Made by a program: the position numbers and the translations under genes. DNA of 64,000 nucleotides from Liolophura sinensis (Eukaryota; Mollusca; Polyplacophora; Chitonida; Chitonidae), in assembly GCF_032854445.1 (NCBI RefSeq), contig NC_088300.1, positions 47,609,682 to 47,673,681 of the forward strand, in the 5' to 3' direction. Below are positions 1 to 64,000 of this stretch, piece after piece. The stretch's first letter is position 1. The number at the start of each line of letters is the position of its first letter. The notes beneath the pieces were generated by a model, which saw only the letters and a program-made list of their open reading frames with translations, ran no database searches and was not told the origin of the DNA.

Positions 1-3000
1 CTCTTGTGACATTTTTTATGACCTGTGTGGAAGTCCTATATCTATTTTGGTAGTCAGCAATTTTGAATGATGTCTAATTTTTTTTTCCAGTGATAAAATT
101 TTTCTTGAACTTACGATGAACATGGGCAGTCTGTGTACATGAAGTAAATCATGATATGATTATGTTGGGATCAAATTTGTCATGTGGAAGAGCATTAGAA
201 TATATAATGTTAGGCCTATATTGAATGTTTTTATCACATTAAAGGAACAGTCTTTTTTATGGTACAGGTTGCTTTAGATGATGTAGGATCTTAAGTACTT
301 TGTATTATTTACAAGTAATTTTTATTATATGTACATTGTAAGATTGAGTGACCAAAACAATCGGTACACACCAAAAGATACATGCACAAGTTTATATTTT
401 GTGTGTATTCATGAGTTGGTTCATGAGAACATTTGTAAAGATATGTGCATGTCATGTTTTTCAGTTTTGCAGCATATTATCAGGATATCTGGAAATTTAT
501 AACAAAATGGTAAATTGAAACTGTCCACCTTTATGCATATCTAAAAACATCCAATACATATCTTCATTTTTTTTTGTTTTTTTTTGGTTCTGCTTTTGTA
601 TGGGCATGAGAACAGTTTTGCATGGAGTTGTCTTATCTTGGCATTCGGTTATGAGGAATAGTGTTACGTGAGCCTGTTTTTACAACCTCCTGGATAACAG
701 GATTTGCCAGTTATTGGCTGTATCTGCAGTTTTTACGAGTTACCATCATGAAGCCAGGGATATTATCTGCAGATGTATGGTAGCTGCTGATCAAATGACT
801 GTAACAAGCCTGACTTGATTTGAACTGTTCTATGCTTTAACCTAGACCACCCACCTGAGATCAGAAAGCCTGGTGTAATATCAGGACTGAAATTGTTACT
901 GTTGATCTGTAGTTATAGTGTATTTGTCACAATAATGTATGATGTGTGGACGTATGGGTAATGTTCTTAAGGCCACCTCTCGGCAAAGATACATGATTGT
1001 GGCTTTTATGTGTTCATGTACGTATTTGTATTTGTTATGTGTATTTGAGGTGATCATCCTGAAAGGAAATGTGAGCTTGTTTTAATACTTCAAAAGATGT
1101 TTACTTCATTATGATGTGTATTAAAGGGGATATACATGTAAAATGACTGTGAGTAACACAGAAAGTGGTCATAATGTTGAGGGTTTTTCAAGGGAACGAT
1201 TTTTAATACTTGTTTCGATTGTCTCAGAATCAGAAATTTGAAATGGTATTGCAGTTCATGATGTTCTGCCCTCCCTTCTTTCATGGGGCTTTACTGACGG
1301 AAAGTGGCTGATGTATACACAATGAAATGTTCTTGAGTATGGAATTCAATACCAATCACATAAAGTAAATTGCATTAGGAAATCTACCAAGCTGCAAAAT
1401 GTATTTCTGTGATAAAATTCAAAATGTAGGTGTCAGGGTTCACGTTCACACCACAGCATGCGTATCTAAAAAGGTTATTCAAGTCTAGTACTAGAGTTAA
1501 GCAAAGTCAGAATGAAGAAGGTCAAATGCATTTCATTTTCCCCACTTAATCAAAACAAGAGCTGGAAATTGTTTCAAGCATGTTTGATGTTAACTGGAAC
1601 TTTGAGTGGGGCTTGTTTATGAAATCAAAACCAATTCATATCCTTATTAATCAAAAAGAGATAAGCATTTCTCACTTGTTTTGGTTGTTTGGTTTCTCAG
1701 CAAACAACTCTGCTGCCCTCCATCTATTTTTAAAAAACATATCACATGTTTGACTGTATATTATTGTGTGTTATGTGTTTCACTTGGTACTTAATTGATC
1801 ATATCTTTTCATATGCCATATTTCATTACTGACATATCATACTGTACATATATATTTAATAGCATGAAAAATGTGTTGATATTTCATAGGTAAGTTACCT
1901 CTAAGAGAAATTGTAAACATGAAATATATTTACATATTACATATTTTTGGCTAAATTTTGCTTCTTATTACAAGTATGTGGTGAATGATGGTTAGTTATC
2001 CATTACTATATCAATGCACTTTGCTTGTTTGGTTGAGGATCATGTTTGTAATCCAACATTTTTGGCATAATATTTGCAATGCATTCTGCTAAAAGTACAC
2101 ATGTTTAGATCTGAGGCTTTGCAACATTTTTTTGCCCCTACAGTTAAATATTTCCTACACTATCTTCATGAAAAATGTATTGAACCTTGCATCCCTGATG
2201 TCTGCAACACTGCGTCAAGCGTGCTTACCATGGTGTTGTATCTCCTCACTCTATGTTGTTACGAACGTCACAGCAGGTGCCTTGTGTAATGGGCCTCTGG
2301 AGTTTGGCTGCCAAACTTCACATATACCCTGAGAGTGATGAGGAACAGGTAATCATGTAGCGCATGGGCCGTAGCAACACAAAGATGAAGAAACCCAATT
2401 CTCTTGTTGAATGGCAAAATCATGTAGGATCTTAGTATTGTAAGTTGAACATTATGAACGTTATGCGATGTCATTATTTTTAATAATCATTGATGTTTGG
2501 CAAAATTTACCTTTTAGTCATACACATTTTGGTACAATGGTAGTTTGTTTTCTGGCTGCTAATTAAGCATTGTAATCAAAGATAAGCAATATCAAGGTAT
2601 TCCAGAATTCAAGAACCCATAATGATTTATTATTGTTCTGCATTCATTGTCCAACGTTAAAATTTAATCATTCAAGTGCACAAAGACTCTAGGCATATAT
2701 AAGCCAATTGTAACTACAGTGTGTAAATCTACATAAAGTAGACCATTCCAGAGAATTTACCCAGGGCATGTTGAATTGATTAGGACCAGTTGTATTATTT
2801 TTGAGGATAAAACTTTGTATTACATCAAATCACTTGAACTATTACATACCTTGCCCCATTGTCTGTTGAGTCTTTCTGTCATTTTCTTTTCGAGATTAAC
2901 CCAGAGTGATATAAGATTATCAGAATAATTAATCTAAAGGATTTATTTAATGGGTAATGTTTTTGGGGAGGGGGCATTTAGTACATTCCTTACATTGTAG

Positions 3001-4812
3001 GAGAGAATTCCCAGGGTTGTGTGCATGTGCTTTTCTAGTTACTACTTGGTTGTGAAAAAAAAAATGGCTCTAAACAAATACACATAGTGTAAATCTTCAA
3101 CCTTTTCAACCACTAAAGCACTTGTTAGTACATACAGTTATTATGAAGATGATGCTAAAAATGATTTGTTTAAAATAATTTATTTCTCTGCACCCCATAA
3201 TTCTGTCAAAATGTTTGAAAAGAGGCAGTGGAAAAGGTTGAAGAATTAGGGTACCATAGAATCTTTTTACTGTTAGGCTTTGTTCGGCCTGCTGGGTGGC
3301 ATAGAACTACTGATCTCCATCCTTCTTCAAAACATGATTCTGAAACAAGGATATTGTTTTTATCCTGAAGCACATCACTGCAGTGTTCATCAAAAGTGGT
3401 GGTGTTGAAACAAAACTATATTACGCTATAAAGAATGATCCATGATTTATGATACAGTTCTTGCTAAACATTTTGGTAAGCTTTGTTTCTGTGTGTTTTT
3501 CACTCAAAAATCATCAAATCTAGGTTAGTATCTTCAGCAGGAGTGAATTTATGAGGTATATTTTGTAAATTTATGGAAGTGTTCCTTTCTTTGTCAAGAA
3601 CATTAATGATATTTGGATTTTCTTTCTCATGTCATTAGAATTTTCAGTGAGCAAATAAGGAAAAAAAGCTTCTATAGAACAATCCTTTTAGTAGGCAAAA
3701 TTCTTTTATTTCACAGATGCCTTTTTATGAATATATTTTAAGATTGGACTTATGGTTTATACAGAGGTAATGCATTCAGTTTACATCAGATGTAAATATC
3801 TTGCCTTAAGTCATATCTGCCATTGTGGTAATTATGCAAAAATAAAAAATATAGAAAATTAAACAAATATTTCTTGAAAATTATCTTCTGATGTGGGTTT
3901 GTTTTTATGTATTATATTTAAAACATCATCCACACAATTCAATTTGTTGTAAAATTACCCTAAATGACCTAAGATTTGACCACAAAAGAACATTTTATGA
4001 AGGCAAATAAATGTCATCAGATACTTGCTCTGGTGCTAAAATTTACATTTTCCAAGTAGGATATTAACCCATCTTCCAAACAAACCTCAAAACACTGTTT
4101 TAAAATCAACAGAGCTTTTAGAATCTGGTAAAATAGCAACTTAGACATAGACAAAATTTTGGGTCATTTAAGGTATGTAAGTGTAAACTTATTTAAAAAG
4201 GTAAAGTGTGTGAAGTAGTCGTATGGACTTGGGGATAGTCCTTGAATTGAGTCATTTATCATTTGCATCCACAGGACAAATGTCACCATATGAACATGAC
4301 CTAGGTGAAGTGCAGTTTGAAAAAAAGCGTATGGTCTGAAAATCTAACATGCAGTCTAACATTTCGTTCAAGACTGCACTGATAACATTCTTTAAAGAAG
4401 AAAAGACAGACATAATGTAAACTTCATATAAAAGACTGTGAACATATTTTTTGTAAATATGGTAAAGATATTTTTCAAATTTGGTTCAGAACTATTAGGA
4501 AAAGGACATTGGAAATGTTTTTTGTATGGTGTATATTATATAAATAAGACCACTTGGTATAATATGTGATGCATGACTAAAGCTGTGGTTTAACAAAAGA
4601 CCAAATTTGAGCAAAAAACAAAATAAATATTTAGACATGAATACTCTTCTTGTGTAGGGTATATTTATGCAAAACAGCCCACCATACAAACATTATTTTC
4701 AAAAAAGAAAATAATCATAATCTTTAAACCCTTATTTACAAATGACTATTCACTCTCTTTCAGATTAAGTTATCATCATTTTATGTTTTCTCCTACTGTA
4801 ATAGCTGCGACT
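1..4812. other. AT-rich stretch without a recognisable gene
   Basis: I see no exon with convincing splice sites and no repeat array here. The plus strand is rich in T and GT, as in long 3' UTRs or introns. Short open frames (for example near 2,074-2,332) have no recognisable protein character. A small inverted repeat lies at about 3,094-3,115 and 3,226-3,246. The stretch could be an intron or a long UTR of a gene extending to the left, but nothing decides this. Confidence 0.4.
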
Positions 4813-4820
4813 AATATGAC

Positions 4821-5095
4821 GGGGGGCCTCCGTGGCTCAGTCGGTTAGCGCGCTAGCGCAGCGTAATGACCCAGGAGCCTCTCACCAATGCGGTCGCTGT
4901 GAGTTCAATCCAGCTTATGCTGGCTTTCTCTCCGGCATAAGTGGGAAGGCCTGCCAGCAACCTGCGGATGGTCGTGGGTTTCCCCCGGGCTGTGCCCGGT
5001 TTCCACCCACCATAATGCTGGCCGCCGTCGTATAAGTGAAATATTCTTGAGTACGACGTAAAACACCAATCAAATAAATAAATAAATAAATAAAT
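4821..5095 (+). mobile_element. Full-length tRNA-derived SINE (family 1) with target-site duplication
   Basis: The 5' end is a tRNA-like head with an A-box-like GTGGCTCAGTCGGTTAGCGC and a B-box-like GTGAGTTCAATCC. A central body follows, then the tail block TATAAGTGAAATATT and GAGTACGACGT, ending in an AAATA microsatellite. The 8-bp sequence AATATGAC is directly repeated at 4,813-4,820 and 5,093-5,100 and is the likely target-site duplication. This is the most intact family-1 copy and serves as reference for the fragments listed below. Confidence 0.9.
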
Positions 5096-5210
5096 ATGAC
5101 AGGTCTATAACATATCTGTTGTATTACTTGCTCTCTGTATGTGTGTTGTATTTGCTCTCAGTTTATGTCCATTTTAGTACAGTCTTCATATCACCTATCT
5201 ATGGAACGCG

Positions 5211-5387
5211 GCACAAAAAAGATTAAATTTCCTGATTACAAACAACTACGTTAGTGTATGGTTTAGCACAAAAAAGTTTAAATGTCCTGATTACAAACAA
5301 CTACGTTAGTGTATGGTTTAGCACAAAAAAGATTAAATGTCCTGATTACAAACAACTACGTTAGTGTATGGTTTAGCACAAAAAAGT
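5211..5387. repeat. 55-bp tandem repeat, about 3.2 copies
   Basis: Units start at 5,211, 5,266, 5,321 and 5,376 with the motif GCACAAAAAAG. They continue through TCCTGATTACAAACAACTAC and are nearly identical, which suggests recent expansion. No coding or regulatory role is visible. Confidence 0.9.
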
Positions 5388-5466
5388 TTTGCGCTGAATG
5401 ACATTGACTCACTCACCTGAAAATGTTAATTGCTGAACATAACTATAGTAACTAAATACGAGGTAC

Positions 5467-5664
5467 ATGACTCCTCGTGCGCTGCCAAATTAAATGTGAT
5501 CGTAAGAGGAGTCAGTATCAAAACCCCGCAGGCTTGGTTTCCGGTATTGAATTCCAGGCTATGAACAAATGTGGTTCTACATGATCCCGTGTTATGTGAC
5601 AACGATAATGTCTTCCACGTGTCACAGTAAATACAGCTCCAGCTTATGATCGACACGGTGTCAT
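5467..5664 (-). CDS. Possible internal exon of an unrecognised extracellular protein
   Basis: On the minus strand an acceptor (GATGCAG) at 5,665 is followed by an open phase-1 frame of 66 codons, beginning DTVSIISWSCIYC. It includes ACGVLILTP and ITFNLAAHEESC and has several cysteines. The suggested donor splits a Cys codon, T|GTACCT, which is a weak donor. The end vaguely resembles the last strands of a CUB domain, but I cannot assign a family. Its first 13 bases and the intron before them recur at 7,109. It may pair with the exon at 6,621-6,890, since both would be symmetric phase 1-1 modules. Confidence 0.25.
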
Positions 5665-5859
5665 CTGCATCTACAGAGTTCATGTATTCAATACACACCA
5701 CAACGAGTGAAATCCCAATTAGTTGTATTTAGCTTATACTCAACAATTTGAATTCCAGTTTAGTTGGTATGACCATTATAGTTGATAGACTGGGTGAGAA
5801 TATGTTAATGTCTGTCTCTGTATGTAAAGGGAAGCTTTAACCCTAAATATTTTTTTCGC
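5652..5859. repeat. Left copy of a 208-bp direct repeat
   Basis: This block is about 95% identical by eye to 7,109-7,315 in the same orientation. Similarity starts at GACACGGTGTCATCTGC and ends at ATATTTTTTTCGC. The flanks beyond both ends are unrelated. It carries no tRNA-like promoter and no clear LTR ends, so it reads as a local segmental duplication rather than a typical transposon. Confidence 0.85.
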
Positions 5860-6620
5860 CACGCAGAATTTGATTATGTGCCCGTAAGTGTTCTAGGATC
5901 AACTTAAACTGTACATGCAGGCGTAACTTGAAAAACAATGACGTCTCTAAATAACTCCTTGCTACATATGGAAGCTATAAACTTAAGTGCTATCCACTTC
6001 AAATCGTAACAACAAATGGACACATGAAGGCCTTAATTTTGCTGACAATAGGCGGTCGACAACATTAGTATATGGCGTTCATTTAAGGCCTGTTGCTTTA
6101 TAACAACATACAGCGTGCAGCTTTTTACCGGCACTCACTGGTCACTTACTTGCCAAAGATCTTAAAAAACTTACCGCCATCAAATATGTTTAAATTTCTA
6201 GAGCATGTCTTTAAATAACAACCAATCAATCAATCGTGCATTGCAATTTATTTTTACCAATGCTTCATTGACCTAGCTTGACAGGAGACATGTGTTGTCA
6301 CCTGTTTCAACTACTGTCTGAGGTTGGCATATTTTCTGTAATCTTGGACTGTTTGTTCAGTGCCCCCATGAACGCATTGTAGCCATTACCATTTCTATTG
6401 CTGGTTCGTGAGTTGTCGTTAGCCTACCATATGTGGATCTCGGTTGCGTTTTAACTGCAAATGTTGACGTATTCAGCCATACGAATTTATTCAGCACGAT
6501 GCTCATACATCTACTAGCAAGCACCGGGTGAAGAGAAATTAGGCATATCATAAAGCACAGCCACAGGGATATTTGTCACTCCATATGGTTAGTCTCCATG
6601 AATCAATTAAAGAAACTTAC

Positions 6621-6890
6621 ACAGGCTGAAGGCGTTGGATGGAAGATCAGTTGCACACTCATATTTGTGGTAATAACCTGTGGGGTTGATTGAGACTGTC
6701 ACGCCACACGCACCATATAACATATATACACGCCATATGGAGTGCCATTCGGGATATTGCTGTCCTATAAAGGGTATGTTAATAATGTCAAGGACTATCC
6801 CTCTTGTCATAATGGTGTCGTGACAGGGATCTGTCCAGTAGGACCTGAACAGTCTGGTTTGGTATGAATCCACTGAACACCGAAGATTCA
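6621..6890 (-). CDS. Probable internal exon of an unrecognised cysteine-containing extracellular protein
   Basis: On the minus strand a pyrimidine-rich acceptor (CACTAAACCCAG) is followed by 270 bases of open frame and a strong donor, CCTGT|GTAAGT. Both ends are phase 1 and the length is a multiple of three, as is common for exons encoding extracellular modules. The peptide contains NLRCSVDSYQTRLF, SYWTDPCHDTIM, WHSIWRVYMLYGACGV and YHKYECATDLPS, with five whole cysteines plus one split at the donor. The ACGV motif recurs in the candidate exon at 5,467-5,664. I do not recognise the family. No start exon was found, so this may be a gene fragment. Confidence 0.42.
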
Positions 6891-7108
6891 CTGGGTTTAG
6901 TGAAATAGGATATACATCGGTTTTAGCATTCGTGCGGTCCTATCAAAGTATCTCCTCGCAGTATGGAGATTGGCTCCTATATCGACATACATGTATTTAT
7001 GTTCATTTATCATTATGTGATGTTGAACGTCATATTTTTCAATTTAATTTTTACAATTTTTAACTTCAAAGATTTATGGGTGAAGGAAATCGGTTTGTCG
7101 CTCCAGGT

Positions 7109-7315
7109 GACACGGTGTCATCTGCATCTGTAGAGTTCATTTATTCAATACATACCACAACGAGTGAAATCCCAATTAGTTGTATTTAGCTTATACTCAA
7201 CAATTTGGATTCCAGTTTAGTTGGTATGACCATTATAGTTGTTAGATTGGGTGAGAATATGTTAATGTCTATCTCTGTATGTAAAGGGAAGATTAACCCT
7301 AAATATTTTTTTCGC
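7109..7315. repeat. Right copy of the 208-bp direct repeat
   Basis: This is the partner of 5,652-5,859, spaced about 1,457 bp from it. In this copy the minus-strand frame following the shared GATGACACCGTGTC runs into a stop after about 20 codons, so it would not code as the other copy might. Confidence 0.85.
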
Positions 7316-7539
7316 TGGTGTAAACTGTCGAATTTTGGCAATATATTGACGGACTTTCCCAAGTGTGACATACAAAGTATGTTCACCATGCATGTTTATT
7401 GGCCCGGTGAACAGAGCAGGGCAATACAGTGATCGTGTCCACCGCGTAAGGCATGCAGATAGAGATACCACTAAGCCTAATATTGCATGTATAATATATA
7501 TAGTTCGCAATCATTCACATAAAACGTTCATCACACTGC

Positions 7540-7725
7540 AGCCAACCGGTCCCTGGTTCGAATCTAGCTCTCCCTCACTCAACTGAAGCTTCAAGTTAGA
7601 AGCTATGCCAGTTATCTGGGGAAGGGGATGATTCACTCAGTTTATACTCTGGTTTTCCCCATTAATAATCTTGACCGCTGTCCATCGTATAAGTGATACA
7701 TTGTTGCCTACGACGTTAAGCACTA
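7540..7725 (+). mobile_element. Degenerate SINE fragment (family 1-like)
   Basis: A B-box-like TGGTTCGAATCTAG is followed by a diverged body and the tail words CGTATAAGTGATAC and CTACGACGTTAAGCAC. The 5' head is missing or unrecognisable. Confidence 0.6.
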
Positions 7726-7913
7726 ATTTATATGTATGGAAAATTGTGCACCAATCATATGGTTTGACAGAAAGCTATATACTTATATATAGAACGTTAG
7801 AATCACAAATTCAAACAGATTGGTGATACATGTAGAGGAATCAGTTTAGAATGTTACAAATTTAAAAATATCGTGAGAATACAAGAACAAACAGTCAAAT
7901 CCATTAGGCATCT

Positions 7914-7943
7914 TTTATTTGATAAAAATATGAATGCTTTATT
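7914..7943 (-). promoter_or_regulatory. Candidate poly(A) signals for the small GPI-protein gene
   Basis: Two minus-strand AATAAA hexamers lie at 7,938-7,943 and 7,914-7,919, and a T/GT-rich stretch follows. If used, the 3' UTR of the gene ending at 11,777 would be about 3.8 kb. Other AATAAA hexamers lie closer, for example near 10,672, so the choice is uncertain. Confidence 0.3.
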
Positions 7944-7949
7944 CTGATT

Positions 7950-10900
7950 ATCATAATAACATATCACAAGCGTATATCCAAGATCTTTATTCATGTCCAT
8001 GGTATTTGCTACACCACTGCGTTGGCTAGCCAAGCAGTTTCACGTTGATGTAAAGCTCGAAGTAGCTTTTCAACGACAGCAATGACTTGGCCAGGCTACC
8101 TGTAGATCGAATCTATCCCACAATACACATGACCGGCTCGCAAAACACAGATGTTCGCTCAACCGCAGACGAGTGGGCGAACCCTGTCTGTTCTTTCTTT
8201 TGTTTCTTCAACAGATATATAATTGACCACAGGTCTGCGGTCAAATTGCACTATCTGACATGCAGCTAACAACTCCCACAACCATTGTCATATATTCGTA
8301 TCCAGGCAGACAGAACTGTATATACTTAGCTAAACATTTAACCTCCATTTCGATTGGACATTTGGGATCACTTCGGTTCATAATCAGCTAGACAATGTCG
8401 TAAGCAGATGTTACAATTGACATGACAGAATGCGTGAAATACATATAACTTCCGATCACACAATGCCTATAATGATTCACAAAATCCAGAACTTCCCTTT
8501 CCATTACGCTAGCGCACACCATTGTGTGTTTCTGGACAGAAACACTTGTTGTTCGACTCTTCATGATATTGGAGACAAAATCACAACCGTGCTAAGAAGC
8601 CTGGTTTCGAGTGCTCAGAGATACTTGATCAAACCATAGGTTTTGGACAGGAAGTTCTGGAACAGAATTCCCTCTGTGGCCGGATCTGAAAAAAAGTTTC
8701 GCGGAGCATTCGACATCAGGTTTCCCGTGTCAGCAAGTACACTACACAAATATAGCCTACTCGCTGTTTACGAATACATGTTACATAAATCACAGCATTT
8801 CGACAATAACACTACATTGCAATACAAACGTAACAATAAAAGAGGCAGATGCAATGTATATAACAACTTGAACTACAGCCATCTAAATTAAAAATATCTG
8901 GAATGTTAACCCATGGAAAAGCCTTTCCCGCGCGACCATAATACAAACACGCACGTTCACTCGGTCATATTATTAAAGCTGTTTGTGGCCTTCTAAAAAG
9001 TAATGAGTAGACGTATAAAATATAAAAACTATTTACAAGTTAGGAAGTCTGAGACAAAAATGTAACTGAAACGTATTAAAAAGAATAATGTTCTTCAGAG
9101 ACAATGGCGCTGTGAGCAGAATCAGTTGATGAGGTCAAACGTTTACAGAGGTCAGACAGGTGTCGTCACATAATCAGGAAGAATATAGTTCTTTTAATAG
9201 GTAACTAAATATACCAAAATTTGCACTAGGTTCTACTGTATGAAAATATACATGGATTGATGTATGAAATGAACTGCACCGTACTTTTGATTCGTTGTAG
9301 AAGTTATACAGCGAGTCATGTTTATGCACACGTAATATGAATATGCATATGCAGGGGAAACATGGCTTAGGACCGGGATACCATCTACCCTGAACCACGG
9401 AAACCTGAACCTTCCAAACGATAAACCAACCCACCTAAATCACGAATGAGCCCGTCCAAACCATGAACTAAGCTGACCACTTCACTTATTCAGAGGAGTG
9501 AGTCGTAACACGTTTGGAGGGAAGGAGGGTGGAGTGGTGGGGGAGAAATGGGCGGATATGTAATATTAGAACAGGTGTATACCAGCAAAACTTTTTAGAC
9601 ATGATGAAATGCTTTATCAATTTACACAAATGAGAGTGTTATGAATCAAAACAGAAAGCGGACATTTCATACTGGGCTTCTTAGAAATCTTTCCTATGTT
9701 AGAACACCTGCTTAATTACGCGGTGCCCTTCTCACACACACACACAGAGTGAATGTTACCAGGTAAGGTTCCACGTTATCAGTTATGGAACGCGAACACA
9801 GTTGTATTGAGAATTGCTCACATATTATCTAAGTGTATCGTCCTGAACTTGAAATCGGTAACGTGTAATGACTCAAAATGTAACTTATCGAGAACTTGAG
9901 AACTACACGCACTCGTGATTCCACAAAGGCCGACAAGGTGGATCTTTCCTTCCCCCAAAGAGAAAAAGACGGACGAAGACCTTCGTAACTTTTCCGGATA
10001 ATTAGTTTGATTTTGATATAAAAACTCATGAATACTGTGGACGACAATGAATAGGTTCAGTGAACCCTGTCATGAACACGTTAAGGTTTCTCTGATGTGT
10101 TCACTTTACTTACACCTACCTGGAATATCATTTACACATATATAGCACTTGGTATACAAAATATCACTGTTAAAAAATAAGAAAGGATAACTTAATATCA
10201 TACCACCAAAGAACATTCTCTCACATTTAAAGGGCTGCTTAAATAAAAGAAAATGTGGACGTTATAACCACAAAATAGATACCCGAATGTACATTGAGTT
10301 GTCCTCGTCACAACCGAGAGAATTGGAAAGTAACATAAATGAATCACGATAAAAATAGAACTTAATTACTCTTGCACCTATCGCAGTGAGAAAATATATA
10401 TGGATTATACAAGGGTATAAATATTTAAATAAAAATCGAAAGCCAAATATAACTGTGTATGCAAATTACAGTAAGCTGCATGTTAGAAGCTGAAGAGACA
10501 TGGAGCACCAAAAAGGAAATGAAACCCCCATGTAATATTTGACTACATAATGAGCTCCATCATTCTGTCTTAAGCTCAACACCAAGAACTTTTCTTTACA
10601 AGATCTTCTTGCTCTAAATCAAGAGCGATGTTTACAGTTTCATGGAATGGTTTTTGCTTTGGTAGACTGGACATTTATTCATCTCAAACCAATCTTGGAG
10701 GCAGCGTTGGCCTTGAACTGAATACTCTATCCAAACCAATCTTTTCTGGAAGTATTATAACCATGTGCTATAGTTATTTTTCAGAGGTCCACATGAAACC
10801 AATACAATAAAACGCACGAATGTTAAACAATCATACTTAGTGACTGCTTTAGTTTTCAAGAATTACTTAATCAATTGGAAATAAAATTAACGTGCTTCCA

Positions 10901-11776
10901 CACGGGAAACAATGACACATTCAAAATTAGTACTAATTAACTCTGGCAAGACTTCAGATATTCCCATGGCAACGGAACCCTGATCACATCAGGGTTTTTT
11001 TGCCGAAGAGATTTCAGAACGGTTTCTTCTGTCCAACGAATTTGCACTTTCTATAAGAGTAGAAACCTCCCATCAACACAGATCGACGTCTGTTTGTGTA
11101 CACATTTTCTCTTAAAATGCACATTTTAAAGTGCACATTAAAATTAACAAAACTTGGTGTTAGTTGGTTCCGCAAATACCACCGACGTATTTCTGATTGT
11201 GTCTTGTCTTATAACAACATCGCCAGATGTTCCGATGTTCACTGGAATGTAAGGTCTAGCAACCATAACGATGAAGAAACACGAAGAATCCTTGTGTCTC
11301 GGGAATATTCTACTGGCAACATCAAATGATACCACGATGTGCAATCTGTGCTTGTGGTTTGTCCTTAACAATCATGCGTCTAACGTCTATCACAACAATT
11401 TCAAATACGTGGAGAAATCTTAATACTGTTCTAAACCTGGGTGAAACGAACTTTTCTGAGTCGAAGGAATTGTAACCTATAAGCTTCAATCGAAGTGTGG
11501 CTCTACATCTCCTCGCTCTCTTTGTAAAGAGAATTTACGGTACAGCCGTAGTAAAACTTGCGTTCTGCAGTCAGCCTAGTTCGTGTTAGGCATCCGGATT
11601 TTTCTTCTCAGTATTTATATCAATTTCTTCTCCTAGTTTAACGAATTCTTCCTCTAACTGAGAGGATATAAGCTGATGAGGTCATCCTGTGTTTGACACA
11701 ATAGTCATCGATATATGTATTTTTGGTTTCTATTCTTAGCGCTTTCTGAGACCTGATTGGGTGGTATCACCAGAGA
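7950..11776 (-). other. Possible long 3' UTR of the small GPI-protein gene; no other gene seen
   Basis: The region follows the stop codon at 11,777 on the minus strand. It has no tandem array and no recognisable SINE. The open frames in it (for example 8,643-8,891 plus and 9,174-9,434 minus) lack recognisable protein features. The UTR reading rests only on position and the downstream AATAAA hexamers. Confidence 0.3.
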
Positions 11777-14700
11777 CTACCTCCACTCTGCCACTAGAAC
11801 CAACAATCCTGCCATGATCACAACCCACGTACTCGCCCTTGAAACTGAAACAAAAATATTGTTGTTTCAAATCCATACAACAAATATAAGGAGTTCATTA
11901 ATTAAGAAAATAGTCAGCAGCTATAGTGACACATATAAAAGTTGATCGTATATCCATGCAGTGTGGACCCTTCTATCTTCTTGTTTTGATGATTTAATCC
12001 GATTGTGTCGGGACTAAATTTTCATAGTACCTTGACTAGAGGAAGACAAAGTTAAACTAAATGAAAGATAAGAATAAGCCTGTGAGATATAATAAAAGAC
12101 GTACAGCATAGAGAGTAAAACCAGAGCAGCTACGACAGTGTGACAGCTGGAAAACTGCCAAAAGTAACTGGTGAAATATGGCCACTTGCCAATTTACCTC
12201 ATTCAATGTTTTATTTTGACTGTTCATGTAAATGCATAAATCGTAGAAACTTACCCGCTCTCCTGGAACCAGGGCTTTAGCAGAATTAGGTAAAAAAATG
12301 GAGAGATGTTAATTGCAATTTATTAGACGTCACACGTACGGAATTACTCAAAATGCTGTGCTGTCATCGCATGTAACACACAATAACATTAAAACACTGC
12401 AATGGGATCAGGCCAGCTTCAGATAAGATGGTCTTGTAGTAAGAAGCGTTGGTCTTTACCGTGTAAGATCAACAGGGACATTCATCCACCATTTGCGTCT
12501 AGGCCTACTTATCATTTTTCGGGTGTCACCAAATACTCACCAGAGCTTGATCCAGTGTAATCTTGATCTTGGATCTGTTTTCCCGATGAATGGGCTTGTG
12601 TTGTCGTTGTGGGCGGTTTTGATGTAACAGGCATAGCTTTTGTTGTTGTTGTTGTTGTCATAAGTAAGCAGATTTCTATGGCCTTTTGCTTTCCCTGTAG
12701 CAGTATTAGGCTGGTGATATTCGGGCGACAGTAGTTGAATTGCTGTAAAAGCGTTTCGCCCATGTGCGAGCAGTTTTGCACTTTGCACGCAATGCAAGCA
12801 ATGGCCGCTGACAAATACCTGGAGAGGTAAAGAAATAAAATATACGAAATGCAATAATTTTTCCCAACCGACTGAGGACGCAAAGCGAACGCTGCTATGC
12901 TAATTGGTTCAATTAAAAAAAAAACAATGTTACACTAATGCTTAAGGAGGTATCAGCTTGAAGTATTCCAGCTATCCACATTATCACTTCTTACTTGCAA
13001 GAGGCATTTCTGTTTCCGCTGTGAGGTTCATTTAAGAGGACCACCTCTTCACGACATGTGGTTTGCAGTGCGCGGGCACAGGCACCGCTGTTGTCGACTG
13101 GATTCGCGCTTATAGCTGAAACACACAAAAATAATGACTTCACGTTAATATTAGAAAGGAAAGCATCGTTGTGATGGTCGTTTTTAAAATTAACAGAATC
13201 TATGCTTCAATGGTAAAAATAGGGTTCAACAACGTTAACAAAGGAGAAAAATAATTTGCATTCTATTCCATGCCAACGGAAATGGGAGTTATTGATGGTT
13301 AAGAATCAGCCATCCGGATAAGGATTCGTACAGAAAAATGTAGAGGTCTTCCAATGGTAGAAAAAGAGAATTGACTGAAACAGCGTTCATTCAAGTGATA
13401 CGGAAAAACGACTAGAACCAAACAACAATGCACATATACAGGGTGTATATTTGTATACCACTGCAATGTCTTTGGGGTTGGATAGCACTGTGATACAATT
13501 CACATAGACATTCACATAGGAATGAGACCAAGTTGTAGACCTGTATACACAGGAAAGCGAGTAGTACCACCATACATTGACTTGACTTGATACTTGGGTA
13601 TGTCTGACACCGACAGAGAAAATCGATCTCTATTTTGAAGCTATCTATAGGCATCCGCCTTAGGTAACACAGGTCAACTTACACCTGCAGTGCTTCACCA
13701 TATATAGAATATGGTGAACTATATAATACTTTTTAAATTGATTTACAACAGTGAAGTCGAATATGAATATTTTCGCCAAATGAGTCGTGTACATCGATGT
13801 TTTCTGTATAGATTTGACGAAACGTCCTTATATACTTCTTGCCTAGGCACAAACTGCTCTTTCTTACGCTAGGCACCGATGATACAGTTCAAACCTATAT
13901 CACACTCCGTTTCATACATGAACCTGAAACACTGATGACCAGTAAATGAGTCGTCTATGTATAGATAAAAACCCCAGAAATCCAACGTACTCACTGCTAA
14001 CCTACACATATTACTAATCACTCAAGGGAGATGGCATTCATACGCTATACATTTTGAGCTTGTATCCGAGACCTCAGCGGCACGGAATCTTATTCCATAT
14101 GACATATCGGACAAAGTATCTTGCATAATTCTAAATCAGCGTATCGCTTTTATTGCCAATATTTTGACAGCTTGCACGCCGTGTATAGACAGAGTTAAGG
14201 GTGATCGATTGCAGGGTGTGCATCAGCTCAAAGCCTGCCATCTGGTGATAATAAACCCGCACGCCAACTGGGCATCAGTCATGGGCCTGCGTAAAGATAC
14301 CTCAATGGTCCTCTCGCTTCAAACTCACGGTGCCAGGATGCAGAAAATATCAACGTGACCTCGGTCAGATGCTAATCTCTTCCATAGTATTCGACCTGCT
14401 ATGCTAATACTGAAATTTACTGCTGGTCCATTATCGGATATACGCATATCGTCGACCAGGTTTCTCATACACTAGCGTTAATCCGGATAATACCGCTTCC
14501 GCTGACCGGATCTCCTTCGCGCGCCAAAATTATGGCTGCATGGCAGACGTCCTAACAGAACCGAATCAATATTGAAGTGAACGTTTCACCTACACATATA
14601 TGGGCAAAAGGATATGCTGTAAGCGAGCGATCGGTAGATAACTTACTAGGTACAATGCCTGCTAGACGGTGTTCACATGTAAACTGAAGCTGTGACCAAA

Positions 14701-17700
14701 AAAAATTGTCAGTGTACAAGGGATATTCATTGTTTCGAGCATACGGTTTTTACTGAGCAGAAAAGAGGCGATAAATTACATGAGGTTAAACAAGCGATAT
14801 GCTGATATTTGAAGATTTCTACAGGGCACTAAAAACTATCATATTTGAAGAAAGGATATATTCTGTTATATGTTTTATCATCTGAAGCTTTATTTTTCAT
14901 CTCTTATGGCCCCGGTTAACTTAGCTTCTCCCGCATGGAGCAAAGAGAGCGCTGATGATTGGCTCAGAACTGTCTATGACATCCGTTTAGAACAATGAGT
15001 ACAAAGTAAAGCGTTATATACAACACTGCTCACTCAGAAGTACTACTGACTGATATACAGCGATATATCGTTTTCAGAATACTAAGAGAAAGCAAATTAT
15101 TGCAACCGTTTTGAATGTTTCTCAAGAGAATCATACAGATAACAATTTCAACCTTTGTGCAATGATTGATTAGTTTAATAAAAACATGTACAGGAGATAG
15201 ATCCCAAAATCATTTTATTTGTATATCGTTCAGGCTGTCACCGTTGAGGCAAAACCTACTTGACCCCCAATCTTAATTACAAATAACCCTTGGGTCCTTG
15301 ACAAGCAAAACTCATATATCAGGTTTCAGATCAGATTGAATCTGCATCTGTGATGACTTTAAAGGAAGCTCATATAGAAACGGCTATACTGTAGGCCTAT
15401 AATACTAATTTCTTGGCAGTGAAGCGTAAATAATATGGTGGCCTTTGTTACAGGCAATGAAACAGTTCCCCGAAAATGAGCCTTGGACAATTCCGACCGC
15501 AAAGAATCGATCTGGAATTGATTGTCCGCCAAAGCACAGAGTGTGTTGTCATGGTCAGTGTGTGTTCTCCAGCCAAGAAAATCAAGAGTGCTGCTTGATG
15601 TGAAAGTGAGGTGCTCTGCTGGACAAGTAGAGAGCTGGAAAAACGGTACACAGAACCACGTGGGTCATTCTCGCCAGCCCTTATGTGGCCTTTGCTGCAT
15701 GGAACTTTGCGGATCATTCTACTCTGTTATCAAGATTTATTCAATTAACCGCCTTCATCGACTTCTATCGTGTATAACATTAATATGCCATCAGAGAACC
15801 GTCTTGAGTTGCACTGCAAGCGATCCATCATTCACAGAATTCACATATGACCACATTTCGGGCCTCTGGGGAAAGGCTGGCGTTCTGCAGAGGTGCAGGC
15901 ATTATACATAGATATTAATAACAAGCCATATCCATCCCTAAGGATTCTGATACAGAATAAGTCGAAGCAAATGAGCATGTAGCTCTTAGATATTATAAAC
16001 TGCAAAGTGACAATTTAGGATCCCTTCGGGTGACTTCAACACGTGAAAAATTTGACGTAATCTGCTCGAGCAATTAATTATACAAGATATAATTAAGGCA
16101 CGTCCCAAGTTCCTGACAATCAAGATTTATTGTTGCTACTCCGTTCTACGGCAGCGGAAAATATTCATTTCCTTCGTGCTCAAGGACATTTATATATAAC
16201 AAATCACAATCCTAGAAGACCAAACAGAATTACCTTCATTTATTTGGTTTTTTTTAACGATGTACTCGGGAATGTTTCACTTATACCACAGCCTTCTGGT
16301 TTAATGGGTGGGCTATAGCTAGGGCTGGATTCGAGCCTGCGGTCTCACTAGTAAAACGCAGATGCAGGTGTTAAATGCGTGTCATAGGGGCCAGACCGAG
16401 GACACATGCACTGCTTGGATATTATAAGGTTTTACAGTACACAACGGTGACTTTACATTATAGATATGTCTGTCGACAAGCCTGGGACACTGATTAAGGC
16501 ACCTGTATATAAAACAATAGTTGAGTGACAGTTTTAGGCGGATATGGCCCCGCATGGAGTCCGTAAGGTCGGACAGACCGACACCGGGACATACTCACCT
16601 CAGATTATACATACATTAACCCCAGGAGTGGGCTATAAATAAATATAAACGCACAACAATCCCTGTGTACGAATGCAGTGTATTAAAATACTGAAGTATA
16701 TGTAACTTGGCTGGCCCGTGCTAACCATGACATCCACAGCAGCGAAAATGATGTAGTACTGGTAATTGCGAATCCAGACCTTGCAGAGTTGTCAAATGTC
16801 TTAATAGAGAGAGCTTCACAGCAGGAGTGGGCTAAAAATATAAATAAATGCACAACAATCCCGCAATATGCGAATCCCTCGAATTCAAATTCTGACGTAC
16901 GATAGCTATAATCGCTGCAAAAAAGTACGTGGGTAACTATGAAAAAAGGAGATGCAGTAACTTCGAATCCAGATCTAGCAGACTTGTCCAGTGGTAATAA
17001 CAACAACGAGAACTTCTGCAGGAAGCTGACGGTTCAGAATTTACACATGCCCCTTCATTTTTATGGTGTCCAACATCATCCATTACGAAGCCCATATACA
17101 GCGGAGGATCAACTTTTCTGGCAGGTAGCCGTGGCAAAGTACGCATGGCAGTACAGTAAGATGCATGCGGAGTCCCCGTAACTCTTGGCAGGACCCTCTT
17201 CCTCAACCCCTACTACCCGGAAACTGACTCCATACAATCATTCATCATGTGCCAGGAAACATACAATCTCTGTCAACCATGATTTGTTATGGAAAATTAA
17301 CAAAATATCCTAGCCGAGAAGGTTGACAAAAACAATGCATGTGTAAATGATCCACTGTCAGATGGCAATCATTTATACTCCCGAAATGTCCTCTACCTTA
17401 TGACCACATTTGCGCTAAAACGAGGTCCCATTTATACATTAATTAAAATACTCAAGCAAGATTGTATCAGCACTGTGGTGTCATTTATACGTCATACAAA
17501 TAAGCTGGCTTAAGCTCTTACATATGTGACACGTAATTGTTCAAACTTGTATGTTTCGCGAGATATATACTTATTGGCCATTTTTCATTCAAAACAATAT
17601 ATATATATAACGTGGTGAGGGTATAAAATTAAGGGTTTAACACCACCGTAGCGGTGTTTGTTGATTAACCCGATACCGTTGAACCTTGTTTCGTACCCTG

Positions 17701-17713
17701 GATTTGACCAAGT

Positions 17714-17780
<67 letters not shown>

Positions 17781-20700
17781 ATGTACAATTTCAACCCGTA
17801 ACTTGACAATATTGGTTTTTGCGGACAGTGAGTAATACCCTCATTCAATCATGAATGGGCCTTAAAGTGCATGTCATCGTCATAAATATGAGATACGGAC
17901 CAATGTGATGATCTGAAATCAAGGTCCTTCTTATTTCACCTGATTTAAAAATACAGCTGGAAGTTGTACACATCACATCAAAATTTGTTTATATTTAGCA
18001 CCTGTGTCATGTATTATGGGGGAATACCGGGATGACGAAAACTAGGCCTAGTACTCTCATGTAAGGCAGGCGGCCTTATGTGACCTGTCTATTACCCCGA
18101 GCTCGCGTTGGCTTTCTCTCTGGTCGTACCTATCTGCTTTGAACCTGTGCATGGTCGAGGGTTTCCCGAATAGGGCTCTGCCCAGTTTCCTCCCACCACA
18201 GTACTGGCCGTCGTATGAGTGAAATAACCATCAATCACATGATCAAATACATAAATCTTACACGCGTCCAATACTGTGTACAGTCTTCCTATATACATGC
18301 ACTCGGCCAGATGTGACTTGACTCTTACTCGCGTTCTCTATACTGTAGAGTCTTCCTATACAGTCGGTCTGGTGTGACTTGTCTCTTACTCACATTCTCT
18401 GTTCTGGGGTACAGTCTTCCTATATATTCACGTGGCCGACGAGGGATCAGAGAAAGGCTGTCGGGTGAAATCACACGAACTCTCCTGTCGACAAACAGAG
18501 GACGTGTCGTTGTGAATGACAGCCGTATTTTCCGAGTTATGACGTCACCTAGAATTTTTTGCTTTTTTTTGAAAACGAAACCTTTAGGTTATTGAAGACA
18601 GCATGTAAAACGCGGCTGTGGCACGTCTTCGTCCTGCCATAAAAATTGCTAAAACCTAAGGATCAATAAAGGCTACTTCTGTAAACTAGGCTTTGGCCAT
18701 GTTCAGAAACAAATCGATTACTATATGCGGTCACGCAACCATGATCTTTCTTCGGCAATCGCATTATATAGGATGAGAAAAAAATTAAAACTTCTGCATA
18801 CTGGAATTTACACAGCTAATTTGAGGAATTTTAACAATTAAGGAACGGTATTAATGCAAAATTTAAAACTTGTTCAGAAAATGTTCACGGATAAGCTATT
18901 TGACGAGTACCTGTCTTTACAGAATATCTTATAAGCATCTTATATCTTATATGTGAGGATAATTCGTAGACTGTCATATAATCATTCCTTCATTCTTGAC
19001 TTAATATAGCATTGTGTCGGTCACACCTCCACGCTCTACACCAAGCTAGCGATGTTTAACTGATAAAATTGATCAAAATTTACCTTTGGGAACCGTAGGA
19101 ATAAAAAAACCCAATGAAACAATCAAACAGTAACCATGGCAACACGGCGTACCACACATCTCTTGCGCGTGCTGATGGAGAAAGGTAATGGTTCAGTGTT
19201 TGTATAGACGATGGACAGCTCAACCAAATTCATTATACAGGCAATTTTATTATGACATTTTTGTTTTGACCCAAATAAGACATTTACTCTCCAATGGAAT
19301 GTCTGTCTATACGCATGACATCTTAATTGGGACGTTTGTAGGTCATTTATCAATTCCAGCGAGCAGTGATATATCTTTATATTAATTACAACATTCCAAT
19401 GTAACTACATAAGGAACAAGAAACCACTTGACCCCATTCACGAGTTTTCAAGTTTCATTCAGCTCACAAAATGAACCAATATATAAGGTGATACGCCTTC
19501 CGTTTCATTGTCGACCACAGAGTCCATAACAAAATTGAGGCATTTCAAAAGAGGTGAGAAATCTTGCACTGAGATATCCTGGAGAAAATTCTTTTTTAAT
19601 GATTTTTAATGACTTCACCATACAATAGGGGGCCTATAAAATATATACATCAACTCTGCATTGCATGAGAATCATCAAAAAATAAAACTCCTACATCATT
19701 CACGAGAATATCCATCCCTAATTCTTCTCAACGTTTCGAAACTACATATGTATGCTATACACCCTTTGCAAGATATGTATTTTTTTGCTATATAGACAGC
19801 ATTTATGTCTCCCTGTATACCATTATCATATAATGCTACGCGAGATCGGCTATATACAGAGAGTATTTCATAGGATCTGTGACGTTACAGTGGTTAATAA
19901 TTTAATAATTTACCCACACATGTTAATGTCAGCATGCAGGGATAGCCCTCCAGACCGATGGGTCAACCTTCATTAGAGGTCCACATAAAACAGGTACAAA
20001 GCTTGCTTTTGATATATTCTCAACGGTAATCAGCCAACCGCATATTACAAACCATTGTAATGGTGTGAAAACCTTTGACTGCATAGATTTACTCTGGCAA
20101 AACCATTCTAGTTTCGATTCGGTCTGCTGCGTACAAACGGGTATACTGGAACACCACAACTGTATACACACGCATAGACCAGTTTTTTTCCACCATCTCT
20201 TGAAGCGCCTGCACAGCGACTGGTACTACAACCAGACACACTTAGCGGGGGTAATGTGGCTTAGCCATTTATAAGGAGCTTCAAACACAATGATGGAGAA
20301 ATAGGATCAATTCCAACTCCATCTCCAGTGTACAGAAGCTGATTTAAATAATCCAATGTGGTGTCAATCAAATACTACATTGCTCCTGTTATATATCGGA
20401 AAGTTGTAATAAATATTTCGAGAATATTTCAAATAAATTCAGAAAAGTTTACCTCATTAACTTGATGGCGTGAGCGGACAAGTGTATTATCGTGCATTTC
20501 GCGACGCCCCCAATAACATAAGATGCATGGTGTACAATACAAATATCGTAGACTTTTATACGGTCACACAATAATCTATACAAGAGCTTAAATGAATGCA
20601 GATGTATGCCGCGTTTGGACCTGCCAAGTTAAAACTATAAAAACAAAGTGATATCCTATTAATGACCGAAGATAAAAACTTTTTAAGGTTTTGGTGTCGC

Positions 20701-20781
20701 TCTAGCATGTAAAAACTTACCTATACACGCCCACACCGTGCCAAATACAAGGAACTCTATGACAGTTGTTTTCGGGGCCAT
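11777..20781 (-). CDS. Small secreted cysteine-rich protein with Thr-rich stalk, probably GPI-anchored (4 exons)
   Basis: Four exons join on the minus strand: 20,721-20,781, 12,995-13,115, 12,541-12,818 and 11,777-11,844 (528 nt, 175 aa). Phases 1, 2 and 1 fit at every junction, and the donors are GTAAGT, GTAAGA and GTGAGT. The start ATG (context ACAATGG) opens a signal peptide, MAPKTTVIEFLVFGTVWAC, with cleavage near residue 21. The mature part has eight cysteines at 33, 41, 60, 69, 72, 77, 91 and 111, and three N-glycosylation sequons at N57, N76 and N94. A Thr-rich stalk (115-134) follows. A Ser/Gly stretch then leads to a C-terminal hydrophobic tail, WVVIMAGLLVLVAEW, ending three residues before or at the stop. 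Signal peptide plus hydrophobic tail is the layout of a GPI-anchored surface protein; a single-pass membrane tail is the alternative. I do not recognise the cysteine pattern. Intron 1 is 7.6 kb. Confidence 0.75.
12110..12420. repeat. Dispersed repeat, copy 1 (also at 57.4 and 59.7 kb)
   Basis: The block from AGAGAGTAAAACCAGAGCA through TTATTAGACGTCAC to about 12,420 is related to 57,427-57,633 and, for its later part, to 59,690-59,765. It lies in intron 3 of the small GPI-protein gene. No ends or coding capacity are visible. The class is unknown. Confidence 0.65.
16232..16390 (-). mobile_element. Degenerate SINE fragment (family 1)
   Basis: Read on the minus strand, a B-box-like GCTCGAATCCAG precedes a shortened body and the tail words TATAAGTGAAACATTCC and GAGTACATCGTTAA. 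It is a decayed copy in the long first intron. Confidence 0.6.
17715..17777. repeat. TA dinucleotide microsatellite
   Basis: This is an uninterrupted run of about 31 TA units. A shorter TA run at 17,598-17,608 lies just upstream. The open frame read through it (poly Ile-Tyr) is an artefact. Confidence 0.97.
18091..18235 (+). mobile_element. Truncated SINE fragment (family 1)
   Basis: It matches the SINE body (GGCTTTCTCTCTGGTCGTAC, GGGTTTCCCGAATAGGGC, CAGTTTCCTCCCACCA) and part of the tail (GTCGTATGAGTGAAATA). The tRNA-like head and the tail end are missing. Confidence 0.75.
18255..18432. repeat. Imperfect tandem repeat, about 3 copies of about 60 bp
   Basis: The words TACAGTCTTCCTATA and GTGTGACTTG..CTCTTACTC recur three and two times with regular spacing. 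The copies are diverged. No function is visible. Confidence 0.65.
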
Positions 20782-22000
20782 TGTCCGTCCTAATTCGATC
20801 AGGACATACGAGTTTCAGTGTATCGTCCGCAACAGCAGAACAGAGTTGAGTTCTTAACTAATGGCTGGGTAAATAAGCACTGGTGAAATAACCAACAGGT
20901 ATATGTCTTCTGACAAGAGTTCGTCAAACGCTCCTGTTATAGGTAGGTCTTTCACACTCGATTGAATCAGTTAACAATTCAGTCACGCCCGCGCATTTGT
21001 GTTTGTCAGACAGGGCGAAAAGATAAAGCCTTAAAACTTCCACAGCTAGGAACTGCTGTGACACTATGTTATATCCAAGTGACAGCCAGGTAAAATAGCG
21101 GAGTTTGGAGCCCCTTAAAAACGTCTCGTCATGGGTGATTTACTGTCTGGTGCAGCCCTTCAACAGGTTGTCTCGTTGCCGTTAAGTCAGCTTGAACACG
21201 TTGTGTGTACATACGTACTTACAGGACGGATGCGATCAATGGCTTATGAAGATCAGCAGATCGCGAACTAAGTTTATACCAATCGGAAATGATGATAAGC
21301 TTGCCCTGATATAATATTCCTTGAACGCTGCACACCGCCACACCGGAATTAATACCAGTATCAAAATAGCACAATCACTGATGTCATAATTAAAGGACAA
21401 ACCTAGGTAATAAACCGCTGGTCTTCATTGGCTTATATGTGGGGATCGTGTCATATCCCACCCGTTAGGCTAAATTCCGTCAACCACACCGATCTAGTTG
21501 CGTCATTGTTAGTTGATAATAATTACTCCTGACTGCGCGTAGCCCTCATTGCATGTGCCGTCGGCTGGGCTGCTTCTAGAGGCTGTCTGAGGCAATCGCC
21601 TTGACATCTCCAGTCCTGTTTAAATCGTCTGACTCATGGCAATGTTTGCTATCTCCCTGCCCGTAAAAAACACACACCTGTCCCGCCTGCGTGACACTGG
21701 GGAAGGAAATGCCAGAGAAAATATCTCAGATTTCTGTCCAAAACGCGCATTCTGGCCTACTTAGATACATCGGTGTTAGACGATTGTGCACCACAACATG
21801 GACAGGCTCGCCGTTCATTGATCAACACACCGCGGCGCGGTGACCTCAACTGACCTGTCATAACACATCCGGGTTAAATGAGGATGTAAATGGGGGGTGG
21901 ACAGATGTCGACGTGAAACATTAGAGTTCATTACATTAAAGATGTGTTTTCCGAACAAAGCTTACCCGTTTCTCACGTAAATTTTATTTATGCACCATCT
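20782..22000 (-). promoter_or_regulatory. Upstream region of the small GPI-protein gene
   Basis: The sequence directly upstream of the signal-peptide exon, and notably 21.5-21.9 kb, is richer in C, G and CpG than the neighbourhood (for example CACCGCGGCGCGGTGACC near 21,828). That is compatible with a promoter region. I see no unambiguous TATA box at a usual distance. The call is positional. Confidence 0.3.
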
Positions 22001-22504
22001 TTACTGTGAAAGATTTAATAAATTACAAAAATATATTAGAGTTATTTTTTTGTTTTACAGCGGTTTGTCCATAGGAACCTCGCTAATGCTCACAACTTGA
22101 AAAGTTTACCTAACCATATATGATCAAAACACTCTTCATGTTTAGCCACAAAACAGGTGTGGTGAAAATGTTATCTCAAAACGAGTAGGCGGAAAATTTG
22201 TCACAGGCCAAAAATTGGGAGCAGTTCACGGGGAAAACATGTATATATTTGCCATATATGAGTTAATGTGTACTGAGTTACCAGAGTTCATTACAGAGCG
22301 CAAAGCACATCGGCCCATTAAAGAAAGTAAAACAAGTATATGTCGTTTATGTGGGCGATTTAACTGCCTCAGTTAACTTAAACGTCACTCTCGATAGTCT
22401 CAACCGATTGGTTATTGGTTAAAATGAGGCCCTGTGCTCAAATCCTTCTCCCACTGGCTGTGATGCGGTTTCATTTTTCCCAGCGTCGTTTATAATACGC
22501 TCAT

Positions 22505-22532
22505 TGGTCTGTCTGTCTGTCTGTCTGTCTGC
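22505..22532. repeat. GTCT tetranucleotide microsatellite
   Basis: About six to seven tandem GTCT units are seen. Confidence 0.9.
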
Positions 22533-22877
22533 ATGTTTATCCGTTGGCAAATTTATAAATAAAAAGTTATGGACGGGTTTAGATGAAATATTTTTGTGAT
22601 CCGGATAAGAAACAATGAATTATTTAAGCGATTTTTACCATTTCGAGATACGACAGAAATACAGAATAGGTCTATTATTATTTTAGTGTGATTGCATATC
22701 ACGTGTGATGACGACAAGGCATTTTGAGAAATTTTATAGACTAGTGGCGTCTAATGAATTGCGACTAACATCCATGCATTTTTTTTACCTAATTCTGCTT
22801 AAGAGTGTAATGTGTTACTATTTAAGTATTTACCTGAACAGTTAGAATAAAACTCTAAGGTAAATTTTTTGTATATT

Positions 22878-22965
22878 TGTTTAATTGGTGTTTTACGCCG
22901 TACTTAAATATACTTCCCATATACGACGGCGGCTTTTATGGGAGGAAAGCGTGCAGCTGAAGTAC
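22878..22965 (-). mobile_element. SINE tail fragment (family 1)
   Basis: On the plus strand it reads TTGGTGTTTTACGCCGTACT and ATACGACGGCGG, the reverse complement of the SINE tail and adjoining body. It is 5'-truncated. The rest of the stretch from 22.0 to 24.7 kb is AT-rich with no gene seen. Confidence 0.75.
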
Positions 22966-24689
22966 ATTGACCAGATGCCGTATTTCACCGGTTACGCGTG
23001 ATCATTTGCCAGCTGTCACGTTGTTGTCTTTCTGAAAGTCTTTCAGTATATTACGTTATTATAGCCCTTTTGTCTGTACAGATCCCTTCATTTGCACATT
23101 TAACTGTTTCGGAGGTTCGCATTCTCGGAGTGCCCTCTACCTCGTTATTTATACGTGACTGATGTTGAATACTACACTTTTTTTTCCTTCCGCTTTTTAC
23201 GATGGCGGTCAGTTTTTATATAAGGTTGGAGAAAACTGGAGTGACCGAGGTAAACCTACCTCACATGGTTACTCACAAATAATGCATATCACAGAAAAGG
23301 AAGGAATTAAACTGACATCAATTAGTCTTACAGATATGAGCTATAGGCCCTTACAATTTGTTTGATAATAGATGACAATACTAAAAAAATAGTAATGTTC
23401 AGGCAAAAAAATGTTAGTTAAACTTAAACAACCTCGTCAGTCTTTAGTCTGTTAAATGTGAGTGGTAAAATACCATGCATCGCTATGTGTAGAGGATGCA
23501 AACCATTGCTGACTGTATACATGGAAAGACGTTTCGGTACTTATTTCTTAGTTGAATATGTGTGATAAAGAGTTGTATACATATGTCCAGTTATTTTGTT
23601 TATATTTACAAATATTTATAAATCAAAATTTAAGTTTGTTTGTAGTTTATGGAAGTTTCTGTTATATGTATTGAATTTCCACATATATGTGCAAAAAAAA
23701 GTATGAATCTTATCATGCATTCTACATAAAAAGAAAACTCTCATGTATTGTCTTGCTTTCACTGCTTTTGCTTATCTGTGCACAAAAGATTTCTACATAT
23801 ACAGAAGTTTTATTATACGTATATACATTTTTTGTACATATGTGGAAATATTTTCAATACATAAAAAATACAATTTTATTTACACATGGCTACCGAATAC
23901 TTCGACATGTATATATGCACATATATGACTGTAGAACTGTCTTGCAGTGATGTGTAATTAGAAAATGAATATCAAAAGAGCTTGTCATAGGTCACTGCGT
24001 TTTCATTTTTGATTCGATTTTATCTCTGTCCAGAAGGTGATGAAAATTGGCAACGGTGAAAAGGAAAAACCCTACCTTGAAATCGGCACAAGACATGGCT
24101 TAATCGAAAACAGACCATTTAATTAAACAATAGACAGGCGTTTTCTTACGTTTTCTCTCAAAGCTTCAGTGGTAGAAAGCAATGCTATTTTCCTCTTGTA
24201 CACGTATTTATTTTGCAGACAAACATATATCTGAATATAGCACATAATAGGAATAGAATAATAAGAAAAACTCGAACGAACAAGGACGTCACTCAGCACT
24301 TTGATTTGATTTATTTCATTCAAAACAATAGTGGACAGTAGACAAATTCATGGCAGATTAAAAACACTGGAACGGCAAAGCATAAGATGTATAATCTTAT
24401 TCATTTAATTATTGTTTAACGTCATATACTTATAAATATGTATTTTTCTTCTATAAACGATGTTTGTCAGTTTTACGGGTTGAGAAAACCGGAGCTCCTG
24501 GGGTAAACATATTATCTTTGCATGGCAGGTTACTGAGCTTTCTCACGTGTAACGCACATATATGCACACTATGTTGGCGGAAGACTGTTCTTCATCAAAG
24601 TTCAATTGCTCCAACTAAAGGCTTATGGATATATAGATATACCAAGTTGACGTTTGGCTGACTTCCTCAAAACTTTGTAAAAAGTACAT

Positions 24690-24695
24690 TTTAAT
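24690..24695 (-). promoter_or_regulatory. Candidate poly(A) signal of sulfotransferase gene A
   Basis: A minus-strand ATTAAA lies about 360 nt beyond the stop codon at 25,057. It is a weaker hexamer than AATAAA; AATAAA occurs further on, near 24,207 and 24,308. Confidence 0.25.
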
Positions 24696-25056
24696 AGATA
24701 TTTTTGCAAATCATGCTTTTGTTGATTTGTTAAACATTTTAACTCAGTTTCTAACAAGTGATTGCTTCTAATCTAGTGATAATTTGAAACTATTTGATAT
24801 TTTAGATATGTGAACAATCAGTTCCAAAACTTTTGGTAAAATACTGAGAACTGAGTCCACACCAAATCCTCCAATAAACTGAGATGGCGCTTTCTAAATT
24901 ACAGATCTTTGCGAACGCCCATTCATTTGTAAGACAATTGCATTTTTAACCGTCACTTTCAAAGTACATTCCAAATATGGCTTCAATACCTGAAACTTCT
25001 AGGAAGCGCAAAACCATAACAATCCTAACGAGTTATACGGACGCCTTGCATTTCTC

Positions 25057-28000
25057 TCAACTCCACGAGAATCGACTGTCATTTAAAAGTTTGGTAAGTC
25101 TTTTGTTCCATGGTGAGTAAAACTTCTCCAGCAAGGCCCTTGTTTCTGGTAGCATTTCGCCGAGATTCGTGTTCTTCTTGGATCGCGTATTGGCATTTGG
25201 TTTTTCTTCTATGCTCTGTAGCTGTGAACCATCTGGTATATCTGTTTTGCAGTGATATATAGTTAGTATCATGTTCATATGCTTACATGGTAGGGAAAAT
25301 GGAAACATGAATAAGCAAGTATAAGTAATATGCAAAAGAACCGGGACCGATCCCACAAAGTCATTTCTTACTGACCTGAAAAAGTGAAACCATAATTATC
25401 GCTGTGCTGAATTTTACTTCTGGAGGTTGAAATTTTGACACGTTTGCCTTAGGATAACATTTATGAGGTAGTCAAAACATTTTATGTCATGCTGACAAAG
25501 ACAATGCTTACACCTGTACACAGTGGATTCCTCTCGTTAAGTTTTTTTCACCAAGGGAGGTAACCCTGTACATGTGCACAAAAAAAGTTGCCACCAGTTC
25601 ACATAAGAGGTAACAAAAATTATATCCAAGGCAGCATTTTGACTTTTACGCCTTAGATAAACAAGACTGTAATTAGCTATGATTTATCGTTTATTTCAGT
25701 TGTGATTTATACCCTTTTCTTTAGCTTTGTATGCCTTCCGTCTTATGATTGCAAGGGAATAGTCTATAGTAAGCTCGACTTATAGAAAGTTACAATTCAA
25801 AATATAGACTGTCTGGATCAGAGATATTTGGGAACAAATACATACCGAGTTCCAAGAACTTGAAAATACTGACGATGGACTCGGTTACATTGGCGCCATA
25901 GCCTTCTGTCCGAAGAAACAGGAACTGGTCACGGGGGTACAGCTGTAACCAGTCTTCAATATATACGGAATATACACCTATATGTAGCCGAACCTAAAAC
26001 ACGAAAGAACACACAGATTAGCGCCTGCAAGGAGGATTTTTATGTATCATTGAGGACAACTCCTCTGGATCTGTATACAGCAACATGTAGGCATGGTTTA
26101 TAAGACCATTTTAAAGAGGATATGGTTACAGACTCTTAGATTAGTATTCTAAAACACCGCCTTCAATTATCAAGCTAGGTTATAACATGTGATTAGCGCT
26201 TCTTAAAATTTAAATAATTTGGACAACAACACCATTTAATAAACTGGCTCATTGCAAACTTTGGCAAGTTTGCCTGTTGGCTGAATGATATAGAGATTTA
26301 AAAATAAAGCAAATTTTGGTTGTAAATCTCTGTTGGGAAACGCTGCATTGTGAATTACTATGCCGACATAATACAACATCCGACCCAGATTTGAACCACC
26401 GTTTATGAAACAACAATAGACAATGTTAGCTGACCAATGAGGGCATTTTCAATATCTAATTTATTCAACAGCTTATATATGAAAAGTATATAGTGAAAAT
26501 AACATGTATCTGGAAATAAAGCTACTGAAGATTAAACATACATGTTATTCACACGACTGACCGGAATGATATTTTTCGATATACATCATTACGACGACAG
26601 ATCGAGTCAAAACGTTCCCGTGAAAAATGGGCTTGTCCCTTTATGACAGAGTAAGGCTACTTGCCTTTCTTTTAACAAGGTGTTATTTATGCTTAGATCA
26701 AACAAAAGACAGAATATTAATGTATGTTGGGAACCAGTAAGCTTTCTATATGCTAGATATCACACAATGATACATGTGGCAGATTGGTCCTACCATGTCG
26801 TAAAGCAACAACGTCATATCATCACAAAGGGACATATCTCTGTAACGTCGTAGTTTGAAACTACCGCATTGTCTTGAATTAATCCTGAAGTATTTGTTTA
26901 TTTTATTGGTGTTTAACGCCTTTTTCAAGATATTTTTTCACTTGTATAACGGAGCTCAGATTTATCGGTGGACGAAACCACCATGACCACAGTAAACCAC
27001 CCACCTTCACAAACTGATAAAGCTCCTGACTTAAAAACGTAGCCGTTAAACAACGAGAGCAGGAATAGAACACGTGATCTCACTGGTGAACGGCCTGAAA
27101 GTCGCAGCAAACGAGGGTGCCCTCTAACCTAAACTTATTGATAGATAAACCGATACCTGCCTAATGCCATATGCCTAACATGAGAATGCTATTACTGGGA
27201 CGACGTTCCTGCTTTTCCTACAATATATTTTACAACATATTTTGTAAATGATTTACTTTTCACATGTTCCGGGAGGGTTTATTTTAAAACACATTAACCT
27301 ATATTTTAGACAATTTATTTTGTCATGTAACACAATGATACCCGGTTTGCAGTTATAATTTATCATTTACAGTAGTGATTATAACTATTTTACCTCTAGC
27401 TTCCTTGTAATCGAGGAGTCATACAAACAGGCCCTTTCGGTTCTCTTCCTAAAGCAGGTGTTCAACAAAGCTATACTTTGATTAACCTTTTCATGAAACT
27501 TCTCTGCGCTGAGTCCGGCTTGGAAATACAGGTAATCTGAATACAACCTGTAATAAATCAGAGAAAATCGATCACCTCAAAGCCAATCCAGCAATTGAAA
27601 GGTAGTGTACATGTGCGTGACAAAGTACAATGATATCTGTTCTAATGCTTTCTTTTAGACTTACTTAAACCTGCATATCATCATACACACGTACGTTGCA
27701 CATAGGTGGTCCTGAAGACAAACCTGTGTGTAGGTTCCTGATGATCACTTCTATGTAAAGTGGACCTGAACACTAAGTTGTCTGTAGGGTTCTTCATGAT
27801 GACTTCTATGTAAAGTGGACCAGAACACTAAGTTTTGTGTAGGGTTCTTGATAATGACTTCCATGTAAAGTGGCTCTCAACACTAAGTTGTGTGTAGGGT
27901 TTCTGATGATGAATTCCATGTAAAATGCTTTCAACACTAAGTTGTGTTTAGGGTTCTTGGTGATGACTTCTATGTAAAAGTGGCCCTCAACACTAAGTTG

Positions 28001-31000
28001 TGTGTAGGGTTCCTGATGATGACCTCCATGTAAAGTGGACCTGAACACTAACTTGAGTGTAATGTTCTTCATGATGACTTTTATATGAAATGGGCCTGTG
28101 CACTCACCCGAGTGTAGGGCTCCTGATGATGACTTTTATGTAAACTGTTGTTTACGTTATTTATGATGGTTTTTATGTAAAGTGGGCCTCAACACTTATT
28201 TGTATGTAGGGTTACTAATGATGACGTATGTGTAGAGTGAGCCTAAACGCTAACCTGTGTTTTGGGTTCTTGATGATGACGTATGTGTAGAATGGGCCTG
28301 AGCACTAACCTGTGTGTTGGAACCTTGAAAATGACTTATATGTAAAGTGAGCCTGAACACTAACCTGTGTGTTGGAACCTTGATAATGACTTATATGTAA
28401 AGTGAGCCTGAACACTAATCTGTGTGTTGGGTTCTTGATGATGACATATGTGTAAAGTGGGCCTGAACACTAACCTTTGAGTTGGAATCTTGATGATGAC
28501 GTACTTGTAAAGTGGGCCTGAACACTAACCTGTGAGTTGGAATCTTGATGATGACGTACTTGTAAAGTGGGCCTGAACACTAATCTGTGTGTTGGGTTCT
28601 TGATAATGTATGTGTAAAGTGGGCCTGAACACTAACGTGTGTGTTGGGTTCTTGAGGATGAGGTATGTGTAAAGTGGGCCTGAACACTAACGTGTGTGGG
28701 GGAATCTTGATGATGACGCATGTGTAAAGTAAGCCTGAACACTAACGTGTGTGTTCGAATCTTCATGATGACGTATGTGTAAAGTGGGCCTGAACACTAA
28801 CCTGTGTGTTGGGTTCTTGATGATGACGTATGTGTAAAGTAGGCCTGAGCATTAACCTGTGTCTATGGTTCCTGATAATAGCTTCTATGTAAACTGGGCC
28901 TGAACATTATGTAGGCTGTCAGGTAGCTTTGCAGACTTACCTGTCTGTAGGGTTCCTCATGATGACTATCATCTTCGCATTCGGCAGTAAATGATGGATG
29001 GAGTGAATATTAGTCACTGTAGGTTCATCAAACGTTAGGTTGTTTTGTGGTATGTAGCGCCAGTTGCTGTGATCCCATAATGTCGAAGCACTGCAGTCCA
29101 CTTCAAATAGAAAAGAAAATTGAGTATGGGAAGGCGCTGTGTATAATGTTTAGTGCTACATACGAAAACCAAGTTCATAATTGATTCCAAAGCAAGATGG
29201 CCATGAATAACGCATTCACCTATTAATACTCTGAAATGTTAAAAATAAATACTTATTTACTTAATACAGAGTACAGATACATTTCCCAATTGTTGTAACA
29301 CAAGCTACCGGTAATGGAAGAATGTTAAACACTAGCCACTGTCGTGTAGTTGTTTCTGTTTATTTGTTTTTCCAACTGGCTATACCTACTAGTGATCTGA
29401 TGTCGTGGTTCCTTCACAACTGTCGTGTAGTTGTTTGACTCCGATATCCTCTCAGCAGCCACCTGGAAACATTTCAGATAAGTCAGCAAGCTTCCCCCTG
29501 ACAAAGAGAAGAAACGTTTTAGGGTTATTTTGTGCCAAATGGCACATTTGGAGCAGTACACCACTTCTTAAATCACGAGGTAAAGATCGAGAAAAAGTAA
29601 GCAATTGATTGTCACAGACAATCATCTCTAAGTAAACAATGTCACTCAAATATAGGCTAGTGTGTGTATTCGTGCTATTGGCTAATACTGATGCTAAATA
29701 AAAAGATGAATGTGCCTCGACGTGTTTCTGTATTAACATTATAATTTTTTTCTTATACAATTAACCTGTGGTCAAGTGGATATAAAACGCTTGTCCTTAC
29801 ATCGCTATCACAACACGAGCCATGGATTCAGTCCCCGTCATGGACCAGAAATTTGTGGAATCCCCCGTTTTAGTTGTTCGTGCATATACTGACAATAAAG
29901 CGTTGTCCTTACATCGCTATCAGAACACGAGGCATGGATTCAATGCCCGTCGTTGACCGGGAATTTGTGGAATCCCCCGTTTTAGTTGTTCGTGCATATA
30001 GTGACAATAAACGGTTGTCGATGCCGTTTGTGTCGTTTAACGTTCGGAGAAGACGACTTGTCTTCCACTAACATGGTATGCATATATGTGCGTTAAATGT
30101 GGGAAGGTTTGTCAGCAACTTGCCATAGGTCCCACTCATAAAAGGACAGTCTTCGTATAGGTGAAAAAGTCTTGAGTATGCGTGTTCTGGGATTAAGAAA
30201 GACGTCTATCTCAATCCCAGGAGTGTTTAACCACAATGAAAACAAATGAGCCTATTTTCAAGTCCAAGCTTCAGAATTGATTAATATTTTGTACCGTACC
30301 GTAATATACCATATTTAGTCATTATTTTAGTCAGGGTACCAAAAAAATCATTACATTAAACCGTACATAAAATTTAGATGAAAATACTGGCATAGACAAT
30401 AGAGAAACTCAATATCTATTCACGTTTATACTGAATTAAAAAAAATCAAATCAACACCTGTTCAGCGAACATCTTATAAATGTTTAATGTGCATTATTAA
30501 ATCAATTATTTTTTTTTCTGAGAACAATAACTTATATCTTTACTTGAGAACGGGTATCGAGTCAGGTATGATTTTTCCCTGGTATGGTGGCTTATATACT
30601 GTACAGTTAAATTCCATTCTTATGGGAAACAGGAGGCAGGTCGTACATGGCTTATTGGATAAAATTCTTGCCTTTGAACAACTGGGATACATGATGGGTT
30701 GGTTCAGTCCTGGTCACCTTGATTGTTCCCTGTAGCCCATTTCATAAAACTTCTGTAGCCGTGGAAGCTATGTTAGCCGGCTAAGAACCGAAGGCGGATA
30801 GATTTCCTTCACCGCTTCAGCAATATGGGGATGTGCAAGTCTTTTTCAAACGGCCTGAAGTAACTCACAGGTGAGAATTAAATTTCTAAAATTATATTTT
30901 CCTGAAAGACAGCCCTTCATTGTAAAGGAATGTCATTGGTTTTATGGCTTTTTATGTTTAATAAAGCGAGTTGTTCAGTGCCTAAATTCGTAGGTGCCAC

Positions 31001-34000
31001 CATGTGCTCCATTTTGCCATATGAAGAGCTGTCGTGTCTTACCAGCCATCTGCTTGTGACGCCACACGATCCATATGACGCTCTGCAGGTGAGTTCACAG
31101 CTGTGTTCGGCCCAAGTGTTAAACTCCCTTAAAAGTGCCCCATACACCTATACGTCACCAAAATAGCTCATATTCGTATTATTTTTACGTTCCTGGTATG
31201 GGTGTGTGGAGTTATGTCCCGTATTAGTGAATTTGTCACAATGGCATTTCTCTTAAGTAAATCCAGAAAAGCAAACATGACTGATAATCAGCCAATGGAA
31301 AGAGGCTTGCTTCCAAACAACAGCTACATGTGAGCTGTCTTTTGGTGGAACTATCTCGGACCACGACATTGCTGTCAGGGACTCCGGCATAGCACCCAGT
31401 CAGCAGTTTTGTTACAGTTGTGTTCGTTATTCCAACCATTTTAACAAAACAGGGCTCAAAAAGCGAGCCTATTTGTCATATATCGGGGTGACGGATAAAT
31501 GTAGATTTTACTATTATGTTTTTGATATGCTCCTTTGATATGTGTTATGCCATAACTACCTACCTTTCGCAAATCTATGCCTGCTCCACCAATGGGGTTC
31601 TTTAGCACACGGTGGTTGTATCTGGGGATGCAGCTCTAGTCGGCGGTACAGATCCGTGGTACCACACTTAGGGAAGCCGGCCACGAAGAAATAAGGCAAG
31701 CAGCGGATCTCTCCTTTGAAGTTTCCGTCCATTATGCTATGTCTGATCCCTGATGCCCTTTCAATCCAGCAGGGATTTTTGAAATTTGGGAGGAAGGCCA
31801 CAGGAGGCTGTAAATAAATAGTACAACATTTAGGCTATCCTCATGTACAGCCTTCAGGTTTATTCACCTGACCCTTAGACTTTGCTATCATTCAAGCTTA
31901 CAACATATTTTATTTGTCTGATTGTTGTCTGGACAGCTATTCGTATTTATAAGTCTTATTTTGATTGGTGTTGTCGTATTATACTTAGATTATAATCAGC
32001 AAAATGACGCTTTTGGAGATTTTGGCCACTCTTATTAGTGGCGATTCTGATAGACAGTAAAATGAGAGCGACGATGTTGACCAGTCTATTACTACTGCTG
32101 CAAAAGGCGTTTTTTCATGTATATATAGATATTTCCATAGATTTTAATTAGTATAGAACGAATGGAAGGACCATACTACATTGATCTCATGTAACCTCAA
32201 GTGTTTTATCAGAGTGTACATACGTGTAAACTTTGTTACAGATCAATCGCATTATCATATGAAAAATAAATTATGATTAAATCAATAACTTTAGAGATTT
32301 AACCATAATTCTTGAGTTGAAAGCGTTGTAGTGGATATCGATGTCTCATTTTTTGAACACGGAGTTCGAGCTCGGATTTATCATTTTCTTTGCAAATGAG
32401 TTTTATCCTAACTAAATGCATAATGTTGCTACGACACAAATACTTTTAAACTTTACAGTGTAATGTACAGCGTTCGTGAAGGATTACATCAATCATATAT
32501 GCAATGTTTCCATCTATAAACGTATCTAGTCAACCGTGAGGAACGCAGGTCCCCCATGCACACATTGCCTACCAATGGCTGGAGTAGTGAACAGCAATCC
32601 AGTGACCATCTGTCACATCGGACACAGGGTCCTTTCCAACATTGGTCGATATCCATATGTGATTTATCGATATCGATAATTCTCGTATAGTCGATATTTT
32701 GCGCCCCTTCCCAACTTTCCCCCCTCACCCCAACACATAAATTAAGCACCTGGAGCAGATTCAACAAATGAACTAGGCATCTTATAAATAAGACAGAAGT
32801 ATGATGATATCGAAACTTGTACTTGCGGGATCATGAACTAGCTGTCCAAATTGGTTCTAAATAATCGCCCCATTATGACAAAAGATTGCCAAAAAACCTT
32901 TTGCTTTGATCGTTATTACTGGAACGGTTATTAGTTGCAACTGTAATTGTATCAAACCATTCCGTTCATGTACAAATGGAGCAGTACCTTGTCGAAATTC
33001 CTGTAATTTATTGGCTTTGCTTTTTCCATCCCTTTTTATTGTTTGTGAAAAATTACCGTAAAGCAATTACAATAGTGACTTGTCAAAAATACTATAATTT
33101 ACTGGCTTTGCTTTTTGTATCCCTATTTATTTTTTGTGGAAAATGACTGTAGAACAATGAAAACAATAACTTGCTGAAAATCCTGTAATTTATTTGCTTT
33201 GCTTTCTGCATCCCTATTTATTCATTGTGGGAAATGAACGTAAAGCAATGAAAACAGTTACTTGTCGGAAATCCTGTAATTTATTTGCTTTGCTTTTTGC
33301 ATCCCTATTTATTCTTTGTGGAAAACGAACGTGAAGCAATAAAAACAGTAACTTGTCCTGTAATTTACTGGTATTTATTTATTTGATGTGTTTTATACGC
33401 TGAATATTTTACTTCTATAACATCTGGGTCAAATTTACGCGTGGGTGGTTGGGGGGGGGGGGGGGGCATAGGCCAGGGGAGGGGGGGGTCTAGACACCGG
33501 CTGGTACAAACCTTTTGCCTTAAAAGTAGATATGAGGTTAAATTACAGCTGATTAACTTCTGACAGCCGATAAATTGCCCGGCGAGTGGTCTGACTAACG
33601 TATTAAAGAATAAAATCTACACTGGTAAGGGTGTCTTTCTGTTTCGCCTACTGGTGTTGTTTAAAGGAATACAGAATCGACTCCAGTTTACTGACAATAG
33701 AGATGGGGTTTTCGGCATGGGTTAACCGAGCAGGTATAGTCACGCTTGAACGAATCTACGATAAGTAAAATTCAGCTTAGTTTAGGCATGGCCCATCTCT
33801 CAAACAGAATCCCAATCAGAATCGATCCCGTATCTCTTTAAAAAGAGGAGAGGTGGATTAGGAAAGGCGTCATAACATCACATGTAGCCCGATTTATGAA
33901 TCATCTCCATGGGAGAACGTCAGGTGGTTTCAGTGATAATTGAAATTCAGCTGAATATGTTTTAAATGTTATAAGAGTGCTAGAAAATACAGAACAACAC

Positions 34001-35460
34001 TGAAAAAATAAAGTTATAGATGTAGGAAATATCTTCTTTTGTTTGCAAGTTACAAAACCAACATCTGCCGTTAAAAAGCTGTTCTATCAGTTCATTGATT
34101 TGTCCGTATATGGACTACAAAGGGTAGATGCATTAGAAGTTAGCCTCTAGTGCTGAAGTCCATGAAGTCGACCTCATCGTCATACACAACTCCCGACGAA
34201 CCCTATCTCATGTTTTTAGTGCATTTCTTGAAACTGACTAAATGTTTGTGCGTCGTGGCTATGATACTGATCACATATATTCGACAATAAGTCACTGTAT
34301 GAGAAGATATAGCAGTTTTACAGCCCACAACGGCACATTGCCATGCAATCAGTACGTTCACTCTGCATTTATTGCCGCCTCTCTTGATGAACCACTTGTA
34401 CATCTGCTCAACGGTCCATATGCGTTACATGAGTTATAGGCTGAAATACATGGTGTCATTTAAATACTTTTTGCTCTCACCAATTTCAGTTTACATGCCA
34501 ATGAAATTAAGTAAATTCCATACCTTAATATTAGATTAAAAATGTTTCAAGAATAAACAATAAACCAAATTTTGCTCTGCATGGATATCAAATTTCAGAC
34601 CGATTCATACATTATTTCTTGAGAAGAAAATGTTTAAAGGCTTTGCTCCAAATCTAATACTCCCGCCAAACTAAGTGACCTAGAAGAACAAACTTCGAAA
34701 CCCTTTAAGATATTATTCGCAAAAATATTGCTCTCAGATTTCAAACAGCTGCGATTTGAAATTTTCTAGAAAAACGAACAACAGAACAACAGGCTTCCAG
34801 ATTTCATCTTGTAAACCTTCCAAAAAATTTAGGACAATATTATACCCACATGTAATTAATCGCTTGTAATAAAAACGCATTTAAGTGGGAACGGGTCTTA
34901 GATTTATTAAACAGGATTTGGCAACAACTGAAACCCAAAGGAAAATTGTTCATCGTATCCTTTAAGGATTCACGTCTACACAGGTAAGGTGCACTGGAAT
35001 CATTCAGCTGTTCATCGTTTAAATAAATAAAGGACAATATTATACAGTCACATATACATACCTTTCCGAGAATGTCGGTAAAATCTCGTGAGGGAGCTTT
35101 AACGAATGTTTCGTTATAAGTCTGTTCAGTGTGCACTCGATAGGATATGTTCTTGGCGTCAGAAGTCAAATTTTTAGGTGAAATCCATATAATTTCTTCT
35201 TCAGGAGTTCGTTCACCAGCTGAGGGAGAATTGCGGCTTGTCTCAGGGTCAAATGTCCGAACGGATGTTGTCTCAAAGGCAGAAGATCTAGGTGCAGTTC
35301 TCGTTGAATGATATTTCCACAGATTGACGATTTTGGCACCATATGTAGAGTAGATGGGTTTTGGAACTGACACCAGTTTCAGTATAACCATGCCTTGAAA
35401 GAGGACAAAAAGCAAGAGAAACACACAAAAAACAAACAATTTAGATTGTCCATTAAACAT
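25057..35460 (-). CDS. CHST15-like: Gene A: CHST15-like carbohydrate sulfotransferase (7 exons, 465 aa)
   Basis: Exons on the minus strand are 35,062-35,460, 31,564-31,807, 29,390-29,497, 28,941-29,100, 27,394-27,547, 25,846-25,993 and 25,057-25,241; all junctions are GT-AG and in phase (0, 1, 1, 2, 0, 1). The protein is a type II Golgi enzyme: short cytosolic tail, membrane segment at about residues 7-27 (VFCVFLLLFVLFQGMVI), a glycosylated stem to about 133, then the catalytic domain. The 5'-phosphosulfate loop FPKCGTT is at 178-184 and the 3'-phosphate motif runs from R299 (MRNPTDRLYSDYLYF) to S307, both needed to bind PAPS. The order KEPHWW, DCSAST, RLYSDYLYF and YSPWNKRL matches the CHST15 (GalNAc 4-sulfate 6-O-sulfotransferase) group, which acts on chondroitin/dermatan-type chains. 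The exact acceptor here is inferred only. The ORF is intact. It lies in tandem with gene B. Confidence 0.93.
26893..27130 (-). mobile_element. Diverged SINE-like element in intron 5 of gene A
   Basis: It starts on the plus strand with TTTATTGGTGTTTAACGCC, a tail-like block in reverse. It ends with a region whose minus strand reads CCAGTGAGATCACGTGTTC, resembling a tRNA-type B-box area. The body differs from the family-1 reference, so it may be another family sharing the tail. Confidence 0.6.
27705..28935 (-). repeat. 55-bp minisatellite in intron 4 of gene A, made of exon 4 end plus splice donor
   Basis: About 22 tandem units of 55 bp lie directly downstream of exon 4 in the direction of transcription. 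Successive TAACC/TAATC marks at 28,306, 28,361, 28,416, 28,471, 28,526 and 28,581 show the period. On the minus strand each unit reads TCATCATCAAGAACCC..ACACACAG|GTTAGT. The true exon 4 end reads TCATCATGAGGAACCC..ACAGACAG|GTAAGT. The repeat is therefore a multiplied exon/donor junction, not random intron sequence. The open frame at 27,806-28,072 translates decayed copies such as VITKNP and IIRNPT of the exon's VIMRNPT. Confidence 0.9.
29338..29436 (-). repeat. 81-bp partial duplication at the exon 3 end of gene A
   Basis: TGTCGTGTAGTTGTTT (plus strand) occurs at 29,340 and 29,421, exactly 81 bp apart. The right copy lies in exon 3 and the left copy in intron 3 just beyond the donor GTAGGT. 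This is the low-copy equivalent of the 81-bp array in gene B. Confidence 0.8.
29787..30010. repeat. Two-copy tandem repeat of about 112 bp in intron 2 of gene A
   Basis: TGTCCTTACATCGCTATCA starts near 29,791 and again near 29,903. The following GTGGAATCCCCCGTTTTAG and GTTCGTGCATATA are nearly identical in both copies. No coding role is supported. Confidence 0.85.
30095..30195 (+). mobile_element. SINE fragment (family 1) in intron 2 of gene A
   Basis: GTGGGAAGGTTTGTCAGCAAC, TTCGTATAGGTGAAAAAGTC and TTGAGTATGCGTG match the SINE body and tail. The head is absent. Confidence 0.55.
32985..33375. repeat. About 85-bp tandem repeat, four to five copies, in intron 1 of gene A
   Basis: The phrases CCTGTAATTTATT, TTGCTTTGCTTTTTGCATCC and TATTTATT..TTTGTGGAAAA recur at a regular spacing of about 80-88 bp. 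Copies diverge by several substitutions each. Confidence 0.85.
33451..33488. repeat. G16 homopolymer and neighbouring G8 run
   Basis: Sixteen Gs at 33,451-33,466 are followed by GGGG and a run of eight Gs within 25 bp. The DNA could fold into a G-quadruplex. The exact length may be affected by sequencing or assembly error. Confidence 0.8.
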
Positions 35461-35835
35461 TGTTTTCTCATATAGAGCTGTCCCAAGTCTCGGGACACGT
35501 CCGCCAATAAGTATATTCTCTCAACACGGAAAGTGTTTCTGGGTAAGTTTTCCGAAAATGTCGGGTAAAACGAACACGTTGTTTTCAACACCGTGTTTCA
35601 CGAGTGTCTCTATAATGTATAAGGGTTTTGCTCTTCAGTTTCAGGCACTTGTCCTCACCGACCCGCCAATAAGTGAAGTAAGTTTACAGCTGCAGTTTAT
35701 TCCGCCATGTGACCACAGGACTGACTGGAATAACGGTCAGTGTCCACAGCAGCTGGTCAGAACGTACATGATCAGTGATCACCTCACGCCTCACAAAACA
35801 CATGCTGGCTTAACCACAACTGCCCTGTCTACACC
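35461..35835 (-). promoter_or_regulatory. Upstream block of gene A conserved with gene B
   Basis: The 350-375 bp upstream of the start codon match 61,340-61,705 upstream of gene B. Examples on the plus strand are ATAATGTATAAGGGTTTTGC, GGCACTTGTCC, GACTGGAATAACGG..CAGTGTCCACAGCAG and GTGATCACCTCACGC. The block should contain the 5' UTR and core promoter. A leader reading YLLADVSRDLG is open in gene B but frameshifted relative to the ATG in gene A, so it is untranslated rather than coding. No clear TATA box was identified. Confidence 0.6.
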
Positions 35836-36206
35836 CGTCACATCATTGGCTCAATGTAGAGAATCCCCGATAATCAAAAACAAAAACAAACAAAAAAAAA
35901 CATCTGTTCACATTTGCATGGATGGGCATTTTAATGTGTTTTACAATGAATTCTATAGCCTCTATACTTACCAATATAGGTGTTATTATTACATGCGTAT
36001 TTACTGAGTGATCATTGGTTTGCACGGCCTGGTTTCTGTGCAAATGTGCATGGCACATGATGCAAATAGGTGTACATCTATAACACCGTCGTATAAAACA
36101 GCAATCAAATAAATAAATAAATAATCGAACACGTATTCCGTCACTTGACATTCTCTCAAGTTCAAAACAGGTTTTGGACAGGGAATTCTCTGTGCCTGTC
36201 AGGCCT

Positions 36207-36715
36207 TGTGGGAAAGTCCCCCCCCCCCAATATGATGTGGAGATCATTACGTCACACATGGGAAAGTGCTCCCAATATGATGTGTAAATATGTACGTCAC
36301 ACATGGGAAAGTCCCCCCAACATGATGTGTCTATATGTACCTCACACGTAGAAAAGGTCCTCCAATATGGTGTGTCTATATATACCTCACACGTGGTTTC
36401 CCCAATATGATGTGTACATATGTACGTCACACATGGGAAAGTTTCCCCAATATGATGTGTAAATATATACGTCACATATGGGAAAGTTTCCCCAATATGA
36501 TGTGTACATATGTACGTCACACATGGGAAAGTTTCCCCAATATGATGTGTACATATGTACGTCACACATGGGAAAGTTTCCCCAATATGATGTGTACATA
36601 TGTACTTCACACATGGGAAAGTTTCCCCAATATGATGTGTTCATATGTACTTCACACATGGGAAAGTTTCCCCAATATGATGTGTACATATGTACTTCAC
36701 ACATGGGAAAGTTCG
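36207..36715. repeat. 45-bp minisatellite upstream of gene A, about 11 copies
   Basis: The unit contains CCCCAATATGATGTG, ACATATGTACGTCAC and ACATGGGAAAG. The right-hand units (from about 36,400) are almost identical; the left-hand ones are diverged and vary in length. Because 45 is divisible by three, several frames stay open on both strands; this is not evidence of coding. It lies about 0.75-1.25 kb upstream of the gene A start codon. Several units carry the CRE-like half-site ACGTCA. Confidence 0.95.
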
Positions 36716-36796
36716 CCAGTGTGACTTGCCAAAGCTCGGTCTTTTAATTTCCTATGCCCATAGTACTGTAAGACCGCCAGTATATAAGGGAAAATC

Positions 36797-36952
36797 TCAC
36801 ACCATAATGCTGGCAGCCGTCGTGTAAGTGAAATATTCTTGAGCACGACGTATTTGATTGGTGTTTTACGCCGTACTCAAGAATATTTCACTTATACATT
36901 ATGGTAATAGGAAACCGCGCAGAGCCTGGGGAGGAACCCATGACCATCGTTT
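36797..36952. mobile_element. Two SINE pieces joined tail to tail
   Basis: 36,797-36,850 is a plus-strand tail piece (GCTGGCAGCCGTCGTGTAAG, AAATATTCTTGAGCACGACG). 36,851-36,952 is a minus-strand piece starting TTTGATTGGTGTTTTACGCC. The minus piece ends exactly where the broken exon 7 copy begins. Confidence 0.85.
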
Positions 36953-37091
36953 GTTTCATGGCGAGTAAAACTTCTCTAACAAGGCCCTTTTTCTGGTAGC
37001 ATTTCGCCGAGATTCGTCTTTTTCTTAGATCGTGCATTGTCATATGTTTTTTCTTCAGTCATGTGTAGCTGTGAATCATCTGGAATATCCA
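36953..37091 (-). pseudogene. Broken exon 7 of a CHST15-like copy (relic C)
   Basis: The minus strand reads IPDDSQL, ARSKKKTNLGEMLPE and then shifts frame. One base is missing compared with gene A (GAAACAAGG has become GAAAAAGG), giving a stop soon after. The acceptor AG has become GG. The 3' end is cut off at the SINE, within the YSPWN region. It resembles gene A more than gene B. It follows the exon 6 relic at 38,194-38,346 across an intron 6-like stretch. Confidence 0.85.
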
Positions 37092-38193
37092 TTACAATGC
37101 AAGAAAAATTGAATTTATGATCACAAAATAATCGCGTGAAAGATGAAAAAATAAAGTAGACAATAAATTATATTGTGAAAGTGACTTGCTTTGTTGTTTT
37201 TCACATTTGCGGTCAGGTTTAAGTGTTTAGGAATCACGTTTCTTCAACAAAGAAAACAAAAGGAATGAGGGCAAATTAACCAAAATCATTGAATAGACCT
37301 CCTAGAGGATAAGCTGCGACAACAGACAGTGCAGAATTAGACTGATATCAACTAACTGAGTGAGAAACCCCGTGCAACTTCTGATGACGGTAATCTGAGT
37401 TAACATAGAGTGGAGTGTTTCATTTGGATTTCCCGCTTTGGCTTCCGTGCAGTATAACTCTTCCAAATATACCCGGCGATTTTGATCATTTTTTGTCTGC
37501 TGGATAATTTTTCAGAAACTCAGATTCAGTTTGAAAGCCACTCTGACCCATAAATAAGTTTTGGATATTTAACAAATTCCGTGACTGTCACTGACTGATG
37601 ATCTCAGTTTGTTCATATGATCTTCCTGAGTTATAAACTCTAAAAAACGCGCCATACGGAGTATGAAAATGATACCTTATTGAACAAAAACGTTTTGTTT
37701 TGTCATTTACTTCTACAACTTCAACTATTTTGACATACAAAAAATCTGGAAGTATTATTGACGATGAATTCACACGCACCAATATGTATTACTAAGTTAT
37801 ATGACGAAAACCGTATTTATGCTGTATATTGGCACTTCAGGCACAACACTAGGTCGCGTGGCGTAAAGCGGAAGCCGGAGTACATGATACGTAACATTCC
37901 TATGAAATGATTTGGAGGTTGCAGTGATGCCATTATCATCATTTTGGAAAATGGACCAAATTTGACCATTTGGTAATGAACACACTGGGCCATAGCCGGC
38001 ACGTGCCTCTCCCTCCCTCACACTTCCATTGGCTGCATCCTGGTACACTAACTCTGTTTCTTATAGCTTTCTTCATTGGCAGTGCCACGTAAGGAGGAAC
38101 AGTGAACGAATAATTTTCCTGAAAACATTTTTAAATCTAAATTACAAATTATTAAAAAATATATTCAATTAGAATTCGGGAACAAATACACAC

Positions 38194-38346
38194 CGAGGTT
38201 TAAGAAGTTGAAAACATTAACAAGGTACTCGGAAACATTGACACCGAAGTCTTCTGTCGGAAGAAACGGGAAAGAAGCTGGTCACGGGGATAAAGCTCAA
38301 ACCAGTCTTCATTATGTACAGTGTAAATACCGACATCCACGGAGAC
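38194..38346 (-). pseudogene. Broken exon 6 of a CHST15-like copy (relic C)
   Basis: The acceptor (GTGTTTTAG) and donor (CTCG|GTGTGT) are present, and the frame starts VSVDVGIYTVHNEDWFELYP. A net 5-base insertion after RDQ shifts the frame: the exon is 153 nt instead of 148. After the shift the old sequence continues as TEDFGVNVSEY and FNFLNLG. Flanking intron resembles gene A intron 6. Confidence 0.85.
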
Positions 38347-38402
38347 CTAAAACACAGAAAACCACACTGTGGCTGTTAACTGCTGTTTGTTAAACCTATA
38401 GC

Positions 38403-38485
38403 ACATGTGCTTTTTTCACTCATATAACTGAAAAAATCTTGAACACGGCGTGAACACAAATCAATCAATCAATTAAACAGTCAAA
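38403..38485 (+). mobile_element. Short SINE tail-like fragment
   Basis: CACTCATATAACTG, ATCTTGAACACGGCGTGAAC and a run of CAATCAAT units resemble a decayed SINE tail. Confidence 0.35.
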
Positions 38486-39178
38486 GTTTCTTTTTAAATC
38501 AATGATCATACCAGTTTGTATAACAATAGCCAGTTTTAGGAAGTTTGGTAGGAGTATAAATATCGACAAGGTTATAGAACGTCTATAAAGTTAAGTGTTT
38601 GATATGGGGAGTATGACATTAAATAAGGATGTTGATCGTAAGGGTTTTCTTTGGGTGTTGGGAGAAGTTGATGAATTGAGTAGTTAGGTGGGGGATTGTT
38701 CAGACATATAAAAATAAGAATGGCGTTGTGGAAATTTGAAATAATTCAGTCTGCATGTAGGGTAAGGATACTTTGGAAGATGAGCCCCAAAATGTGCTGC
38801 AATACAAATCAGTAACTGGAAGGACATAAGACATGATAAAACGAATTCCAGCATTAGGACAATTTTTGTGCATTTGTAATAGTAATAGCTTCGATGACAG
38901 CTTTAAATAGACATGACTTTGGGTCTGGCTACAACTCCAACTGTTCTGTTTTCCAAATAGAGTTTTAATTTTTGGTGGATACATATAAACACAGGTGCCC
39001 ATTTCTGCTGTTGCTATTGTAATTAGATTGCTGTTTCCCTGATATCTACTGTAGTGATCTCACTTCGTGTCCGGTCTACCACTGGAATTGTTTTCGATAT
39101 TCAAGTTTAATTCTTGGTCGATATTTAGATACAGATGTGATGATGTGTTAGGGCTCAAATTTGTCCCTATATTTATTT

Positions 39179-39533
39179 TATTTGATTGGTGTTTTAAGCC
39201 GTACTCAAGAATATTTCACTTATACGACAGCGGCCAAGATTACATTATGGTGGAAGGAAACCGGACCGAGCCCAGGGGAAACCCACGACCATTCGCAGGC
39301 TGGTATTATGGTGGGAGGAAACCGGACCGAGTCACGACTCTTCACAGGTTGCTGCCAGACCTTCCCACGAACGGCCGGAGAGGAAGTTTAAGCTGGATTG
39401 ATCTCACAATGACCACATTGAGGGGAAGGTCATGGGTCATTGCGCTGTGCTGGCGTGTTACCTTAGCCGCCATCGTATAAGTGAAATATTCTTGACTACG
39501 GCGTAAAACAACAATCAAGTAAGTAAATAAATA
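39179..39533. mobile_element. Composite SINE with internal duplication and both tails inverted
   Basis: It begins on the minus strand with the tail (GGTGTTTTAAGCCGTACTC). It contains two successive body copies (TTATGGTGG.AGGAAACCGGACCGAG at about 39,245 and 39,307) and a head-like GGTCATGGGTCATTGCGCTG. It ends with a plus-strand tail (ATCGTATAAGTGAAATATTC, GACTACGGCGTAAAAC). Another short minus tail piece follows at about 39,550-39,595. It sits where relic D would have had exon 7. Confidence 0.8.
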
Positions 39534-39599
39534 CAATACATTTGTTACGTATTTATTTAGCTGATTGGTGTATAACTGCGAGCTCAAAAACTTTTCAGA

Positions 39600-42500
39600 A
39601 ATTTTTTTGTAGTGTGAACAACGAATGTATGTTCATGAAATAACGGGGTAGATGAAACACGAAAACATAAAGTAATAAATAACTGGAATTGATAAAGTAC
39701 TTATGCTTTTGTTTTTCACTTTTACCGTCAGGTTTATGGGTAATGGAATCACGTGTCTTGAAAACCCAGCCCTTCTTACAATGGAAGGAGGGAGTGAGCA
39801 CGTGGGTAAGGTGAAGTAAAACTAGAATACATTTGCTGGGGAACATGCTGTGATATCAAACAACACAGAATAAGTTTGATATCAAGTAACTGAGGGAAAC
39901 ACGATTGCAACTGATGATCTGGTTAATCAGAAGAGCTGATGGCGGAATGCTTCACTTGGAAATTTATCATTGTTTTTGACTGAATTTGTTTGGATCTTCT
40001 GTTGAATCGTCTGTCATCTTCACATACATACTTTATTTTTATTAAAATATTAATATTTCACGTTTTCATGAAAAACGAGGGATGTTCATTTGGGACATTT
40101 TTCGTCCGAAAACCAAGCAGACCTGCGCATAAGATTTGACGATTTCCTTTATAGAGGTTTATCATTGGTTTTCGTGCAGTAATTGCTTCAAATAGTTCAC
40201 AACATTTTGTGTGCAGATTTATCTTGTGGCATCTCAGATTTGAAAGACAGCTTTTGTCCGTGAATGAAAGAATCGTTGTTGGCTATAATTTATCACTATA
40301 ATTGGCGTTAACAATGAAAGTGGCACGCTTTCATTCATTGTTAGTGAGCGGCACAGCCAAAACTACAACTGGAGACTCCAGTATTATTTAAACTGTATGT
40401 TTAAACTACAGATGCAGTGCGATGAGTATGACACTAATTTCGGGATTATCTTCCTCTCTTATAGCATTCTTTAATGACAGGGACACGCAACGAGGGAAGT
40501 TGAATGTTTTTTTTAAAGCCTGGACAATGGTTATAAAGGAATATTTTGCGATCAGTCTATAAATATTAAAATTATAAACTATTCCAAATATAGTGTAATG
40601 TGTGAAATGTGCCGCGAAAGAAGTACACACCGAGATCCAAAAACTTGATCCAAAAGAGATCCAAAAATTTGAAAACAGTGAGCATGGACTTGGTCACATT
40701 GACGCCATAGTCTTTAATCTGAAGAAACAGGAACTGGTCACGGGAGCAAAGCTGAAACCAGTCTTCAAAATAGGCCTATATACAAACAAGCCTGAAAGAA
40801 AGAAATCGGGTTATTGTAATTATTCGTTAGTTGTTAGAGTTTCTTGTTAAATTATTGATGCTATGAAATGTCGTGAAACATTATCCGTGGTGAATTTTTG
40901 ATGCAGCTTTTTGAACAAGCTGGATGCGGAAGTAAATGACACTTAGATTTGAACAATTTGGATGATAATAATAATAATATCAATAATAATAATGAAGTCA
41001 CTACGTAAATGTAAAAGGTTTCACAAGCTTTCGATCCACACGCCTGGATCATTATCAACTACAACTATGAGCCTTAAGCAATAGCTATCATCCCCTTATA
41101 ATTTGCTTTCTCTGTGACAAAAGAAGTGTGCCTGTTCGACGAATGTAATTTCAAGGCGAGCTCACACAGTACGATTGTCAAGTCAATAGAAAGTGACGGT
41201 AGCAGTCAACAAATCGGATCGTCTGGACGAGACCTATGAAAGAGAGATGTACTACTGTCATTCTACTTGTCGAATACGACAAATCGTATCGCCTGAACTC
41301 GGATGATTGGAAACCTGACGTCTCTCTGGTGAACCACTGTCAAAAATTTTGGAGGTGGGTAGTGGCAAAGTGGTTAACATGCTTGAGTTTCGATACATAG
41401 GGCACAAGTGACATGGTTGCAATTCTTTTCTCTGACAGGGAACTTTCTTTTTGCATTGTGCTGGTTTCTGTGTTCTCGAGGTTTTCATGTGAATAAGATG
41501 TCAACAGTGTTCTGTTGCATGAAGTTCGTTGGACACCACATGTGTTTTACCAACATGACCACACGTTGAAAAATTCCTCGCCCTTAACATGCTTGAGGGC
41601 GGTTGCTAATTTCGGCAACTCTGGTTTCCTTCACCAGTAAGTTAAACGCCAGCGCGGAATTTTTGCATACAGTGTTAAAAACAATCAAACAAATAAATTA
41701 ATCAACCAACATGAAACTGGCTTTCATCAGTCAGTTTAATGTTATTTTTATCCATCCAAAAGTTTATATAAATCGGTTGGGCATAAAAAATGGGCCGTAC
41801 TTTGATGCTGCATTGCTCCATTATCCTTTGTTCAAACCTTTCAAAACCCTAGACATTCAAGTGGCATAATTTGTTAATATACTGACCAGTTTTCAAGGTC
41901 ATAGCTTGAGTAGTCTGTATACAGGGTTAAAATGAAAACATAGTCTCAAAAGCGCTCATTCCGGTGACCCAGATTGCATCACCTGTCAGGTGTCATGAGT
42001 ACAGCGCGCGCTGCACCTGACATGCGTCAAACAAGTATCGGTTGGAAAAACTGTCTGGCTCTAGAAACCCTTCTGGCAGATAGGCGCAAGTTTTGCTGAA
42101 TCAAGATGGTTTTCTCTGCGGCGGACAAGGAATTGGCCACCTTTTCAAGTAAAACAAGGTAGAACATCATTTTGAAATGTCCGGAAAATGCGTTTTTGAC
42201 TCTATTTTGATTTTGGTCCCATGAACAGAAATCTTAAAGGATCAAATTGATTTGATTTGTAGATTCATTTGGTCCGTATACTTAGGACATAATGGCTTTT
42301 GAGTGTGTAAATTTTTAGAAGCTGACGTGAGAGGGTTTCGGAGATATTGAGTGTCAAAGTATTGCCCATTTTTTTACGTCCACCCAATACATATATCAAT
42401 AGTATACTGACAATGGTAATAAAGCGACTGTAGCTAGACAGAAAATGAAAAGCAAACCACAGACCAAATCTTGTCTTATTATGTGAATATTTAGGGCATC

Positions 42501-42740
42501 GTCTTTTGGGCGAAAAATCTAATGACTTACGAAACAGAAAGTGACTTGTATTTCCCAAAGATATACACGTTGCAACTCGCTTGAGGTCATAGGTTTGATT
42601 TAAAATGTCAGTTTCGTGTGTATAATGTGGTTATTAAATAAAATTAAGGCTGTAAACTTTTAACACACCGAGTTTAAGCAAACCGTTTCAGCCGACGTAG
42701 ATTGCGGTGCACTTCGATATGGTACATTATATATATCATC
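39600..42740 (-). pseudogene. Relic D: duplicated intron 6, exon 6 and intron 5 of a CHST15-like gene
   Basis: The stretch parallels gene B from 48,255 to 50,870. Shared intron 6 words include GGCTATAATTTATCACTATA and ACTACAACTG.AGACTC.AGTA. The exon 6 copy lies at 40,631-40,791. Shared intron 5 words include TCTCTGACAGGGAA.TTTCTTTTTGC and CCGTTTCAGCC. In the exon copy, 11 bases near the start are missing and the frame hits TGA after eight codons. Its 3' end carries a short duplication of TTTTTGGATCTC next to the donor. The remains FEDWFQL, DQFLFLQ and NVTKSM are gene B-like. Exons 2-5 and 7 are not found. Confidence 0.85.
40970..40998. repeat. AAT trinucleotide microsatellite
   Basis: Ten or so AAT/ATA units lie within the intron 5 copy of relic D. 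Gene B has the equivalent run at about 49,639-49,657. Confidence 0.85.
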
Positions 42741-43349
42741 AATTTTAAGTAAGCTATTCTTACATAACTTCAGTGCAACTCAGGAGAGGTGGTCTAATTT
42801 TAGTTTCTAATGACAACAATTGTTGCATTTAAGGAAAAACAGGGTAAGTTTTAATTTCTGCAGATTCTACAGAAAAGAAATTTAACCCCCCTCCCCACAA
42901 AACATCATATTCCAGATACCCAGAGTATCAACCTGATTGGGCACAACCTGATCAACCTGAGTAGGCACAACTAAAAAAAATGGTGGTAATGCTAGGTTAA
43001 TTTTTTGATATGTTGTATAGAAAAGTGCAAGCTGTATGTGGTGGTATGACTTTTACTACCCGAAAGTTAAGGGGCATGTAGTTTTGAGGTTCAAGTTGAC
43101 AGATTTGCTGCATATATAGTAAGGAAAATCAATGCGCTCGGGTAAGCTCCATGACCTTGTGGTTAGTTTATAAACTTTCTTTTTGTTTTTACAATCATTC
43201 TGGATACAGTTATAATTTGTGGTGTAAAACTTTGTCATTGTAAGGTTGCCATAACGACAGTAGTAAAGAGTGGAAGTATATAGCGTGGGCAGAGATTCTT
43301 ATGTGAAGTATACAGCAATGCATGGGCGGCGATTTTTATATGAAGTATA

Positions 43350-43588
43350 CCATGGGTGTCCATTCGGATATGTATGATGCATATCGTGTGTGGCGGCGGT
43401 TATGCTGTGAAGTACAGAATGGGAGATGGTTCTGATATGAAATATAGCGAGGGTGGTGGTTCTGATGTGATGTATAGCGTGGGCGGTGGTTCTAATGTAA
43501 AGTATACAGCGGGCGGTGGTTCTGATTTGAAGTACAGAACGGAAGGAAGTTCCCACATGAAGTATAGCGTGGGCGGCGGATCTGCTTA
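43350..43588. repeat. 30-bp minisatellite, about seven copies
   Basis: The unit is of the type AAGTATAGCGTGGGCGGTGG plus TTCTGATATG, with diverged outer copies. Glycine-rich and histidine/threonine-rich frames open on both strands because the period is 30. Confidence 0.9.
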
Positions 43589-43997
43589 AGTGTAACGGGA
43601 GCGGCAGTCTAATAAGCAGTCAGTATGGCCCCCTTAAGTTGTTATATCTTGGGCAGTGGGCACAGTATATGATCATGCAGCCTCACAGAACATTTAAATC
43701 ATTTGCCAATTAAAATATCCCACTTTACTGCTTTGGTATATATAATAAGCATTACTTATCACATAAGATATCTCTTTACATGTTATACAACAGTTGCTTC
43801 TATCCGTGGGTTTGTTGTCATCATTATCATTCGTTCGTATTAGCGTGGATCCTGTTTAAATTTTACTTTAAATATTCTGAACAGCCCATTAATCAACTTT
43901 CAAATTATTCCAATATTTGGGGTCACTGGAAAAACAAAATTTAAAGTTGTCCAGATATTTTTAAAGAACCGAGTCAATGTTTCACGATATATTTTAA

Positions 43998-44090
43998 TGA
44001 TTTGATTGGTGCTTTACCCCGTACTAAAGAATGTTTCCTGGGTCACTGAGCTGCGTTGGCACGCTAACCACCTCGACCACGGGTATAACA
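43998..44090 (-). mobile_element. SINE with internal deletion (family 1)
   Basis: The minus strand shows the tRNA-like head GTGGTCGAGGTGGTTAGCGT..CCAACGCAG and CAGTGACCCAGG, joined directly to the tail (ACATTCTTTAGTACGGGG). The middle of the element is deleted. Confidence 0.75.
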
Positions 44091-44490
44091 CAATACTTGG
44101 TCAGGGGACAGATTCCACAAAGCAAAGTCATCTGTTTACTTGACTGTGCTCTAACAGTATACTCTGCCAGGTTTAGGGGTGGAGGAAAGCCTCCGGCTTT
44201 AAGCGACATCATCATTGGTGAAATGTATGACAGTTGTACATGTAGTGTCACTAGTTTAATGGTCAGAATTACTAGTTTTAGTTGTCAGCGAGGGTCCCGA
44301 CAAGCGATCGGCGGCCCGATGTAAAATCTCTCCAAGTATAAGACGAACCTGTCTATACGCTCAGATCTGATGACTTCAGCTGTTCACTGTATGGACATCA
44401 AGTTATAAATGTATAGCAAATTAAAACCTAAAGGACAAGGAGGAAATGTAATAGAGGACAACATCTGACATATAATGTAGAAATACATAC

Positions 44491-44869
44491 CATTGCGAGA
44501 ATGTGCGCAAAGCTATTGTTTGGACTTTCAACGACTGTTTCTTTGTAAGTCTTTTCCGTGTGCACCAAAGATGTTCTCGTTGTGGCGTCAGCGGTCAGTT
44601 GTGTTTGTAGGCTATATTCCTGAGAAGGCGCTCCTCTAAAGACGTTGTAAGAGTGTTGACTAAATAACGTTTACCAGAAGTGCTAAGAGTAGCGCCTTTC
44701 TATGGCTCAAATGCCTGAGTGGATGGAGCCTCATTCATGTCAAGATTCCACAGTTGAGAGATTCTGACTTTTGGACCAATGCCGTGTACAAAACAAGTAT
44801 GCCTTGAATGAGACCAAAAATCAATAAAAATCCACATGAGAGAAACAGCATATATTTTCCACCAAACAT
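44491..44869 (-). pseudogene. Broken exon 1 of a CHST15-like copy
   Basis: The minus-strand ATG at 44,869 opens MFGGKYMLFLSCGFLLIFGL, clearly related to the membrane anchor of genes A and B. The frame then breaks: PKVRISQLWNL appears in a second frame. The end, VHTEKTYKETVVESP, is in register with a donor ATG|GTATGT. The length from ATG to donor is 379 nt, not a multiple of three. No exons 2-5 belonging to it were found, so it is most likely dead. Confidence 0.8.
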
Positions 44870-45419
44870 AGTTCCTGAAATACGGCTTTCGGTTCTTGTC
44901 GGCTAATTGAGGGGAAATCCAAAGCTGTCCAAAGAGTTTTCGCTCTGTTGCTCTATTATCTGTAGTGTACAATAGCCTGCGTCTCAGCTCCCCAGTAGCT
45001 GCTGTAACTTTCCCCTGTTTTGGGACATGTAAGGATTTACATGTCCCAAAAGGTAGGTAGGCTCATCGATTTTTTAATGCTCTTAAGTGGAGATATGCTC
45101 AAAATGTTCGTATATAGAAACATGCGGCTGTATATGAATATATGCATTATGGACATGCCTTTATCTTTGTATCTTTTTATCTTTATCTGCTATCTCTTCT
45201 TTACTTTGTTACCGTTACTTGTGAATTTTGTTGTCCGGCATTCTTTTCATTATGTACAGCAGTCTGCTCTCCAAACACAGCGAAAAACCATCTTATCTCC
45301 CCCAATGGACAGGAATATCTGGTTGATCAAATCCTTCTTTTGTGCAAGTTTCGAAGAGAACGTACATGTATGTAAGGATGTAAGGCAGCGTGGAAGAGGT
45401 ACACGGTGCAATTGCTCAG

Positions 45420-45565
45420 GACGGTCGTAGAATTCCCCACGGTTCTGGTCGGTTTTATATCATCTAATCTAAAGTTTACACATGTTTTAATACTCTGGTC
45501 ATATCGACCTTTTAATGTTTGACCGCCCATAATGTGGTCGGACGCCATGAAATGACATAGTTACT
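45420..45565 (-). repeat. Dispersed repeat, inverted copy of the 50.03-kb element
   Basis: The reverse complement of this block (ATGTCATTTCATGGCGTCCG, ACCACATTATGGGCG, CAAACATTAAAAGGTCGA) matches 50,027-50,103 closely. The class is unknown. Confidence 0.75.
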
Positions 45566-45599
45566 ACGAACTGAAGTTAAGAACTTCACAAATTTCACA

Positions 45600-46700
45600 G
45601 TGTCACAGGCAGTGGGCCGTCATGCGTCACAGACAGCAGTCATCTGTCATGTGCTACAGACCATAATAGTAGCCTGTCATGTGCCACAGGCAGTGGTCCG
45701 TCATGTGTTACAGACAGTTGTCTGCCATATGCCACAGGTAGTGGTCTATCATGTGTTATAGACAATTGTCTGTCATGTGCCACAGGCAGTGGTCCGTCAT
45801 GTGTTATGGACAGTTGTCTGCCATGTGCCACAGGCAGTGATCCGTCATGTGTTATGGACAGTTGTCTGGCATATGCCACAGGCAGTGGTCTATCATGTGT
45901 TATGGACAGTTGTCTGTCATGTGCCACAAGCAGTGGTCCGTCATGTGTTATGGGCAGTTGTCTGCCATATGCCACAGGCAGTGGTCTATCATGTGTTATA
46001 GACAGTTGTCTGGCATATGCCACAGGCAGTGGTCCGTCATGTGTTATGGACAGTTGTCTGGCATATGCCACAGGCAGTGATCCGTCATGTGTTATGGACA
46101 GTTGTCTGCCATGTGCCACAGCAGTGGTCCGTCATGTGTTATGGACAGTTGTCTGTCATGTGCCACAGGCAGTGGTCCGTCATGTGTTATGGACAGTTGT
46201 CTGTCATGTGCCACAGGCAGTGATCCGTCATGTGTTATGGATGGTTGTCTGCCATGTGCCACAGGCAGTGATCCGTCATGTGTTATGGACAGTTGTCTGT
46301 CATGTGCCACAGGCAGTGGTCCGTCATGTGTTATGGACAGCTGTCTGTCATGTGCCACAGGCAGTGGCCCGTCATGTGTTATGGACAGTTGTCTGTCATG
46401 TGCCACAGGCAGTGGCCCGTCATGTGTTATGGACAGTTGTCTGTCATGTGCCACAGGCAGTGATCCGTCATGTGTTATGGATAGTTGTCTGCCATGTGCC
46501 ACAGGCAGTGATCCGTCATGTGTTATGGATAGTTGTCTGCCATGTGCCACAGGCAGTGGTCCGTCATGTGTTATAGGCAGTAGTCCGTCATCTACCACAA
46601 ACGGTAGTCCGTTGTGTACCACAAACAGTAGTCCGTTAGGTTCCAGCAATAATCCATCTTGCGTTACAAACAGTAGTGTGTCATATGTCATATGCCATGG
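45600..46700. repeat. 48-bp minisatellite built from 24-bp half units, about 22 copies
   Basis: The unit combines CAGGCAGTGGTCCGTCATG and GGACAGTTGTCTGTCATG. The two halves are diverged copies of one 24-bp sequence. The central copies are nearly identical and the ends are diverged. Because the period is divisible by three, open frames of 150-250 codons appear in several frames and on both strands; I do not call them genes. Confidence 0.96.
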
Positions 46701-46739
46701 TCGTTCACGTGTCATTTTTACCCGTCATCTGTGACGTGC

Positions 46740-47748
46740 AGATATTCGGTGGAACACAAGGGTGCAATATGTATGCCCATGATAGCATGCTTTGATAGCG
46801 TGAGATTTCCTCGGAAAACGATTATTTCCTGCTTTACAAGAAATTTCATCACTATTCCTAAACGATACGACGTCATAAATGGCACCTAATGTCAATGTGT
46901 CAAAATATTCTGTACTTTACCAAAAAGAAGAAAAACATTGTACATGAGTATAACTTAGGAAACCATGCTTTGCGATTTCACTGTTTCCAAACCTCTGTTT
47001 TAAGTGATTTACTAGAGTTTTTAAAACGCACTTGGATATCCTTAAAATTTGTAAATTACGTGCAATCACTGAACGTGTTATTATCTGTTATTATCTATAT
47101 GAGTAACCTGGAGTACAATATATAAGTAGAGTCTGCGTGTAGAAAGATCTCTGTTGAAATTCTTACCTTCTTAAAACCATTCATTTACATATCCACGAGT
47201 TCTTCAAAAATTTTTATTCTTGCTTGTCATCGGGTCAAATTTCTGATTTAAAAACAAGGGTTGGATTGGAACACGCGTGCTCATTGACCGAGGATCTGAT
47301 AATCGCGCTTTACCAAACTGCGGTGATGAGGCCCATCTATATTTCTTTGTTCAGCATAAGGAAATATTCAAATATTTTTTTATTGCAAATCTTTCCACAG
47401 TTTACATGACTCTGCCGATGTTACTTCCGCAATCGGGTTAAGGCGAACCAAAACTGAAATAATAAATGTTGAACCCTCCCGGTGACGTGCGAAAATCCGC
47501 ATTAAACTCTTTGTTATGTACCTGGCGTTTCACGGGTTTCACGGGTTTCCCCAGTCATAAATCTGGCCGCTGTCACTCTCAAGAAGAGAAACATTCTTGA
47601 GCACGACGTTAAACACCAGTCAGATAAATCTTAATTTGACTCATCGACGGCAAGAGATGACAGCACTGTGGTAGATTTCATTACCAGTTTGAAACACCCG
47701 CGCTAACGTGTAGCTGGAGGGGCAATCAGACCAGGAAGTGTTGATCAA
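46740..47748. other. Intergenic stretch left of gene B
   Basis: Nothing is supported except a SINE tail fragment at 47.5 kb and the candidate poly(A) signal at its right end. Open frames at 46,889-47,125 and 47,224-47,409 show no recognisable features. Confidence 0.5.
47520..47630 (+). mobile_element. SINE fragment (family 1)
   Basis: CGGGTTTCCCCAGTCATAAA, CTGGCCGCTGTC, ACATTCTTGAGCACGACGTT and CACCAGTCAGATAAAT match the 3' half of the reference SINE, with a small duplication of TTTCACGGG. Confidence 0.75.
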
Positions 47749-47754
47749 TTTATT
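47749..47754 (-). promoter_or_regulatory. Candidate poly(A) signal of sulfotransferase gene B
   Basis: A minus-strand AATAAA lies 309 nt downstream of the gene B stop codon. Confidence 0.4.
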
Positions 47755-48062
47755 ATCATCCACATGTACAAACTACACAAAGAACAGACAGCTTCCTGGA
47801 CATCCAACATCCCGCGTAAACACGTTCAAAATAATTGTTTTTTGTTTTACCTGTTAGGTGAGAAAGCAAACTGCAAATATCGCTTGAAGATCTCACATCC
47901 ATAGATGTCTTTAGCGGGAACTATCCATATCCTGAAATTCCGCCACTCACTAAACCATGTTATTTTTTCCCTTCATTGTCGAATTGCTAGTTTCAGGTGA
48001 GGTTAAAGTCCTCAAATTATAGTATATAACTAACCAGTAATGACGGACATCTTTCAGTTGTC

Positions 48063-51000
48063 TCAAGTCCACAAATAAAGGCTGTCATTTAAAAGTTTGG
48101 CAAGTCTTTTGTTCCATGGCGAGTAAAACTTTTCCAACATAGTCCTTGTTTCTGGTAGCATATCGCCGAGATTCTTGTTTTTCTTGGATCGCGTATTGGC
48201 ATTTGGGCTCTCTTCAATGCTGTGTAGTTTTGACTTCTCGGGGGAATCTTTTATAATGAAAGAAGAAATGAATTGTTTGTGAAATAACAGTTTCGCGTGA
48301 AACATGAAAACATGAAGTAATAAACAAGTGCCTTTGCTCTTCATTTTCACTTTTACCATCAAGTTACGATCCAGGATTCTTCACCGTAGAAAGTCTAAAT
48401 CTTCTTACAAATGTGAAGAGGACTTGGGCCAGCACGTGAAGTAAAACTTTTGACTACATTTGCCAGGAGAGGGGGAGGCTAAATGAGGAAGGACACGTTC
48501 GCAACCGATGGTGTCATTAATCAGAAAAATTAAAGGTGGAATGCTTCAGCTGGACGTTGTTTTTGACTGAAATATTTTGGATTTTCTTTAGACATGTCTC
48601 ACTTTTATAAATCCATTGTAATTTAATTTTGAAGTTTATATTTCAAGTTTAGACGAAAAGCAAGAGCTATTAAATTGTGTCTGTCCGTTAGCCATCTGTC
48701 ACGCTTTGGTTTCTGTGGAATAACTTCTCCAAATATATTTCAATTTTGATAAAATATATCTTCAGATTTCTTTTTGGACCCTCAGATAAAAAGGTTGATC
48801 GTTGGTTTCCGCGCAATAATTTCTTCAAATATTTTCCGCTTTTCATCACATTTTGCGTGATTGTGATTTATCTTGTGGCCCTTCAGATTCGAAAATGGTC
48901 TTGTTTTACTCGATGAATAAGTTTTGTATGTTTAAATAGAATGGGATATGGGTTTGCTGACTTTGCTCTTCACTTATTTCTTGGACTGGTGATTTGTCAA
49001 GGGACTACTGAGGCGAGACAAACGATTTCGCAACTAAACCAGCAAGTGTACCAAGTTGTTGGCTATAATTTATCACTATAATTGGCTTTAACAATGAAAG
49101 TGACAGGCTTTAATTCATTGCTACTAAACGGCACTGCAAATACTACAACTGTAGACTCAAGTATTATTTAAGCTGTATACTTGAACTACAGATCCAACGC
49201 GATGACCATGACACTGATTTCCGGATTATCTCCCTTCCGTATAGCATCCTTTAATGATAATGTCATGTTTAGACAACTTTAACAATGATGATTAAAAGGC
49301 TATGTTATGATGAGTCTAACGTATAATAAGTTACAAACGATTCCAAATATAGTTTCCATACGCCAACTGTATTCAGGGAGTAGTACATACCGAGATCCAA
49401 AAACCTGAAAACATTGAGGATGGATTTGGTCACATTAGCGCCATAGTCTTCAGACTGAAGAAACAGGAACTGCTCACGAGGGTAAAGCTGAAACCAGTCT
49501 TCAATATATACGGAATATACACCTATATACAGACGAACCTTAAATAAAAGAAATCGCACAGATTATTGTAAATGATTTCTAAATTGTTAGAGCTTCTTTC
49601 AGAACAATGAAGATATGAAATGTTGGTAGGAAGCTTGGGTAATAATAATAATAATATCATTGCTTTCTATTTGCTTTCTTCATGTCGAAAACAAGAGTGT
49701 ACCTGTTCGACTAATGCAGTGTGCCTGTGGTACGATTGTCGAGTTCGTCTGGCGAAAATAGAAAATGCTCTATTTCAACAGATCGCAACGTCGAGAGTTT
49801 GGAGAGCCGAAGTGCCATTCTCTGACAGGGAAATTTCTTTTTGCGTTGCACTGGTTCCAGAACCTTGAAATAAGCCGTCAGCAGCGTCATCTTGCGTGAA
49901 GTTCGATGGACATCACTTTCCTTTTATTAATATGACAAATATTACGCATAGAAAAATCCCTAGCTTGATCTTGTCAAGGGGAGGTGGTTTCATTTTGTCT
50001 ATATTCCATTTTTATGAGCATGCAACTATGTCATTTCATGGCGTCCGACCACATTATGGGCGACCAAACATTAAAAGGTCGAAATGACCAGAATATTTCA
50101 GTCAGATTTAGGTCCCAGAACAGGTTCAAATAACCCATAACCAACTCCGATAGCTCAGCTGTTAGAGCATCCGCTTCGGAGGCGGTAGATCCAGGGTCAA
50201 TCGTGGGTCGGGTCACACCTGAGACCTTAACAGAGGAAGTTGTAACTTCCTCGCTTGGTGTTCAACATTAAGGGGATAGTGCAACGACTGATTTATCCGT
50301 ATTAGTATAATAGCTAAGGCGGCGTGGCTTACTTGCCCTCGCTAAGTCGTCTCAGTGAAGCAGCACTAGATAAAAGAACGGTGGAAATCCGTCCTGCAAC
50401 AAGGAGGCACATTACACGTATATGATCGCTAAGGACTCCTTCGTCGTCATATGATTGAAAAATTGTTAAGTACAACGTTAAACCCCGAACACTCACTCAC
50501 TCAAAATAACCATTAATAGAGTGGTCCAAACAACCAATAAAACTTTGTCTATAATGTTTACCATGACCCTAATTTGGTGACCAAAGAAAAAGCGACCACA
50601 GAAAATGCGACCTCATTAGTTTTGGTTGCTTCGACCAAATGTACTTTGACCCTATTCTGGCGACCATGAGCATTCGACCATAATGGTTCTTTTGACCAGT
50701 CTTTTAATGGTTAGCGTGCTTTGTTTGGTCGACTTGACCAGATCCTTTTAACAGTGTGGGTATAATATTCGTTATTAAATAAAAATTAAGGTTAAAAAAC
50801 TTTGAACACACTGAATTTTTACGCCAACCGTTTCAGCCAACTTACATTGCCGTGCACATTATACAACGGTATTTACCTGTAGAGTTCTTTGGAACTGCTT
50901 GTCATACAGACAGGCCCGTGTGGTTCTTTTCTTAAAGCAGTCTTCAAGTATGCCTATACTCCGAATCACAAATTTGTGAAAGTTAGATGCACTCAGTCCG

Positions 51001-54000
51001 CTATTGAAATACAAATAATCTGAATACAACCTAAAGAAACAGAAAAACGACAAGATGTAGAATTTGACAGGGATGCAGAACAAAACATTACTTATCCACC
51101 CATAGTTTTCACAGTGAAATATTCCGACTTTTAAAGAAATAATAATACTTAAACTATGTTTGAAATTTTATACACGTGGAATTTATAATCTTTGTTCAAG
51201 GTTCTTGATGGCGACTTCTCCATAAAATTGCCCTTAACACAAACCCGTGTGTATGGTTCCTGATGGTGACTTCCCTATAACATCCCATTGAACACTAAAC
51301 GGTGTGTTGGGTTCTTGATGGTGACTGCTTTATAGTCGGATTGAACACTAGCCGTTTTCCTGATGGTGACTTCTGTATAAAGTCGCCTGAACACTAAACC
51401 CTGTGTTGGGTTCCTGAAGGTGACTTCTCTATAAAGTCACCCGGAGCAATGACTCGTGTGTAGGATTCCTTATAATAACTTATCTGCACAATGGCCCTGA
51501 ACATTAATCCGTGTGTTGAGTTCCTAATGGAGACTTCTCTATGAAGTCACCCTGACCACAAAACCTTGTGTTAGGTTCCTCATGGTGACTTCTCTATAAA
51601 GTCGCCATGAACACTAGCCCGTCTGTAAGGTTCCTGATGATGACATGTATGTAAAGTAGGCCTGAAGAGTAACATGTGTACAGGGTTCCCGGTTCTACAC
51701 TTCTGTGTAGAGTGGCGCTGAACAATAACCCGTGTGTTGGGTTCCTGATGATGACTTCTGTGTAGAGTGGCCCTGAACACTAACTTATGTGTTCATAAGT
51801 TTTCTGGTGATGACTTCTATAGATAGTCCTGAAGATAACTGATGTGTGTGTATTGTCGTTGAATAGTGGCTCTGGACACTTACCTGTCTGTAGGGTTCCT
51901 CATGATGACTATCATCTTCGCATTCGGCAATAAATGATGGATGGAATGGATATTCGTCACTGTAGGTTCATCATATGTCAGGTTGTTTTGTGGGATGAAG
52001 CGCCAGTTGGTTTGATCCCATAATGTAGAAGCACTACAGTCCACTTCAAAATATAAAATAATTGAGTAAGTTAAGAAACTGCATATAACATTTACTGCGA
52101 CATACGAAAACGCTGATAGCCGTGGCGGAGCGGCTTAGCACGCCAGCGCAGTTTAAGTCCAACTCATACTGGCTTCCTCTTCGGCGCTACGTGGGAAGGT
52201 CTGATGTAACCTCCAGATGGCCGTGGGTTTCCCCTGGGCTCTGCCCGGTTTCCTCCCACCATTATGCTGGCCCTCGTCGTATAAGTGAAATATTACAGAG
52301 GTTAAGATACTAGTGAACGACCTACGAGTAATGAGTGACCTTATCTTTATCTGTGTACGACCTGAAGGTCGGCAAATCTAGTTCGCACCGTCTGCTCGTT
52401 CATTGCGAGATGAACGATACTTACTGGTAATACATTTCCGAGTCAATATTTGGAGGTTTTATCTGATTGGATATGAAACTGAAAACGACCTACTCGTGAA
52501 GCAATAGTCTATCGTAAATATAGAAGTTTACTTGAAAAATGTAGAAGTTAAACTGGAACTTCAACTGCACGTATTTTATGCATATGACACTGTGCGGTAA
52601 TGATATAGCGTACGTGCCGCGGCTTTCAAGCTCACCCTATGCCGTAAACATGTAAACAGCGTTCTGTTGTGCGTCATTCCTAATATGTATCACTAATGAC
52701 TTCATGAAAATGCTCGCTATATCTACTGGTAGTTTGATATCGTGGCTCCGTCACAACTATGGTATGGTTGTTTGACCATGCCATATTTTACTACACACGA
52801 TTCCTACTAGTAATTTTATGCCGCGGTTCCGTCACAACTATGGTATAGTTGTTTGACCATGCCATATTTTACTACACGCGATACCTACTAGTAATTTTAT
52901 GCCGTGGTTCCGTCACAACTATGGTATAGTTGTTTGACCATGCCATATTTTACTACACACGATACCTACAAGTAATTTTATGCCGCGGTTCCGTCACAAC
53001 TATGGTATAGTTGTTTGACCATGCCATATTTTACTACACGCGATACCTACTAGTAATTTTATGCCGTGGTTCCGTCACAACTATGGTATAGTTGTTTGAC
53101 CATGCCATATTTTACTACACACGATACCTACAAGTAATTTTATGCCGCGGTTCCGTCACAACTATGGTATTGTTGTTTGACCATGCCATATTTTACTACA
53201 CGCGATACCTAGGCCTACTAGTAATTTTATGCCGCGGTTCCGTCACAACTATGGTATAGTTGTTTGACCATGCCATATTTTACTACACGCGATACCTACT
53301 AGTAATTTTATGCCGCGGTTCCGTCACAACTATGGTATAGTTGTTTGACCATGCCATATTTTACTACACGCGATACCTACTAGTAATTTTATGCCGCGGT
53401 TCCGTCACAACTATGGTATAGTTGTTTGACCATGCCATATTTTACTACACGCGATACCTACTAGTAATTTTATGCCGCGGTTCCGCCACAACTATGATAT
53501 AGTTGTTTGACCATGCCATATTTTACTACACGCGATACCTACTAGTAATTTTATGCCGCGGCTCGGTCACAACTATCGTATAGTTGTTTGACTCTGCTAT
53601 TCTCTCAGCTGCTTTTTGAAAACACTTCAGGTAGGTCAGCAAGCTTCTACCTGCCAAAGAAAAGAACATTTTGAATTTAATCCCAATCCTTAAACAATGA
53701 AGCAAATATGCATGCAACTGCGAGATAATCATTTCCTAAAAAATATCCAGGAATCACCCTGTCAGTCCGTCTGTCAGACCGTAGACATGATTTTGTTCAT
53801 GCATCTCCTCCCAAACTACTGCGGCGATTTCGATGAAACTTATGTACATTTTGCTTATCATTTGAACTTGTGCATGCTTAAGTTTACTGTAAATCGGATA
53901 ATTTTTTTCACAGTTGTCCTCATTTGTGACTTAGGGTAATAGTGATTTGCCATGTGTTTCAGATTCTGTCCATGCAACTTTTCCTAAAGTACTGAACCTA

Positions 54001-57000
54001 TGAAAATTTCCATGAAACCAAACATACATGTGCTCTATCATCTAAATCTGTGTTTAATTACAATCGGGAAAATATTTCGATAATGACTCCCGTTCAGATA
54101 CTTAGTGCAATAATGGATTTTCATGTACACAGATTTTGTCCATGGAACGCCTGTTAAAGTATAGCACCAATTTCCCCTAAGACTTTGTGTATATCTTTTA
54201 TCACATCTAAACATCTACATGATTAATAATAATGACAGTCTGATTATTATTTTTTTCTTGGAAATGTTGAGGGATGAAAGAGGGAGAGGGTATTTCGGAA
54301 ACCCGGATTCTAGTTTTATTTTTTTTCTGTTGCTGTTGTAAGTTCCCTTGACGTGGGGTTCCGTGCATATGTCATAGCTACGTACCTTTTTGATATCTAC
54401 GCCTGGTCCACCAGTGAGGTTCTTTAGCACACGGTGGTTGTATCTGGGGATGCAGCGCTAGTCGACGGTACAGATCCGTGGTACCACACTTAGGGAAGCC
54501 GGCTACGAAGAAATAAGGCAAGCAGCGGATCTCTCCTTTGAAGTTTCCGTCCATTATGCTGTGTCTGATCTCTGATGCCCTTTCAATCCAGCAGGGATTT
54601 TTGAAATTTCTAAGATGGGCAACTGGAGGCTGTGAACAAATAATTGAACATTGAGAATGGCTGATTGCTTGAGTTTTACTATATTCTCATGTACACGCTT
54701 TACGGGACTTATCCACGTGACCCCTTAGGCTTTGCTAACACTACAACTTACTAGTGAGTGAGTATTTGGGGTTTGATATCGTACTTTGAACAATTTTTAT
54801 TACGACGAAGGAATCCATAGTGTGCATGTGATGTGCCTCCTAGTAAGATGTGCCTCCTTGTTGCAGGACGGATTTCCACCGCTCTTTTATCTAGTTCTGC
54901 TTCACTGCGAAGGCAAGTAAGCCGCCCAGTCCGAGCCTTTATACTGATATCCCATTAATGCTGAAAGCCCGGCGAGGAAATTACAATTTCCTCTTTTAAG
55001 GTCTTACTGTGCTATCAGGGCCGGCTACTGTTTGGCGATTACTGTTTGGTGGCTATTAGTATTAATAATATGCCGTTTGTGGTGATTATCAGTAATATGT
55101 CATTGGTGGCGATTAGTATTAGTAATATGTAGTTGGTGGCGATTAGTACCAGTAATGAGCCGTTGGTGGCGATTAGTATTAGTAATAAGTCGTTGATGGC
55201 GATTAGAACAGTAATTAGTCATTATCTGATGGTTGTCTGGACAATTATTCATATTTATAAACGCACAGCGCGGGGTTTTATTTTGACCAGTAATAAGTCG
55301 TTGGTGGCGATTAGTATTAGTGATATGTCGTTGATGGCGATTTATATTAGTAATGAGTCGTTGGTAGTGGTTATTACCAGTAATAAGTAGTAACAGTGGC
55401 GATTAGTAACAGTGGCAAGTTCTTGGTGGCCATTAATATCAGTAATAAGTCTTTGGTGGCGATTAGAAACATAAATAAGTCACTGGTGACGACTACGATA
55501 AGTAATGAGTCACCGCAGGTGAGTTTGACCACTGTTATTGATGGCAATTCTGATAAACGGTAAAAGGAGGTGGGGGTGGCGAAATTCAAACCAGATTCCA
55601 TCAAGGTGGCTGTTCAAAGGTAAGGCATGAAAGGGATAAGGCTAGAGATCAACGGAAAAAGTTAAAGTTTGACTTTTGTTGTAGATATATAAAAACTAGA
55701 AAGGCAATATCCGTATTGCAACAACTACTACAGGGCGATTCACCATATATATTGTTGTTCGATATTTCGTATTTTACTAAATTATTATAAAACGAACATA
55801 AATACATGTACCAAATCACATTGTAATCATGTAGCCTAATGCATTTTATCACAGTGTGCATAAGTTGTGAACTCCAGCAGGCCAGCGTCAGGTCCATACG
55901 TGTTCTTCCATGATATTGTTGAGTATGGATATTAATCATAAGCCTGTTAGCAGAATAATATGTTAAAAAGTAACTCAAACTGAAAATTTTAATAACTTAA
56001 TTATATAGTAGTTGTAAACAGTAATATCTGAAGACGTCTTTGTTTTCATTTCAACAGTAACCGGCAATATATATATCACAGCCTATACTCGCTGTTCGAA
56101 AATGTTACCTACGCTTTGTAAAGTGGATTTACCCAAGAAATCGCTCTATTCAAACGACTGACTCAGCAATTTGCTTATCTGAGCTCTGACACATCTGTCG
56201 TCACTTTATAAAAATATTAAATCAAATATTTCCGATATGGATAAAATGAGTGTGTGGCACACTATTCGTTCTATATCTTAACAACAATGAAACTTCAAAA
56301 AGGAATTGAATGCAAAGCCGAAAACATGTGTTAGCTGCAAAGCAAGGAATCTTTGTCAGACTATTCTTCGATTTTCTGTGCAACTGTGAAACCCGAGTGA
56401 CCTCATACATGCAAGGTGCATTTGTTGAGAGTGCAAGGAAGTGCAGTGTACAGTAGCGAAAAATGACGTACCCAAATTCATAATTCATGCTTTATGTAAG
56501 GGAGGCCACTATTTTTTTATCATAAATGGAGTGCTCTCCCTTGTCCTCCAATGTATGCACTTTAACCCCTGTGTATGCAGTAACCTCGTCCCATAATCTG
56601 GGTCGTGCTATGAGGCGTCTAAAGCGGGAATTTCACTCATGCTTCACTATTACTCCTCATGTAGCTATAGTAACGCACGCATTCTGGTGCACGATTGGGG
56701 GATTTCACTGATCACTTGCCTTATATCATCTCATGTTTGTACATGTGCATCTAGATGCTACTGATTGGGGTTCCTTATATTATACATATTATGCAGGCCT
56801 AGCTCGTCTCTGACCAGTCATCGTTGTCTACCTGGGCATAAACATGACCACTTAATCACAACCATAAGCTTAGACGTCACCATAAGCCCAGGCATAAACA
56901 AGACTAAGTTTACCACTTAATCACAACCATAAGCTTAGACGTAACTGTAAGCCCAGGCATAAACAAGACTAAGTTTACCACTTAATCACAACCATAAGCT

Positions 57001-60000
57001 TAGACGTAACTATAAGCCCAGGCATAAACATAACTAATTAACTTTAGCACTTAAACATAATCATAACATGACAACATTTTATAACTGCGTGCGTAATGCT
57101 AAACAGGATTTGAGTCCGACATCGTGGCTTCCTCTAGCTCTGGCAGGGATCGCACGCTTGATGCTGACAACAAGGTTTTAGATTCTAAATCAGTAGCGTA
57201 ATCGTTGGGACTTTCTTTGCTTATTTGAATGGGTTCATATTTTTAAAAAATGTTTTGACTGAGTCAGGATACGGAAACTGTACTTTTTGTATATTTCAAA
57301 ATGCCTGATTATTGTGGATAGTTTTAGCACCTTCGAAAAGACAAATGTAAAAGTCTTAGTCCACCATCAAAATCCTGATTTGTGCAGTATGGAAGGAATA
57401 CAATATAGGCCTAAAAACGTACAACATATTGAGAGTAAAACCAGAGCACCGTCGACAGCGTAACATTAGGAAAATGGTCAAACGTAACCGGTGAAATACG
57501 GACTCTTGTCAATTTTACCTCAGTTAGGGTTTTATACTAACTGTTCATGTAAATGCTTAAGTGGTAGCACATTGCACAGCCCTTATCTAGGGAAAAATGC
57601 AGTGATGTTAATTATAATTTATTAGACGTCACTGGTCTACAATTAAGTGCCATACAAAACCCCAAGCATACTTACATGCATAACAATGCTTATGGTTGTC
57701 TTAAGTGCTAAACTTAATCAGTTATGTTCATGCCTGGGCTTTTACTTATGGTTATGCTTATGGTGATAGTTATGGTTAAGCCTATGCTTATGGTTACGTT
57801 TAAGCGCTAAACTTAATCAGCTATGTTTATGCCTGGGCTTATGGTTGTGATTAAGTGGTAAACTTAGTCATGTTTATGCCTATGCTTACAGTTACGTCTA
57901 AGCTTATGGTTGTGATTAAGTGGTAAACTTAGTCATGTTTATGCCTATGCTTACAGTTACGTCTAAGCTTATGGTTGTGATTAAGTGGTAAACTTAGTCT
58001 TGTTTATGCCTGGGCTTATGGTTACGTCTAAGCTTATGGTTGTGATTAAGTGGTAAACTTAGTCTTGTTTATGCCTGGGCTTATGGTTACGTCTAAGCTT
58101 ATGGTTGTAATTAAGTGGTAAACTTAGTCTTGTTTATGCCTGGGCTTATGGTGACGTCTAAGCTTATGGTTGTGATTAAGTGGTCATGTTTATGCCCAGG
58201 TAGACAACGATGACTGGTCAGAGACGAGCTAGGCCTGTATAATATGTATAATATAAGGAACCCCAATCAGTAGCATCTAGATGCACATGTACAAACATGG
58301 GATGATATAAGGCAAGTGATCAGTGAAATCCCCCAATCGTGCACCAGAATGCGTGCGTTACTATAGCTACATGAGGAGTAATAGTGAAGCATGAGTGAAA
58401 TTCCCGCATTAGACGCCTCATAGCACGACCCAGATTATGGGACGAGGTTACTGCATACAAAGGGGTTAAAGTGCATATATTGGAGGACAAGGGAGAGCAC
58501 TCCATTTATGATAAAAATTAGTGGCCTCCCTTACATAAAGCACATTACAATAATTTGACATTGTAATTCGGTGTTTATGCCTAGACTTATGGTTACGTCT
58601 AAGCTTATAGTTGTGATTAAGTGCTAAACTTAGTTATGCTTATGCCAAGGCTTATGGTTACGTCTAAGCTTATAGTTGTGATTAAGTGCTAAACTTAGTT
58701 ATGCTTATGCCAAGGCTTATGGTTACGTCTAAGCTTATAGTTGTGATTAAGTGCTAAACTTAGTTATGCTTATGCCAAGGCTTATGGTTACGTCTAAGCT
58801 TATGGTTGTGATTAAGTGGTAAACTTAGTTATGTTTATGCCTACACCTATGGTTATGTTTAAAATGTTAAGGTTCGTTATGAATATACTTATGCGTGGGG
58901 TAGTTTAAACGCTAAGCTTTCGTATGGTTACATGTGCCTTTATCCTTGCGGTTATGTTCAAGAGTGAGTGCGAGTGCTTGTGGTCTAACGTCGTACTTAA
59001 AAAATTTTCAGTCATATGACGACGAAGGAGTCCTTAGAGTGCATGTAATGTATGTCTTTATTGCAGGACGGATTTCCAGCGCTCTTTCATCTAGTGCTGC
59101 TTCACTGAGACGACTTACCGAAGGCGCCCCGCCCGAGCCATTATACTGATACGTTTCAACCAGACGTTACACCATCGCCCCGACGGTGAAGACCAAGCAA
59201 GGAAGTTACAAATTCGTTCAGGTTTCAGGTGTGACCCGACCCAGGATTAACCCTGGATCTACCACCCCCCAAAGCGAACGCTCTACCGGCTGAGAAGGTG
59301 TTATGTTCAAGAGCAAAGGCTTATAGACGCCCCCTTGCACCATTGCTTAAACACAGTAAAGTAAAATTAATGGCTTTGGTGTTAATTATTTTTTATCAGT
59401 TATTTATTTATTTACTTAATTTGTATTTTACGGCGTACTCAAGAATATTTCACTTAAATACGACGGGGGCCAGCATCATGGTGGGCGGATACCCGGCACA
59501 GCCCAGGGGAAACCCACGGCAATTCGCAGGTTGCTGTCAGACCTTCCCACTTACGGCCGGAGAGGAAGCCAGCATGAGCTGGACTTGAACTCAGAGCGAC
59601 AGTATTGGTGAGAGATTCCTGGGTCATTACGCTGTGTTAGCCCGCTAACCAACTGAGCCACGGAAGCCCCGTAATTTTTATCAGATATCACTGGTGTAGA
59701 ATTACTCAATATGCCGTGTTGTCACCACTTTTAATATACAATCACATTGAAACAATCTAGGAAGCAAGTCATAGGAAGTAATTTAAATCGACTACACCAC
59801 TTTGTAAGCCATTGCTTTTTTGTAATGAAGGGATTTATTTAATTAGATGTAGAGTGCATCTTGCTGAAGGACATTTCACTTCCAGAGATATCTCAGGGAC
59901 TGTAATATTCTTACGCCTTAAGTGAGGAAAACGGTATAGTATATTTAGTCTGGTGTATTTAGTTACCTCTATTTATGACATTTCGTTATTTTTACTAGTA

Positions 60001-61339
60001 GTGTGTGTTTTATGTTTTCTGATAATATCTATCAAGTGGATAAGTGAACATGCACTAGAGTCCAATTATTTTTTTAAAATGATAATATTTTGTCGGTACT
60101 ACATTATTTTCTTCTTCTTATTATTATTATTTCTTAATGTTGGTAAAAACCCGGTCCATAAAAATGATTGTGAGAATGGGTTCTTCACTTCACAGAAAAC
60201 TTATATTTGTAGAATGTACATGTCTTTGGTCACCATTCGTTTTATGGATCTTACTTATGATCAGAAAGCAAACATTTTATTGTTTATGTACCTAAAGAAT
60301 GCAGTATACGCACACATTCCAAGCACTCTGAGAATGGCTTTGTCCTTGAGTTAATGAGATGACCAACGGATGTACCTGTTGTACAAGCTGACGCCTGGAA
60401 CTACATTTAGACTACATTTCAGAAAACCTCTCCTTTTATATAATGTAAACAAGTATAAGTCAACAGTTTTAGGTTACAGTGGCTCGAACCTAAAAAGAAC
60501 ATAAATATCCCACCGCTTGCAAAAATACAGCAGTTAAATCAGTATACGCAGTTATATAGGCCGTGCGGCATCTGTCGCGAGCACTATGTGATTTATGCAT
60601 ATTTTTGTCGATTGACACTATCATTTACCGGTTCACAGTATACATCCCCATGATTGATGCAAGTGGCAAATAATTTCTGCCTTATCATCAAACAGTGAAG
60701 AACTTCATGTTGATGACATCAATATTATGTTACTGTTACACAGTTAACATGTCCTACATGGGTCTACTGGTTATCAGAAAATCGTTGACCCTATCTGTTA
60801 AGGAATCCGTTAAGGAATCAGGTCTAGACAGGTAAGGTAGATATGTCTGTAAACCAAGCCTTGCGCACTGGAATCGTTCAGCTGTTCATCGCTCAAATAA
60901 CGATAATGTTAAACCCACGTGTACATACCTTTCGGAGAATGTCGGTGAAATTTCGTGAGGAAACTTCAACGAATGTTTCTTTATAAGTCCTTTCCGTGTG
61001 AACTCGATAGGATGTGTTTTTGGCGTCAGAGGGCACATTTTCTGGTGAATTCCATATAATTCGTTCTGGAGATAGCTGATGATTGTTATCTGGTAAGCGT
61101 TCACCGGGAGAGCGGGAAGCAGGGGTTGTCCCAAATTCAAATGTCCGAACGTATGTTGTCTCAAAGGTGAAATCAGTCCTCGTTAAATAATATTTCCAAA
61201 GATTGGTGATTTTGGCACCATATGTAGCGCGGATAGGTTTTGGAACGGACGCCGGTTTCAGAATGACCATGCCTTGAAAGAGGACAAAAAGCAAGAGAAA
61301 CCCACAAAATACAAACAGCTTACATTGTCCATTAAACAT
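48063..61339 (-). CDS. CHST15-like: Gene B: CHST15-like carbohydrate sulfotransferase (7 exons, 469 aa)
   Basis: Exons on the minus strand are 60,929-61,339, 54,386-54,629, 53,543-53,650, 51,884-52,043, 50,877-51,030, 49,391-49,538 and 48,063-48,247. Exons 2-7 have exactly the same lengths and phases as in gene A; exon 1 is four codons longer. The membrane anchor is FCGFLLLFVLFQGMVI. The PAPS-binding motifs are FPKCGTT at 182-188 and MRNPTDRLYSDYLYF with R303 and S311. The same Golgi type II sulfotransferase role as gene A is expected. By eye the exons encoding PAPS-binding parts are about 90% identical to gene A (exons 2 and 4), while exon 5 is only about 60% identical. A frame upstream of the ATG is open but starts without ATG, so I use 61,339. 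Introns 1, 3, 4 and 5 are filled with repeats. Confidence 0.93.
50027..50103 (+). repeat. Dispersed repeat copy in intron 5 of gene B
   Basis: It matches 45,420-45,565 in inverted orientation (GGCGTCCGACCACATTATGG, AAACATTAAAAGGTCGA). Related GACCA-rich sequence continues at 50,517-50,760 on the other side of an inserted SINE. Confidence 0.75.
50141..50506 (+). mobile_element. Full-length tRNA-derived SINE, family 2
   Basis: A tRNA-like head has the A-box-like TAGCTCAGCTGTTAGAGC, an anticodon-arm-like CGCTTCGGAGGCG and the B-box-like GGGTCAATCG. A body follows with GGTGGAAATCCGTCCTGCAA and the tail AAGTACAACGTTAAACCCCG and CACTCACTC. The flanks AAATAACCCAT (about 50,128) and AAATAACCAT (about 50,508) are a probable target-site duplication. 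It differs from family 1 in head and body. Confidence 0.85.
50517..50760. repeat. GACCA-rich degenerate short repeat in intron 5 of gene B
   Basis: The words GCGACCA, TTCGACCA and GTCGACTTGACCAG recur every 15-30 bp without strict order. It continues the element at 50,027-50,103, split by the family-2 SINE. Confidence 0.6.
51190..51880 (-). repeat. About 55-bp minisatellite in intron 4 of gene B, made of exon 4 end plus splice donor
   Basis: About 12-13 units lie directly downstream of exon 4. On the plus strand units read GTGTGTTGGGTTCCTGATG then GTGACTTCT; the real exon end reads CTGTCTGTAGGGTTCCTCAT then GATGACTATC. Each unit thus holds a copy of the exon 4 end and a donor-like GGTTAGT or GGTTTAGT. 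The array is homologous in origin to the one in gene A but has diverged in sequence. Confidence 0.85.
52113..52295 (+). mobile_element. SINE with shortened head (family 1) in intron 3 of gene B
   Basis: GCCGTGGCGGAGCGGCTTAG and CACGCCAGCGCAG (head), then GGGTTTCCCCTGGGCTCTGC, GTTTCCTCCCACCA and CGTATAAGTGAAATATT. The part between head and body and the tail after AAATATT are missing. Confidence 0.85.
52722..53600 (-). repeat. 81-bp minisatellite in intron 3 of gene B, made of exon 3 end plus splice donor
   Basis: Ten intronic units lie next to the copy that is the real exon 3 end. The landmark CCGTCACAAC recurs at 52,748, 52,829, 52,910, 52,991, 53,072, 53,153, 53,240, 53,321 and 53,402 (one step is 87 bp). 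A CCGCCACAAC variant is at 53,483 and the exon version is near 53,564. Each unit includes the last about 40 coding bases of exon 3 (NNYTIVV..EPRHKIT), the donor GTAGGT and about 35 intronic bases. Most units keep GTAGGT. The unit reads to a stop five codons after the donor, so failing to splice at the true site would truncate the protein. Confidence 0.93.
54753..55012 (-). mobile_element. Family-2 SINE, lacking the tRNA-like head
   Basis: It begins on the plus strand with the reverse of the tail (GTGAGTGAGTATTTGGGG) and continues with TTGCAGGACGGATTTCCACC and GAGGAAATTACAATTTCCTC. The tRNA-like head is missing. Confidence 0.8.
55045..55530. repeat. About 30-bp minisatellite in intron 1 of gene B
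   Basis: Units of the type AGTAATAAGTCGTTGGTGGC plus GATTAGTATT recur about 12-14 times with variations and interruptions (for example 55,215-55,285). Confidence 0.85.
56491..58541. mobile_element. Foldback (long inverted-repeat) element, about 2.05 kb
   Basis: The left arm (56,491 to about 57,066) and the right arm (about 57,690 to 58,541) are inverted copies. They are about 98% identical by eye over the outer about 350 bp. Terminal sequence is CTTTATGTAAGGGAGGCCAC. The inner parts of both arms hold 65-bp tandem units (AAGCTTAGACGT, AAGCCCAGGCATAAAC, TTACCACTTAATCACAACC), with two to three units left and about six right. The loop contains a copy of the dispersed repeat seen at 12.1 kb. No transposase is encoded, so it is non-autonomous. 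No convincing target-site duplication was found and the superfamily is unknown. Confidence 0.85.
57427..57633. repeat. Dispersed repeat, copy 2, in the loop of the foldback element
   Basis: AGAGTAAAACCAGAGCA, GTTCATGTAAATGC and TTATTAGACGTCAC match 12,110-12,330. The sequence after the last word is not continued here but resembles 59,690-59,765. Confidence 0.65.
58575..58905. repeat. 65-bp repeat units outside the foldback element
   Basis: About four to five units (GGTTACGTCTAAGCTTAT, TTGTGATTAAGTGCTAAACT, TTATGCCAAGG) lie just beyond the right arm. They form their own subfamily with TATAGTTGTG instead of TATGGTTGTG. They show that the unit also expands independently of the arms. Confidence 0.85.
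58965..59299 (-). mobile_element. Full-length family-2 SINE with 14-bp target-site duplication
   Basis: The minus strand has the tRNA-like head (TCAGCCGGTAGAGCG, TGGATCC-like region GTAGATCCAGGGTTAATCC), a body with CTGGAAATCCGTCCTGCAA and the tail AAGTACGACGTTAGACC. The 14-bp sequence GTTATGTTCAAGAG is directly repeated at 58,951-58,964 and 59,300-59,313. Confidence 0.92.
59400..59670 (-). mobile_element. Full-length family-1 SINE with target-site duplication
   Basis: The minus strand begins GGGGCTTCCGTGGCTCAG and GTTAGCGGGCTAACACAGCG, continues through the standard body and ends GAGTACGCCGTAAAA plus an AAATA tail. TTTTTATCAG is repeated at 59,390-59,399 and 59,675-59,684. Confidence 0.92.
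59690..59765. repeat. Dispersed repeat, copy 3 (partial)
   Basis: GAATTACTCAATATGCCGTG, TTGTCACC and TATACAATCACATTGAAACA match the right part of the 12.1-kb copy. Confidence 0.55.
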
Positions 61340-61705
61340 TGTTTTCTCATATAGGGCTGACCCTAAGTCTCGGGAAACGTCCGCCAATAAGTATGAATCT
61401 CTCCACACGGAAACTGTTTCCTTTCAAATCTCCGCGAAAACGAAAACGTTGTTTTCAACACCTTGTTACACGGGTGTCTGTATAATGTATAACGGTTTTG
61501 CTCTTCAATTTCAGGCACTTGTCCCAATAAGTGCAGTAAGTTTACACGTTGCAGTCTAACCCGGCACCAGACTATACAACTGACTGGAATACCGCCAGTG
61601 TCCACAGCAGTTGTTAAGGACATGCCTGCGTCAGCTGATCACTGATCACCTCACGCTTCACAAAATACGTGTTGGATTCACCACAACTGCGGAGACTAAC
61701 CATTG
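61340..61705 (-). promoter_or_regulatory. Upstream block of gene B conserved with gene A
   Basis: It matches 35,461-35,835 (plus strand GTTTTCAACACC.TGTT, TATAATGTATAA.GGTTTTGC, CAGTGTCCACAGCAG.TG, TGATCACCTCACGC). It should include the 5' UTR and promoter. The gene A copy has a few extra short segments, for example around 35,664-35,680. Confidence 0.6.
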
Positions 61706-62400
61706 CACCATCGTCTTACCGTATTCCATGATTAATGCGTATGCCCACTGATTGATAAACCACCATATGGCTGCATACCCGTTTCACGTGCAACCTACCC
61801 TAGTTGTTATCTATACAATATCCATACTCACTGGCCATCGATTTATAAGCCTTGGTCTGCCGTAAGCAAGATTTATTTAAAGAGTCGTATCTATTTGTAA
61901 ATCCATAACCCCCCGTGATCTATATAGACACTCGTTATCTATTGAGGTTAAAATATATACCCGTGGACCTCACACCACAGCCAACCGCAAAGTGTGTAAA
62001 CAACAAAGCTCCACTCTATCTTAGGGACACAATAATGCGGCTTTAGCAAATTATTATTTCCCGTTTCACAAAAACAGATGCATCACGTTATAGGCGACAG
62101 ACAAAATGCTTTTATACTTTCACGCCACATGTTTTTTCTTTTGTTACTGTTACTGATCGCTTCTTAAATCTCGCTTTATTTTCCACACGTACAATTATGC
62201 ACTCTTGACACAGGACACAAAGTCAACTCATGTACACTGATCAGTCCTCCTCATTATGTGGGGAAATACTTGCAATAGGGATGTCTGTACACTTCCATCA
62301 GACTTCTACCGGCAGGTCCATAGGGAAGGTGATTAAATACCTTAGGCTTTTAATAGGCTTTCCAATAAGACTACACATATCAACGCTGCACGTCGGCATG
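61706..62400. other. Stretch right of gene B without a recognised feature
   Basis: There is no array, SINE or convincing exon. The open frame at 62,230-62,427 has no recognisable character. Confidence 0.5.
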
Positions 62401-62519
62401 CCGCGCAGCGTGAAAATTCGTGAGTAACTTGCCAATGGTTGGTGGTTTCCTCCACCTATAAAGTGATGTTTAGTTCTTAAGTATGACGCTAAACAACAAT
62501 GAAATAGATTTATTCTCTT

Positions 62520-63330
62520 CTGTAGGATGTCAACATGAGGGATTGTCAGGATTCAGATGTCCTGAATGTCAACATGAGGGATTGTTAGACTTCAGGTGTC
62601 CTGAATGTCAACATGAAGGATTGTCAGATTTCAGGTGTCCTGAATGCCAACATGAGGGATTGTCAGTCTTCAGGTGTCCTGAATATTAACATGCTCGGTT
62701 GTCAGACTTCAGATGTCCTGAATGTCCACATGAGGGATTGTCAGACTTCAGATGTCCTGAATGTCAGCATGCTGGATTGTCAGACTTCACAAGCTCTGTA
62801 TGTTAACATGAGGGAAAATGCGGGATTGTCAGACTTAGGTGTTCTGAATGTCAACATGCGGGATTGTCAGATGTAGGTGTCCTAAATGTCAACATGCTGG
62901 ATTGTTTCACTTCAGATGTCCTCAATGGGGGGAGGAGGACTGATATGGGGGGTTGTCAGACTTCAGGTGTCTTGAATGTCAACATGAGGAATTGTCAGAC
63001 TTCAGGTGTCCTGAATGTCAACATGCTGGATTGTCAGACTTCAGGTGTCCTGAATGTCAACATGCTGGATTTTAAGATTTCGCAAGCTCTGGATGTCAAC
63101 ATGAGGGATTGTCAGACTTCAGATGTCCTGAATGTCAACATGCTGGATTGTCAGACTTCAGGTGTCCTGAATGTCAACATGCTGGATTTTAAGATTTCGC
63201 AAGCTCTGAATGTCAACATGCGAGGTTGTCAGACTTCAGGTGTCCTGAATATCAACGTGTGGGGGTTGTCAGACTTCAAGTGCCCTGAATGCCAACATGT
63301 GCTTCAGATGTCTTGAATGTCAATGTCTGA
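62520..63330. repeat. 39-bp minisatellite, about 20 copies
   Basis: The unit is GATTGTCAGACTTCAGGTG plus TCCTGAATGTCAACATGCTG. Some units are variants, such as one ending in AAGATTTCGCAAGC that occurs three times and marks block duplication. The open frames across it (CPECQHEGLSDFR-like peptides) follow from the period of 39 and lack any gene structure. Confidence 0.95.
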
Positions 63331-63385
63331 ATGTCTGTATGCCTGAATACAACGTTACACACCAAATAAACAAATAAATAAATAT
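63331..63385 (+). mobile_element. SINE tail-like sequence at the end of the 39-bp array
   Basis: TGAATACAACGTTACACACC followed by AAATAAACAAATAAATAAAT resembles the family-1 tail. A similar piece, TTAAGTATGACGCTAAAC, precedes the array at about 62,477-62,498. Confidence 0.5.
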
Positions 63386-64000
63386 TTTAACGTTTAAACT
63401 TCCATGCATTTCATTTCTAATTAATAATCACCTACCCGTAATCACGTCAGATTGATCTAGTTTCGCAAAAACAAATTCATTTCAATTCTTCGGTTTTAAT
63501 CAAATGAAACTAGGTGCTGACCTCCTGTTTTTAGGAATGCAGGCATATGAAGGTAGGTTCAGAAAAGTGAACTATCACAAAGATGAGAGAGAAAATTTGT
63601 CGACAAAGTTCAAAATTGCGTGATAGTTTTTTTTAAGGTCATGACACGAACAGCTTTTATCTGCTTTTGCGCCTGAACTCGTCATTTATGCATAACCTAC
63701 AGCTGTCTCCACAATATTGATCTCAAGTGTAGTCTGTTAACATAACGTATATTGAAAACGGATATACAGAGTCCAGATAATCATAGAGAGGGTTTGCCTT
63801 AGGTTGGTGAAGTAAGCACAGCATTCCAACCACAAAGACAGGTCTTTATACTTCAAGATGCAGCTGCCGAAGCTGTAGACATGAATCTGATGTTTCTGTT
63901 AACATTTGATGCGCATGCATCATGCATACTGCTTCGCACAGGCCGTAAAAGTCAAGGTTGTCTCGTACATGTTGGCAGTGATGCAAATCGAACGTAAAGA
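63386..64000. other. Right end of the window, nothing recognised
   Basis: No exon, repeat array or SINE is supported here. Confidence 0.5.

Follow-up and report, generated by a model that had tools for sequence, protein, structure and literature searches.

An 81-bp array in intron 3 of a Liolophura sinensis sulfotransferase gene copies the end of exon 3 together with its splice donor

How does an intron come to hold a tandem series of copies of the end of the preceding exon, each beginning from the same coding sequence and running through the splice donor, and how might the gene tolerate them? The question is raised by a 64-kb window (the whole stretch of DNA analyzed here, C6:47609682-47673681 of a 609-Mb, 632-contig assembly, with 0 N in the window), where a sequence-only reading had reported that an 81-bp array in intron 3 of one gene, gene B, copies the end of exon 3 with its donor. 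We find that the exon-end array is real, with exon 3 and its donor where that reading had placed them, and the observation as a whole is confirmed in the sequence with corrected details.

Using tblastn and tblastx together with inspection of the junctions, we placed gene B at 61339-48063 and its paralog gene A at 35460-25057, both on the minus strand with seven exons and encoding 469 and 465 aa, respectively. In both genes the spliced frame is open over all seven exons, and the exon phases are identical throughout. The exons of gene B are as follows.

60929..61339, minus strand: exon 1, with a type II membrane anchor by inspection
54386..54629, minus strand: exon 2, containing FPKCGTT
53543..53650, minus strand: exon 3, 108 nt, phase 1 at start and end (a splice-consistent model with paralog matches)
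51884..52043, minus strand: exon 4, donor CAG/GTAAGT
50877..51030, minus strand: exon 5
49391..49538, minus strand: exon 6
48063..48247, minus strand: exon 7, with stop

Gene B is a sulfotransferase by its Pfam domain PF00685 (E 2.8e-21), which scores 76.5 bits against a cut-off of 22, while PF13469 scores 54.9 against 27; genes A and B both fall in Sulfotransfer_1 and Sulfotransfer_3 above the curated Pfam cut-offs. The top PDB sequence match of the gene core is 3rnl, a sulfotransferase (E 7.7e-10). We take gene B to be CHST15-like from its motif order, and we likewise assume that FPKCGTT in exon 2 is the 5′-PSB motif and that the motif encoded from exon 4 on is the 3′-PB motif. The window also contains, at 36991-44869, remnants of a fourth sulfotransferase copy (one piece like exon 1, two like exon 6 and one, with a stop, like exon 7), an interval in which exons 2-5 of gene B have no clear match, and, at 45674-46599, a 48-bp minisatellite of 19 copies, both strands of which contain long open frames.

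TRF places the intron 3 array at 52715-53592 with a period of 81, 10.8 copies, 94% matches and a score of 1534, and a 28-nt core occurs 10 times on the plus strand versus a mean of 0.00 in 100 shuffles. The repeat unit indeed combines coding and intronic bases, but the numbers are 49 coding nt from the end of exon 3 and 32 nt of intron 3 rather than the roughly 40 and 35 first estimated, and the orientation has to be corrected, since both the exon and the copies are read from the minus strand. The array runs head-to-tail and is contiguous with exon 3: register 0 joins the final 49 nt of exon 3 to the 32 nt with which intron 3 opens, and register 1 starts 81 nt downstream of the exon tail. The interval first given for the array, 52722..53650, ends exactly at the start of exon 3, of which the last 49 nt belong to register 0. 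The parts of the array are these.

53543-53591, minus strand: coding part of register 0, inside exon 3
53537..53542, minus strand: exon 3 donor GTAGGT, taken as authentic, phase 1
52776..53510, minus strand: registers 1-9, near-identical intronic units of 81 bp each, unit 4 being 87
52712..52775, minus strand: register 10, a diverged edge unit with states also present in exon 3 of A and D

Ten near-identical units had been counted; there are nine, plus the edge unit, which is changed at 24 of 81 sites. The eight standard-length units among registers 1-9 carry 0-3 changes per 81 relative to the consensus, unit 4 equals the consensus apart from a 6-bp insertion, and private and shared variants are distributed over the units in an ordered pattern. 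The unit can fold into an 8-bp hairpin (z -2.6 as DNA for one unit, z -2.8 as RNA over 361 nt), which might promote slippage.

Array DNA is matched in at least three places in the 609-Mb assembly, namely gene B itself, exon 3 of gene A and a paralog, D, at C6:47685976-47686447, and on this basis we reject a dispersed satellite. Paralog D has an older, degenerate 81-bp array at its exon 3 junction, with successive spacings of 81, 81, 80, 86 and 81 and a poor last copy. Gene A has a short remnant in intron 3, which holds no copy of the donor, and both A and B have a second array in intron 4.

29390..29497, minus strand: gene A exon 3
29338..29355, minus strand: gene A intron 3 remnant, 18 nt identical to the gene's own exon 3 tail and lying 81-82 nt downstream of it
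28941..29100, minus strand: gene A exon 4
27706..28906, minus strand: gene A intron 4, 55-bp array whose units resemble the exon 4 end
51200..51792, minus strand: gene B intron 4, 55-bp array whose units resemble the exon 4 end

A protein search of the assembly gave 36 exon matches, some of them in four less closely related genes on C9, C7 and C6. In one of these, paralog E (L040), intron 4 contains a 75-bp array whose unit includes about 56 nt of exon 4 plus a donor; within it (L040:1907-3920) CCAC/GTAAAT occurs 14 times and CCAG/GTAAAT four times including the true donor, the CAC form lying in the young distal part. A single copy of the exon 3 end with a donor GTGCGT lies about 163 nt into intron 3 of E (L040:1095-1275). 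A tract at 52150-52294 in intron 3 of gene B, which we take to be SINE-like by motif, has copies elsewhere in the window, and the arrays in intron 4 of D and E contain similar tracts.

We then asked of all 36 donors and 36 acceptors of the seven genes whether the exon edge has a copy in the adjoining intron. The strict test aligned 45 bases of each exon edge with the neighboring intron and ran 100 shuffles, a match having to score more than 3 points above the best shuffle; six donors pass (exons 3 and 4 of A and B, exon 3 of D and exon 4 of E) and none of the acceptors, with D exon 4 just under the margin (33 versus a best shuffle of 30). The gentler test extended to all junctions the settings of an earlier test that covered 8 exon 3/4 donors only (an 80-base query, a milder mismatch penalty, 200 shuffles and introns cut at 4,000 bases). 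Here 8/36 donors beat all 200 shuffles, these being the strict six plus exon 4 of D and exon 3 of E, so that the donors with copies come from four of the seven paralogs (A, B, D and E). Copies are found at 8/14 exon 3/4 donors versus 0/22 other donors (Fisher p 1e-4, a value that ignores shared ancestry), and the eight cases may represent just two to four events, as the paralogs share ancestry. A by-eye candidate remnant of exon 4 in paralog F (L039) is not significant, since 4/200 shuffles are as good in the gentler test, as were 11/300 in the earlier test and 8/300 with E's unit as the query.

On the acceptor side, the gentler test gives one marginal case in 36, L039 exon 6 (31 versus a shuffle maximum of 30), which does not pass the strict test; acceptor tests are looser where exon starts are approximate, as for exon 3 in L037-L040, exon 1 of D and some exons 7. 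A 61-bp array lies just before the L039 exon 6 acceptor (L039:2367-2846), and by eye its unit resembles the acceptor plus the exon start. A cruder test used exon fragments from 30 loci for the 36 sulfotransferase matches, with many fragments from the same genes, loci in plus orientation and sides assigned by hand for minus-strand genes. It gave a donor-side copy in 7/30 sulfotransferase fragments and one weak acceptor-side match in 30 (gene B exon 5, 28 versus 22), and a P450 control gave 0/25 fragments on either side (25 of 30 loci, five with long single-frame matches having been dropped).

As judged by two structural features that gene B has in the one assembly, the nearest precedent is the human CBS VNTR, a repeat that affects splicing or enzyme activity. 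PMC2630376 names the 31-bp VNTR c.1444_1467+7(16_21), with 24 coding plus 7 intronic bases and 16-21 copies; the unit spans the exon end and the first intronic bases, so each copy holds the exon end and the donor. The gene B unit is likewise an exon 3′ end plus donor, repeated head-to-tail and contiguous with the exon. It differs from the CBS VNTR in its length of 81 bp, in its nine near-identical copies with an in-frame stop in each, in that relatives of the sulfotransferase feature occur in four paralogs, at the donors of two successive exons, and in the evidence from B and D that exon tail and array evolve together. A second CBS variant, c.844_845ins68, is described in the same paper as a duplicated exon/intron junction with two equivalent splice sites of which one is selected; unlike the array here, it lies at the intron 7/exon 8 boundary with one extra copy and no array, and by our own reading it concerns the acceptor side, though the text there says donor. 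In potato RdRp, PMC4974935 reports a tandem duplication across an exon-intron boundary with splice signals copied. The gene B duplication also crosses an exon-intron boundary with splice signals, but its copies are inside an existing intron and lack a copy of the exon's acceptor. We see no sign in gene B of a new intron gained by tandem duplication, because the position of intron 3 and, by our reading, its phase are the same in paralogs where the search gave no copy of exon 3.

Our preferred explanation, to which we give a probability of about 0.8, is that the array is an exon-junction minisatellite of the CBS VNTR type that homogenizes with the coding exon tail and is tolerated by the gene. 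It would have begun as a tandem duplication spanning the 3′ end of exon 3, the donor and 32 intronic bases, and would then have been amplified by slippage or unequal exchange, with the exon tail, as the first register, joining homogenization by gene conversion. Such homogenization of the exon tail with the array would make each exon end resemble its own intronic copies in B and D. The gene would tolerate the array because splicing would use the donor closest to the acceptor of exon 3, with exon definition keeping the 108-nt exon, and the copies would be removed with the intron and be near-neutral for the gene.

The relationships among the units fit this explanation in B and D. The B exon tail lies at a distance of 0.04-0.07 from its own units 1-9 and the D exon tail at 0.11-0.19 from its own units 1-4, and B registers 0-9 are 0.17-0.30 from D registers 0-4. 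The B edge unit lies at 0.28-0.32 from the rest of the B registers as well as from the A and D exon tails, and D units 1-4 are 0.30-0.41 away from it; the sixth register of D is 0.46-0.51 from everything. In the unit tree (17 rows with D5 and A1 left out, B10 on a long branch, and resolution mostly limited to the B/D split), one clade of the three exon tails of A, B and D is rejected (p-AU 0.0001). The tree as built thus conflicts with gene relationships, the exon tails grouping with their own gene's copies in B and D. The B edge unit keeps A/D states that are rare or absent in B units (CCACGA, TATAGC and CAA/CAG in place of B's AAA codon), and it therefore appears to predate B's current array sequence.

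Recent expansion had been read from the identity between units. For gene B this fits, with units 1-9 differing by a mean of 2.7% compared with a dS of 0.42 overall between paralogs A and B. A unique recent event, though, is not supported: D has its older array at the same junction, A its 18-nt remnant, and E one exon-3-end copy with a donor. On these comparisons, exon-end copying is old or recurrent, and only the present homogeneity of B is recent. In exon 3 itself (53543-53650), A and B have diverged unusually far at synonymous sites, with a dS of 1.38 versus 0.42 overall, over 36 codons.

The exon 4 tail of E differs from paralog F at 1/57 sites and visibly more from E's own units; by this comparison it shows no homogenization with its young array, which counts against our preferred explanation. 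The B exon tail has three differences from the unit consensus, all synonymous, which speaks for that explanation, and by our reading about four of five distinct coding-part changes in the intronic units would alter an amino acid, numbers that are small but suggest constraint on the exonic copy only. In register 0 of B the intronic half is closer to the units than the coding half is, which counts against the preferred explanation and is unexpected under a simple exon-constraint story.

A bolder form of the idea, which we regard as possible but rather unlikely, is that exon ends in this family are the edges of living satellites, with unequal exchange or gene conversion carrying variants from unconstrained intronic copies into the last 16 codons of exon 3. 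A Q to K change in HKIT and a CGG codon are common to the B exon and units 1-9 and absent from A, D and the edge unit, and a T to I change in YTIVV is present alike in the B exon, units 1-9 and the edge unit. Such coding changes may have begun in the exon or in the array, and the data fit both. If the bolder form is true, the intron would be a mutational reservoir that rewrites coding sequence.

Whether the array could instead act on splicing depends on the donors. In A and B the first GTAGGT, in phase 1, is compatible with the exon 4 acceptor TG GAC, also phase 1; the junction letters are the same in D, and the exon 3-exon 4 junction of gene B reads IT-M-DCSAST. By our own reading of the junctions, the corresponding place in paralogs has IT-G-EGSMST or VT-V-DASGST, for instance, and exon 3 ends in phase 1 in the other five paralogs too. 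An alternative donor TAG/GTATCG, whose GT is 4 nt downstream, scores higher and was rejected because it would be out of frame with the exon 4 acceptor that the paralogs have in common; an alternative pair of sites was also rejected, as by our reading it would delete two residues present in the paralogs compared. Frame and homology thus point to the first donor, predicted to be the only one giving an open frame. A donor GTAGGT had been attributed to every unit; the 9-mer CTA/GTAGGT is exact in registers 0, 1, 2, 3, 6 and 8, so that five of the ten intronic registers are exact decoys, and it is altered in registers 4, 5, 7, 9 and 10. An in-frame stop soon after each donor is likewise seen in registers 0-9, as TAG TAA, but in the edge unit the frame stays open until a later stop. 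Were exon 3 prolonged into the array, its frame would reach RV-stop-stop in register 0 after five extra codons, and the frame supports the earlier statement that use of a decoy donor would bring a premature stop; a downstream copy serving as donor would meet the in-frame TAG TAA and probably lead to nonsense-mediated decay.

We consider it improbable that the array is a splicing element, in which repeated U1-binding sites help a weak donor or decoys set a regulated NMD fraction. In a small in-house donor matrix, trained on 30 family donors with all exon 3 donors left out, the exon 3 donor of A, B and D (CTA/GTAGGT) is the weakest of 37 family donors at 3.0 bits, compared with 7.4-9.3 for the other four paralogs, and this weakness and the exact decoys of B speak for a splicing role. 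Gene A, however, has the same weak donor and a remnant without a donor copy, the donors of units 4, 5, 7 and 9 in B are changed, and in D the donor is gone from two of the four decoys scored, although a third outscores the authentic one. The exon 4 donor of A, B and D, moreover, has copies despite being the strongest of the 37. As gene A has no decoy donor, we reject the view that a weak donor needs the array as a crutch.

An assembly artefact, with reads mis-stacked over a shorter repeat, is a natural concern for near-identical 81-bp units, which are prone to copy-number error. It is made very unlikely by the diverged version in D, which cannot come from a stacking error, and the ordered private and shared variants and the one 6-bp insertion in B also argue against it.

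We find it highly improbable that the downstream copies are alternative ends of exon 3 giving short enzyme isoforms. The length of 81 is divisible by three, as had been pointed out, and the extended frame ends after only those five codons, but the product would lose everything from exon 4 on, including the presumed 3′-PB motif. Divisibility holds in B and looks incidental, as the spacings of 80 and 86 in D and the 55-bp units in intron 4 of A and B break the frame rule; on the same spacings, in-frame exon extension is rejected as a conserved function.

That an independent minisatellite or mobile repeat inserted by exon 3 and supplied the exon end by chance is hardly credible, for although the window contains many other minisatellites (38 TRF rows), the unit is matched at the homologous junctions of A, B and D (among the matches listed, a lower bound) and its coding part has a homologue in exon 3 of paralog L038, for which the tests gave no copy.

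If an exon-junction minisatellite homogenizing with its exon is indeed what we see, a coding segment is evolving in concert with a tandem repeat, and copies of this kind recur at the same two donors in the family. The locus would also be a natural experiment on donor choice, with one acceptor facing six identical donor 9-mers of which only the first gives an open frame. As read from the sequence, gene B is a severe natural test of that choice, and gene A offers the same weak donor without decoys. Because the feature recurs across paralogs, comparing these would directly test how junction repeats originate, what they cost and how they are tolerated.
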